64,000 nt of DNA from Apostichopus japonicus (lineage: Eukaryota > Echinodermata > Holothuroidea > Aspidochirotida > Stichopodidae), in contig NC_092567.1 of assembly GCF_037975245.1 (NCBI RefSeq), forward strand, positions 20,678,376 through 20,742,375, in the 5' to 3' direction. The notes under the pieces were generated by a model that saw nothing but the letters and a program-made list of their open reading frames with translations, was not told where the DNA came from and did no database searches. This document shows positions 1-64,000 of this stretch, in pieces. The position numbers and the translations under genes are program-made. How positions within the stretch are numbered: position 1 is the first letter of the stretch; every line of letters starts with the position of its first letter.

Positions 1-240
1 CTTTTCGTTAAACTCAACACCCTCAATATTTACGACATCAACAGTCATCAAACTGCAATTGTTATGTTCCCTATTTTGTAATAGGGCTCTGCCTAAGTGT
101 TTCAACCTCCTTTTTCCAATCCGGCGTTATTCCGCACACTACCACAACACTAGATTCAGCAACTCTCTCAGCATCATCCTGTCAAATCGTGTGAATTGAG
201 TGACCGTTTCATTCAATTGCTAGGCTCTTTTGTTATTTAA

Positions 241-601
241 AGGGTGTTAAAAGACTCGCGCACAAAGGAACGTCTCATGCCGGTAATCTGACCTAGTTTC
301 GAATGAGGTGTAACAGAAGTGTTAGACACCACCATCGATCCCAGAAAATACATACACAGCTTGCTACCGTCGGTAATTAGACACTAGTGTACAGTCAATA
401 TACATGCAGCGTCGGTCAATACCCACAACACAGTGTGCATAGCAGCGATGGACATCTCAGGTCCAGCTAAAACATAACAAGGTATCACGTTTCATTACTG
501 TCTGCATTTTGTAGCAACAAGAGAAAACCTACACTTGCAAGCAACGGAAAGTTAACTTTTTCAGAGCGCGACACGAAGATTGGGGAGAGTCTTCAATGCC
601 T
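241..601. mobile_element. TTAA-flanked MITE, copy 1 (Kolobok- or piggyBac-like)
   Basis: This short non-coding element is flanked by TTAA at 237-240 and 602-605. Its ends form an imperfect inverted repeat: the left end reads AGGGTGTTAAAAGACTC and the reverse complement of the right end reads AGGCATTGAAGACTC. Two more copies with the same ends and interior lie at 8533-8887 (inverted) and 13507-13861. TTAA targets are typical of Kolobok and piggyBac transposons; the family is inferred from target and termini only. No transposase is encoded. Confidence 0.7.
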
Positions 602-605
602 TTAA

Positions 606-1593
606 GTATTCCCAACGTTCCTGTCTTTTATCCCGTCTTTTGTTATCCTTCTAATTCACCGAGTCTGGTTTCTTAGAGATGTGGGCGTATGGTGGGGTGC
701 CGGCGGGTGAGGTGGGTGGGTGGGTCTACTTTGCTTCATTAGCTTGTCAGTTCTTACCTCACACTATTCTCTTTTTCTTGCTCTCCAGTTGACTTCTATT
801 CCAACAAGTCATTCTTTGTTAAACTTTGTTAATATATTCTCCTTCAACAACTATATTGTCACTGTTTATATGTCCGGCTATACTCCGTTTGTAAATTAAA
901 TGCCTATCTCATATTAATTTCTGTTAACATTGGTGTTCTCAATATATGAGGTTTTAACCTCGTTGTATAAAATGCTTGGTTATTATGATTGACTGATTCA
1001 TTGATCGATTGAAATCAAATTGAATGACTATAAATTGAATTGATTACATAGTACGCGTACAAATTCGATTGATCGATTAAGTTTGGGATACAGTTACAGA
1101 CATTTGTTATTACAACCTGTATAATGTAATCATCTTTGGCGATTCCTTCATTGAGAGTTATGTATTTCTTATAGTGTGACAGTCTGTTCAGTCTGTTTAC
1201 TTGTGCTGATTACAAGACTAATTTGCATATATCATCGCGAGTATAAAGTTATATCTGATGTAGCTCATAAAATACCAGGTGGCCTAGGTGCGGTTAGACT
1301 GCAGTTCAACACACTTTCTGATGTGGAAGTGTGCCAAGATCTTTCGCACTTATTTTTTTTTTCTTCTAAATTTATTTCAATTTGGCAGATTTTCCCTCAC
1401 ACTCATTCGTGTCAATAGCTGATGTTGGTATATATCATATCCAGGCTTAAAAGAAATCTATATCTGTATATTCATGAACATTGTCAATTACTGTAGACAA
1501 CAGTATACAGGCAAAGTTACTTCTACAAAATGGCCATCGAAGGTTTCAACAGAAACAAACATACACTATAGAGCGAACTAACTACACACAAGG
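606..1593. other. No recognisable feature
   Basis: This is AT-rich unique-looking sequence with short open frames only. I see no splice-bounded exon, repeat end or RNA gene in it. Confidence 0.4.
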
Positions 1594-1604
1594 ATGACAC
1601 AAGA

Positions 1605-1705
1605 CCCCTTCCCCACCCCACCCCCACCCCCACCCCCCACCCCTCCCCTCCCCTCCCACTCCACTCCCCTCCCACTCCCACTCCCCCTCCCCCTGCCCCA
1701 CCCAT
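1605..1705. repeat. C-rich polypyrimidine minisatellite
   Basis: The plus strand is a run of CCCCACC, CCCCT and CCACTCC variants with almost no purine apart from A. The minus strand therefore carries many closely spaced G-runs and could form a G-quadruplex. Open frames across it (Pro-rich on plus, Gly-rich on minus) are products of the composition. Confidence 0.75.
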
Positions 1706-1789
1706 CCCTTCTGGACCTACATATCACCTTTGATATACTTGCTTTACCAAACTCTACAGTTTCATTTAACACAAGTTACAGAACAATTG

Positions 1790-2440
1790 TATGGAAGCTT
1801 GAAAGTGCCATCAACATAAGAAAAAGTTTGCCACATAAGTTGACATTTTTCAGTAAATTGTTAATATAACAAGATAATATGTTATCAAAAAACAGAAAAA
1901 AAAATGGATTGCTCAGTTGCTTTAACTGAGCAATTGAACAACCTTCTGCAAAATGTTTAATTGTTCACTTCATTTCCATCTCAGCAATTGAACAATTTTC
2001 TGCCAAATGTTTAATTGACAACTTATCGTATCTCGTCAATTCAACATTTTTCTACGATTAGTTGTCAATTTATAGTATTTTGCAGAAAAATTCTGAATGG
2101 ACGAGATGTGATAAGTTGTCAATTGAACATTTTGTAGAAAAATGTTGAATTGACGACATGTTATAAGTGGTAAATTGAACATTTTGCAGAAAATTGTTGG
2201 AATGAAGTGAACAATTGAACATTTTTCAGAAAAATATTAAATTGACGAGATCTTATAAGTTGTCAAATAAACATTTTGCAGAAAAATTTTCAATTGCTCA
2301 GTTAAAGCAATTCAGCTATCTAGCATTTTTTTATATTTTTGATAAGATATTATTTTGTTATCTAAATAATTTACTTAAAAATGTTGACTTATTGGGGCAA
2401 AGTTTTCTTATGTTGATGGCACTTTTAAGTTTCCGTACGA
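1790..2440. repeat. Fold-back (palindromic) repeat with internal sub-repeats
   Basis: The two halves are inverted copies of each other. The left arm, with GAAAGTGCCATCAACATAAG near 1800, returns inverted near 2410-2430, and GCTCAGTTGCTTTAACTGAG near 1913 returns as an inverted copy near 2296-2312. Between them, a block containing CAATTGAACATTTTGCAGAA recurs several times in both orientations with about 60-70 bp spacing. This is the layout of a fold-back transposon or a decayed long inverted repeat. I found no coding sequence and no clear target-site duplication. Confidence 0.65.
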
Positions 2441-2737
2441 GCGGCCTTGTCCTATACAACACACGAGAGCCCGATTTGGGTGAGAATTCTCCATGTGGAT
2501 CCGACATTGATGTTTGTATATTTTTTGTTGCTGAATCCTGTCCGTGGATATCTGCCCGGGAAAGTGAAGATAACGGAACCCCTGGTAATATTGAACTTGG
2601 ACGAGGGGCTGAACGTTGCCAGGTACATGTTTATAACAGAAGATTGTTACTATTCTCAGGACGTTTAGGTGCTGACGTAGGGTTGGGCAGCAGTCATAGC
2701 ATCATCATCGCATACAACAAACCATATAACCAAATAT

Positions 2738-3036
2738 TATTATTATAATAATCATAATCATAATAATTATCATAATAATAACTATTATCATAATAATAAT
2801 CATAATCACAATAATAATCATAATCACAAAAATCGTAATCATAATAATCGTAATAATCATAATAATAATAATAATAATATAATCATAATCATAATAATCA
2901 TAATAATTATCATAATAATAAAAATCATAATTATAATAATCATAGTAATCATAATAATCATCATAATAATAATCATAATCATAATTATAATAATCATAAT
3001 AATAATCATAATAATCATAAAAATCATAATCATACA
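2738..3036. repeat. (AAT)/(CAT) trinucleotide tract
   Basis: Almost pure interspersed AAT and CAT triplets run for about 300 bp. The Ile/Met-rich and Tyr/Asp-rich open frames on the minus strand result from the triplet repeat and are not genes. Confidence 0.9.
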
Positions 3037-3175
3037 TGCTGTCAACTTATACGAAGACTATGATCCAATTGTCGACATATACTTGTACAATTTCAGCAAT
3101 AACATGTTTTTTTGACGCCATGTACTTGCATATCAAATTATATTAAGGACATGTGAATATGTATATGTATATGTA

Positions 3176-3476
3176 TAAGGGGTGTCCCCCTCCCCTTTGG
3201 AATTTTTTGCATTTCCAGGTGGCCTCAGATGCAATTTGGTGCAATATAGCACACTTCAACACTCACTCCATTTTGTAAACTTAATTTTGTATTTTCACCT
3301 GGCCTTAGATGCAATTTGGTGCTCCAAATGAGATTTTTTTTCTCATTTGGAAATGAAAAAGGGGTTTTCTGACTTGCGAAGCGGGGGGGGGGCGGAATGA
3401 TACTTCCGCCCCTCCACATTTTTCACTGGGGGGGGGGGGCTGGCGCCCCCCCAGCCCCCCGGTTCCTACGCCCTTG
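3176..3476. mobile_element. MITE fragment with G/C-rich termini
   Basis: The right edge reads, as its reverse complement, CAAGGGCGTAGGAACC followed by G-runs; the left edge is AAGGGGTGTCCCCC. Inside, a phrase containing GGCCT(C/T)AGATGCAATTTGGTG occurs twice (about 3220 and 3301). Short G/C-run ends of this kind are common in animal hAT-like MITEs. No target duplication could be fixed, so the limits are approximate. Confidence 0.4.
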
Positions 3477-3479
3477 TTC

Positions 3480-4288
3480 ATAGGTCTACTTCAGTAGTAC
3501 AGCTAAATATCATTGAGAAAGTGACAAACATCTGGAGGGAGAAAATTCATCTGAATTTTACAGAAGACTACATCGGTTTGTTTACTTGTTGTTTATGTAA
3601 ACAGGTAGCCACACGTTCCTAGCGATAACACCTTTTCACAACCCGAACATGTGTTTATCTTTTTCGATTTTCACATTCTACGATGGAAGTGCAAGTCACT
3701 CAAATCTGAAAGTTATATGTCATTTTCTTAGTCAATTGCTTCTAGTGTAATGTCATTTTTTGGCTCCCTCTATGATAGGCTATTAGAATAGATATACAAT
3801 GCAGTATAGATCACATTTTCTAAGGCGCCAAGTTTATACTGAAGACGTTTGCACGGTAGACAGTATTAAGATTATAATACTCGTTACATATCACCACTAT
3901 CCGGCTGCTTAGTTATATCCTGACAATTTGATCTAGTATTCAGCTCTAACTTTGTATTATAAGAAATAAAACTCCAAGAACAGGATTCATATTTTAAAAT
4001 ATTTAGGGTTCGATCAAAACTGAAATTGAGATTTCCCTACTGGATTCGACTCACTTCATTTGCCCTATCCCAACAGTGTATACGTCCATTTATAGTAAGT
4101 TGTGAATCCTGCAAGTATCCCCAATCAATTGATTCTTTTTCATTCAGTTGGCAATTTCAATATTTATGTTATATTTTCTTCGGTATATACTCTACACTAT
4201 CAAAGATCAAATATTTAGGACACGGACGATACTGCTCTCCTGCTAGATTCTTTCAGGAAATAAATAGATCAGTCTAGGATCTCATATA
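3480..4288. other. No recognisable feature
   Basis: AT-rich sequence without splice-bounded open frames, repeats or RNA motifs that I can recognise. Confidence 0.4.
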
Positions 4289-4297
4289 CAAGGTATT

Positions 4298-4374
<77 letters not shown>
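4289..4374. repeat. (TA)n microsatellite
   Basis: About 40 uninterrupted TA units. Confidence 0.95.
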
Positions 4375-4376
<2 letters not shown>

Positions 4377-4386
4377 GCATTTTCAC

Positions 4387-4780
4387 GGTAACTCACGTTA
4401 CATTTTTGATGTTTTTAGTCTTCTTTTTGTACCATATATTTTACTAACACATGAGTTTGATCAATTACTTCTTCTACAGTATTTAACACAATGCTGAGGC
4501 ATACCTCAGCCAAAAAAAAAAAAAAAATTGCTTCTTGTAGATTTTATAAGGCAACAAGATTTGGTAACTCACGTTACATTTCTAAAAGCGCCAAAATTGG
4601 AAAACAAATATTATTCAAAAAGTGTCCTCATACTAAATGAACTCAAAGAAAAGTGAAATATGGTAGCTATACCTTACCTACTAGTAAACATATAGGTTGC
4701 CAAAAAAATCCTATATCATTGTCTAGTTGCATAAAAATGATGCAAGACTCGGTAAGTCACGTTACGGTAACTCACGTTAC
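4387..4780. repeat. Four copies of a GTAACTCACGTTAC palindromic motif
   Basis: The 15-mer GGTAACTCACGTTAC occurs at 4387-4401, 4563-4577 and 4766-4780, with a one-base variant (GGTAAGTCACGTTAC) directly abutting the last at 4751-4765. The motif is an interrupted palindrome (GTAAC, 4-base spacer, GTTAC). The DNA between copies is not obviously repeated, so it is the motif that recurs rather than a longer unit. It may be a set of protein-binding sites or sub-terminal repeats of a decayed transposon. Confidence 0.7.
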
Positions 4781-5373
4781 AATTTGTCCACACATAACAA
4801 TTCATAAAATATAAGTTGCTGACACAATTCAATCTTATTCATTCTTACGTAACAGTTTCAAGCCTTAATAAAAATACTTCTTGTATTCACTTTGTAACAC
4901 AAAGTAACTGTTATAAACTTATTTACAGTTTCAAATACTGTAGGAATCACTACAGTGCTCCATATCATTTAACATTAAAGCCAATGAACACTGGCGGAAA
5001 TGGCCATACAATTGACATCAATGATAAAGATTGTGTGACATTGTTGCAAGTGGTGAGGTTCAAGAGGCCCTGTGATAGTATAGTGTAATATTTCATGGAT
5101 GTATCTATATGGTTATGGGTTACTATGAGAATGGGGTCTTTCACTGTCTAACAGCGTTAGCAGCCCCTGTTTTCATATATATATATACATCTATATACAT
5201 ATATATATATATTTCGAGAACCGGCTTAAGTTGGTTAGCGTCATGTTTGATCTCTAGAGTAAGGCAAAATTTGTCACAAAAAACAGAACTAGTATTGTTC
5301 GATACAGGTGACAAACACCTACAGTGAAATTACGACCTTCCTTAACGGTTTCGAACCTCTGGACATACCATCA

Positions 5374-5444
5374 GCGTCCATAGCCTACTGGTTAGGGTGT
5401 CCGCGTACAGAGCGGGAGGCCCGGGTTCGAGTCCCGGTGGAGGC
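5374..5444 (+). tRNA. tRNA-like pseudogene or SINE head
   Basis: A full cloverleaf can be drawn. The acceptor stem is GCGTCCA with TGGAGGC (one mismatch), the anticodon stem is TCCGC with GCGGG, and the T arm is CCGGGTTCGAGTCCCGG. A 7-base loop GTACAGA gives anticodon ACA, which nuclear tRNA sets normally lack, so a functional tRNA is unlikely. A tRNA-derived SINE head with intact pol III A and B boxes fits better. It sits just before a (TA)n tract and element A. Confidence 0.55.
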
Positions 5445-5488
5445 TGGAAGTTTTTTCACTGTTTTTGATTTTCCAACTCATTGCGATA

Positions 5489-5490
<2 letters not shown>

Positions 5491-5519
<29 letters not shown>
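5491..5519. repeat. (TA)n tract at the left edge of element A
   Basis: TA units abut the left terminus of element A; a matching (TA)n tract at 16189-16224 abuts its right terminus. This suggests A inserted into a TA microsatellite. Confidence 0.85.
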
Positions 5520-5522
<3 letters not shown>

Positions 5523-6070
5523 GTGCGTATCCAGGGGGGGGGGCGTTGGGGGCGCGCGCCCCCCGGGTAAGAAAAAGAGGAGAGAAAAAAAAGAGAAGAA
5601 AAAAGGAAATAAGAGGGGAAAAAAGAGGAGGAGGAGAGGAAGGAAGGGAAAAGAAAAAGAAAGAGAGAAAAAGGAGAAAAGGAGGGAGTAAAAGAAAAAC
5701 GCGAAGATACCGGGAAGAGAAAGAGGAACAGTGACATCATTACAGCGCTGAAGGGTAGCCAGTGACGGATCAATGATTTCGTAAAAGTGTGACTCACCCT
5801 ACCCCTTACACCGACAACTCCATTTTTTGACGTTTCCATTTTCCTCTCTCACTAATGATCTATATATGTACTATATATGGTCTATCATAACGCGTGTGTA
5901 GAATTGTGCTATGAAACCAACTGTGGCTGGTCTCGAACTCGACCGTGTCGTCGGGGAACATGACGCATTTTGGGATGGGGGCGACCGCCCGCCCCCCCCC
6001 CCATTCAGCATTTTTTTAAATGATATCGCTAAGTAATTTCAAAATAGAAAGTGCTTAGAGGCAACTTACA

Positions 6071-6239
6071 AGGCCTGGGAAGTGTCATTTCCAGCGATCT
6101 GGGAGACCAAAATTTGCTTGTACGCTTCGCGCTAACAAATGGTCCTGGGTAGTGCCATTTCCAGCGATCTGGGAGGCATTTTCGGCCAAAATTTTCTTGT
6201 ACGCTTCGCGCCAACCTATGGTGGCGCTACGCTTAGATA
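6071..6239 (+). repeat. Two tandem copies of the ~100-bp CGCGCCAACC module
   Basis: The first copy (about 6071-6140) is truncated; the second runs 6141-6239. The module starts near GGCCTGGGAAGTG, carries TTTCCAGCGATCTGGGAGG and ends with GCGCCAACCTATGGTGGCGC and a CTTAGATA tail. The same module recurs at 6860, 16045, 21467, 22091, 22251 and, inverted, at 26664. Confidence 0.75.
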
Positions 6240-6859
6240 ATTTGCCTACAGGCTTCGCCCCTCCCTTGGCAAATTCCTCGCTACGCGCCTGTTCGAATTT
6301 GTAACGCAAACAGCAGATATCACATCATATCAATGAGCATGAAAATGGCGTTCCAGGATGAAAAGCCTCAAAACTGTCCGACTTGCCTGAAAAAATAACC
6401 AAAAATTTTCGCGTGCTTAGCGCGCGTTCAACGTGTTCATGTCAATATCATATAAGCAAGCATCGGTTATTACATCGCATGCCATCATGTACCGTACGGT
6501 CCGTTCAAATTGCGCAGTATTTCGCGGGATGCTAATGTAAACAACGACATGTCTCATGTAGATGTATAAAAAGCATGGAGGTCCAATTATGTAAAAACTC
6601 TCTTTTACATTAGTAATGGCGAATTAGGGGCTGCACCCCCGCCGCGCAGTGGCGGAGCGTCCATACGGTCGGGGGGTGGATGCCCCCCCTGACGGACTCA
6701 AATGGACTGCTGGCGCCTTTTCAGCTCTTTACCACTTTTTACTTATTCTAGATTATTAACTTTTTTATTGCGCTCTCATCTACTTATTGACATTTGTCAC
6801 ATTTTGTTGGTGTAATTTGGCGATGACACCTTATTCTTCGTTTATCTGCAAATTAGCCA

Positions 6860-6956
6860 GGCCCGGAAAGGGTCATTTCCGGCGATCTAGGGAGTATCTT
6901 TATTCAAAAATTTTCTGTACGCTACGCGCCAACCAGTGGTGGCGCTCCGCTTAGAT
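6860..6956 (+). repeat. ~100-bp module copy inside element B
   Basis: It runs from GGCCCGGAAAGGGTCATTTCC to GGCGCTCCGCTTAGATAG. Its 3' tail supplied the ATAGTGTC target used by element C. It lies near the right end of B once the C pair is removed. Confidence 0.7.
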
Positions 6957-8532
6957 AGTGTCCAGAGCCGTATATAGAGAGAGTTTGGCCAACCATGTAA
7001 CCGATTTGGATTGGTCGAGAGGGAAAACGCCCACACAGGGTGGTAAAATAGGTCCACTTGAACACTTTATAGCAGACGACACGCATACTCACAGTGTATA
7101 GACTATCGTTTTGTACACGAAAAAAGTACGAAATTATGAAAGAAATGGTGCTGGGGATGCTGCAATCGGTCAGAACATGGATATTGTTGTTCGATTATCC
7201 GACTGACCATAAAAGAAGAGGAATTTTTTGGAAGTAGAAAGAACAAGATGGAGATCTAATGAAAAAAAGTCTGTGTAGCCTAGGCCCATACTAGCCATAG
7301 GCCCTAGTGTAATACGAGTAATGTACAAGCAATGCGAGAATTTTACGTTCAGACTGGTTTCTGTAATTACATGAATGGCTATTCTCTCTCGTTTTACGAT
7401 CCACAAATTCGATTTCATTATGCCAGCTCTCCTAATCATAGGCATGGCAGTTTCAGTCGCACATATAGTTATCCTAATTCCTAGTTATTGCATGCCTAGG
7501 CTATGCCTAGCCTAAAAAAGTATCACTTTTAGTTCTATGTAAAAGGGTGGGCTAGCCTCTAGGCATCACGTAAAGCCCTAATCCTTAGTTAAGCCCGAAG
7601 CATAAGTTAAGCCTGGGCTTAGTTAGACCTGGACCATTCTTGCTATTACTACAACTGTTATAGCACATTACATAATATGGCACAGTATAAGGCCCAATTA
7701 AACTAGGTCTAAGGAAAACAAAGTAGCCTAGGCCTAAACTAGTTAGGCTAGGTCTATACTCATTGGCAACTTGTGGGTTGTGTACACATACAGGCCTAAT
7801 TATATAGACCCTTTTAGTATGTCATAAACAAGTGCCCAAATGGTTAAATGATCTTGGTTTGTGTTAATTGTCAGCATTGGCCTAGCCTTTTTAGGCTAAC
7901 ATGAATTCAGCCTAATTTTTTCTTCTTCAAAAGTATAGCCTAGGCCTTGGTTTAATTTGGATGCAGTCAACTATCATTTATCAAAGTTGCATCAGTACCT
8001 CCTTATTCCCTTAATTGACACCCACATTGACGATTGAAGTTAAAAAAAACCTTTTTAAATTATCTTTAGACAGTAAATTTTAACTCCCTGAATTTCAGGA
8101 CTTTTTTTACAAATCAAAGGTGACATGTGCTCTGAAGAAAAACTCCTAACATAAAAAGCCACAGTTAGCAGACTGTGATAATGACAAACCTGGTGAGTGA
8201 CTTCTAGACTGAAATCCAGTTCCTGCAACCACAGCAATAAAGTCTTTGTTTTAATCAATGCACTTGTGTGTTTGAAACTTTCAAATGGACACTCAATGGC
8301 AGTTGGTTAAGATATAAGGTTTTACCTTCATCATGGAGAGTCGAAGGGAATCTGCCTCATCATCTGAATAATGGACTCAAGGATAGCAACAAATCATGAT
8401 TGGATAATGATTTTGAGCAAGTAAATATCTGGCAATTTGAAAGTTTGTATTATTTTTTTACATATTATTTAAGCTGTTTAGCTCACACACAAGCAAATGA
8501 TCAAGTGACAACAACCGATGCAGTATATTTAA

Positions 8533-8887
8533 AGGTATTGAAGACTTGCCCTAAACCGCATGCCGCGCTCTGAAAAAGTTTACTTTCCGTTGCTTGCAAG
8601 TGAAGTTTTTTTTGTGTCGCTACAAAATGCAGACAGTAATGAAACCCGATACCTTGTTATCTTTTATCTAGACCTGAGATGTCCACGCTGCTATGTGCAC
8701 TGTGTTGTGGGTATTGACAGTGATGTTTGTATTGACTGTACACTAATGTCTATTTACAGATGGTAGCAAGCTGTATGTGTATTTTCTGGGATCAATGGTG
8801 GTGTCTAACACTTCTGTTACACCGCATTCGAATCTAGGTCAGATAACCGGCATGAGACGTTTCTTTGTGCGGGAGTCTCCACACCCT
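8533..8887 (-). mobile_element. TTAA-flanked MITE, copy 2, nested in element C
   Basis: Flanked by TTAA at 8529-8532 and 8888-8891, with ends AGGTATTGAAGACTTGCC and GGAGTCTCCACACCCT. It is the inverted counterpart of 13507-13861, present at the matching place in both C copies, so it inserted before the C copies separated. Confidence 0.75.
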
Positions 8888-9128
8888 TTAAGGAGAAGTA
8901 TTTATATCCCATTAATAGAGAAAGAATTATGTTTCAATTGGTAGCATGCAACTTAAAATTTTGCAAACATTAGATACAATCAAACAATAACAAGGTTCAT
9001 TTACAAGGTAATCTACTGCCCTTTATTTCACATTAGTCTGTCACATCAGAAGGTCACAGCTTTCAATAATTATACAAACAAATTCCCTTGATGGGTGCTT
9101 CGTTAGTTTCCTGCAATTTTCAAGTTTA

Positions 9129-9389
9129 TCAATGTAATAAGTTCTGAATGTGGCAATGTGGAGAAGCTTTGGGATAATCTGTGGATAAGACTGCCAGACT
9201 ATCAACAAGATTCCACATCCATGCAACTCCAACTGCTTCCTTCACCTCCTTGCAGATGTACCACATGTCCAAAAAAAAGTCAGCATTGGTTAATGTAATT
9301 AAAAGCTGGCTTCCTCCTGAGCTGGCAAATACACATGAATTGTCAAGTACAGAGGTCAGTGTGAAACCACTGAGAGATCTTCTCAGCTT
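9129..9389 (-). pseudogene. Conserved 86-codon frame in element C (left copy)
   Basis: This minus-strand frame mirrors 13005-13265 and keeps the same reading frame, including ADFFLDMWYICKEVKEAVG. I do not recognise the family; it may be a transposase remnant. See the right-copy entry for the description. Confidence 0.35.
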
Positions 9390-10967
9390 TCAAGAAAACA
9401 AAGACTTGAAGCCAAATTGACAGAGGCCACACTGATACCATTCCACTCTCATAAGATGAAGGTATCACACACACTTCATTTTGCTTCTGCGATGCAGTGC
9501 CTGGTAGACTGTGAGGGTCACCCAATGGATGTTTTAACAACTGCCTGGTTTATAGAGCTCTACAACAGATAATTCATCCTAATGTCTAGTCGTTATCCTG
9601 TCATGGCCTTGAGCAAGTTGAACCCACTTCAACACAAAGCAGCTATTGAATTCTTGTCTAGGTACTGTCAAATCCACATCACCATCATTGCTGGTTCCAG
9701 CTTCGCTGACCATGATAAAAGAGTACAATGAGGGTTTTTTACTTCACCCAACAGAGCTTGCATTCCAGTACCATTGGGCAGCTGAAAAGATATTCAGAAA
9801 TTGTTATATATGAGTGTGTTTGTATGCATGCATATGCGTGATTTTCTTGCTTTACAGAACAGCTCCATTTTGATAAGCTACGTAACGTGTAAACCTGCCA
9901 ATCATATGTTTGAAATAGGACACGCTGAAACGATTCTTAAATGAAAAGCTTAACGACTTCATGCATTTTTATACATCACTGTTCAGGTAAGGCCAGTAAG
10001 GGCAGTATGAAGAATAAGTAACAATTAATAATTATCATTATGGCCATTTGCTGTCTGCATAAAAACAAACTGAATGATGTCATCAGCCCTATGCTCAGTT
10101 GACAACACTGACAAGTAGGCACACTATGTCAGTGTGATCCATGAAACCTCATTAAGGACATGACCGTATAGTATATATGTTAATGGAAAATACATAAGCT
10201 ACAACATACACCAGTATTCAGTTGTTGCAGGTTTTTTTTTTCTCGACAGACCCATTCAATCTGTTGCACCTACTATAGCCTAGTACTACATTCCTGAGAA
10301 ATTAACACCACAATATCAGTCTTAGGTTTGCCCACAGACTCCCAACTATTGCTAACTCCTACACTCAAGTATATAGTTTAGTTTAGTAGAAAAAATGACC
10401 AGGAGAGACATTCAAGTCCCCATTAAGGACCCTAAGGCTATATGAGAGGAATAAAACCGAGGACATCAAATGTCATACCCAATTACAATGCTTAATGTAC
10501 TCATCCAAAGTATTCTTAAACCCATACACACTACTTGCAATTCAACCTTCTCAGGCAAACCATTCAATCCATCCAGTATAAGTTGTATTAGACTTTAGAG
10601 AAAAAGTTATGCCGAATATTAATCCTACTATGTAGCTTCTGGAGTTTAATACAATGACCTCTGGTACAACTACTTTTTGGCAAACCTGAAAGATCAGTGA
10701 AGCATAAATTGTCATTTTATGTGTAGGCCTACTTTATTTAATTGAAGGATCTATTAATGTAGGCCTGATGCTATAGTTTTGCGTCTGTAATCTAGCCTAG
10801 CCAGGACTGTGATGTGTGCTTTTCGTTTGTATGACTAAAGTAGGACTAGTAGTATGAGGCGTAAAATAAAACAAGTGTAATGACAGGTTTTCAGCTACTT
10901 TTCTATGCATTTCAGGTGTGAAGATAAACGTAAATGTTATTAACTAACGCATACTCTAATTCATTAC

Positions 10968-11011
10968 CTGATATCCATTTTGTTCCTCGTATGCCTGTCA
11001 AAATCTGACAT
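10968..11011 (-). CDS. Possible first coding exon in element C (left copy)
   Basis: Mirror of 11376-11419. An ATG at 11011 opens the peptide MSDFDRHTRNKMDIR and runs into a GTAATG splice-donor-like site. Function unknown. Confidence 0.3.
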
Positions 11012-11375
11012 TCTGAGTCGCTTCGTTTGTTCGCAACGAGCACAGTGTGCAAAGCTGCTATATATTGTGTGTGGTGTTTTTCGTGTTTCGCGCAACTGGT
11101 AACGACAACTGGACCTATTTTGATGCCCATGGTTTGCGTGTGACGTCACAAATCGCCAGTTGGCCAAACTCTCTCTATATACGGCTCTGATAGTGTCCAG
11201 AGCCGTATATAGAGAGAGTTTGGCCAACTGGCGATTTGTGACGTCACACGCAAACCATGGGCATCAAAATAGGTCCAGTTGTCGTTACCAGTTGCGCGAA
11301 ACACGAAAAACACCACACACATTATATAGCAGCTTTGCACACTGTGCTCGTTGCGAACAAACGAAGCGACTCAGA

Positions 11376-11419
11376 ATGTCAGATTTTGACAGGCATACGA
11401 GGAACAAAATGGATATCAG
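11376..11419 (+). CDS. Possible first coding exon in element C (right copy)
   Basis: ATG at 11376 encodes MSDFDRHTRNKMDIR and stops at CAG/GTAATG, a good splice donor. It lies about 180 bp inside the terminal repeat, where the first exon of a transposon-encoded gene could sit. Both C copies keep it intact. No downstream partner exon can be joined with certainty; 13005-13265 is a candidate. Function unknown. Confidence 0.3.
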
Positions 11420-13004
11420 GTAATGAATTAGAGTATGCGTTAGTTAATGACATTTACGTTTATCTTCACACCTGAAATGCATAGAAAACTAGCTGAAAAC
11501 CTGTCATTACACTTGTTTTATTTTACGCCTCATACTACTAGTCCTACTTTAGTCATACAAACGAAAAGCACACATCACAGTCCTGGCTAGGCTAGATTAC
11601 AGACGCACAACTATAGCATCAGGCCTACATTAATAGATCCTTCAATTAAATAAAGTAGGCCTACACATAAAATGACAATTTATGCTTCACTGATCTTTTC
11701 AGGTTTGCCAAAAAGTAGTTGTACCAGAGGTCATTGTATTAAACTCCAGAAGTTACATAGTAGGATTAATATTCGGCATAACTTTTTCTCTAAAGTCTAA
11801 TACAACTTATACAAGGGTTGTGAATGGATGGAATGGTTTGCCTGAGAAGGTTGAATTGCAAGTAGTGTGAATGGGTTTAAGAATACTTTGGATGAGTACA
11901 TTAAGCATTGTAATTGGGTATGACATTTGATGTCCTCGGTTTTATTCCTCTCATATAGCCTTAGGGTCCTTAATGGGGACTTGAATGTCTCTCCTGGTCT
12001 TTTTTTCTACTAAACTAAACTATATACTTGAGTGTAGGAGTTAGCAATAGTTGGGAGACTGTGGGCAAACCTAAGACTGATATTGTGGTGTTAATTTCTC
12101 AGGAATGTAGTACTAGGCTATAGTAGGTGCAACAGATTGAATGGGTCTGTCGAGAAAAAAAAACCTGCAACAACTGAATACTGGTGTATGTTGTAGCTTA
12201 TGTATTTTCCATTAACATATATACTATACTGTCATGTCCTTAATAAGGTTTCATGGATCACACTGACATAGTGTGCCTACTTGTCAGTGTTGTCAACTGA
12301 GCACAGGGCTGATGACATCATTCAGTTTGTTATTATGCAGACAGCAAATGGCCATAATGATAATTATTAATTGTTACTTATTCTTCATACTGCCCTTACT
12401 GGCCTTACCTGAACAGTGATGTATAAAAATGCAAGAAGTCGTTAAGCTTTTCATTTAAGAATCGTTTCAGCCTGTCCTATTTCAAACATATGATTGGCAG
12501 GTTTCCACGTTACATAGCTTATCAAAATGGAGCTGTTCTGTAAAGCAAGAAAATCACACATATGCATGCATACAAACACACTCATATATAACAATTTCTG
12601 AATATCTTTTCAGCTGCCCAAAGGTACTGGAATGCAAGCTCTGTTGGGTGAATTAAAAAACCCTCATTGTACTCTTTTATCATGGTCAGCGTAGCTGGAA
12701 CCAGCAATGATGGTGATGTGGATTTGACAGTACCTAGACAAGAATTCAATAGCTGCTTTGTGTTGAAGTGGGTTCAACTTGCTCAAGGCCATGACAGGAT
12801 GACGACTAGACATTAGGATGAATTATCTGTTGCAGAGCTCTATAAACCAGGCAGTTGTTAAAACATCCATTGGGTGACCCTCACAGTCTACCAGGCACTG
12901 CATCGCAGAAGCAAAATAAATTTGTGTGATACCTTCATCTTATGAGAGTGGAATGGTATCAGTGTGGCCTCTGTCAATTTGGCTTCAAGTCTTTGTTTTC
13001 TTGA

Positions 13005-13265
13005 AAGCTGAGAAGATCTTTCAGTGGTTTCACACTGACCTCTGTACTTGACAATTCATGTGTATTTGCCAGCTCAGGAGGAAGCCAGATTTTAATTACA
13101 TTAACCAATGCTGACTTTTTTTTGGACATGTGGTACATCTGCAAGGAGGTGAAGGAAGCAGTTGGAGTTGCATGGATGTGGAATCTTGTTGATAGTCTGG
13201 CAGTCTTATCCACAGATTATCCCAAAGCTTCTCCACATTGCCACATTCAGAACTTATTACATTGA
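13005..13265 (+). pseudogene. Conserved 86-codon frame in element C (right copy)
   Basis: An uninterrupted frame runs from codon AAG at 13005 to TGA at 13263, with the first ATG at 13128. It encodes the segment ADFFLDMWYICKEVKEAVG followed by a Trp-containing stretch and a His/Cys pair near its end. The left C copy keeps the same frame with few changes. Lack of an early ATG suggests an internal exon or a decayed piece of a transposase. I cannot name the family. Confidence 0.35.
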
Positions 13266-13506
13266 TAAACTTGAAAATTGCAGGAATCTAACAAAGCACC
13301 CATCAAGGGAATTTGTTTGTATAATTATTGAAAACTGTGACCTTCTGATGTGACAGACTAATGTGAAATAAAGGGCAGTAGATTACCTTGTAAATGAACC
13401 TTGTTATTGTTTGATTGTATCTAATGTTTGCAAAATTTTAAGTTGCATGCTACCAATTGAAACATAAATCTTTCTCTATTAATGGGATATAAATACTTCT
13501 CCTTAA

Positions 13507-13861
13507 AGGGTGTGGAGACTCCCGCACAAAGAAACGTCTCATGCCGGTTATCTGACCTAGTTTCGAATGCGGTGTAACAGAAGTGTTAGACACCACCATT
13601 GATCCCAGAAAATACACATACAGCTTGCTACCATCTGTAAATAGACATTAGTGTACAGTCAATACAAACATCACAGTCAATACCCACAACACAGTGCACA
13701 TAGCAGCGTGGACATCTCAGGTCTAGATATAAGATAACAAGGTATCAGGTTTCATTACTGTCTGCATTTTGTAGCGACACAAAAAAAACTTCACTTGCAA
13801 GCAACGGAAAGTAAACTTTTTCAGAGCGCGGCATGCGGTTTAGGGCAAGTCTTCAATACCT
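13507..13861 (+). mobile_element. TTAA-flanked MITE, copy 3, nested in element C
   Basis: Flanked by TTAA at 13503-13506 and 13862-13865. Same family and orientation as 241-601; the interior matches closely, including the GGTGTAACAGAAGTGTTAGA phrase. Confidence 0.75.
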
Positions 13862-16044
13862 TTAAATATACTACATCGGTTGTTGTCACTTGATCATTTG
13901 CTTGTGTGTGAGCTAAACAGCTTAAATAATATGTAAAAAAATAATACAAACTTTCAAATTGCCAGATATTTACTTGCTCAAAATCATTATCCAATCATGA
14001 TTTGTTGCTATCCTTGAGTCCATTATTCAGATGATGAGGCAGATTCCCTTCAACTCTCCATGATGAAGGTAAAACCTTATATCTTAACCAACTGCCATTG
14101 AGTGTCCATTTGAAAGTTTCAAACACACAAGTGCATTGATTAAAACAAAGACTTTATTGCTGTGGTTGCAGGAACTGGATTTCAGTCTAGTAGTCACTCA
14201 CCAGGTTTGTCATTATCACAGTCTGCTAACTGTGGCTTTTTTTGTTAGGAGTTTTTCTTCAGAGCACATGTCACCTTTGATTTGTAAAAAAAAGTCCTGA
14301 AATTCAGGGAGTTAAAATTTACTGTCTAAAGATAATTTAAAAAGATTTTTTTTAACTTCAATCGTCAATGTGGGTGTCAATTAAGGGATAAGGAGGTACT
14401 GATGCAACTTTGATAAATGATAGTTGACTGCATCCAAATTAAACCAAGGCCTAGGCTATACTTTTGAAGAAGAAAAAATTAGGCTGAATTCATGTTAGCC
14501 TAAAAAGGCTAGGCCAATGCTGACAATTAACACAAACCAAGATCATTTAACCATTTGGGCACTTGTTTATGGCATACTAAAAGGGTCTATATAATTAGGC
14601 CTGTATGTGTACACAACCCACAAGTTGCCAATGAGTATAGACCTAGCCTAACTAGTTTAGGCCTAGGCTACTTTGTTTTCCTTAGACCTAGTTTAATTGG
14701 GCCTTATACTGTGTTATATTATGTAATGTGCTATAACAGTTGTAGTAATAGCAAGAATGGTCCAGGTCTAACTAAGCCCAGGCTTAACTTATGCTTCGGG
14801 CTTAACTAAGGATTAGGGCTTTACGTGATGCCTAGAGGCTAGCCCACCCTTTAACATTAAACTAAAAGTGATACTTTTTTAGGCTAGGCATAGCCTAGGC
14901 ATACAATAACTAGGAATTAGGATAACTATATGTGCGACTGAAACTGCCATGCCTATGATTAGGAGAGCTGGCATAATGAAATCGAATTTGTGGATCGTAA
15001 AACGAGAGAGAATAGCCATGCATGTAATTACAGAAACCAGTCTGAACGTAAAATTCTCGCATTGCTTGTACATTACTCGTATTACACTAGGGCCTATGGC
15101 TAGTATGGGCCTAGGCTACACAGACTTTTTTTTCATTAGATCTCCATCTTGTTCTTTCTACTTCCAAAAATTCCTCTTCTTTTATGGTCAGTCGGATAAT
15201 CAAACAACAATATCCATGTTCTGACCGATTGCAGCATCCCCAGCACCATTTCTTTCATAATTTCGTACTTTTTTCGTGTACACAAACGATAGTCTATACA
15301 CTGTGAGTATGCGTGTCGTCTGCTATAAAGTTTTCAAGTGGACCTATTTTACCACCCTGTGTGGGCGTTTTCCCTCTCGACCAATCCAAATCGGTTACAT
15401 GGTTGGCCAAACTCTCTCTATATACGGCTCTGATAGTGTCGAAAGCGCTCCTACAGACCATTCTCGCCACTCCTGACCAATACCCCTAGCTCCGCCACTG
15501 CCGCCGCGCCTCCTACGCCTGTGTGTAGTGTTCGGTTGAAGGAAATATCTGCTATTTTTTCATTTTCTTCAACCAAGTTTTATAATAGCCGTTATAAGAG
15601 GTTTTAATGTTTGTACACCAATATATGAACTGTGTCTGAATTTTCGAAAATTTCTGACCAACATTCTGCATCACACTTCCCTCTACTCGTGCAATTTTGA
15701 CCGGTCTGTTAGGGGTTCAAGGAAGTTTTTCTATATTGGTTGTCCATAGATGAAATTTTGTACAACATTTAGGGTATGTTTTCAAGTGAGTTTATTCACG
15801 AGAAATGTGAATTTTCAAATTCTGAACAAATATGGGGCTTAAAACCTTGAAAAGTGGGGCTGACGGGTATTGTGGGCCGCGACGTAGAATCACCTACAAA
15901 AGCAAAGACCCACAGGAGATGCCATCAGGTCGAACATGATGTGTGCCGGGTTGACAAACTTCAAAAAGGTTATGGATGGAAAAAAAAAACTATTAGGAAA
16001 TACCTGGTTCTCAGGCAAAAAGTGTACATCTGGTTGGTCATTTC

Positions 16045-16145
16045 AAGCCCGAGAAGTGCCATTTCCGGTGATCTGGGGGGGTTTCAAAACAAGAAATTTT
16101 CTTGTACGCTGCGCGCCAACCGATGGTGGCGCTCCGCTTAGATAG
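16045..16145 (+). repeat. ~100-bp module copy near the right end of element A
   Basis: It runs from AAGCCCGAGAAGTGCCATTT to GGCGCTCCGCTTAGATAG, 43 bp before the right terminus of A. Confidence 0.75.
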
Positions 16146-16185
16146 TAATTCGCGCCCCCCGGGTTTGAAAATCCTGGATACGCGC

Positions 16186-16188
<3 letters not shown>

Positions 16189-16224
<36 letters not shown>
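16189..16224. repeat. (TA)n at the right edge of element A
   Basis: TA units directly follow the CGCGCCTG terminus of element A. Confidence 0.9.
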
Positions 16225-16226
<2 letters not shown>

Positions 16227-16429
16227 AATAACGGAAAAACTGTTAAACAACTATGCTGCATTTAGAGAAAGGCTGGATCTCGAGTGAGATACAATAATCC
16301 GAATTTCTAAAACTTCTGCTCAATTCAGCAGAAATCAGTAAGTCGCTTTGCCTTTACAACCATGCCGACATCTTCTCTATAAAACAGTTTCAATTCCTGC
16401 TACTCCTTGTCACTTTCGGTGATGGTGAT

Positions 16430-16475
16430 CATGCACTGAAGAAGAGCTAGTTTTGCTCGAAAGCTCTGCAAAAAC
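16430..16475 (+). ncRNA. Hammerhead-ribozyme-like core, possibly from a Penelope-type element
   Basis: CTGAAGA (16436-16442) matches the hammerhead CUGANGA core. It is followed by a 4-bp stem GAGC/GCTC (16444-16447 with 16455-16458) closed by a 7-base loop, then GAAA (16459-16462). These are the conserved segments around stem II in the expected order. Stems I and III and a cleavage triplet are not evident, so it is probably a degenerate copy. Terminal repeats of Penelope-like retroelements are a known source of such motifs. A (TA)n tract follows at 16511. Confidence 0.25.
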
Positions 16476-16507
16476 CAAACATTGGCTGTTTTACTTCCAA
16501 TCACTTA

Positions 16508-16510
<3 letters not shown>

Positions 16511-16588
<78 letters not shown>
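16511..16588. repeat. (TA)n microsatellite
   Basis: About 39 TA units, uninterrupted. Confidence 0.95.
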
Positions 16589-16590
<2 letters not shown>

Positions 16591-18778
16591 AGAACAGTGA
16601 AAAAACTTTCAGCCTCATATGAATGACGATTGAGTATAGATATTTCCCACAGTTTGTTATACCAAATTTAAATGGAGAAGAAATTGCCATTTCTTCTGCG
16701 TAATCGCTTTCATCATTGAAATAACTCATGTTTTCGAGTTCATGGGAGGTAGGTTTGTGTTTTCAATTGACGGTGTAAATTCGATGTTAATTTCAACGAG
16801 ATATCTCCAATGCAAATAGCGAGTCCTCATGGAAATGGAAAAATATTCGACAATCTTAACAACAATTCAGTCAGAAAATTGGTCATGTTTAAAATATCAA
16901 ATGGGCATGACCTCGTACTTTCTAAACTTGACGTCATCAAACAGAATACATTTCAGCAGACCTGGCGCTTCAGAGAGGTTTCGTACGATGACATAAGTAA
17001 ACCACACACACAATGTGGTGATTGGTAGTAGTCTCATGAATATTTATAACCGTTTTCCAATCAGATCAGATCATCGGTTGTGCATAGTTTCGCCTAGGAT
17101 CTGATATGCTTCCCATCATGAAAGCAGTTTGATCATAACTAAACTGCGCATGCCCAGCAGTTCTACTCAAATAACCCGCCGTCAATCCATTCGAACATTA
17201 TCTAGCGGCAGTATATAGAATCACGCATATAAGCCACTTCTCGCCAATAGGGTGGCATACTCCTATTAGAGTCTATATCAATCCGCTCGATTGTTCTCCA
17301 TCAGGAAAAGTGCCAAAAAAGCAGCAGGAGAACATCTTTTGTGAGCTGTTATCAATCATAATCTAGTTTTTTTTGTGGCTTGCATGTTGAAGAGCATGAA
17401 TGGAAGTACATGTGGTGAGACAATTGGGTCAATTGAGGCAATTTTAGACCCCCGTTAGGCCTCCCAGGAGCAGCGTAGGAAATTTGTTTACCACTGAGTG
17501 AAAAGGTTTGTTTACAAGTGACGAAAACTTCCGGCTCGGATAGCAAAAAATCTACACGGTCATGATATGGAAAATTGATAATGCCATGAAAGGCCAATTT
17601 GTCAGCTATCCGGTGATGGGTAGCGTTTAGCTAGTGAAAACTTTTATCTAGACTTAGAGACCACATTACTTTTGTGATTTAGTGTGTAAGTCAATGGGGC
17701 TTTTAATGGGCGTATGCTACCATAGGTCGTAGGCCTGCTACTTTTTTTTTAAGTACAGGTCAAAGGTTAACATTTCTTAGATGTCTGTGTATGTCGATTC
17801 GCCCTCTATTTGGGAATGACAACTCTTAGTCAATAGTTTTGGGCTCGAAATTAAATCGTCCCGAGAAATAGATATTTTTTCGTTGAAGCCCCGAGTAACC
17901 CAATCATAACTTTTACATGTGCATTTTCAGCTAAATATTACATAATTTGCAGAATTTCAAGAACAATGTAGCTAATATTTCGATGGCGATATTTCCTTAA
18001 GAATATCGATAACATAATTTACGAACGTTTTCGACACATTTGAAGGACTAATTGTTAAAATTATCGAAATTCGATTTTCCGAAAAGGTCCAGTTGCCCCA
18101 ACGGAAAAAGTCCAGGCTGTTCCAATGAGCATTTAGTGAACCTAATGTTATAAATTAACACTGATGTTGACTTTTGGCCTTCCATGCTTTATGTTGCTAA
18201 ATTTCTCGGCTTTCGAACGTCTTCATGAAAATAGTTATCTCTAATAATTTGATTCAGCATAGTAGTTAATTAATTCGTTATTCGAATGAAAATTGAAATT
18301 TGCTAAGAAAACGCTGCATTCGACGAGATTTCGAGACATTTTGAATTCTACGGAGGCCAATACAAACCGTTGTTCCTCTCTATAGAACAACTGCGGTAAA
18401 ATAATAGTGTATACGCATCGTTTTTATTATTATACTTTAGTGCAGATTACAGAAAGATTCAAATCTAAGTACCACGCAAACGCTGCCGACTTGGAAAAGA
18501 TATATTTGCCCGTACAAAGTGGGTAGGGTGATTGGGTGTATGGCGGGGGGGGGGGGGTAAATCGGACGAATACCCCCACTTCACAACGCCCAACAAACAT
18601 ATAACAAATAGAGAAAGATAAAACTAGACTAGCTGCAAATGACACAAAACTCAGTCTACCTGGATTGGAATTTATTAGCAACGAACTTACCTTCTGCGTC
18701 CATGGAGATATGAATCCTGACGTAACAAGCATCTGGTAATAGGACAACCTGACATCATATATTATATTAAAGTTTATT
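16589..18778. other. Non-coding stretch with one dispersed repeat
   Basis: Apart from the repeat at 17423-17697 and a G-run at 18544-18557, I see no exon or RNA gene. A 129-codon minus-strand frame (18430-18819) has no recognisable domain, contains a proline run made by the poly-C tract, and runs into the satellite. Confidence 0.4.
17423..17697 (-). repeat. Dispersed repeat, copy 1
   Basis: Its reverse complement resembles 58149-58377. Shared blocks include GTGGTCTCTAAGTC, CACTAGCTAAAC, CATCAC(C/T)GGATAGCTGA and ACGCTGCTCCTGGG(A/G)AGGC. No termini or target duplication could be placed. Confidence 0.6.
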
Positions 18779-20480
18779 TCTACGAAGTTTAAGCCTTTCA
18801 AAACATCGATTCGCCGCACTTAAAAAACGCTTTTCTCAAGACAAAAGTGGCATTCTACGAAGTTTAAGCCTTTTAAATTGATATGAAATGATATCAATAT
18901 ATAATATAAAAATGTTATATATCCATAAAAATCGAATGACTTAAGTACTCTTTTTAGCTCAAATCTAATCAAAAGGGCTCCATCGATCGTATGTATGATT
19001 TTGGGAAGAATTAAAAAAGTCGTCATTTTAGCCCAAAAGTAACAATATCATAAGGAATTGTCCATTTTGAGCTAAAAAAGAATGTTTTTGAAATAATGTC
19101 AGGATGTAGACCACGGATTCCCAGCACTCAGAAAACGCTACTTTCAAGACTAAAGTGGCATTCTACGAAGTTTAAGCCTTTGAAATTGATAGCAATATAT
19201 AATATGAAAATATTATATTTTCATAAAAATCGAGTGAATTTAGTACTATTTACATCTCGAATCTAATCAAAAGGGCGCCATCGATCGTATCTATGATTTT
19301 GGGAATGATTAAAATAGTCGTCATTTTGGCCAAAATTTCACAAAATCATAAGAGGATAGCCTTACAAAATTGTCCATTTTGGGCCAAAAATGAATGTTTT
19401 CAAAATAATGTCAGGATGTAGACCACGGATTCCCAGCACTCAGAAGACGCTACTCTCGAGACAAAAGTGGCATTCTACGAAGTTTAAGCCTTTTAAAATT
19501 GATATGAAATGATAACAATATATAATATGAAAATGTTATATTTTCATAAAAATCGAATGACTTAAGTACTATTTACATCTCGAATCTAATCAAAAGGGCG
19601 CCATCGATCGCATGTATGATTTTGGGAAGAATTAAAAAAGTCGTCATTTTGGCCAAAAATTAACAAAATCATAAGGGTATAGCCTTACAAAATTGTCCAT
19701 TTTGGGCCCAAAATGAATGTTTTCAAAATAATGTCAGGATGTAGACCACGGATTCCCAGCACTCAGAAAACGCTACTCTCGAGACAAAAGTGGCATTCTA
19801 CGAAGTTTAAGCCTTTTAAAATTGATATGAAATGATAACAATATATAATATGAAAATGTTATATTTTCATAAAAATCGAATGACTTAAGTACTATTTACA
19901 TCTCGAATCTAATCAAAAGGGCGCCATCGATCGTATCTATGATTTTGGGAAGGATTAAAAAAGTCGTCATTTTGGCCAAAATTTCACAAAATCATAAGAG
20001 TATAGCCTTACAAAATTGTCCATTTTGGGCCAAAAATGAATGTTTTCAAAATAATGTCAGGATGTAGACCACGGATTCCCAGCACTCAGAAGACGCTACT
20101 CTCGAGACAAAAGTGGCATTCTACGAAGTTTAAGCCTTTTAAAATTGATATGAAATGATAACAATATATAATATGAAAATGTTATATTTTCATAAAAATC
20201 GAATGACTTAAGTACTATTTACATCTCGAATCTAATCAAAAGGGCGCCATCGATCGCATGTATGATTTTGGGAAGAATTAAAAAAGTCTTCATTTTGGCC
20301 AAAAATTAACAAAATCATAAGGGTATTGCCTTACAAAATTGTCCATTTTGGGCCAAAAATGAATGTTTTCAAAATAATTTCAGAATGTAGACCACGGATT
20401 CCCAGCACTCAGGAAACGCTACTCTCAAGACAAAAGTGGCATTCTTCGAAGTTTAAGCCTTTCAAATTGATATGAAATGA
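18779..20480. repeat. Satellite of ~308-324 bp units, left part
   Basis: The marker CATTCTACGAAGTTTAAGCC begins at 18851, 19159, 19471, 19794, 20117 and (one change) 20440, giving spacings of 308, 312, 323, 323 and 323. Units include GTAGACCACGGATTCCCAGC and GGGCGCCATCGATCG. The leftmost copies are shorter and more diverged. The array continues at 22428. Confidence 0.9.
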
Positions 20481-21061
20481 CAGTGGCGGAGAAACAGGGG
20501 GGGTTGGGGGGTTTTAACCCCCCCACTTTTTGAAGAGGGGGGGTTGGCCCACACAATCAACCCCCCCTAGTTTTAGCCAGTAATGTTCTGTTATAGCCTA
20601 TGTTATGTGCTCCAAATGGCATAATAAATCAAATTATTGAATTTGAAATTGTTAAAGTCATTTCAACCTTTTACCTGGTAGGCTACATCAACAATTAACG
20701 ACCGAAAACCGAGTTAGAATTGTCCCACACATTATTTCTAGCCCCTTTCCCCCACCTTGCGCATTGGAACTTGTAGCTCATAGCGCTAACTTCACCCCAC
20801 AACAGACATACACAAAATAACGTTTTGTTGCTGTTGAATAGCTTTGGAACTGTATACACTTGCCAACTTCAACGAGGTGAAGGAAGGAAAAGAAAAAGAA
20901 GAAAGAGAGAAAAGGAGAAAAGGATGGAGTAGAAAATACGGGAAAACGGGAAGAGAAAGAGGAACAGTGACAAAATTATTCGAATTTGTAAAGCAAACAG
21001 CAGATATCACATCATATCAGTGAGCATGAAAATGGCGTTCCACGATAAACAGCCTCCAAAC

Positions 21062-21618
21062 CATGGGCGCAGATCCTGGTGAAGACAGCGGGACGCGTCC
21101 CCACCAACTTTTTCAGTAGTGGGGACATGATATACCGTGTCCCCACCAATTTGTCTTGACCAATAGCTGCATTTCAAGTTCCCCTGTATTGAACTTTGGC
21201 GCAGTTTGATCCAGCATTGTGCAAATGACATGCAGCAGTTCTCATTTTATTGTATTGTATCCACAGTTGTTAAATATAGGACGGAAATCGCATTTGCGGC
21301 AGTCTATATTTGTTTTCTGGGAGAGGACCCCAGACCCATCGTATATACAAAAGTCTACTTGGATTATTTGACCCCTGATTTTCTTTCTGCAGACGCCCAT
21401 GTATTTCTCCAAACCAAATTTCTAAGCCATGAGATCTAAAACTTAAGGAGGTTTAGGAGCATCATTAGGTCTGGGAAGTGTTATTTCCGGCGATCTGGGA
21501 GGTATATTTGCCCAAAAAATCGTACGCTACGCGCGAACCCATGGTCGCGCTCCGCTTAGATAGTATCAGAGAGCATACACGCGTCCCCACCATTATCCAA
21601 CACTGATCTGCGCCCATG
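21062..21618. mobile_element. Element F: hAT-like MITE nested in element E
   Basis: The ends CATGGGCGCAGATC and GATCTGCGCCCATG are inverted repeats. The flanking octamers CTCCAAAC (21054-21061) and CTCAAAAC (21619-21626) differ at one base. The empty site is visible in the homologous element A segment near 6365-6375 (GCCTCAAAACTGTC), which supports the insertion. It contains a module copy (21467-21563) near its right end. Confidence 0.8.
21467..21563 (+). repeat. ~100-bp module copy inside element F
   Basis: It runs from AGGTCTGGGAAGTGTTATTTCC to GCGCTCCGCTTAGATAG, about 55 bp before the right terminus of F. Confidence 0.7.
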
Positions 21619-22090
21619 CTCAAAACTGTCGATGTGTGTATAGTGTTCGGTTTTGGAAATATCTGGTATATTTTTATTTCCATCAACGAAATGTTTTAAT
21701 TGCGGTCTGAATTTTCGAAAATTCCCTAACCAACATTCTTCATCATACTTCATCATACTCGTGCAATTTTGACCCGTCTGTTAGGGTTTGAAGGAGGTTT
21801 TTTCTATATCGGTTGTCCATAGATGATATTTTGTGCAACATTATGGGTATGTTTTGAAGTGAATTTATTCACGAGAATTGTGAATTTTCAAATTCTGAAC
21901 AGTGGGGCTGACGGATACTGTGGGCCGCGATGAAGAATCACCTACAAAAGCAATGATCCACAGGATATGTGATGAAGTCGAACATGATGTGTGACTGGTG
22001 ACAATCTTCAAAAAGGTTATAGATGAGAAAAAAGGGTATTTGGAAATACTTGGTTCTCAGGCAAAAGTGTACATATGGTTGGTCAGTTTC

Positions 22091-22190
22091 AAGCCCGAGA
22101 AGTGCCATTTCCGGTGATCTGGGGGTACCAAAACCAGAAATTTGCTTGTACGCTGCGCGCCAACCAATGGTGGCACTCCGCGTAGAAAGT
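22091..22190 (+). repeat. ~100-bp module copy before the A-like terminus in element E
   Basis: It runs from AAGCCCGAGAAGTGCCATTT to TGGCACTCCGCGTAGAAAGT, in the same position relative to the A-type right terminus as the copy at 16045. Confidence 0.7.
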
Positions 22191-22250
22191 AATACGCGCC
22201 CCCCGGGTTGGAAAATCCTGCATACGCCCCTGGTTAAATGCAGCTTTTCA

Positions 22251-22350
22251 AGGCCTGGGCAGTGCCATTTACTGCAATCTGGGAGGCAATATTTGCCAAA
22301 AGATTCTTGTGCACTTCGCGCCAACTTATGGTGGCGCTCCACTTAGATAG
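22251..22350 (+). repeat. ~100-bp module copy before the right end of element E
   Basis: It runs from AGGCCTGGGCAGTGCCATTT to GGCGCTCCACTTAGATAG, about 77 bp before the terminus of E. Confidence 0.7.
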
Positions 22351-22427
22351 TGAGCCAGCAGTTATGACTTTTTATTTCATCAATGGCCTGCAACCCCCCC
22401 ACTTCTGACAAGAAATCTCCGCCACTG

Positions 22428-22826
22428 TGAAATGATATCAATAAATGATATGAAAATTGTCATATTTTCATGAAAATCGAATGATTTAAGTACTCTTTTC
22501 AGCTCGAATCTAATCAAAAGGGCGCCATCGATCGTATGTATGATTTTGGGAAGGATTAAAAAAAGTCGTCATTTTGGCCAAAATTTCACAAAATCATAAG
22601 AGTGTAGCCTTAAAAAGTTATCCATTTTTGGCCAAAAATGAATGTTTTCAAAATAATGTCAGGATGTAGACCACGGATTCCCAGCACTCAGAAGACGCTA
22701 CTCTCGAGACAAAAGTGGCATTCTACGAAGTTTAAGCCTTTTAAAATTGATATGAAATGATAACAATATATAATATGAAAATGTTATATTTTCATAAAAA
22801 TCGTGTGACTTTAGTACTCTTTGAAA
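22428..22826. repeat. Satellite of ~308-324 bp units, right part
   Basis: Continuation of the array after element E; the marker recurs at 22719. It ends near 22820, where the segmental duplication begins. Confidence 0.85.
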
Positions 22827-24898
22827 GTTAGTTCAATCAGTGACTTTTGGTAGCAGCCTGCAAATTTAGCATTTCTCTTGGGGATTTCCGTGCAGTATAG
22901 AATACCTGGCCATTATCAAAAACGGGAACTCTTTGCTTAATGGAACTTCACATTACAGAAAGTAAATTTACTGATTTTGTGTGTATAGTTCCTTCCTATG
23001 CTGAGACAAAACGGATTAAATTAATGAATTTGATTTGATAAATCGATAGAGTAAATTGCTTTCGATTATGCAATTGGAAGCTTGTTGACAGTTGTTATCA
23101 GTGTTAACTGATCAAAATGAAGTCAAATGATAAAAAAAAAACAGAGTGTTATGTGTTTGTTTTAAAGGAAAAACACATGTGTATGTTTTAGGCCGATTCT
23201 TAGCCCCGTTTAATACTTATTATATGCCTAATGCTTTCTAGTCAATACACAATCTTGTAAAAGAGGGCGCTCGATGCTTTTTAAAGAACTCAAATTATCT
23301 TCGAACAAGATTCTCTGAAACATTTCAGGTACTGATTTTCGTGGCAATGTCAACAACATGATTGGGGTTATTTGCGAAAAGGGTAATACGAAGAAACAAA
23401 CAAGTCGTTAACAAATGTTTGCCTAGTATGTATTAAATTTAGACTTCGGAAGAGTTGGAAACTTTGCAAACACAAGACGCCAATCTGCGTGAAGACCGTT
23501 CGAGATATCCCTCACACTGCTAGACAAATATAAGCTAACTTCAGTGTGTAAACAAAATAGCAGAGGTAAAACCAAAGCCTATTACTTATTTTGAACCTTC
23601 AAATGTTCATATAAAACGATTTTTTTTCTCGTTCAAATGGTCAAAAGGCCGACAACTTATTTTCAGAACCAGTTGATCATGTTATGATTTCCCCCTTTTT
23701 TTCTAGTTTGTTGTGTTGTTCGAGTGCGCGACCAATAAGCGAAATATAATCCAATCATATGCAAGTATAGTTATTGTGACGTCACATATAAATTGTATAT
23801 TCATTAATTACAGATATCGTGTAGAAATACCCTCGCATATAGAAGTGGTAATACAATCATATATAGTAAGTACATACGTATATAAACAATTTATTTTATA
23901 TCTACATATCTTTCAAAATATTATCATATTTGGGGGCCTTCTGGTTTTATGTTTTATGCGCCCACCCACCTTTAAGGAAGAAAATAAAGACTACCACCCC
24001 TTAAAAAAAACTACAACTTACCCCCGCCCCCTCCCCTACCTCCCTCCCACTGGTTGGTACGTCAGTGACTTGTCATGAGGAACAAAAACAGCATATTCTA
24101 CAGACTAAGACCATTTTAAAATTGTGATAAATTGATCATGCAGTCACCGGCTAATCAACTCAAATAAAATCATTAAGAATTTGTAATGAATCATTTGGAT
24201 AAAAAAGTTACAATCAAATCCCATAAAAAGCGATATTTTGCTTTCAGAAAGAACTTGGCATTATTTTATTCTGTGAAAGCCATCCAATGTTTAGACATCA
24301 TAACTGGGTATACCCTTCAGTTCAGATAAAAAATGTAAATGTAAAACAATAAAATTAAAAGTACTGATTTTCGTGGTTAATGTCAATAACATGATCCACG
24401 ACACATAAATAAAACACATACATATTTTGATTGTCATAGCAATCCATTCTAAACCAATCTACTTTGATGTCGTGTGTTAAGCTATGCTAAAATTTGTGAG
24501 TGAATCAATGAATGCACTAGCCCGGGTTCGGATCCGGACTCGAGTCCAATTCTTTCGTGACTCGGACCTGGCTCGGACGTCTTCGGAATCGGCACCACCC
24601 GAACTCGAAGGCCGAGTCCATAATAACACACATGACTACAATTACGAATGAAAACAAATTTATCATCTTGTATTACTGTAATTTGTACCAACAGCTGAAT
24701 TATTTGGTGCACATATATGTCTGATTAAAAGTCTTAAAATTCCCTGCAATGTTCTTTTTCTGAACTTTAGACTGGAAAACATAAATCTAGATGAAACAGA
24801 CTTGAAACGACACAGGATAGACACACTGAATGTCTTGCTATAGTTATTTTTGTACCTTTGTAGGTCTACACACTGATGTTTCATTACGAAGTTTAACT
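22827..24898. other. Non-coding, downstream of TMEM183 copy 1
   Basis: No exon is recognisable. A GC-rich insertion with repeated CTCGGAC/GACTCGAG words (about 24480-24630) is absent from the matching place in copy 2 (near 43790) and may be a transposon fragment. Confidence 0.4.
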
Positions 24899-25520
24899 TT
24901 ATTCATCCCATAGACTTTCGCTTTGGTCTGGCTGAGTTGCAAAAGCGTCACAGAATGAGGGATGCCACCAATTCAAAAGGGATACACAGATCACCGGCTC
25001 CAGGACCACCACCGTGTAATTCTCTTTGCTACTTCGCTTCTTGAGGTGGTAGTTTCTCACAAATTCCAATTTCAGTTGATTATAACACATACCTTGCCCG
25101 ACGCTCAAGGACATGGAAGCCAGCTGCAGTCCCATAATTTTCTCGCAAGAAAAATGCTGGAAGCCTGGGCACGTCACTTTCAATATGGTCTCGTCCTTGT
25201 TGGGATTCGCCCAGAGGGACGGCGATCTAATCAGGCTGTTCCGTAGATTCTGTTCCTGTGCCGCCGGAAGATGCTGAAATTTTATGAAGTGGTGGAAGTG
25301 GTTGTCGACGGAACCATGAGAGCAAGAGTACAGGCACTTGGACCCTATCAGGCTGCAAGATTCGAGTTCAGAGTCTAACATCACGATGTGATTTCTGTCC
25401 TTGAATGGTGGGTAGAGGTGATAGAGGGCGCTAATCACCCTCGACTGAAGGCCCTCCTGGGTGTCTGCTATATAGTCGGGATAGAGATGGCCCGGCAGGG
25501 ATACCTCCTCTCTGAACCAT
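24899..25520 (-). CDS. TMEM183: TMEM183 copy 1, exon 6 (C-terminal)
   Basis: The acceptor TTCACAG lies just upstream; AG from exon 5 plus A gives Arg, so the protein continues from YKR into WFREEVSLPGHLYPDYI. The exon encodes about 206 residues and ends SLWDE at TAA 24901-24899. It holds the most conserved family signature, EPVICVSLLNWWHP. Compared with copy 2 it lacks about eight residues near the C-terminus. Confidence 0.85.
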
Positions 25521-28500
25521 CTGTGAAAAAAAAAGAAATAAAAAAACGAATCAAGAAACATGCCATCAAAGGGGGTGCTTACAAAACTTGCAGCTTTTTT
25601 TTAACAAGCCAAATATTGCATGAAAATTCCCAACCCTACCACTTTCAGGGTTGTATTGAAAATGTATCGAACTTGAGCGTAATCCCAGGCCACACGGTAC
25701 GCAAAGAACTGTGACTTCTTCTGACTGGCACCCCCAGCAAGGAAATAGCTATATAGGCATGGCCATCAACTAAGGGCTGGGGTGGGCAACCTAGGGCCAC
25801 ATGCGGCCCACCAGTGATTTTTTTGCGGCCTGTGAGATGTCTCAAGATAAAGAAAAAAAATCAATCTATTTTACATCATCACAAAAAACCAGCTAGCTGC
25901 TTAGAATTTATGGGCACTAATGATGCTGTCAGGTAGGCTATTATCCCCATTAATGATCAACTGTACTGTATTGACATTATGTGTTTTTGAATACAGATTA
26001 GGTACACAAACCTATTTATTGCTTGAAAGTCATCAGAATCAAAGGTTTGAAATCAACAGCAGGTCATTGGTTAGGTGCGGCCCGGTCAATTTATAACTCC
26101 TTACAGTATATCTGGCGATTCATTCAAAAAGGTTGCCCACCACTGAATTACGGGCTAGATGGCTTAGTCGGTGTAACACTGGGCTTTTAACCCGGAGGGT
26201 CGATGGCTCAAATCCTTGCTCTGGTCATAATTTTTTTTTGATCTTTTCCATTGCCTTAAATTTCCAAGTCAGTTTTTTTCTATTATTCATTTACTTATTA
26301 AATGGAAAAGAAAAACACAGAAAGAAGGAAAGAAAGAAAGAAAAGGGACCACAAATTTGACTGAATGTCAAACACCTGCTTGGATTCCTTTGATACTTTT
26401 TAAATGTCAAGATGCAAAGATTAAATGATGGAATATACAAAACAGATCTCCCCCGGTGACATTTGATGGGTTAAATTTTAAGTTTTGAATGATCTGAAAA
26501 GAGAAGGGACAAGGACGACACACTATGCACGTAGATAGGTGATAATTAGCCTTGGAAAAAAATGACTCAAAGAGAAAGAAACAAAGTGAAGCCAAAGAAA
26601 TAGTAATCTACAGCTGCATTCGCTTAGTTATTAAATTTGGGGGGGCCCGTGAGCAGGTGATGACTATCTAAGCGGAGCGCCACCACAGGTTGCCGCAAAG
26701 GAAAAATTTTCGTCTGGCAGACCCCTCAGATTGCAGGAAACGGCCTTTATGGCAGTAAGCAACACACCTAAAATTGATAAAAATTTCTGGCAATTTTTTA
26801 TTTTGGGAAATATTCTCGAAGGAAGTGATCGCCATTTATTCCTCAGTTTACCAATTCCTCGTCTCCCAGAAGCGCCCAAAATTTAAGAAATCGAAACATT
26901 TTTGTGTTGGCTGATCCATGATCGCCGCCCATGCCCGTGAGAAGCGGTGACTGGGTAAAGAAAAAGCTATGCCGTTTGAAAACATGGGCAGAAAAAGCGA
27001 AAGTAGCGAAACCTAAGGTAAAACGTGCGATAACAAAGTGATTATTTTCCAGGTTAATTGTGACTGTATTTGAAATGATTATTATTATTCGTTTTTTTCA
27101 AAACTACCTATCAGATCATGAGGAAAATTTATCCTGGTGGACCTTTTAGCGAACTGATTGCATTGCTTAAGAAGAAGTTCACATGGAGTCCCATAATCTC
27201 TGTTCAGGCTTGGGGTAATCGTAATCGATTACAATCGATTACATTTTTTTAAGTAATCGTAATCGTAATTGATTACTTTTGTGAAAATTACAAAGTAATC
27301 GTAATCGATTACAAGGGCAAAGTAATCGTAATCGTATTACATTTATGATTACAGTGAAATTTGAATGAGAAGGGCAAAATTAGTAGAAATGATTAAAACT
27401 AATTCTTACCATTGGCTTTTAGTGTGACCAAAGAAGTGTTCCTGCTTCTAGAATTCTCTAGCACAATAAACTTATACTAAGAAGTACTGGGGATTTGATC
27501 GCCATATTCAAGGATTTTTTATCACCTGAATTATTCTGTTCAATGCTGCCTCTCAGCGTTCACAATCCTTTTGCATACACAACTGGTTGTCTGTTTAATT
27601 GTCTGTTTAAATTGTATTTTTTACTGGACTTATGGGTTACACATCTTAAACGTGTTAAGGCATAAATGTGTAATGCCTGGTAGGAATTGTAGATATACTT
27701 CCACAATTTTGTCTGTATATACTGTAAATGCCCTTCCTTTGCCCTATTTCATTGCCCTTTTTCCCGGGATAGTTATATTAAACAGATATGCAGAGGATTG
27801 TGCAAGTAACCACAATGTAATCCATGATTGTAATTACGATTACATTACCTGTACAATGTAATCGTAATCGATTACTTCAACTTTAGGCTGTAATCATAAT
27901 CGTAATAATACATTCTCAAGTAATCGTAATCGATTACATTCAGATGTTATCGCCCCAAGCCTGTCTCTGTTCACTACATTTATCTTAACTTTCCGAACTT
28001 TGTTACAGGCTTAGAAAACAATTAAAAAATTTGCCATTTTTTCATGGAAAATTGACTGACTTTGGCAAAGGTAACAGGTTGCACTTACTCTGGGACTACG
28101 TATATATAATATTGTTCAACAATGGCAGCGTTGATGGCACATTTGGTTCATTAGTTATCAACCAGTTATTATTTAACTGTTTCGATTGACTGAATACCAA
28201 CAATTAACAACCATTGACCAAGCAGTCAACAGAAGCCCCATTTCTCGTAGGCCCTACAAGAAATTCAGTTGCTGACACTGTTTGAAAACACTTTTTTTTT
28301 TAAATTATGACATTTTATGACACCTTTGACAAAATTTGGGGGGGCCTGTGCCCCCCGGGCCCAAATGGGCACGACGCCACAGGTTATTCTACGTTAAGAC
28401 ATTAAATTGGTTTGCTGACCTCTTGTAACGCCTCATCCAAAATCCGACCGAGTTGGTGACATGAAAGGTGTCCTTACAGACAGCCGAGTAGCGGCCGACA

Positions 28501-31500
28501 TCTTCCGGATGGATAAAATCAGCTGAAATCAGCAACAGTTGGAGGAAATGATCCCTCCCTTGCGGCTCAGCATCTCTTTGGTTACAACCGTTGCCATTTT
28601 GACCTTCCGAGTGTAATAATAAGTAATACTAAAAAAATTAACATGGTTTTTATTAGCATGGAAAGGAAAATTTAATAAAATAAGAAAAAAAAAGGAATTT
28701 TTTGGCCAGCAATGTGACTAATATCATTACAATAATGACATTTCTGAATGTTTTAAGTATATGTAAGGTGACGTGATGGTAGTTATTTTGTACGTTTACC
28801 GTTCATAATAAATCAAGATATATCGACAAGAAAGGATCGATTTTATACTGTACTATGCATCATATTGTTTTGATTCCAAGCATCTACACAGCTCTGAGAT
28901 ACAGTGAAACATTTTTATCATTTTCTCAATTTCATATTCTAGAGCGTGTGCATTTTGCAAGTGTGGTGCAATCCAGGGTTTGCTGTGGTAATTAATTACA
29001 GAGACGGCCGCCTCGCCGAAAAAATTGTCTTGATTACCGCATCACACTGTTTTTTGTTGTCATGTTAACAATTCTGGAATCCCTTAATACATTGCTTGAC
29101 AATTATTTTTAAAAAGTAGTAGCCCGTCTGGCTTTTTCGTCCTGAGATTTTGGTAGCCCCGGAAACAATTTGAGAAAGCCCGTGAAAAATTTGTGAACAT
29201 TGTCATATCTTTCTCAAACTTTACGCCACCAGGCGGAGTAGAAAGTTGGCAAGTTTGAATGTCGGTGATACGATGGGCTTTTGGGCCATTAAGGTTGGTA
29301 ACCCCAATACAGTGATAAGGACCCCGAGTGAATAGGACTTTATTTTGGTGGAGTGGATGGGTCTCTGCCAACCCTGCACTGTGTCACCTAGAATAGTAAA
29401 GGTCAAAATTATTACTTAGCAGGGGGCAGGACATTAAACTAAATAATCCTGTTTTGGATGTGTAGTGAGTCTAGGCCACAGACAGTAACGCATATTTAAA
29501 TACATCACAGGTAGTAAATTCACCTTCTGTGCTTTTCAACCTCCATCATGCAAAATTCCGAAAAGGGTACCATAATTACTAGGCATAATTAATTTAATAA
29601 ATAAAAAATCAGATAACCTAGGTTGGAAGGGGGTCCACAAACAATATTGGATGTACTTTCAAAAGTTTCAGTCACAGTACTAGTGCAGATATCTAAGAAA
29701 TATCTTTTCCCCAACATTTCCATTCAAAACAGCTCTTCATTCTAATGTCCATAATTTTCTAAAATCCCAGAGCTTCAGGTGTTTTGTCCCCCTGGGCCCC
29801 TACTGGGACATTGCCCGTAGACCACACCAGGCCCCATAAGGCTGACCCCTTGACTCGCCACCAGGGTTGAAGTGCGAAGCGCTCCAATGGCGAAAGATAA
29901 TATAAGATAATATGTGAGAGGAAGTTATCACTATTTTAATCTATTTTTTGAGATAATAATTTAGAGTTAATGCAGAGTGTTTGTGAAACAAGCTCTCCTA
30001 TACATGGGCGTCGGAGCCCAATTTGATTGGGGAGGCTGTAACGATTTCCCCGAAAATGTAACCAATATGGAAGTGGGTACTGATGAGATCCTCCTCATTT
30101 TTGAAATTCGAATTGGTTATAAGGAATGCCAACAGTCAAATATATTGACATGTCTTGGACAGAGAAAGAATGTATGGAGTGCAAACTGTGCCAAAACTCC
30201 ACAACATCAATGTCAGATTAGTCGGGCAAGCATAATTAGAACGTCGAGTCTAATTTTCTGAGGCTGAGGGTTTACGAATTAATGTCATCAAAGAAGATTG
30301 CAGTTTAGTTTTTTATGCAAGACTCGCAACAATATCATGTTGTTTCGAATTTTTAAGAAAATATCTTGTTGGGGGAGGGGGGTTGGAGGTGGTTGGGAGA
30401 TACATTCATGTTCCGCCTCCCTACGCCTGTGTTTCTATGTATACGAAGATACATCTTTGAACTGACAGCATATTTTGCATAACATTTTTGACATGCTGTC
30501 TACAGTACCAGATAAAAATATTCCTTGCATATATTAGCGAGCTCTATATTTCACAATATTTTGGCAACATTTGTGTAATTATCCTCTCACAGGTCAGATA
30601 ATGGGAAACAGCCTCTGCTGATAACTGAAACGTTTTGCTTTCATTCACTACTTCAGGTGTGGTAGTTTGAAGCTTCCCTTATTGTTGACGGATATGCCCT
30701 CATCTACAGTATTTCCAGCGGAATATATTTATGACTATATAATGTGGGTGGAATGAGATTTTATCTGAGAGTTTTCCGCAAAAATGATACCAAGTGTGCG
30801 GTCCCTGACCTTATCCCAGTGGAAGATGGTTCAATTTCCTGTTTTCTCTACTTTTTTTAAATTTTATGTCATATGCTGCATTTTGAGTTTGGTTTTGCTA
30901 TATAATACCTTTATTGGCCAAATTGAAGTTTCTGCTTTCAGCAGTTCAAATGCAAGACCTGTTTTAACATCGTGCATCGATTCCACTCACAGCAGGGTAT
31001 ACTCATAGATTCAGTATAAAATCTCTTGTGTTTGTCTGCCTTCACTTTGTACTGACCTGGGAATATTTGACTGTTTCTTTCAAACACTGGCAAACAACAA
31101 AGTCAATGCAATAACTGAACTTCACATTCTTAAATTTTTTTTTTAAATCTACTTTACCATATATCTGGTCATTCACAGATTGCAACTGCCCGTAGGAATC
31201 AACCTCAGAGTCCGACAGATCTCCGTCGTACCAATCCTCGTCATCTTCGTCCATCGACATGACATCCTCCGATCGCTCAGGAATTTCGTCCACCGCTACG
31301 AGGAAAAGTAGAAGAAAGTCAGTCACCTTGAGAGCAGTCAACAAATATACAAATAGATCTACTTAATGCAATATTAGGCCTTGTAAACTTGTTTTTGTTG
31401 GAGGGGGAGGGTAAGGAGGGGCGGGTGGTGGTGGTGCAAAACTATTCATTCAACCGGTGGGAGACAAATCCAAGAGGTAGTCCATAAATTTTACCAGCAG

Positions 31501-33667
31501 TCCAAACCTAATTTGGACCCACTGCTATGATATGCATGCAATTAAGTCTTTAGAAAGCTTTATTGCCAAGGAGATGCCAAGTGACTTTTCACATATTTTT
31601 CTCATATTTCATTCCTCTGTTGGGAAAATTTGACTGCAAACTTAGACAATGTACAAAGTACATAACAGACTTTGACTCATTGTTGTAAATTGTAAAATAA
31701 ACTTTTTGGAGGTTCTAACTCGTTTCTATTGTGTACACATTGAATTTTTTTCTGAACATTGTATGTGGCGTTTTAATTAAAGCCCCAAGTGTTGCCCCAA
31801 TATAATGTTCAAAATCTAGCAAAAACTTCATTTCCTTGTGAAGGATCCATCTTTCCCAAACTATTTGCAGATGACACCTACATACTTAGAAAAAATGGCT
31901 ATCTTTGACATTCACTATATAGACAATTAACTTCATGTTGGATAATGTATAAATTTGGACAATTTATGCTCACAGTCATACATACACAGAATATGTTGCT
32001 TTGTACATATCAATAGGTGTCAATGGGGAGGGCAAGGGGGAGAAGGGGGGGTAGGTAAGACAGACAACTCTGAAAGGTGTTTGACATGTCAGCATAACGA
32101 GAACAACATGTTAGTTTAGTTCCATGTCTACCATGGTGCTAGGATGGCCAGTATTCTCAGGTACAGTAGAGTAGCATACAATTCCCTTCTTAGCATATAT
32201 CCAGTCCAGGAAACACACTAAATTTCCTTTGTTTTAAGTTGGCAACTTGATTGCAATCCTAGATACCACTGTCAAAAGATAAAAAGTTGTTTAAAGTTTG
32301 TTTTATCTCATGCACTTGATGTAGAACACCCATGTGTAGAACACCCAAGGTAGTGTTAGCTCAGTGGTTTGACCAGTGCCTTTCAATCATAAGGTCCCGA
32401 GTTCGAGTCACTCCCAGATTAATGTATGTCGTCCAGTTACAGAGTTGTTGACAATTGACAAAGCATAATCATGGACGTTAAAGTATGAATCTAAGAGACT
32501 GACTTTGGTCAGCTTGCCGCTTTCATAAGCCAATGATGGCTTCTTTGCCAGTTCTTGCTTGCAGGAGGATCTACAAATAAAACATACATACATACACACA
32601 TGAGTAAAGAATCACACACATACACACAAGCGTACAGTACTGTACCTTGTTTAACAAAGACAGCAGATGAGATGAGAGTTGAATTTTTCTTTCTGTGAAA
32701 CGGTTTTGGATTGTTAGCCACCTCTTGGATTGTAAAATCTGTCATGTAATGTAATGCAAAAGAGAACACAATCAATATAATGAAGTCAAAAAAGAATTAA
32801 ATTTAAAATTTAAAAATATTTATAGAGAGTATTCCTTTTGTAACGTGCTGTATGCATTCAAAGTCAATTGTTTCAATTTCATTTTATTTATATTTCAATT
32901 AGCTAACAGTTGTTTTTCTCAAGTTATCCTGCCTCAAATTATTATGAAACATTCTTACTAATATCTACCGTGGCTTGAATCAATTGATTTCGGCAATTTA
33001 GCGTAACAATATTCCTAGAACTATCTTTCATTTTTGGCCAACTCTGCACTGGAAATATACAGTAACACCACGAAAAGGTTGGCATATAGAAGTAGCCTAC
33101 AGGTAGGTTGCTTAGGCATACCTATGTAATTTCTCCATCACAAAATTAGTTGGAGAAGAGGATGCATTTTGCATCCTGACCTCCGTACACCTGGTATATA
33201 TATGAAAATCGTGGCAATTGGCCCGTTAGTCCATTATCTTTTCTTTACAACTAACCAACGATCTGCACCTTCTTTACTGTACGCATTGGCTATTATCTTC
33301 ACCAATGGCAAAATAAATAAATATAGTTGATAAGAAAATATATATATTGTATTTCATGGTAGCTACAAATACAGTTTTAGAATGGAATTTGGTAGCGGTA
33401 AATCTTTGTGGAGATTCATATTACAATTCGTCTTTAGCAAGTGTTCGTCTTAGGCTGTCACTACGATTTCATTTTTCTTGCGCAACAGGTACCAATGAGT
33501 AACATACATTATGTCAGGCTAGGCTACCAGATGGCGACTTACAAAAATTGAAGCATGATCTTGTATAATGGATTGATAATGAAATTTATATCAAACTAAG
33601 ATAATTAAAGACCTTCATTTTTAGGTATTTTCTTTCTGCCATTTCTTTGCTTCTTCTGTCTGTCCAT
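24899..33667 (-). CDS. TMEM183: TMEM183-like gene, copy 1 (whole coding span)
   Basis: A multi-exon orthologue of the vertebrate TMEM183 (C1orf37) family, whose molecular role is poorly known. Likely coding exons in gene order: 33667-33613, 32738-32646, exon 3 (about 32553 downwards), 31295-31158, 28603-28420 and 25520-24899. Splice phases of exons 1/2, 4/5 and 5/6 agree. From my memory of the human protein, the strongest matches are the F-box-like segment ADFIHPEDVGRYSAVCK in exon 5, the ALYHLYPPF segment in exon 6 and the C-terminal VVVLEPVICVSLLNWWHP. The N-terminus is Lys/Arg-rich, as in the family. The segment aligned with the human membrane helix (FSCEKIMGLQLASMSLSVG) is only moderately hydrophobic, so a transmembrane helix is uncertain. 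AATAAA overlaps the stop codon. Exon 3 limits are unresolved. A near-identical paralogue is at 44933-52421. Confidence 0.85.
25780..26145. mobile_element. hAT-like MITE in TMEM183 intron 5, copy 1 only
   Basis: The left end GGGGTGGGCAACCTAGG and the right end, reverse complement CAGTGGTGGGCAACC, are inverted repeats. The flanks AAGGGCT and ACGGGCT look like a diverged target duplication. The matching place in copy 2 (near 45819) is an empty site reading CTAAGGCCTGGATGG. GCGGCCC words near both ends resemble widespread hAT-Charlie-type MITEs. It inserted after the duplication, or was lost from copy 2. Confidence 0.75.
26153..26227 (+). tRNA. tRNA-Lys(UUU)-derived pseudogene or SINE head, copy 1
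   Basis: The anticodon arm CTGGG-CTTTTAA-CCCGG gives anticodon UUU. The A-box-like TGGCTTAGTCGG is followed by a B-box-like region, GGCTCAAATCC, where GGTTCAAATCC survives in copy 2. The acceptor stem pairs poorly, so it is a pseudogene or SINE. It lies in intron 5, antisense to TMEM183. Confidence 0.55.
26664..26760 (-). repeat. ~100-bp module copy, inverted
   Basis: The reverse complement ends with GGTGGCGCTCCGCTTAGATAG, as in the other copies, and is more diverged at its start. Confidence 0.65.
27205..27963. mobile_element. hAT-like MITE built of GTAATCGATTAC words
   Basis: The ends CAGGCTTGGGGTAATCG and CGCCCCAAGCCTG are inverted repeats, flanked by the exact 8-bp duplication TCTCTGTT (27197-27204 and 27964-27971). 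Both sub-terminal regions are packed with TAATCGTAATCGATTAC in both orientations, a likely array of transposase sites. The core (about 27350-27790) has no transposase. Confidence 0.9.
28420..28603 (-). CDS. TMEM183: TMEM183 copy 1, exon 5 (F-box-like)
   Basis: 184 bp, entered in phase 1 (acceptor CTCGGAAG, weak pyrimidine tract) and left in phase 2 (donor GTCAGC). It encodes a Gly/Asn/Gln-rich start, then GRDHFLQLLLISADF and IHPEDVGRYSAVCK to FWMRRYKR. This is the F-box-like part of the family. The segment before ADF is more diverged than in copy 2, which reads GRDYPTDLWFILADF. Confidence 0.85.
31158..31295 (-). CDS. TMEM183: TMEM183 copy 1, exon 4 (acidic)
   Basis: 138 bp with acceptor CGTAG and donor GTAAAG, ending in phase 1. 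It encodes VDEIPERSEDVMSMDEDDED and continues through YGQLQSVNDQIYG. This is the acidic, Ser/Asp-rich linker that precedes the F-box-like part in the family. Copy 2 has an extra Cys/Glu region and a Lys pair (RSKKYG) instead of QIYG. Confidence 0.75.
32349..32424 (+). tRNA. tRNA-derived SINE head, copy 1
   Basis: GTTAGCTCAGTGGTTTGACC (A-box region), a CCTT-loop-AAGG anticodon-like arm and GAGTTCGAGTC (B box) are present. It lies in intron 3 of TMEM183, antisense. Copy 2 (51168-51225) has lost about 13 bp of the D-arm region. It is not a functional tRNA. Confidence 0.5.
32440..32570 (-). CDS. TMEM183: TMEM183 copy 1, exon 3 (limits unresolved)
   Basis: A strong acceptor TTTGTAG ends at 32571, but reading on from exon 2 (phase 1) from there meets TGA after about 20 codons. 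Using the AAG just before 32553 instead restores the frame and gives VKQ-ELAKKPSLAYESGKLTK, similar to the family's VQQEVKSL segment as I remember it. No donor in the needed phase is obvious downstream, so the 3' limit is approximate and a further small exon may be missing. Confidence 0.45.
32646..32738 (-). CDS. TMEM183: TMEM183 copy 1, exon 2
   Basis: 93 bp, acceptor CATGACAG, donor GTACAG, phase 1 at both ends. The joining codon GAT gives Asp, followed by FTIQEVANNPKPFHRKK and ending SSAVFVKQ. It corresponds to the VADYANSDP and basic segment of the vertebrate protein. Confidence 0.75.
33613..33667 (-). CDS. TMEM183: TMEM183 copy 1, exon 1 (start codon)
   Basis: The ATG at 33667-33665 starts MDRQKKQRNGRKKIPKNE, a basic N-terminus like that of the family, ending in phase 1 at a GTCTTT donor. 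The exon extends upstream as 5' leader to 33711, where TTGTTCAG is a good acceptor, so a further untranslated exon lies upstream. Its likely donor is TTAC/GTAAAA near 33775. Confidence 0.75.
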
Positions 33668-33752
33668 CCTTAGATATAGACGTCTTACGTTGCAGTTTTG
33701 CCTCAGGATTCCTGAACAAGGGGGCATAACAATAAATAACATGCTTATTATC

Positions 33753-33761
33753 TTCCGGGAA
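33753..33761. promoter_or_regulatory. TTCCGGGAA motif near the TMEM183 leader (copy 1)
   Basis: TTCCGGGAA fits the STAT-type TTC-N3-GAA palindrome and overlaps an ETS-like CTTCCGG core. It lies just inside the likely first intron. Copy 2 has three of them. Function is inferred from motif form only. Confidence 0.3.
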
Positions 33762-34054
33762 ACAGTTTTTTTTACGTAAGTGTGAAATCGCTCTTTAAAA
33801 ACTCTGCGTGAGGACAACACAATAATCCTTATTGGCACTGACACCATATTTAAACCTTTCATTGAATAAATTTACATCTAACAAGATGCAATTGATCGCA
33901 GAAACTGAGTCATCAATCTTGTAGCCTGTATTCCCCACCGGCTCCCAACATTGACCTTTTCCTGACATTGTTCAGGTCCGTAGCCGTAAAATCGGCCCTC
34001 ACACGATAACCACATGACAATTTTAAGCATCCACACCCGGAAAGATTATTATGA

Positions 34055-34190
34055 AACAGGAAGTAGGGTTAAGGGCTAGGTAGGGAATAGGGTTAGAGAG
34101 TAGGGTTAGGAAGAAGGGTTAGCAAGTAGGGTTAGGAAGTAGGGAATAGGGTTAGGAAGTAGGGTTAGGAAGTAGGGTTAGGAATGGTAC
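34055..34190. repeat. Telomere-like minisatellite, unit TAGGGTTAGGAAG
   Basis: About nine imperfect units of 11-14 bp contain GGGTTAGG, related to the animal telomere repeat TTAGGG but separated by AAG or AAT spacers. It begins exactly where copy 1 loses similarity to copy 2. Confidence 0.85.
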
Positions 34191-35424
34191 GGATTCTAAA
34201 TTAGTAACCAAGCGGCTAAATATAGGTGTTAACTTGAGTATAACTAGGTTAGGCCCCTATAAATAAGCTAGGCAACTATAACGTTAGGATATGTCTAACG
34301 TAAGTAAATGTACCAAGTAGGGAACCGGTTTGTTAGGCCTAGCCTATTACTAGGGATTACTAGTCCTAAGCCTAGGCCATAAAGTTTCTGTTCGTTAGGA
34401 TATGTCTCACGTTAGTAATTGTACCATGTGGTATATCTAGTAGGGAACCGGCTTGTTAGGCCTAGCCTATACTATAGTCGTAAGTCACTAGCCTATATAT
34501 AAAGTTTCTGTTCAATTCAAATAGTTATGATAAAGAGCACGTTTACAATGAATTATAACGTTACAAGTATGTGTCAATAATATAAATTTACTGCAAGATC
34601 ACAAAGGAGGGAACTCAGCCGCGGTAATAATTTGAAATTGTTGGTAAAATCGGTTACAAATGCGACTCTGCGAAGCTTCTGTTGGCGTACAGTATGTGGT
34701 CTGCGGATTCGGAATTTTTAATTTCGCGCCAACGCAAGAGAAATGTCAAACTTCAAATTTAGTCGGATCATACCATTTTGCACTAGGAAGGCATTTTGCC
34801 TACCAATTGTTCAAATCGCCAAACAAAGTATAACATAATTTTTTCAAATTTATTAAATAGTTGATACTTAATATTAAACCAATGAAGTACAAAAGTTTAA
34901 TCGTTTAATCATAACTGTGATAAATATGACAAAGATTTATTTTACACCCCCATTTTCAATATTAGTCCATCGGGGCAGGCTCGATATCGTTCACTGTTGT
35001 TGCACATATTTAGTACCAAGGTTTGATCACATATTATGGTGTGTTTTCATATGCTCATTACAATTCTCGATGTTGGATGGTTCAGGAAGGGTTATCTTTA
35101 GAGTAAACAGCAGTTTAAGACAGACACATTTAGTCCGCTTTGCGTTGTTAGGGTTTCTCCGAACGCAGCGATTTTTTCAGTTAAGGGCCAATCAAAATCC
35201 TTATTGTATGGCATGTGATATGTCAGACTATATGTGACTACTGTGTATATGCACAGACTATGTGTATGTAACGTTTGAACGTGTTTACAATTCGTAACGG
35301 ACTGCATAACAAGAGAACGATGGCCTGAAAGTCTAACGAAATTTACAGCCAACAGTTGGCAAACCGACGTCAAATGTGCCGAGATATGAAGCAGTATGGA
35401 GGGTGGCAAATTTTCATGCCTAGA
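34191..35424. other. Non-coding, copy 1-specific
   Basis: Rich in short AGGCCTAG-type words, otherwise featureless. Short open frames on both strands have no recognisable domain. Confidence 0.35.
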
Positions 35425-36784
35425 TGGTGCTTCCATGATTCAATACACGAACGATGAAGGTAATTCTAGGCCTGTTAATAATCCTCATGTTAGAGCATTA
35501 CTGTGACAAGAAAGTATACATAACTTCCTCAAGTGAAACGAATGCCAACTATGAGTATGAAAATTTAGGACAAGGCTCTTCAATACTATACTACTACTAG
35601 GCCTAGTTTGCCTTAGACTAGAAGTGATTTACGTCGCATCCATGAAGGATAGATTGACAGCTACTATATACTGGTATCTGTTATTTTATGATACCATTTA
35701 TTTCATGTTTATTTTGTCATGAAACAAAGACATGCAATCAACACCAGTGTAGGTTCGATAGGCAGACTAACGTTAGGCCTATCAATATTCAATGTCGGCC
35801 TAGGCCTATGGTCTAGCCCCTAGTCTTGGATTGATTTGTCAAAACAGGGCCTAACTTAGCCCAGAGCATGTCTCTATGGCTGCTGGTAGTACTGGCACAC
35901 ACACACACACACAAATGTAGCCTGTAATGAAGCTTATATACAGGCCACTAAGTATATAGGCCTAGGCAATGCTACAGTATTGCCTAGTCTCAGATCCCTT
36001 CTTGTATTTTGTACACCTAACAAAGCGAGTTGGCATATGCAAGTTCCCAGCTATTTAGCATCAGCATGGCACTCGATTTAGTAGCACCTATAGTCTTATA
36101 ACAGCTCCTTAAAAATTTGGTATAAAATATTTTATATCAAAGCATCTTGCTTGGTTTATTTTACTTTGATGCATGTATGGGGAGGCCTTTTAGTATGGGA
36201 AATCCTGTCAAGTAGGGTTGCATGTGTTCTCAAACCTTTGTAGTGTGTGGGTTTGTAACTATACCCTACCAAGCTCATGGCTCCAGACTTACACTGAAAT
36301 AAATGGAATATCAGATTGCTTATTAGTCGGTTAAGTTCCAGTGTAGACAATTAATGTGAACCACAGTGTGATCAACAGGACAATTCAAAATACTGTATCA
36401 ACCAAACAAATTTGGTTTTGATTTGTTGCAGATGAAAGTGCCGGCCCATCGGTGCCAAAGACAAGGATATTTGCGGTGCTTCCTCTACAGAGATTTCTCT
36501 GGCACAATCAGGACTCAAGTTTTCGAAAGGAAGAAGATCTGTTAGCAGGCAGACAGAACCGCTGTCTCAGTGTCTGACACAAGATGCTGAAAAATGGCTC
36601 AAAGAAGCTGCTGAACAGAGATATGATGACAGGATGAAAATGCTATTGCCCAAAACATTCTGTCTACACATAACAGAGGAAGGCTACTTCTTCCTTAGCA
36701 AGTGGCTTTGGGTGTTGGTCATGTTGACAGTGACGAAGAAGTTTTATAACTCAGAAAGGATTGTTTGTGTAACCAAAGCATAAC
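35425..36784 (+). CDS. Possible two-exon gene, unrecognised, perhaps frameshifted
   Basis: A candidate first exon starts at ATG 35433 (MIQYTNDE) and stops at a GTAATT donor after 35457. A good acceptor (TTGTTGCAG) precedes 36432. Joined in phase, the frame reads DESAGPSVPKTRIFAVLP and continues to a TGA near 36578. From about 36510 another frame is open to TAA at 36781, encoding SRQTEPLSQCLTQDAEKWLK and a hydrophobic Trp/Leu stretch. The two frames overlap as if one small indel broke a single frame. It lies head-to-head with TMEM183 copy 1, with no counterpart in copy 2. Family unknown. Confidence 0.3.
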
Positions 36785-37849
36785 CTGGTCAATGTTTAGT
36801 TGTTGTTTATGTTGATCATTTTCTTTCATTTTTCCAATTTTTTTTTTTTCAATTGATCTTTTCCGTTCTTTTTCTTATTTTGTTTTATTCATTTGACAAT
36901 GAATAACTTACTTTGGTAGATTGAGGAGTTCCCGAAAGTTTCACTTTTTTGCCAACACTACAGGGCAACAGCTTGTGGTCAGGTGGCCCTGTGTGACCTT
37001 TGTCATTTTTGAATATAGTAATTGTTTTGTGTGGTCCTTGTTTTCTAGGAATACATGTACTGGCTCCAATTCTCTATCACTTTTGAGAACTGTGGGAGAA
37101 ATAGACAGTTTAAAAGCTATTTTGTTTTGGTAGGAATATTCTTGGTGCTGGTTGTGTATCTACAAATTTATTTAAGGACACTAATGAGACCCATTTATAA
37201 GTTTAGATTCGGGTTAAGTAATGTGCCTGGTAATTATTTAGTAACTTAATTGACAGCTGATAGGTCAATGGACCCCAGATACCAGGGAGTGAAGAGCAAG
37301 CTGGTCTAGAGCCGTCCAGAGAGCAAACCTACCCCAGAGACGTCCCATACAGAGTAAACCTGCCCCTGATCGAAGTAACCCAAGAAAGTAATTATATTTC
37401 CCAACTTTTTATTTGGTTGACCGGCGCCACGATTGTGTTCTAAGTTAGGACTTTTAGGCATTTTATTTTCAAATAAGTTCAGTGGATTTCTCTGATAAGA
37501 TCTGTAAGTTACCCATTTATATCATTTACATTTTTCTTTTAGTTTAAGTGTCCCATTGGTTTTAATACAAGATTCATGTGTATAGTAAACCTACTATTTT
37601 CCCTTATGTTTATTTTTGTGTGAGCATTGCGCCTTTTCAAGTTGTCCCAACAATCTCAGAGTCATCCGGTCCTACCCTCATGGGAAGGAGCTACTTGTAA
37701 TTTTCCCAAACCTAAAAACATATATTTTTTACTGCGTTTTTGACCAGCTACATTTGCGTTAAAGGTGAGTCTCGAGGCAGACTTCAGAAGACAGACAGTG
37801 TTTAAAAATGCACTTGTTCAAATTATGTTTAACACAACATAAATTTTTT
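36785..37849. other. Non-coding, possible degenerate LTR-type sequence
   Basis: No exon seen. The stretch with ACCGGCGCCACGATTGTG near 37420 and CAATCTCAGAGTCATCCGG near 37650 has the look of a gypsy-type LTR or leader remnant, but I could not find a paired terminal repeat. Confidence 0.2.
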
Positions 37850-39370
37850 GTTTTCGAAAAATAACACTGCTTTAAGAATCCAACAACTCTTTAAATATTC
37901 TTCGGACATTACTCTTTTACTTCAGCCAACACATACTGGTTCTTAATATACTGTGATTAATTATTTTATCATCTTGCTGTGACAAGGAACTGCACTGTTT
38001 AATTATCGTACAGTACAACGTATAAGAATGACGTTATTTGTTTACTCTTTACATAACACCTCTCTTAGCACCCAACAACTGTTAAAATGTTCTTCAGACG
38101 TTCCTATATAGCTTTCAACCAACATTACCTGATCCTAAGTACTGTTAGTGCAAGAACATTTAAATTGTGTTATCATCTTGCTGTGACAAGAAACTGCTCT
38201 ATTTTCATTATCTTACAACGTATAAGAGTGACGTCATATGTATATTGTTTACTCGTAAATAACACCACTCCTAGCACCCAACAACTCTTTAAATATCATT
38301 TTGATATCGCTCCATTACTTTCAACCAACACATCCTGTTTCTAAATAAGTGCAAGAACATTTAAATTATGTCGTTTCCATGTTGCTGTTTCAAGGAACTC
38401 CTGAGTTTTAATTGTCGTCCAACCTATAACAGTGACGTCATATGTTTATTGTTTACGCGTAAAGTATTACCTCTTTTAGCATCCAACAACTCTTCAAGTA
38501 TTCTAAGGACATTTCTTTACAACATCCAACCAACAAACCTTGGTTCTAAATAGGTTAAAAACTATTATCATGTTGCTGTGAATAGTCGTTGCTGATTTTC
38601 AATTTAGCCCACACTTCGTAGTGAGGTCATTTGTTGTTTACACGCAAGATAACATCTCTCCAAGCATCCAACAACTCCTAAGATAATCTCAGGACATCCC
38701 TCTATACCTGTCAACAATAACATCTTGGTTCTAATAAGTTCAAATGCATTTAAATGCCGTTTTCGTGTTGCTGTGACAAGGAACTGCTTTGTTGTAATCG
38801 TCGTACACCGTATAAGAGTGACGTCATTTGTTTGTTGTTTACAACAAAATAACACCTCTCCAATCATCCAACATCGCGAAAAATGTTCCCAGGACATCCC
38901 TCTACAACAGGGTTGTCCAACCTTTTGCAGAGGAGGGCCACATGAAATGATTATAATGAATGTGGGGGCCGCATGAACCCTAATCGCTCGATTTTTTGCC
39001 CGAAGCCCAAGGCAACGAAATGTGGGCACTGCGCGCGGAGCGCACTGATTTATTTTCCTTCCTGATAAAACAGATGAATTTAGTTCAGCCGCCCCCCCCC
39101 ACCCCTCCGAGAGAGTGTCACACAAACTGACCTGTATGCATTTTTTGGACCCAGAAGGTTCGAATGATTAATAGCTTCAAATTGTTATCAATAAATCTGC
39201 TCACTAAAATTTTGCACCGTATAGCATCTCTGGCGGGCCGAACGCAACCCTGCGGCGGGCCGGACTGTGGCCCGCGGGCCATAGGTTGGACAACCCTGCT
39301 CTACAACTTCCAAACAACAAACCTTGGCACTAAATATGTGCAACGAAAGTCGTTTTTAAGCACTTTTTGA
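37850..39370. repeat. Tandem array of ~190-205-bp units with TGACGTCA boxes
   Basis: About six to seven diverged units each contain CATCCAACAACTC, TGTTGCTGTGACAAGGAACTG and a box related to TGACGTCA. The boxes start at 38029 (TGACGTTA), 38229, 38433, 38622 (TGAGGTCA) and 38819, spaced 200, 204, 189 and 197. The last unit is split by the MITE 38908-39298. No counterpart in copy 2. Confidence 0.8.
38908..39298. mobile_element. hAT-like MITE inserted in the ~200-bp array
   Basis: CAGGGTTGTCCAACC and GGTTGGACAACCCTG form exact inverted ends, flanked by the exact 8-bp duplication CTCTACAA (38900-38907 and 39299-39306). The sub-terminal GGCCGC and GCGGGCC words are typical of hAT MITEs in animals. 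No coding capacity. Confidence 0.92.
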
Positions 39371-39464
39371 AGCCTGCCCCGATGGACTATATATTACGAT
39401 ACGGTTACTGCTTACGAACTTACATTATAATATTCTCGATAATTACGCCTAAAATAAAAGCAGT

Positions 39465-39775
39465 CAACATAGTCAAATCCCAGTTGGGCCAGTGTGAAAC
39501 CTAGTTCAACCCCAACAGGGCAAGTTCACCAGTAAACATAGTTCAAACCCAGTTGGGCTTGTGCAAACCAGTGAAACCTAGTTAAACCCCAGCTGGGTCA
39601 GTTTAAACATAGTTCAAATTCAGTTGGGCCTGAACAAACCCAGTTGAACATTGTGTAAACCCAGTTGAACCTAGCTCTTGCACAGCATAGTCCAGTTGGA
39701 ACCCAGTTAAACACAGTTAAAACCAATTAAACATAGTAGGCCCTAATAGAACCTAGTTGATTTTTTAACTGGGTT
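39465..39775. repeat. Minisatellite of AACCCAGTTGGGC-type words
   Basis: Irregular repeats of CCCAGTTGGGCC, AACCTAGTTCAA and AAACATAGTT are spaced about 15-25 bp. The array ends in an inverted word (TTAACTGGGTTCTACTGG) at 39766-39783, just where similarity to copy 2 resumes. Confidence 0.75.
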
Positions 39776-39783
39776 CTACTGGA

Positions 39784-40579
39784 ATTTCTAAAAAAAAGGC
39801 ACCGTTTTAGAAGTTTATACTTAAAAATAATTTACCACCCGCTTAAAGTTCATTGGATAATGTTAAATACTGGATAATTATTCTGTTGGTTTACACGTTT
39901 TTTTATGTTGTTTTGTTTATTGCTTATTTACTGACGTATAATTTAAACCATTATCGATTTACAATATTTATTATTACATTTGAATTGATTTATTAATTTT
40001 CAATCAGATGTATACTTAATTCCTTAATCTCGTTCCTAACAATCAAGTTCACTTGAATCAAAATTCATCAAAATGAGATTTAAGAGTGTTATACTAATTA
40101 TTCATTGAATTTTAAATCTTAAACATCTACAAGAAAATGGAAAAAAAGGACGAAAAAAAGACCGAAAGAAAATCAAATTTAAATAAAGCCGCAAGTAAAT
40201 CTTTCAATTTAATTGTTTTACGATCTGCTTTTCTCCCCATGTATTACTTTGTCTCCCATTTCATTTTGATAGCTTGTGGCTCATATTAAGACAAATATTG
40301 TATCTTTCAAACTTTCAACACATGTGATGTGTCGCCTGATATAGCTGGATGACTCAATGGTTAGATCATTCCGATCACTTGCAAGTTGATAGTTTAATAT
40401 CAAAGGTTTTGGTTTCGATGATAAATCGTAACCTTTGTAGTCACACATGCGGATGGGTGTATGTATGGGTGGGTGTATGTATGTATGACTTTTTGAAGAC
40501 TCATTTTTTTAAGTTGGCTTTCTATTAGGGTTGTACAGCGCTATTGAATACTTCGTAGATTTTAGCGCTTTATAAGTTC

Positions 40580-40615
<36 letters not shown>

Positions 40616-42174
40616 GTGTGTATGTATGAATATCTATGTGTGTGTGACGACTTGGTTGTAAACACGATATATATCAAGAAGGGAAGCTTGGACAAATCTC
40701 CATATTTGGTGTGTAGGAGTACCACATTGAGTAGAAGAAGCCTATTGCTTTTGGTGGAGGTCAAATGGGTCAATGTGTGGAAACCTTGTTTTATAAGCTA
40801 CCGTCCCCCGACCAGCCTTTTAGACAACATGTGCGTAGGAGAGGCTGTTGGCAATTGGAAGTTAGCTTAAGAGCATAAGAATCAAAAGTCTCGACCAAAT
40901 CTCCATTGACTTAATTGCGTCGGTAACTTTTGGAGTTGCTATGTAAGTCGCTGCATACATGCCTGTGAACAAAGGTGTGTAATGAACATCGTACTGTTGG
41001 TACATACAACGTTGCTATATTGGAATGGACAATATCATTGTGAATCATCGGTATTACTTTTTTGGCTAAGTTGTTGAAGTTCTACGTCGCATTTCGCAAT
41101 TGTCGAGTTTCAGTGCTAAAGAAAACCTTCAGGTTTGGATGCAGTAACGTTGGGGAAATGACCAGGCGCCGTTTACGAAATTAACTGTCGTCTAGTTAGA
41201 TGTTTTTGAGGCAAACCAGACGAAAATTCTTGGGGACCAGGGGGGGGGGGGTAAAACTCGCCTGGCGCCTGCGTAATGTACGGCTTGTAGGCGTACCACA
41301 CTGAGTAGAAGAAGCCTGTTGTCTTTGTAGAGTTAAATCTGTATGCTGAATTCAAGAAAAGTTTCCATCTCGGTTATCAGCTCCCAATTTGAATATTGTT
41401 CGTCATATCTCAATGCTTTTTGCTGTACTACTTATATTGAAGTACGTTTTTCATCCTTGCTATACCCTATACAGCCAAACTGTGTCACATTCACATAAGA
41501 TTATTCATGTAGCATCATCGAGACCACACTGCAGTTTTGCTGTCTGGTTTATTACTTCTTACTATGTTTTCTGTGGGATAAGGAAATTTAATTAACTAAC
41601 ACGATACAGCAATTTGTTGTTTGAAATGGTTATTGGTTGTAATTGCGTGTCAAGTTAATGAACAGATGAACTATTTTACAACTTGTAGGGGCGGACATAT
41701 TTTAAGACATTTGTGTGCAGTAATGGTTTCAACAATTACAAACATGTATAATTGTCTATTCTTTTACTCGTACATTACAGGGGCACAACTACGTATACTT
41801 CTGGAACCTGCGCTAGATAGAATATCCAAAAATTCCTAGTTTACAGTACAAATAAATATATAACATGTATGTATGCGGTAAAATCTATAAACAGTCGAAA
41901 ATTCTTCACCTTGGTTTAAAAATTTATATCAAAATATATCATCATTTTGCATCGAGCACTCTCTGGTAACGAACTTGGCAATGCCGTTTCTTTGACGTCA
42001 TCAACGAATAGTGCATATATGCATTATTTCGAGGCAGATGGGGGGGGGGGGGGGAGATTACAACAGTCGTTGCGTTAACTTCCCTGGATTACCAAACTTA
42101 ATTTGCTATTTTTAAATATATTCGAACGCCTGGTAATGTCATCAAATTGAAAAAGGGCTTTGTGGCTGAAAAGA
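39784..42174. other. Duplicated non-coding tail, copy 1, plus short spacer
   Basis: Collinear with 54310-57003. It contains a LINE 3' end (40490-40615) and a copy 1-only piece (about 41435-41910). No exon recognised. The final ~110 bp (42067-42174) is spacer between the two duplication copies. Confidence 0.4.
40490..40615 (+). mobile_element. LINE 3' end with (ATT)n tail, copy 1
   Basis: Identical in type to the end of the reverse-transcriptase fragment at 53125-53659: GAAGACTCATTTTTTTAAGT, the TAGGGTTGTAC phrase, TTTTAGCGCTTTATAAGTTC and an (ATT)n tail. Only the last ~100 bp remain. It lies at a non-corresponding site in the duplication, so it is an independent insertion. Confidence 0.75.
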
Positions 42175-42186
42175 TGAAAGTTACTT

Positions 42187-44641
42187 CAATCAGTAACCTT
42201 TACGTATAGCAGCCTGCAAATTTAGCACTTCTCTTTGGGATTTCCGTGCAGTATCGAATAACCTGGCCATTATCAAAAACGGAAACTCTTTGCCTAATGG
42301 AACTTCACATTACAGAAAGTTGATTTACTAATTTTGTGTGTATAGTTCTTTCCTATGCTGAGACAAAACGGCTTAAATTAATGAAATTGATTTTAGAAAT
42401 CATTAGAGGAAATTGCTTTCGATTATGCAATTGGACTCTTGTTGACAGTCCTTATTAGTATAAACTGATCAAATAAAGTCAAATGATAAAAAAAACAGAG
42501 TGTTATGTTACTTTTAAAGGAAAAACACATGTGTATGTTTTAGGCCGATCCTTAGCCCCGTTTAATTCTTATTATATGCCTAATGCTGCTAGTCATTACA
42601 CAATCTTGTAAAAGAGGGCGCTCGATGCTTTTTAAAGAACTCAAATTATCTTCGAACAAGATTCTCTGAAACATTTCAGGTACTGATTTTCGTGGCAATG
42701 TCAACAACATGATTGGGGTTATTTGCGAAAAGGGTAATACGAAGAAACAAACAAGTCGTTAACAAATGTTTGCCTAGTATGTATTAAATTTAGACTTCGG
42801 AAGAGTTGGAAACTTTGCAAACACAAGACGCCAATCTGCGTGAAGACCGTTCGAGATATCCCTCACACTGCTAGACAAATATAAGCTAACTTCAGTGTGT
42901 AAACAAAATAGCAGAGGTAAAACCAAAGCCTATTATTTATTTTGAACCTTTAAATGTTCATATAAAACGATTTTTTCTCTCGTTCAATTGGTCAAAACGC
43001 CGACAACTTATTTTCAGAACCAGTTGATCATGTTATGATTTCCCCCTTTTTTCTAGTTTGTGTGTTGTTCGAGTGCGCGACCAATAAGCGAAATATAATC
43101 CAATCATATGCAAGTATAGTTATTGTGACGTCACATATATATTGTATATTCATTAATCACAGATATCGTGTAGAAATACCCTCGCATATAGAAGTGGTAA
43201 TACAATCATATGTAGTAAGTATACATACGTATATAAAGAATTTATTTTATATTTACATATCTTTCAAATTATTATCATATTTGGGGGCCTTCTGGTTTTA
43301 TGTTTTATGCGCCCAGCCCCCTTTAAGGAAGAAAATAAAAACTACCACCCCTTAAAAAAAACTACAACTTACCCCCGCCCCCTCCCCTACCTCCCTCCCA
43401 CTGGTTGGTACGTCACTGACTTGTCATGAGGAACAAAAACAGCATATTCTACAGACTAAGACCGTTTAAAAATTGTGATAAATTGATCATGCAGTCACCG
43501 GCTAATCAACTCAAAATAAAATCAGTAAGATTTTGTAATGAATCATTTGGATAAAATAGTTACAATCAAATCCCATGAAAAGCGATATTTTGCTTTCAGA
43601 AAGAACTTGGCATTATTTTTTTCAAATGTTCAGACAACATAACTGTGTATACTCCTCAGTTCAGATAAAAATGTAAATGTGAAACAATAATTAAAAGTAC
43701 TGATTTTCGTGGTTAATGTCAATAACTTGATCCACGATACATACATAAAACACTTACATATTTTGATCGTCATAGCTATCCATTCTAAAACACATGACTT
43801 CAATGACGAATGAAAACAAATTGATCATGTTGTACTACTGTAATTTGTACCACAGCTTAATTATTTGGTGCACATATATGTCTGCTTACAAGTCTTAACT
43901 TTTCCTGCCATGTTCTTTTCTGAACTTTAGACTGGAAAGCATAAATCTATATGAAACAGACTTGAACGACACAGTAGAATGTTATGTTATTGTTATTTTT
44001 GTACCTTTGTAGGTCTACACACTGAAGATGCTGATAAGGGGTTCATGCAACAATGGTTACGTTGACAGAATGTATCGTAAATGTTTATAGACCGTATAGG
44101 TCCCTCTTCCAACCACTTCACCCTTTGCCTGGATGCCTGATTCTCATTCCCTACCCACCAACCCCCTCCCCCCCACCCCTTCTCCATTCTTGTACGTGGA
44201 GTGCCAAAATATCATTTGATTGTTGTTGTATGATGCAAATAACAATGTGCTAATAAAGTATTCAAAATGAATAGGAATACAAATGCAGAGAACTTTAATT
44301 GATTTTAGGTGACAACTTGAGAATACTTGGAGAATTCTTGCAAAACGGTTCTTCTTGACATTTGATGCATGCAAACATTGATAGACAGAAAAGTATATAT
44401 TTCTGTTGGACTTATTACACAAAGGACTATAGTAGATGTAATTTGTATGAAAACAATATTTTTTAACCAATATCAGATGATGGCAGTAAACGTGTATTGT
44501 GACAGCTACACTAAAGAAAATTAGCCGACCGAGTAGCAGTACTGCCCATAGATAAACGGTCAGCAAAACTATGGGCCTTGACTCAAAAAGTAGGCCTCAA
44601 ACATTTCTTGGTGGTAAGCAAAATTTTTCATATTCCAGAAA

Positions 44642-44688
<47 letters not shown>

Positions 44689-44932
44689 TATATATGATTT
44701 GCACATTATAAAGAAAATACAATACTCTCTTCATTTTTTTTGGCAGTTGAATTGCAATGATGACATCATTCACTTTCACTGCTGTTGCCAGATGCATTAT
44801 CACAAAATATCACCAAATTTGAAGAAAAAAATAAAATAAAATATCTGCAAACAAATTGCTGATGTTTTGGTTTTTAACTTCCAGTATAAAATCACCTTAA
44901 GCAATTAGACTATCCCATCACGGCACTAAACT
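42187..44932. other. Non-coding, downstream of TMEM183 copy 2
   Basis: Mirrors 22827-24898, then about 900 bp (44027-44927) absent from copy 1. That block contains a (TA)n tract at 44648-44695. The 140-codon minus-strand frame there has no recognisable domain. Confidence 0.4.
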
Positions 44933-45578
44933 TTATACATCCCATAGACTTCCGCCAGTCGACGGAAACCCACTTCTTTGTCCTGACGGAGTCGCAAAAG
45001 TGTCACAGAATGCGGGATGCCACCAATTCAAAAGGGAAACACAGATTACCGGCTCCAGGACCACCACCGTGCGATTCTCTTTGCTACTTCGCCTCTTGAG
45101 GTGGAAGTTACTCACAAATTCCAATTTCAGTCGATTATAACACATATCGTGCCCGACGCTCAACGACATGGAAACCAGCTGCAGTCCCATAATTTCCTCG
45201 CAAGAAAAATGCTGGAAGCCCGGGCACGTCACTTTCAATATGGTCTCGCCCTCGTTGGGATTCGCCCAGAGGGACGGCGACCTGATCAGGCTGTTCCGTA
45301 GATTCTGTTCCTGTGCCAATGGCAGATGCCGAAATTTTATGAAGTGGTGAAAGTGATTGCCGGCGGATCCTTGAGAGCAAGAGTACAGGCACGTCGACCC
45401 TATCAGGCCGATAGATTCCACAAGTTCAAAGTCTAACATCCCGACGTGATTTCTGTCCTTGAATGGTGGGTAGAGGCGATAGAGGGCGCTAATCACTCTT
45501 GACCGAAGGCACCCCTGCGAGTGTTGTATATAGTAGGGATGGAGATGGCCCGGCAGGGATACCTTATCTCTCCACCAT
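44933..45578 (-). CDS. TMEM183: TMEM183 copy 2, exon 6 (C-terminal)
   Basis: Acceptor CACAG precedes A-TGG-TGG; the protein continues from LYKR into WWRDKVSLPGHLHPYYI. It ends GGSLWDV at TAA 44935-44933. It has a longer C-terminal segment (ATPSGQRSGFPSTGG) than copy 1. There is no AATAAA at the stop, unlike copy 1, so the polyadenylation site must differ. Confidence 0.85.
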
Positions 45579-48500
45579 CTGTGAAAAAAGAGAAAAAAAC
45601 GAATCAAGAAACACGGGAGAAGTCATCAAAGGGGCTTACAAAACTTTTGTAACAAGCCAAATATTGCATGAAAATTCCCTACCCTACCACTTTCAGGGTT
45701 GTACAAAAAATGCATCGAATTTGAGCGTAATCCCTGCTCACATGGTACGCAAAGAACTTTGACTTCTGACCGGCGCCCCCAGCAAGGAAATTGCTATATA
45801 GGCATCGCCATCAACTAAGGCCTGGATGGCTTGGTCGGTATAAACACTGGGCTTTTAAGCCGGAGGGACGATGGTTCAAATCCTTGCTCTGGTCATAAAT
45901 TTCTTTTGATCTTTTCCATTGCCTGAAATTTCCAAGTCAGTTTTTTTCTATTATTCATTTACTTATTAAATGGAAAAGAAAAAACAGAAAGAAGGAAAGG
46001 AAGAAAGAAAAGGGACCACAAATTTGACTGAATGTCAAACACCTGCTTGGATTCATTTGATACTTTGAAATGTCAAGATTCAAAGATTAAATGATGGAAT
46101 ATACAAACAGATCTCCCCCAGTGACATTTTATGGGTTAAATTTTAAGTTTTGAATGATCTGAAAAGAGAAGGGACAAGGACGACACACTATGCACGTAGA
46201 TAGGTGATAATTAGCCTTGGAAAAAAATGACTCAAAGAGAAAGAAACAAAGTGAAGCCAAAGAAATAGTAATCTACAGCTGCATTTGGTTAGTAATTCGA
46301 AGTAAAGAGAGAAGCGTTAAGTTTGTTTGCTGACCTCTTGTAAAGCTTCTTCCAGTATCCGGCAGAGTTGGTGACATGAAAGGCACCCTTACAGAGAGCC
46401 GAGAAGCGGCCGACATCTTCCGGATGGATAAAATCAGCTAAGATAAACCACAGGTCTGTGGGATAATCCCTCCCTTGCGACTCGGCATTTCTTTGGTTAC
46501 GACAGTCGTCGTTTTTACCTTCCGAGTAGAATAATCATAAATAATAATAAAAGAATTAACATGGTTTTATTAGCATGGAAAGGAATATCAAAAAAAAAAT
46601 AAGGAAAAGAATGACATTTTGGCCAGAAAAGAGACTAAAATCATTACAATCATGACATTTCTGAATTTTTTTTAGTATATGTAGGTGTCATGATGGTAGT
46701 TTTTTGTACGTTAAAATATTAACATGGTTTTATTAGCATGGAAAAGGAATATAAAAAAAATAAGAAAAAAAAAGCAATTTTTTGCCAGCAAAGAGACTAA
46801 CATCATTACAATCATGACATTTCTGAATGTTTTAAGTATATGTAAGGTGACGTGATGGTAGTTATTTTGTACGTTTACCATTCATAATAAATCAAGATAT
46901 ATCGACAAGAAAGGATTGATTTTATACTGTACTATGCATCATATTGTTTTGATTCCAAGCATCTACACAGCTCTGAGATACAGTGAAACTTTTCATCTTT
47001 TTCTTAATTTCATATTCTGGAGCATGTGCATTTTTCAATGTGTGATGCATATCAGGGTTTGCTGTGGTAATTAATTACAGAGACGGCCGCCTCGCCGAAA
47101 AAATTGTCTTGATTACCGCATCACACTGTGTTTTGTCATGTTTTGTCATGTTAACAATTCTGGAATCCCTTAATACATTGCTTGACAATTATTTTTAAAA
47201 AGTAGTAGCCCGTCTGGCTTTTTCGTCCTGAGATTTTGGTAGCCTGGAAACATTTTGAGAACGCCCGTGAGAAATTTGTGAACATTGTCGTATCTTTCTC
47301 AAACTTTACGCCACCAGGCGGAGTAGAAAGTTGGCAAGTTTGAATGTCGGGGACACGATGGGCTTTTCGGCCATTAAGGTTGGTAACCCCAATACAGTGA
47401 TAAGGGCCTCGAGTGAATAGGATTTTTTTTTTGGTGGAGTGGATGGGTCTCTGCCAACCCTGCACTGTGTCACCTAGAATAGTAAAGGTCAAAATTATTA
47501 CTTAGCAGGGGGCGGGACATTAAACTAAATAATCCTGTTTTGGATGTGTAGTGAGTCTAGGCCACAGACAGTAACGCATATTTAAATACATCACGGTTAG
47601 TAAATTCACCTTCTGTGCTTTTCAACCTCCATCATGCAAAATACCGAAAAGGGTACCATAATTACGTGGCATAATTAATTTAAAAAATAAAAAATCATAT
47701 AACCTAGGTTGGAAGGGGGACCACAAACAAATTTGGATGTACTTTCAAAAGTTTCAGTCACAGTACTAGTGCAGATATCTAAGAATATCTTTTTCCCAAC
47801 ATTTCCTTTCAAAACAGCTCTTCATTCTAATGTCCCATAATTTTCTAAAATCCCAGAGCCTCAGGGGGTTTCGCCCCCCCCCCCTGGGCCTCTACTGGGA
47901 CATTGCCGGTAGACCCCACCAGGGCCCCTAAGGCATCCCTTGACTGGCCACCAGGGTTGAAGTGCGAATCGCTCCAATGGCAAAAGATAATATGTGAGAG
48001 GAAGTGTTCACTATTTTAATCGATATTTTAGGGTTAATGTAGAGCGTTTGTGAAACAAGCTCTCCTATACATGGGCACAAGCGCCTAATTTGATTGGGGG
48101 GGGGGCGGTAATGATTTGCCCGAAAATGTAACCAATATGGAAGCGGGTACTGATGAGATCCTCCTCACCTTTGAAATTCGAATCGGTTATAAGGAATGTC
48201 AACAGTCAAATATATTGACATATCTTGGACAGACAGAGAAGGAAGGTACAGAGTGCCAACTGTGCCAAAACTCCAACATCAATGTCAGATTAGTCGGGTA
48301 AGCTTAGAAAGTCAGAGTCTAATTACCTGAGGCTGAGGTTTTTACCGAATTAATGTAATCAAACAAGATTATTGCAGTTTAGTTTTTTATGCAAGGCTCG
48401 AAACAATATCAGCATGTTGCCCAAATTTTTACGGAAATATCTTGTTAGGTTAGGGCGGTTGGGGTGGTTGGGGGATACATCCCGTCCAGCATCTTACGCC

Positions 48501-51500
48501 TGTGTTTCTTTATATACGAAGATACATCTTTGAACGGACAGCATACAGTATTTTGCATAACATTTTTGACATGCTGTCTACAGTACCAGATAAAATTATT
48601 CCTTGCAAATGTTAGCAAGCTCTATATTTAACCATTTTTTTGGCAATGTGTAATAATCCTCTCACAGCTCCGATAATGGGAAACAGCCCCATGCTGATAA
48701 GTGAAACGATTTGCTTTCATTACTACTTCAGGTGTGGTAGTTTGAAATTTACCTTATTGTTGACAGATATGCCCTCAGCTAAAGTATTTCCAGGGGAATA
48801 TATTTATGACTGCATAATGTGGGTGGAATGAGATTTTATCTGTGAGTTTTCCGCAAAAATGATACCTAGTGTGCGGTCCCTGACATTTTCCCAGTGGAAG
48901 ATGGTTCAATTCCCTGTTTTCTCTACTTTTTTTTAAATTTTATGTCATATGCTGCATTTTGAGTGTGGTTTTGCTATATAATACCTTTTATTGGCCAAAT
49001 TGAAGTTTCTGATTTCAGAAGTTCAAATGCAAGACCTGTTTTAACATCATGCATCTATTCCACTCATAGCAGTGTATACTAATAGCTTCAGTATAAAATC
49101 TCTCGTGTTTTGTCTGCTTTCACTTTGTACTGACCTGGGAATATTTGACTGTTTCTTTCAAATACTGGCAATGCCAGTCAATGCAAGAACTGAAATTCAC
49201 ATTTAAATGTTGTTTTCTTATATCTACTTTACCATATTTCTTTGATCTCTGGTCATTCACCGATTGCAACTGTCCGTAGGAACCAACCTCACAGTCAAAG
49301 TCGGACAGATCTCGGTCGTACCAATTCTCGACGTCTGCATCCATCGACATCACATCCTCCGATCGCTCGGGAATTTCGTCCACAGCTGAGAGGAAAGAAT
49401 AGAAGGAAGTCAGTCACCTTGAGAGCAGTCAACAAATATACAGTATATACAGTACAAGATATATCTACTTAATGCTCTATATTATGCTTTGTAAACTTGT
49501 TTTTGTTGGAGGGGGAGGGTAAGGAGGGGAGGGGGTGGCGGTAGTGGTGCAAAATCATCCATTTAATGGGTAGGAGACAATCTAAGAGGTAGTCCATAAA
49601 TTTGACCAGCAGTCCATACCTACTTTGGACCCACTGCTATGATATGCATGCAATTAAGTCTCTAGAGAGCTTTATTGCCAAGGAGATTTCAAGTGACCTT
49701 TTTTCACATTTTTCTTATATTTCATGCCTTTGTTGGGAAAGTTTGACTGCAAACTTAGACAATGTACGAAGTACGTAACAGACTTTGACTCATTGTTGTA
49801 AACTGTAAAATAAACTTTTTTGAACATATATGGTTCTAACTCCAGTTTCTATTGTGTACACATTGAATTACTTTCTGAACATTGTATATGGCATTTTAAT
49901 TAAAGCCTCAAGTGTTATACCTACAATATAATGTGCAAAAAGAAGCAAAAACTTCATTTCCTTGTGGAGGATCCATCTTTCCAAAACTATTTGCAGATGA
50001 CACTTACATACTAAGTAAAAAGGGCTACCTTAGACATTTACTATAGACAATTAATTTCATGTTGGATAATGTATACAATTTAAAAATTTGGACAATTTAT
50101 GCTAACAGTCATACAGTATATTATGCTTTGTACATATCAATAGGTGTCAATATGGGAGGGCAAGAGGAATGGGGGGGGGGGTAAGACAGACAACTCTTAA
50201 AGCTGTTTGACATGTCAGCATTGATAGAAAAACATGTTAGTTTAGAGGAACAAACTAAAACGAATAACAGTGAATGACCGAATGACAATTGACTTTGTAC
50301 AGGGTTAATTATCATTCGCGAATGACAGCAAATAACAACGAATGACAACGAAGGACGGTGGTGAGAAGAGATTGACGGAGTGGAGTAAATGCGGTTATTG
50401 GTTATTAGTTATAGTTATTAGTTATTATCATTATAATTTAGTAATAAGTTATTACTATAGTTAATTTAATAAGTTATTAGTTATAATTTTCTCCATTTCC
50501 AGTCACTTTTGCACCCCCCCCCAAAAAAAAATCTTTTTTTTTTCATAGAAATGTCCAATATAAGGGCTCTTCCTGAAATTTTTCGCCGTTTCAAGATTAT
50601 AGTATTGTTAATTTGTAACAATTAATATCTGAAAAAATGATGTTAAATTTACTTTTTAAAATCAGACTAACAATTTCGCTTACTACTGTATAAGGTGCGT
50701 TTGTATCTTGTCCTTTACTAGACCTGTAAGCCACCCACTTTGTGTCCACTCGGTTTGCGTGGCTTTGATATACCCACAAAGTCTGAACTGTGATATCCGG
50801 TTGAAGCAAATGTCTGTGCTGTCATTCACTGTCATTTGTTTTAGTCAACGCAATTTTTAAGCGTGTACAACATATTGTCATTCGTTATGTGTAACGCAAT
50901 TGTCATTCGTTTTAGTAGCACCCTTAGTTTAGTTCCATGTCTACCATGGTGCTAGGATGGCCAGTATTCTCAGGTACAGTAGAGTAGCATACAATCCCCT
51001 TCTTAGCATATATCCAGTCCAGGAAACACACTAAAATGTCCCATGCTTTGAGTTGGCAACTTGATTGCAATCATACATACCACTGTCACAAGATAAAAAA
51101 GTTGTTCACAGTGTTTTCTATCTCATGCACTTGATGTAGAACACCCATGTGTAGAACACCCAACGGAGTGTTAGCTTAGTGCCTTTCAATCATAAGGTCC
51201 TGAGTTCGAGTCACACCAAGATTAATGTATGTCGTCCAGTTACAGAGTTGTTGACAATTGACAATTCATAATCATGGACGTTAAATATGAATCTAAGAGA
51301 CTGATTTCGGTCAGCTTGCGGCTTTGATAAGCCCATGATGGCTTCTTCGCGAGTTCCTGCTTGCAGGAGGATCTAAAATACATACATGCATAAATACATG
51401 TGAAAAAAATCACACATATACACACAAGCGTACGGTACCTTGTTTAACAAAGACAGCAGATGAGGTAGTAAAATGTTTCTTTCTGAAAGATGCAAACGGT

Positions 51501-52421
51501 TTTGGATTGTTAGCCACCTCTTGGACCGTGAAATCTGTCATGCAATGTACTGCAAAAGAGAACACAATCAATATACTGAAATCAATCAAGAATGAATTCA
51601 ATCTGCTTGTATGTCATCAGTATTCCTATTGTTATGTGCTGTATGCATTCAAAGTCAATTGTTTCAATTTCATTTGATTTATATTTCAATTAGCTATTTT
51701 TTTAGCTGTTTTTCTCAACTTATCCTGCCTCAAATTATTATGAAACGTTCTTACAAATATCTACCGTGGCTAGAATCAAGTGATTTTGGCAATGTTGCGT
51801 AACAATATTCCTAGACCTATCTTCCATTTTTGGCCAACTCTGCACTGAAAATATATAAAGTAACACCAGGAAAAGAATTGCATACAGAAGTAGCCTAGGT
51901 TGCTTAGGCATACATATGTTATTTCTTCATCACGAAATCATGGTATTTCGCCCGTTAGTCCATTATCTTTTCTTTACAACTAACCATCAATCTGCACTTT
52001 CTTTAACTGTAGCATTGGCTACTACAGTGTCTTCACCAATGGCAAAATAAATAAATATAGTTGATAAGAAAATATATTGTATTTCATGGTAGCTACAAAT
52101 ACAGTTTTAGAATGGAATTTGGTAGCGGTAAATCTTTGTGTCGATGCATATTTCATTTCGTCAAATTGGTTCTGTAGTCTTTAGCAATTGTTCGTGTTGT
52201 ATAGGCTGTCACTACGATTTCATTTTCCTCGCGTAACGGGTACCGATGAGCAACGTACATTATGTCAGGCTAGGCTACCAGATGGTGACTTACAAAATTG
52301 AAGCATGATCTTGTATAATGGGTTGAAATTGAAATTTATATAAAACTTAATAGAATTAAAGACCTTCATTTGTCGGTAATTTCTTATTTCTGCCCTTTCT
52401 TTGCTTCTTCCGTCTGTACAT
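44933..52421 (-). CDS. TMEM183: TMEM183-like gene, copy 2 (whole coding span)
   Basis: Paralogue of the 24899-33667 gene with the same exon order: 52421-52364, 51534-51439, exon 3 (about 51355 downwards), 49385-49233, 46518-46335 and 45578-44933. Splice sites and phases match copy 1. Its F-box-like exon reads GRDYPTDLWFILADF then IHPEDVGRFSALCKGAF, closer to the vertebrate sequence as I remember it than copy 1. The C-terminus keeps VVVLEPVICVSLLNWWHP. All confidently placed exons are open, so both copies may be functional. The exception is exon 3, where the acceptor that restores frame in copy 1 is altered (AAG to AGG). Confidence 0.82.
45820..45894 (+). tRNA. tRNA-Lys(UUU)-derived pseudogene or SINE head, copy 2
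   Basis: Counterpart of 26153-26227, keeping a better B box (GGTTCAAATCC). The same CTTTTAA anticodon loop is present but its stem has a mismatch. It shows the empty site for the copy 1 MITE immediately upstream. Confidence 0.55.
46335..46518 (-). CDS. TMEM183: TMEM183 copy 2, exon 5 (F-box-like)
   Basis: 184 bp, same length and phases as copy 1. It encodes GKNDDCRNQRNAESQ, then GRDYPTDLWFILADF, IHPEDVGRFSALCKGAF and YWKKLYKR. The donor GTCAGC is shared with copy 1. Confidence 0.85.
46556..46890. repeat. Local tandem duplication (~170 bp x2) in intron 4
   Basis: The segment from TTAACATGGTTTTATTAGCA to a GATGGTAGTT...TTTGTACGTT end occurs twice, starting near 46556 and 46728. Copy 1 has it once (28638-28800). 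Confidence 0.85.
49233..49385 (-). CDS. TMEM183: TMEM183 copy 2, exon 4 (acidic)
   Basis: 153 bp, acceptor CTCAG, donor GTAAAG. It encodes VDEIPERSEDVMSMDADVEN and ends DQRSKKYG. It is 15 bp longer than its copy 1 counterpart, in frame. Confidence 0.75.
50246..50923. mobile_element. 678-bp non-autonomous DNA transposon, copy 2 only
   Basis: Flanked by the exact 9-bp duplication TTAGTTTAG (50237-50245 and 50924-50932); copy 1 at 32114-32122 is the empty site. The ends are imperfect inverted repeats sharing ACTAAAACGAAT, and CGAATGAC words recur in both sub-terminal regions. The middle has a GTTATTA-rich tract. An 8-9-bp duplication fits a Mutator-like or hAT-like element; the family is undecided. 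Confidence 0.8.
51168..51225 (+). tRNA. tRNA-derived SINE head, copy 2 (deleted D arm)
   Basis: Counterpart of 32349-32424 with about 13 bp missing between GTTAGCTTAGT and GCCTTTCAATC. The B-box GAGTTCGAGTC is intact. Confidence 0.5.
51240..51372 (-). CDS. TMEM183: TMEM183 copy 2, exon 3 (limits unresolved)
   Basis: The acceptor TTTTAG ends at 51373. The sequence aligned with the copy 1 frame-restoring AAG acceptor is AGG here, so that site is lost; the AG one base earlier would shift the frame. Open frame: KQELAKKPSWAYQSRKLTE. The 3' limit is not visible. Either splicing differs here or this copy is impaired at exon 3. Confidence 0.4.
51439..51534 (-). CDS. TMEM183: TMEM183 copy 2, exon 2
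   Basis: 96 bp, acceptor CATGACAG, donor GTACCG. It encodes D-FTVQEVANNPKPFASFRKK and ends SSAVFVKQ, one residue longer than copy 1. Confidence 0.75.
52364..52421 (-). CDS. TMEM183: TMEM183 copy 2, exon 1 (start codon)
   Basis: The ATG at 52421-52419 starts MYRRKKQRKGRNKKLPTNE, basic like copy 1, ending in phase 1 at the GTCTTT donor. The leader extends to 52469, preceded by TTGTTCAG. Confidence 0.75.
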
Positions 52422-52500
52422 CCCTAGATATAGATGTACGTTTTACGTTGCAGCTGTGCCTAAGGGTTCCTGAACAAGGGGGCATAACAATAAACATAAT

Positions 52501-52598
52501 GCTTACTATCTTCCGGGAAACAGTTTTTTACGTCTTACTATCTTCCGGGAAACAGTTTTTTACGTCTTACTATCTTCCGGGAAACAGTTTTTACGTAA
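52501..52598. promoter_or_regulatory. Tripled TTCCGGGAA block near the TMEM183 leader (copy 2)
   Basis: A 32-bp unit (CTTACTATCTTCCGGGAAAC plus a T-run and ACGT) occurs three times, with TTCCGGGAA at 52511-52519, 52543-52551 and 52575-52583. Copy 1 has a single unit (33753). It lies at the start of the inferred leader intron; the last unit abuts the TTAC/GTAA donor. Any STAT- or ETS-type role is inference from the motif. Confidence 0.5.
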
Positions 52599-53124
52599 GT
52601 GTGAAATCGCTCTGTAATGAAACAACTCCGCGTGAGGACAACACAGCAATCCTTATTGGCACGGACACCTTTCATTGAATAAATTTACATCAAACAAGCT
52701 GCAATTGATAGCAGAAACTGAGTCATCAAGTTTTTAGCCTGTATTCCTCACCGGCTCCCAATATTGACCTTCTCCTGACACTGTTCAGGTCCGTAGCCAA
52801 TGTTGTTGTTGTGAAGTTAAAAGTTAAAATGTTGCAGGTGTATCGGTCTTTGTGTGCTTGTGTTATAAAAACGTACGCATTTTGGAAAAACAATAATATG
52901 GGGGTCAACCCCCCTCCCCCCTCCCCATATCCGCCTCCACCCCGTAAAATCGGCCCTCACAAGGTAACCACATAACAATGTAAAACATCCACACCCGAAC
53001 GATTATTATGAATCAAAAGAGAGAACTAATGAGCATGTAATTGATATCAATATGGAAGAATTAATTGCCCTCCCCCCCCCCCCAAAAAAATAGAACAGGG
53101 TGATACGGAACTTCCAACAATCTC

Positions 53125-53589
53125 ATGTCCTCTTTCTTCTTCTTACTTAACAATTTACATTTTAGGAAAGCTGTAAAACTCAAACGTAAACATGATCTTA
53201 TACAATATATTTATTCTTTGCACTGGTTGCCTGTTGAATTCAGAATTAAGTTCAAAGTACTGCTCCTGGTGTATAAGTGCATTCATGGAATGGCACCCGC
53301 CTATTTGTCAGACGATCTGTCCTTCCAGGTCAATACTCGTTATACCTTACGTTCTAGCAATACACTCACTCTCACTGTTCCCAGAACTAAACTGAAAACC
53401 TATGGCGACCGTGCCTTTCCATCAGCCGGGCCCAAACTCTGGAATGGTCTGCCCATATCTGTGCGGAGTTCTCCCATAGTCTTGTTTGAAGACTCATTTT
53501 TTTTCAAGTTGGCGTTCTATTAGGGTTGTACATGCGCTATTGAATACTTCGTAGATTTTAGCGCTTTATAAGTTCATTTATTATTATTA

Positions 53590-53659
<70 letters not shown>
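53125..53659 (+). mobile_element. LINE (CR1/L2-like) 3' fragment with RT C-terminus and (ATT)n tail
   Basis: The 132-codon frame 53125-53523 is the very C-terminus of a non-LTR reverse-transcriptase protein. It shows LHWLPVEFRIKFKVLLLVYK, CIHGMAPAYLSD, TLRSSN, VPRTKLKTYGDRAFPSAGPK and LWNGLPISVR, the standard order in CR1/L2/Crack-type LINEs. A short 3' untranslated region and an (ATT)n tail (53578-53659) follow. Truncated at the 5' end and dead. It lies in the copy 2-specific block upstream of TMEM183. Confidence 0.88.
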
Positions 53660-53726
53660 GGAAGGCAGTCAAGTATTTAACTAACTCCTATATACAAGAA
53701 TGACTGGCGTTCATCAATTCCCTTTC

Positions 53727-53860
53727 AGTGGCGGATCCAGGAAAAAAGGGGTGGGACTGGCGGGGTGGGGTTTGGCCCTCTGTCGTTGAAGTCGACTCCC
53801 CACCTAAGGGAGGGGGTGTGGTCTGGGAGGGGGTGTGGTCTGCGAGAAACCTCTGCAGGC
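53727..53860. mobile_element. Single hAT-type terminus (CAGTGGCGGATCCAGG)
   Basis: CAGTGGCGGATCCAGG followed by G-rich DNA is a typical left end of animal hAT MITEs. No matching right end was found, so the element is broken or its partner is diverged. Confidence 0.45.
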
Positions 53861-54309
53861 TGCGTTTTAAACGTTTTTGCTTCGCAACAACAGGACACTT
53901 TTTTTTTATTTACAGTTTTTTCTTCATTGTGAGCAATACCCACACATTTAAATTACAATTGAATATGACTTTTCAAGAAAAGGTCACTTTTCTATCTTTC
54001 ACTTTCACTTGAATGTATATACATGGTCAAAATGACTTTCATGATGAAGAAATAATTTCACAGTACCGTTTTTATCATTACTTCTAAGTTACGTTACAAC
54101 GTAACAACGGGATAAAGAAACTCAGCCTTAATCATTTCTCAGTGTTCTTCATGATCTATAGAGTTCCTTGACTTCTCTTGGTTAGATATACCTTTGCGCA
54201 AGATAAATCACCGATTAACTTACAAAGTGCTCTCTGTCAGGGACGATTTTTTTCTCTTAGTGGTGAATGAACTTTTGATCAGGTTATTATTCGCGCGTCT
54301 TTCTTTTTT

Positions 54310-57003
54310 AAATAAAAAAAAGCCACCGTTTTAGAAGTTTATACTTAAAAGGTTTATCACCCGCTTAAAGCAAATTTCGTTGGAGAATGTTAAATACTGG
54401 ATAATTATTCTGTTGGTTTACATGTTTTTTTATGTTGTTTTGTTCATTGTTTATTTTACTGGCGTATAATTTAAACCATTATCGATTTACAATGCATATT
54501 TTATTACATTTGAATTTATTTATTAATTTTCAATCAGATGTATACTTAATTCCTTGATCTCGTTCATAACAATCAAGTTTACTTGAACAAAAGAAAATTC
54601 ATGAAAATGAGATTTAAGAGTGTTATTCTAATTATTCATTGAAGTTTAAATTTTTTAAATATCTACAAGAAAAAGGAAGATAGGAAAAGTAAAAAAGGGA
54701 CGAAAAAAAAGACCGAAAGAAAATCAAATTTAAACAAAGCCGCAAACAAATCTCTCAATTTAATTGTTTTACGATCTGCAATTTCCCTCATGTATTACCG
54801 TACTTAGTCTCCAATTTCATTTTGTAAGCCTGTGGATAATATGAAGAAAAATATTGTATCTTTCAAACTTTCAACACATGTGATGTGTCGTCTGATATAA
54901 CTGGATGACTCAATGGTTAGATCATTCCGAACATTTGCAAGTTGATAGTTTAATATCTAAGGTTTTGGTTTCGATGATAAATCGTAACCTTTACAGTCAT
55001 TCATGCGGATCAGTGTATGTATATGTGTATGTAAGTATGTATGTGAATATGCATGTGTGTGTGTGAGGCGACTTACTTGTAAACACGATATATCAAGAAG
55101 GGAAGCTTGGACAAATCTCCATATTTGGTGTGTATAGGAGTACCACATTGAGTAGAAGCCTATTGTTTTTAGGTCAAAGGTCAATTGGAGTTACCATTGG
55201 TCAATGTGTGGAAACCTTGTTTTATAAGCTACCGTCCCACCGATCAGCCTTATTAGACAACATGTGCGTTTCGCCTCATAAGAATAGAAGGGGCTGTTGG
55301 CAATTGGAAGTTTGCTTAAGAGCATAAGAATCAGAAGTCTCGACCACATCTCCATGGACTTAATTGCGTCGGTAACTTTTGGAGTTGTCATGTACGTCGC
55401 TGCATATATGCCTGTGAACAAAGGTGTGTAATGAACGTTGTACTGTTGGTACATACAACGTTGCTATTGGAATGGACGGTATCATTGTGAATCATCGGTA
55501 TTACTTTTTTGGTTACGTTGTTGAAGTTCTACGTCGCATGTCGCAATTGTCGAGTTTCATTGCCAAATAAAAACTTCAGGTTTGGATGCAGTAATGTTGG
55601 GGAAATGACCAGGCGCAGTTTACGAAAATTAACTGTCGTCTAGTTAGATGATTTTGAGGCAAACCAGATAGGGGTTAAAATCGCATGATGCCTGCTTAAT
55701 GTACGGCTTGTAGGCGTACCATATTTAGTAGAAGAATCCTGTTGTCTTTGGTAGAGATCAATCTGTATGCTGAATACAAGAAAAGTTTCCATCTCGGTCA
55801 TCAGCTGTCAATGTAAATAGTGTTTGTCATATCTCAATGCTTTTTGCTGTACTACTTATACTTGGTTTAAAAAGTTATATCAAAATATTTTCAACATTTT
55901 GCATCTGAGCACCCTCTATTTTACCTACGACCCCTCCTCTGGATAAAATTACATCTACTGTATAGACTTCTCCCCCCCCCCACCCCCAGCAAAAAGGTGG
56001 TGGTTCGTTACAACATGGATGCTATTATATTATTTTATTTTATAGTACAAGGTCTATTTGTAGTATGAGCTGAGTTGTCAATAATGTCCTGCCTGTAGGA
56101 CCAGAGAGAAAGATTGGTTGGCCATAGCAAACTAAAATATTACGTATAGGCCGCCGTGTAGAGTGCTGAAGGCAATTGCCTATTTATACCCGACTAATGA
56201 AACATTGTGGGCCAGATTAAAATCTTTTGTGGGCCGGATTAGAACCACTGTCTGGCTTTTGAAAACCACATCGACTATAATATTTTGTCTGGTATATAGT
56301 AAAATATTAATATGCTATTGCAATTTAAAGTATAAACGTAAAAAATAAATAAATAAAAACAAAGATATCATGTGAAGAAAGGCCGGAGAGTTTCCCTCTA
56401 ATATACGCGCTTATATAGAAGGCAACGCAGAAATTCATTCACCTCCATTTCATAATGGGCGATACTTTTTTATACCCTCAGTTCATTCAACCAGTCTAGA
56501 GCAAAATGATACATGAAACAGACTATGGATAACTCCTTATATATGCCAATCGGAAATTATCCGGATGTTCACGTGTGCGATGAATAAGTAATTGTGAATA
56601 TTTTATTTTATGCATCTACCTCTATCCTCCCGATTCGCTAACAGTTATGACTTTATAATGGCCATGGAAAAACAGCAGATATATACTCTTCTAATGATTC
56701 ACAGTGCGTTCTACTGCATCAATTGGCCTTTATATCATGGTTCCAATTAGAATCTCGTAATAGGCTACACGGCCTTGCGATTAGAAGCAAGCTTTAATTG
56801 CTTTCTTACGCTTACGTAGCCTATATGATGATTAGCTCATATGTGTTTAAGGATTTACATTTATTTCAGGTATTTTACGATACAAAAGATATTGAGAAAG
56901 AAAAGGTAACGAACTTGGCAATGCCGTTTCTTTGACGTCACCAACGAATAGTGCATATATGCATTATTTCGAGGCAGAGGGAGGGGGGGGGGGAGATTAC
57001 AAC
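54310..57003. other. Duplicated non-coding tail, copy 2
   Basis: Counterpart of 39784-42066 without the LINE 3' end, and with a copy 2-only insertion of about 1 kb (55917-56905). No exon recognised. Confidence 0.4.
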
Positions 57004-59970
<2,967 letters not shown>

Positions 59971-60311
59971 ATTAGATTCGTGGAAAATAATCCGAGAATC
60001 TAATACACAAATGCGTACATCGGATCAGTGTAATCTCTGCATTGAGGAGAAGGTGGAAATACTTCGGCTGAGAAACCAAAATCTGCTGAAACAAAAGAAC
60101 TGAGCTTTTGTCAAAGTGTCGACACAGAAAAAAACGGAAAAAATAACAGCACCACGCTACAGCCAGACAACCTGATCATATATCTGACGATTGCGAAGAA
60201 GCATGAAACTCGAGTAATAGTGCAAACTTTGTACGAGTGTACATTATTTATATCTATCCAGCTCTATACCCAGGTATATTGAGCACTCTTCACCTGGAAT
60301 TAATGCCATCT

Positions 60312-60315
<4 letters not shown>

Positions 60316-60387
<72 letters not shown>

Positions 60388-60420
60388 TATATAATATATA
60401 TATATATATAGATACATATA
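60316..60420. repeat. Long (TA)n array
   Basis: About 50 TA units with minor interruptions. The Ile/Tyr-rich open frame across it is low-complexity noise. Confidence 0.95.
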
Positions 60421-60519
60421 TATCTATATATGTATATTTGTGTGTATGTATTTATGTGTGTATGTATATGTCACATACTAGTGTTGTGTATATCTATATG
60501 TGTGTGTTAGGTTGAATGT

Positions 60520-61200
60520 GTATTTTCTAATTGTCATATATATATATGAATATTCAGTGTTTCGTAGCGACGTGCCTGGGCGATACCGTCTCATAATAAT
60601 GAGAGCACCATTTTTCAGTTCCAGTCAAAAAACAAATGTGTATTTTTATTACCTACACTTAAATAATATTAGAGTCCAATACGTGACGAAAGCAATGACA
60701 ACATTCCCATTACTTACTTATATACCTCATTGATACAAAAAAAAAACCAATACGCAAAATAAGATTAACGAACCAATTCTGTGTGATTTTTTACCCTTCT
60801 TTCTTCATTGAGGGAAACCACGGTTCATCATTCCAATTGTCTAGCTCATTTTGCAGCTGCGTTTGTCATTATGCTTTTCAAAAAGACAAAATGAAAGAGC
60901 AAAATGTGTGTTGCAGCTCTTAATTATCAAACAACTTGTTATCCGTCATTTAACTCGTAACCAAGGTCTCTCCGTTGGCATCATATCTGCTCATGCGCAG
61001 TCAAATCTACGCCTTAAAGCTCTGACATGTTGTTCGATGCAAGAAGCAGACGGGTTTTTTTTATATATTTTTTATAGTAGTATGTATGTATTTGACTGCT
61101 GAACGTAGCGTGAACAAATGTACCCTTAATTTTCAAGCTGAACATATAATACAGGGGATTGACTCCGGTATAACACAATATCAAAGTTTCTTTTTTATTA
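60520..61200. other. No recognisable feature
   Basis: Upstream region of the gene starting at 61614. Short frames only. Confidence 0.35.
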
Positions 61201-61217
61201 TGTTTTTAGGGGCAAGA

Positions 61218-61225
61218 TATAAAAG
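61218..61225 (+). promoter_or_regulatory. TATA box
   Basis: TATAAAAG in the context GATATAAAAGGAGG, about 390 bp before the ATG at 61614. Transcription would start near 61245-61250. There is no competing gene start nearby. Confidence 0.5.
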
Positions 61226-61613
61226 GAGGAATTGCCGGTGTTATCTTCAGAAGTAGTTTTTTTTATAAGAGGAAAGCTGGAATGGGAATCGTTTCATTTA
61301 AGGATTGATTGAGTTGGGATACTACACCTCCGTGGAAAGAAAAAATAGAGAGACCGAGAAACGCGGAAAGAAGAAGAAGGAGAAGAAGAAGAAGAATATA
61401 TATATATAGGGAGAGGAAATTTTGCAAGAGAATATTTACTTTCAATTTGACTCCTCAACCAATTATCAAATGAAGGAAACTGAAGTTCTTAAGTGAATTT
61501 TTTTGTGAAACCAAGGACAAAACGGGAACATTAACGTGCTTTTGAGAAAGAAAAGGTCACTTAAAGAAGGGTGTTATTTCGAACACTTGTTAACGGTTGT
61601 TACATCAGGAGTA

Positions 61614-61710
61614 ATGGCCAATCAAAAACCAAACAGACTCGTTTGTGTCATCTCAATAGTTATGCTGTCGTTCTTTTTACTCTGTCAAATACCCAGTGCC
61701 AAAGCCGGCC
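61614..61710 (+). CDS. First coding exon of a secreted or membrane protein (partial)
   Basis: The ATG at 61614 opens a classic signal peptide: a basic start (MANQKPNR), a hydrophobic core (LVCVISIVMLSFFLLC) and a small-residue cleavage site (PSAKA/G). The exon ends at GCCGGCC/GTAAGT, a strong splice donor, in phase 1. The remaining exons lie beyond the window, so the mature protein cannot be identified. The start is chosen because it is the only ATG that puts the hydrophobic segment at the N-terminus; the frame upstream has no ATG. A TATA box lies upstream. Confidence 0.7.
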
Positions 61711-64000
61711 GTAAGTTTTTTTCTATTTACATTTATTTATTTGGTTTGTTTGTTTGTTGTTTCTTTTTGTAACTGCTGTTGTTGTTGTTAAGTCTTTGAA
61801 TTTAGACCTTTCTTTGCATGAATAAAAGTTACAGTAATCTTATAGTTTGAATTTATTTTTAACTGATCAACGTAGAATTTCGTATAGGAAATTCGACTAC
61901 CTTTTCGACAATTTGATTATTTAGCTCATAGTAATTGTATTTATTTATATTTTCACATTTGATAATCAATGTAATGTTATTCTTATTTCAATTCTGATTT
62001 GCCCCTTACACTAACTTTCCTTAATTCTCATGATCGTAATATTCCAACCCCCCCCCAGCCCCCACCCCAAACCACCACCACCCCGTTCTGTAATGATGCT
62101 AAACAGTAAATATTGAATTGTTTCAGTTTGAAAATCAAATTGATATTGGAAGCAACTAAGATGGTAACACAAATGTGTCATAACGAAAATATTTCATATT
62201 TGCTGGGCGAGCGGGAGGGGAAGAAGGGGGGGGGGTTATAAAAGAACATTTGAAAGGGAAATTTTAAATGATCTCGTAGAATCGTTTAAGCAACGTGTTA
62301 GTATTCATCCAAATAAGATAAAGTTTGGGAGGGGTGGGTGGGTGGGGTGCGGTGCGGTGGGGTGGGGTGGGTGTTGAGGGTGTTAAGTGAGTGGATTGAT
62401 GGGAGGTAAATTTTGTAAGCTTATCACACACCAGTCATTACAGAGGTTCTAATGGAGGTTGCTAGAATTAAACCATAGGGCAAGAAGTGTGTTAGGTAGC
62501 TCCATGTATTTATTTCGTTTTTGTTTTATACTTTTTCAACGAACAAGAACTGTGGTTATTATTATTCTAACAAAAGAAGGGAAAAACACAGAAGGAAAAA
62601 ATAAGACTTTTTTTTAAATAAAGAATGCAAAAAGTGTTATTTTAACTGAGAGAAACAAGGCTTACAAAAAAAGGTCAATTTTGATCATCAAAGCCATCTC
62701 ATAGATAACGTAGTAACTAATTACTTAAAGCTGATATTTTACCAATGTCAGAACAAGGTCAGTTATTTCTAATTAACCCACTGTATAGCATTGCGACTGT
62801 TGAAAGTTTTGTTTAATTTCTCGAATCAGTCCTACTTTTAAAGAGACAGTTTTGCAAAATGCGTTTTGTTTGCCACAATGTATTTTTTTTTCTCTTTTCA
62901 ATGAAGAAATGGACAATACTTTGAAGGAAATTTCATTTTTTGTTTCGCCTGCACGTTAAAATGTTTTCACAGGCTAAATACCCCCACCCCAACCCAATAA
63001 AAAAAATACTAAAGTTAATATAAGGATAAAAACCAAAAAAAAAACACAAGAGAACGATTAGGGAACTATTGTTTCCTTGTTTTTCTGTTGACGCAATTTC
63101 TTTGTCAATAACAATATGTCAATAACAATATGTTTAAGTGATCTGGATATTTTTTTCTTCAAAATTAATCAATATTTCTCTGTCAAGTCATATGTATCTA
63201 TATGGTATGTCTTTTATTTGTGCTTGTTCGATCGACCATAGCCGTGATACGAAATCAAGGAATTTCCCCCCAAAAAATTCGAATCCATACTGTTCGTACG
63301 GCATTATATAACACGCAAGCAAATTTAAAGCAGAGAAAAAAAAAGGTTTTATCTTTTTTCTCTCTGGTCTCTCACCAAAATAATAGGGAACTTTAGTAAA
63401 ACCTCCCCATGATGATTTTAATCCCTTTTCACATCACCAAAGAGTTTTTTACAGATCTTATCTGCAGAGCAATTCACAGTAGGTAATCCTGTGTCGGTAG
63501 TTAAAGAGATCTCAAGTTATCACTTGTTAAGTGTTACCGGGGGTTGGGGGGGGGGGGAGGCTGAAGTCAAAGTCATCTATGTCTATGACCTATACTAGCG
63601 AACCGAGTGAGGCGTGTTTAAGCTTTTAAGAAATTAAGGAAAGAAATGAGAGAATTTGTAATACATAACAAGGAAGAAGAAGAAGGGAGAAAAAACACAA
63701 TTGTGGAATTTATAAAGCTATCAAATAGTTAATATGAAAAGTAATTAATGAAGTAAATGTCAATTTCTTGACGCCAAAAGAGAAATCAGATGACAAAGGA
63801 TATGTTTATATTGCATAGCCGTCAGTATAATAAAACCAATCTGTTTGACAAAGAACCTATTGTTATATACATGATGCTTCTGATATATATAAAAAAAAGA
63901 ACAATAGAATGCATAATTTGTGATTGAAGAAGGACGGATTGAAAATATTTGGAGTAATGAGTAAGTTTAACAGAAAAATTAGATTGTCGTCTGCAGTTAT
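61711..64000 (+). other. Intron 1 (partial) of the secreted-protein gene
   Basis: No further exon is recognised to the end of the window. G-rich tracts at 62213-62236, 62329-62375 and 63540-63560 are the notable sequence. No acceptor followed by a convincing open frame was found. Confidence 0.4.

Follow-up and report, generated by a model that had tools for sequence, protein, structure and literature searches.

An 8.5-kb palindrome in the window (by which we mean the whole 64-kb stretch of DNA analyzed here) most probably records two independent cut-and-paste insertions of P-superfamily elements into the same 8 bp, a reading to which we assign a probability of roughly 0.88. The double product is present genome-wide; it joins ends in each of the three possible pairings and also links members of two different families. 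This recurrence, combined with unrelated partners, a P-type transposase and excision footprints, argues for an independent second insertion into the first target duplication (TSD) rather than for a hairpin product or an artefact.

Two complete elements share three copies of one 8-mer

A preceding sequence-only reading had described the locus as two complete elements of ~4.2 kb, arranged head to head with three 8-bp target copies, and re-measurement reproduced this exactly. The arm alignment gives 4227 bp for arm A and 4235 bp for the inverted arm B, with the following layout:

6955..6962, + strand: TSD, outer left copy of ATAGTGTC, 8 bp
6963..11189, + strand: P-type element arm A, 4227 bp, L end outward
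6963..6993, + strand: L-end TIR of arm A, 31 bp
11159..11189, - strand: R-end TIR of arm A, 31 bp
11190..11197, + strand: TSD, central copy of ATAGTGTC, 8 bp
11198..15432, - strand: P-type element arm B, 4235 bp, R end inward
11198..11228, + strand: R-end TIR of arm B, 31 bp
15402..15432, - strand: L-end TIR of arm B, 31 bp
15433..15440, + strand: TSD, outer right copy of ATAGTGTC, 8 bp

These are the only three copies of the 8-mer within the 64-kb window, and its reverse complement is absent from the whole window. The same 31-bp TIR, starting CAGAGCCGTATATAG, is found at both element ends. We refer to the two end types as L and R; both outer ends are L and both inner ends are R, which makes the window pair R-to-R. 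Allowing up to 2 mismatches, the pattern TIR-8bp-TIR has a single occurrence in the window, and shuffled controls matched in 3/100 cases. Aligning the arms and counting their differences, as had been suggested, yielded 4172 matching columns with 51 substitutions (23 transitions, 28 transversions) and 9 indel events scattered over the arm length, the arms ending exactly at the TIRs.

The arms are related to P-type transposons

Both arms carry a decayed coding stretch:

9144..9798, + strand: arm A, remnant of a P-type transposase coding sequence, decayed and with in-frame stops, at 2182-2745 and 2693-2836 of the arm
12597..13250, - strand: arm B, decayed remnant of a P-type transposase coding sequence, at 2183-2745 and 2693-2836 of the arm

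When scanned directly against Pfam and PDB, these stretches returned no transposase match, and the identity of the arms was reached only via relatives in the same genome. One such relative, L132 (C21), has an open frame of 789 aa with TNP-like RNaseH_N and GBD domains (PF21787, 1.1e-33; PF21788, 9.4e-13), which matches the Drosophila P transposase 6p5a with an E-value of 6.2e-38. The coding stretch of arm A is 53% identical to this protein over 202 columns (E 1.4e-52). At E 0.01, the L132 open frame, taken by itself apart from any separate first exon, gave no match to the THAP DNA-binding domain known from the P superfamily, and ten unrelated window ORFs gave nothing in Pfam.

P transposases are characterized by an RNase H domain with a GTP-binding insertion. 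The homologous transposase, the 8-bp TSD and 31-bp TIRs beginning with CA all indicate that the window arms belong to the P superfamily. The TIR of the Drosophila P element likewise begins with CA. By comparison, hAT elements excise with almost none of the TIR left behind and with the TSDs on either side kept. Unlike this pattern, 30 footprints, at loci chosen for retained TIR, keep 6-18 nt of TIR per side, and the arm matches a P-type transposase. According to excerpts of the respective papers, the Drosophila P element has a TIR of 31 bp and a TSD of 8 bp (PMC7776569), and the TIR of zebrafish Pdre2 begins with CA (PMC10983969).

Probable double insertions recur across the host genome

A genome search for further TIR-TSD-TIR pairs, as proposed in the sequence-only reading, revealed a widespread arrangement, with 73 TIR-8bp-TIR junctions in the 672-Mb host genome at up to 2 mismatches and none with a backward-pattern control. 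The junctions that we read, 59 in all, include the 50 listed of the 73 and five from a separate search, which may be among the remaining 23. A family occurring only as single copies, which had been named as evidence against the palindrome, is not what we found: 22 of the 59 join two same-family elements (8 RR, 5 LL and 9 direct). A second family is involved in another five (4 mixed-family, 1 joining two second-family copies), and 27 have an excision footprint on one or both sides. The RR/LL/direct split of the 22 same-family junctions is consistent with random orientation (chi-square p 0.46). A direct tandem triple at C14 carries CTATTTAC at three places. Two of the nine direct junctions, C16:17529467 and C16:17708711, resemble one duplicated locus.

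As to how common doubles are, they account for 11 of 45 full-length L ends among the best matches listed, a fraction to be taken as only rough. Among the 100 first-listed of 182 C-class ends, 31 were scored as lying in doubles, one of them (L007) being a chance CTCTG; note that the C class is by construction enriched for junctions, and that the G and T classes lie outside this end count.

Partner arms are not each other's closest relatives

Some double P insertions in Drosophila are attributed to self-transposition between sister chromatids. Applied here, the second arm would be a copy of the first, the element having left one sister chromatid and entered the TSD on the other, which predicts the identical TSD-element-TSD-element-TSD layout; local hopping of P elements, as described in part of PMC7776569, speaks for such an event. 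Kinship of the arms speaks against it. Comparison of 18 arm ends from 8 pairs showed another copy to be closer than the partner in 17, the remaining end being a tie, and partner arms were no closer than random copies (permutation p 0.83). In the window itself, the L end of arm A differs by 0.41% from the singles L002 and L003 vs 1.22% from arm B. This test covered 8 of the 22 same-family junctions, with the window used at both ends and 0.7 kb (L) or 1.5 kb (R) compared per arm, and its outcome may be blurred by gene conversion among copies; a ninth pair compared, L015, was excluded, its right arm being fragmentary over the compared stretch. Four junctions, moreover, join different families. 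We therefore reject self-transposition as a general cause on the partner distances and mixed-family junctions, and consider it unlikely for the window. As judged from arm distances, the partner test and the mixed-family junctions, the second element is not derived from the first.

Central and outer 8-mers argue against a palindrome that moved as one

Whether the central 8 bp always equal the outer 8 bp had been raised as a question; they mostly do, but not always. In the 14 arrays in which both outer copies were seen, the center equals both outer 8-mers in the same orientation in 11 (the window and 10/13 others) and is the reverse complement of both in two, which are both inverted pairs. In the remaining array, a triple on C11 whose last element lies between TTCAGCAC and ATAGTTTC, the center matches the 8-mer of one outer side, and the other side is unrelated. 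Simple insertion produces neither the flipped centers nor the C11 mismatch, so that a later rearrangement is required.

The same arrays bear on the idea that the palindrome is a single mobile, foldback-like unit which arrived whole. Such a unit is suggested by L124, a composite bounded on either side by an L end, with a single outer TSD pair and multi-kilobase inverted arms, as well as by C3:3649407, where the center is flipped and 18 nt of a TIR remain at one edge, much as though an entire double had been excised and rejoined. However, a palindrome moving as one predicts agreeing outer 8-mers around an unrelated center, and 0/14 arrays fit this pattern; we thus rejected this explanation and regard it as very improbable.

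Even less credible is a mirrored copy generated by replication slippage, a hairpin or fold-back during transposition, which the sequence-only reading had entertained as a replication- or hairpin-based duplication. The inverted window pair with its spacer of only 8 bp would fit, but the C14 triple and the direct junctions (9/22 same-family) do not, and the arms, with their 51 substitutions, are not nearest relatives; the direct and mixed-family junctions refute such an origin as a general cause. The other route offered there, in which a second element inserts precisely into the duplication made by the first, gains support from recurrence, unrelated partners and mixed families. Finally, although long inverted repeats are difficult to assemble, an assembly artefact has a negligible chance of being correct given arm differences along the whole length and recurrence at many loci with differing spacers, orientations, partners and footprints, and the earlier argument against a missed adapter holds because these loci have different 8-mers.

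Excision footprints are consistent with P-type cleavage

All 30 footprints keep 6-18 nt of the 31-bp TIR per side; six are 18-nt footprints, in which the last base is assignable to either end. The scan covered footprint lengths up to 46 bp at loci picked for ~13 nt of TIR next to a junction, and the common value of 13-14 is thus partly a product of selection, which leaves the upper limit unaffected. The donor cleavage stagger of P transposase is 17 nt, as stated in an excerpt of PMC7776569. Retention of at most 18 nt agrees with this prediction and, indirectly through footprint lengths, points to 17-nt staggered donor cleavage.

Several loci suggest repeated use of one site. L013, another copy of the window's target repeat, reads ATAGTGTC-footprint-ATAGTGTC-footprint-ATAGTGTC and is a former double from which both elements are now excised. 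L080 contains five copies of ACCAGGAT with four different footprints between them, and at L027 footprint units lie within a tandem array of 111-bp period.

A weak target preference and a proposed origin

The window's ATAGTGTC sits inside a dispersed repeat that is a frequent target of the window's transposon family, and whose two parts flank the palindrome:

6803..6954, + strand: dispersed target repeat, left part, ending in CGCTCCGCTTAG right before the target 8-mer (by-eye comparison; outer limit provisional)
15441..15510, + strand: dispersed target repeat, right part, beginning with GAAAGCGCTCC (by-eye comparison; outer limit provisional)

TSDs show a weak motif, R T .. A Y, and T occupies position -10 in 30 of 56 unique A-class flanks. 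Going by these sequences, target preference is weak and, by itself, probably too weak for so many doubles. A dispersed hotspot alone was likewise rejected as their cause: among the first 100 listed C-class ends, a junction-enriched class, abutting CTCTG is equally common at sites with the ATAGTNNN target (9/30) and at other sites (9/31).

How would two independent insertions reach the same 8 bp? One copy sits at ATAGTGTC, and a different family member lies precisely at one of its two TSDs, which gives TSD-element-TSD-element-TSD; either arm may have come first. A P-type transposase would excise each element from its donor site with a long stagger, and integration would use an 8-bp stagger at the target. 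Insertion orientation would be random, making the palindrome one of several outcomes and calling for no special reaction. Once the first element is in place, the TSD would still be a favorable site, as it retains the 8-mer together with its native flank on one side, and as the element's terminal CTG/CAG provides the T (-10) or the A (+2) found at many targets.

More tentatively, and with some doubt on our side, a TSD beside a P-type TIR, whether resident or footprint, may be a preferred target for this and a related family, so that a site once hit stays a landing site. Repeated cycles might then build arrays like L080, head-to-head doubles might flip or lose their center to become foldback-like composites (L124), and footprint units might join tandem arrays (L027).

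Relation to known double insertions

Double or tandem P-element insertions in Drosophila melanogaster were reportedly described by McGurk and Barbash in 2018. In the singed-weak allele of the same species, head-to-head P elements occupy a single 8-bp site, of which three copies are present; this is one laboratory allele with short deleted elements, whereas the present assembly has many such loci, and the arms in the window measure 4 kb. Tandem dimers are shared with hobo, which is a hAT element, unlike the P-type elements studied here. Of three mechanisms put forward for hobo dimers, one is double insertion at a single target site, which has also been proposed to seed tandem arrays, according to part of PMC7214746.

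Passages of PMC8909793 and PMC7214746, both citing McGurk and Barbash 2018, show that the insertion of two P elements into a single target site is already published, and the expectation that the palindrome would define an unusual transposition product was overstated. The D. melanogaster doubles are alike in having two P-superfamily elements per target site and an 8-bp TSD (PMC7776569, in excerpt). What we see in addition are unrelated partners, a mixture of two families and at least four serial footprints per site, features which the Drosophila cases may share. Overall, the sequence-only reading named double insertion as one of two alternatives and missed the P-type identity, the dispersed-repeat target and the footprints of earlier occupants.

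With double P insertion known, the interest of the present loci lies in two-family serial reuse, footprint arrays, flipped centers and one center-deleted composite. They form a natural archive of double P-type insertions from a single genome, in which different fates (intact doubles, direct triples, excised doubles, flipped centers and the one center-deleted composite) can be viewed side by side, and they make it testable whether a TSD next to a TIR is a favored target. Among the titles listed by a literature search on excision footprints and repeated insertion, P-type footprint arrays were not found.

Zebrafish Pdre2 / THAP9 resembles the present elements in being P-type with a CA-starting TIR and an 8-bp TSD, the TIR being 13 bp vs 31 bp; excerpts of PMC10983969, the source of these values, describe no doubles of Pdre2. 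Another member of the P superfamily, Galileo, has a palindromic target motif and mostly 7-bp TSDs, and the TIRs of its copy 112 measure 4246 and 4680 bp (PMC4168063, in part). It also becomes testable whether foldback elements such as Galileo can originate as double insertions. Long inverted arms are common to both; however, Galileo is one element with long TIRs, whereas here each arm is complete, with 31-bp TIRs of its own and a TSD in between.

The window pair and its family

The window holds two complete elements in opposite orientation, joined R end to R end, with ATAGTGTC at the outer left, at the centre and at the outer right. Both ends of an element have a 31-bp terminal inverted repeat (TIR) in common, while the sequence inward of it differs.

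6963-11189: left element (arm A)
11198-15432: right element, inverted (arm B)
L end, outer end in the window pair: TIR, then CATGTAACC
R end, inner end in the window pair: TIR, then TGGCGATTT

Aligned to each other, the arms show 4172 matches, 51 substitutions and 9 indels. The pair is best classed as a double P-type insertion, its variant features being serial reuse by two families plus later rearrangements.

Against Pfam and PDB, the arms gave no transposase match. A genome search for the P-type RNase H domain PF21787 returned 45 matches, ten of which were fetched and compared with the arms; three matched strongly, namely L132 and two loci nearly identical to it, L133 and L134 (L numbers denote fetched genome stretches). 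L132 has a 789-aa open frame carrying PF21787 and PF21788, matches Drosophila P transposase 6p5a (E 6.2e-38) and aligns with arm A across 202 columns with 53% identity (E 1.4e-52), the arm having in-frame stops. Given this match and these stops, the arms can be assigned to the P superfamily as decayed elements, presumably mobilised by transposase from another source. The window-type TIR was not seen in the ten PF21787 loci.

Recurrence of the junction in the host genome

The genome search proposed in the sequence-only reading showed further pairs: in the 672-Mb assembly (35 contigs), facing TIR ends with 8 bp between them occurred 73 times with ≤2 mismatches, against 0 for a backward-pattern control. 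Among the matches listed for a 446-bp L-end probe (46, of which 45 full-length), another TIR adjoins across 8 bp in 11 of the 45. We read 59 junctions: the 50 listed of the 73, five obtained by allowing 3 mismatches, and four others lying within the stretches so covered.

Junctions read (n = 59; RR and LL, like ends; direct, same orientation)
22: same-family element pairs (8 RR, 5 LL, 9 direct)
4: window family joined to a second family (TIR CAGAGCCTTATATAGAGAGAGTTGCGACAAC)
1: two second-family copies joined (L079)
27: footprint, a short TIR remnant after excision, on at least one side
5: end degraded or unclassified on at least one side

The orientation mix fits chance (chi-square p 0.46). 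Two direct pairs, C16:17529467 and C16:17708711 (contig and position), have spacer and right flank in common and so are probably a single duplicated locus. The second family, found at L067, L069, L072, L078 and L079, has 8-bp spacers in common with the window family. L024 (C14:10602000-10611999) contains three elements in direct repeat, and CTATTTAC is present at three positions; the third element's far end did not turn up in the stretches read. The doubles at C16:689558 and C16:769564, 80 kb apart, carry one 8-mer in opposite orientations (AATGTAAG, CTTACATT), possibly through inversion or a duplicated target.

Partner arms are no closer than chance. In the L-end alignment, arm A differs by 0.41% from single copies on C4 and C12 and by 1.22% from arm B; in the R-end alignment, it differs by 0.95% from an arm of another double and by 1.42% from arm B. 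Across nine comparisons on eight pairs, with the window used at both its ends and the L015 pair compared but excluded (one arm is a fragment within the stretch), a copy closer than the partner exists for 17 of 18 arm ends, the remaining one being a tie, and partner distances were not below random pairing (p 0.83). Judged by sequence divergence, partner arms are not copies of each other. Unrelated partners, chance-like orientation and mixed-family junctions therefore exclude mirror duplication as a general cause; the replication- or hairpin-based duplication first offered as an alternative fails on these distances and on the occurrence of direct and mixed-family junctions.

Drosophila singed-weak is a head-to-head pair with three copies of the 8-bp target duplication (TSD). 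To speak of an unusual transposition product would overstate the novelty, since tandem P elements through double insertion at one site are already in print (PMC8909793 and PMC7214746, both citing McGurk and Barbash 2018). For footprints with repeated insertion, no matching title appeared among the papers listed; earlier reports of footprint arrays and of mixed-family reuse of one TSD may exist.

Central and outer 8-mers

Whether the centre always equals the outer 8 bp was answered mostly in the affirmative: all copies are identical and in the same orientation in 11 of 14 same-family arrays with both outer 8-mers seen (13 doubles and one triple), the other three comprising two flipped centres and one mismatch on one side.

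Arrays by state of the 8-mers
Agreeing: window, C2:24174617, C2:30236360, C7:11645811, C7:25507226, C9:28227396, C12:26060577, C8:34600677, C5:20568383, C23:5530115, C7:1555903
Flipped, RR: C3:9800732 (L014, L032, L033); centre is the reverse complement of two agreeing outer copies
Flipped, LL: C3:3649407 (L012, L104, L105); likewise
One-side mismatch: C11:19668056/19671510, triple
One outer copy seen, equal to the centre (5/5 further same-family arrays): C14:10606726, C16:689558, C16:769564, C16:17529467, C16:17708711

The stretches fetched for C4:22137053 contained no outer copy.

Nine of the 13 doubles are inverted and four direct, and both flipped centres belong to inverted pairs. Crossing-over between arms, or re-joining of an excised pair, would turn the middle of an inverted double, so that flips in inverted pairs alone (2/2) are expected under either. 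At C3:3649407, 18 nt of extra TIR lie between the right element and the outer 8-mer, a remnant that would fit re-joining to a P-type donor break. In the C11 triple, TTCAGCAC stands at the outer left and at each of the two centres. Its third element (L136, C11:19671450-19678400, 74-6709) has TTCAGCAC at the R end and, 6.6 kb away without a second TIR between, ATAGTTTC at the L end, the latter being an 8-mer of the dispersed target repeat. The two flanks derive from different target sites; the mismatch would be accounted for by an exchange involving elements at two separate sites.

Footprints and later fates

Thirty short remnants CAGAGC...GCTCTG each lie between 8-mers agreeing within 2 bases; two of them are units of the L027 tandem repeat, and two others, L046 and L068, are near-identical loci. 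They retain 6-18 nt of TIR per side, none above, versus 31 bp in full; in the 18-nt footprints (n = 6), the 18th base is assignable to either end. The scan covered remnants ≤46 bp at loci picked for ~13 nt of TIR beside a junction, so the commonest length, 13-14 nt, is partly selection. The upper limit is that predicted for P-type excision, as the cleavage stagger of P transposase is given as 17 nt in a passage of PMC7776569.

L013 (C3:5296100), situated in a further copy of the window's target repeat, reads ATAGTGTC-footprint-ATAGTGTC-footprint-ATAGTGTC; on this pattern, it is a former double with both elements excised. L080 (C5:9342009), at 163-296, has five ACCAGGAT copies with four different footprints between, from both families; at C11:19585341, two footprints come after an element.

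Flanked by a single TSD pair, L124 (C12:3095558-3102474) carries an L end at either edge and fuses arm positions 1-3633 to inverted 3297-1. Its form is foldback-like, and it is probably an R-to-R double minus its centre. L027 (C9:28231400-28231900) has a 111-bp tandem repeat at 236-501 with a P-type footprint in each of the two units seen past the element, which recalls the seeding of tandem arrays by double insertions proposed in PMC7214746.

Target site and surroundings

The window site lies within a dispersed repeat, with CGCTTAG before it and GAAAGCGC after, and CTTAG|ATAGTNNN sites were repeatedly targeted. Of 182 C-class ends (a group of TIR ends enriched for junctions by construction), the first 100 listed have ATAGTNNN as the target at 30 of 61 sites; CTCTG abuts 9 of these 30 versus 9 of the 31 others (one case, L007, being chance), so doubles occur beyond this target too. 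Across unique flanks of A-class ends, the TSD has a weak R T .. A Y pattern, and T stands at -10 in 30 of 56. A neighbouring TIR provides either T at -10 or A at +2; the duplication may thereby stay a favourable target.

Elsewhere in the window, a 323-bp unit is tandemly repeated at 19056-20480 (4.4 copies, 94% matches), tRNA matches exceed the Rfam threshold at 5374-5445 and 26153-26227, and long AT dinucleotide runs form perfect inverted repeats at 16189-16600.
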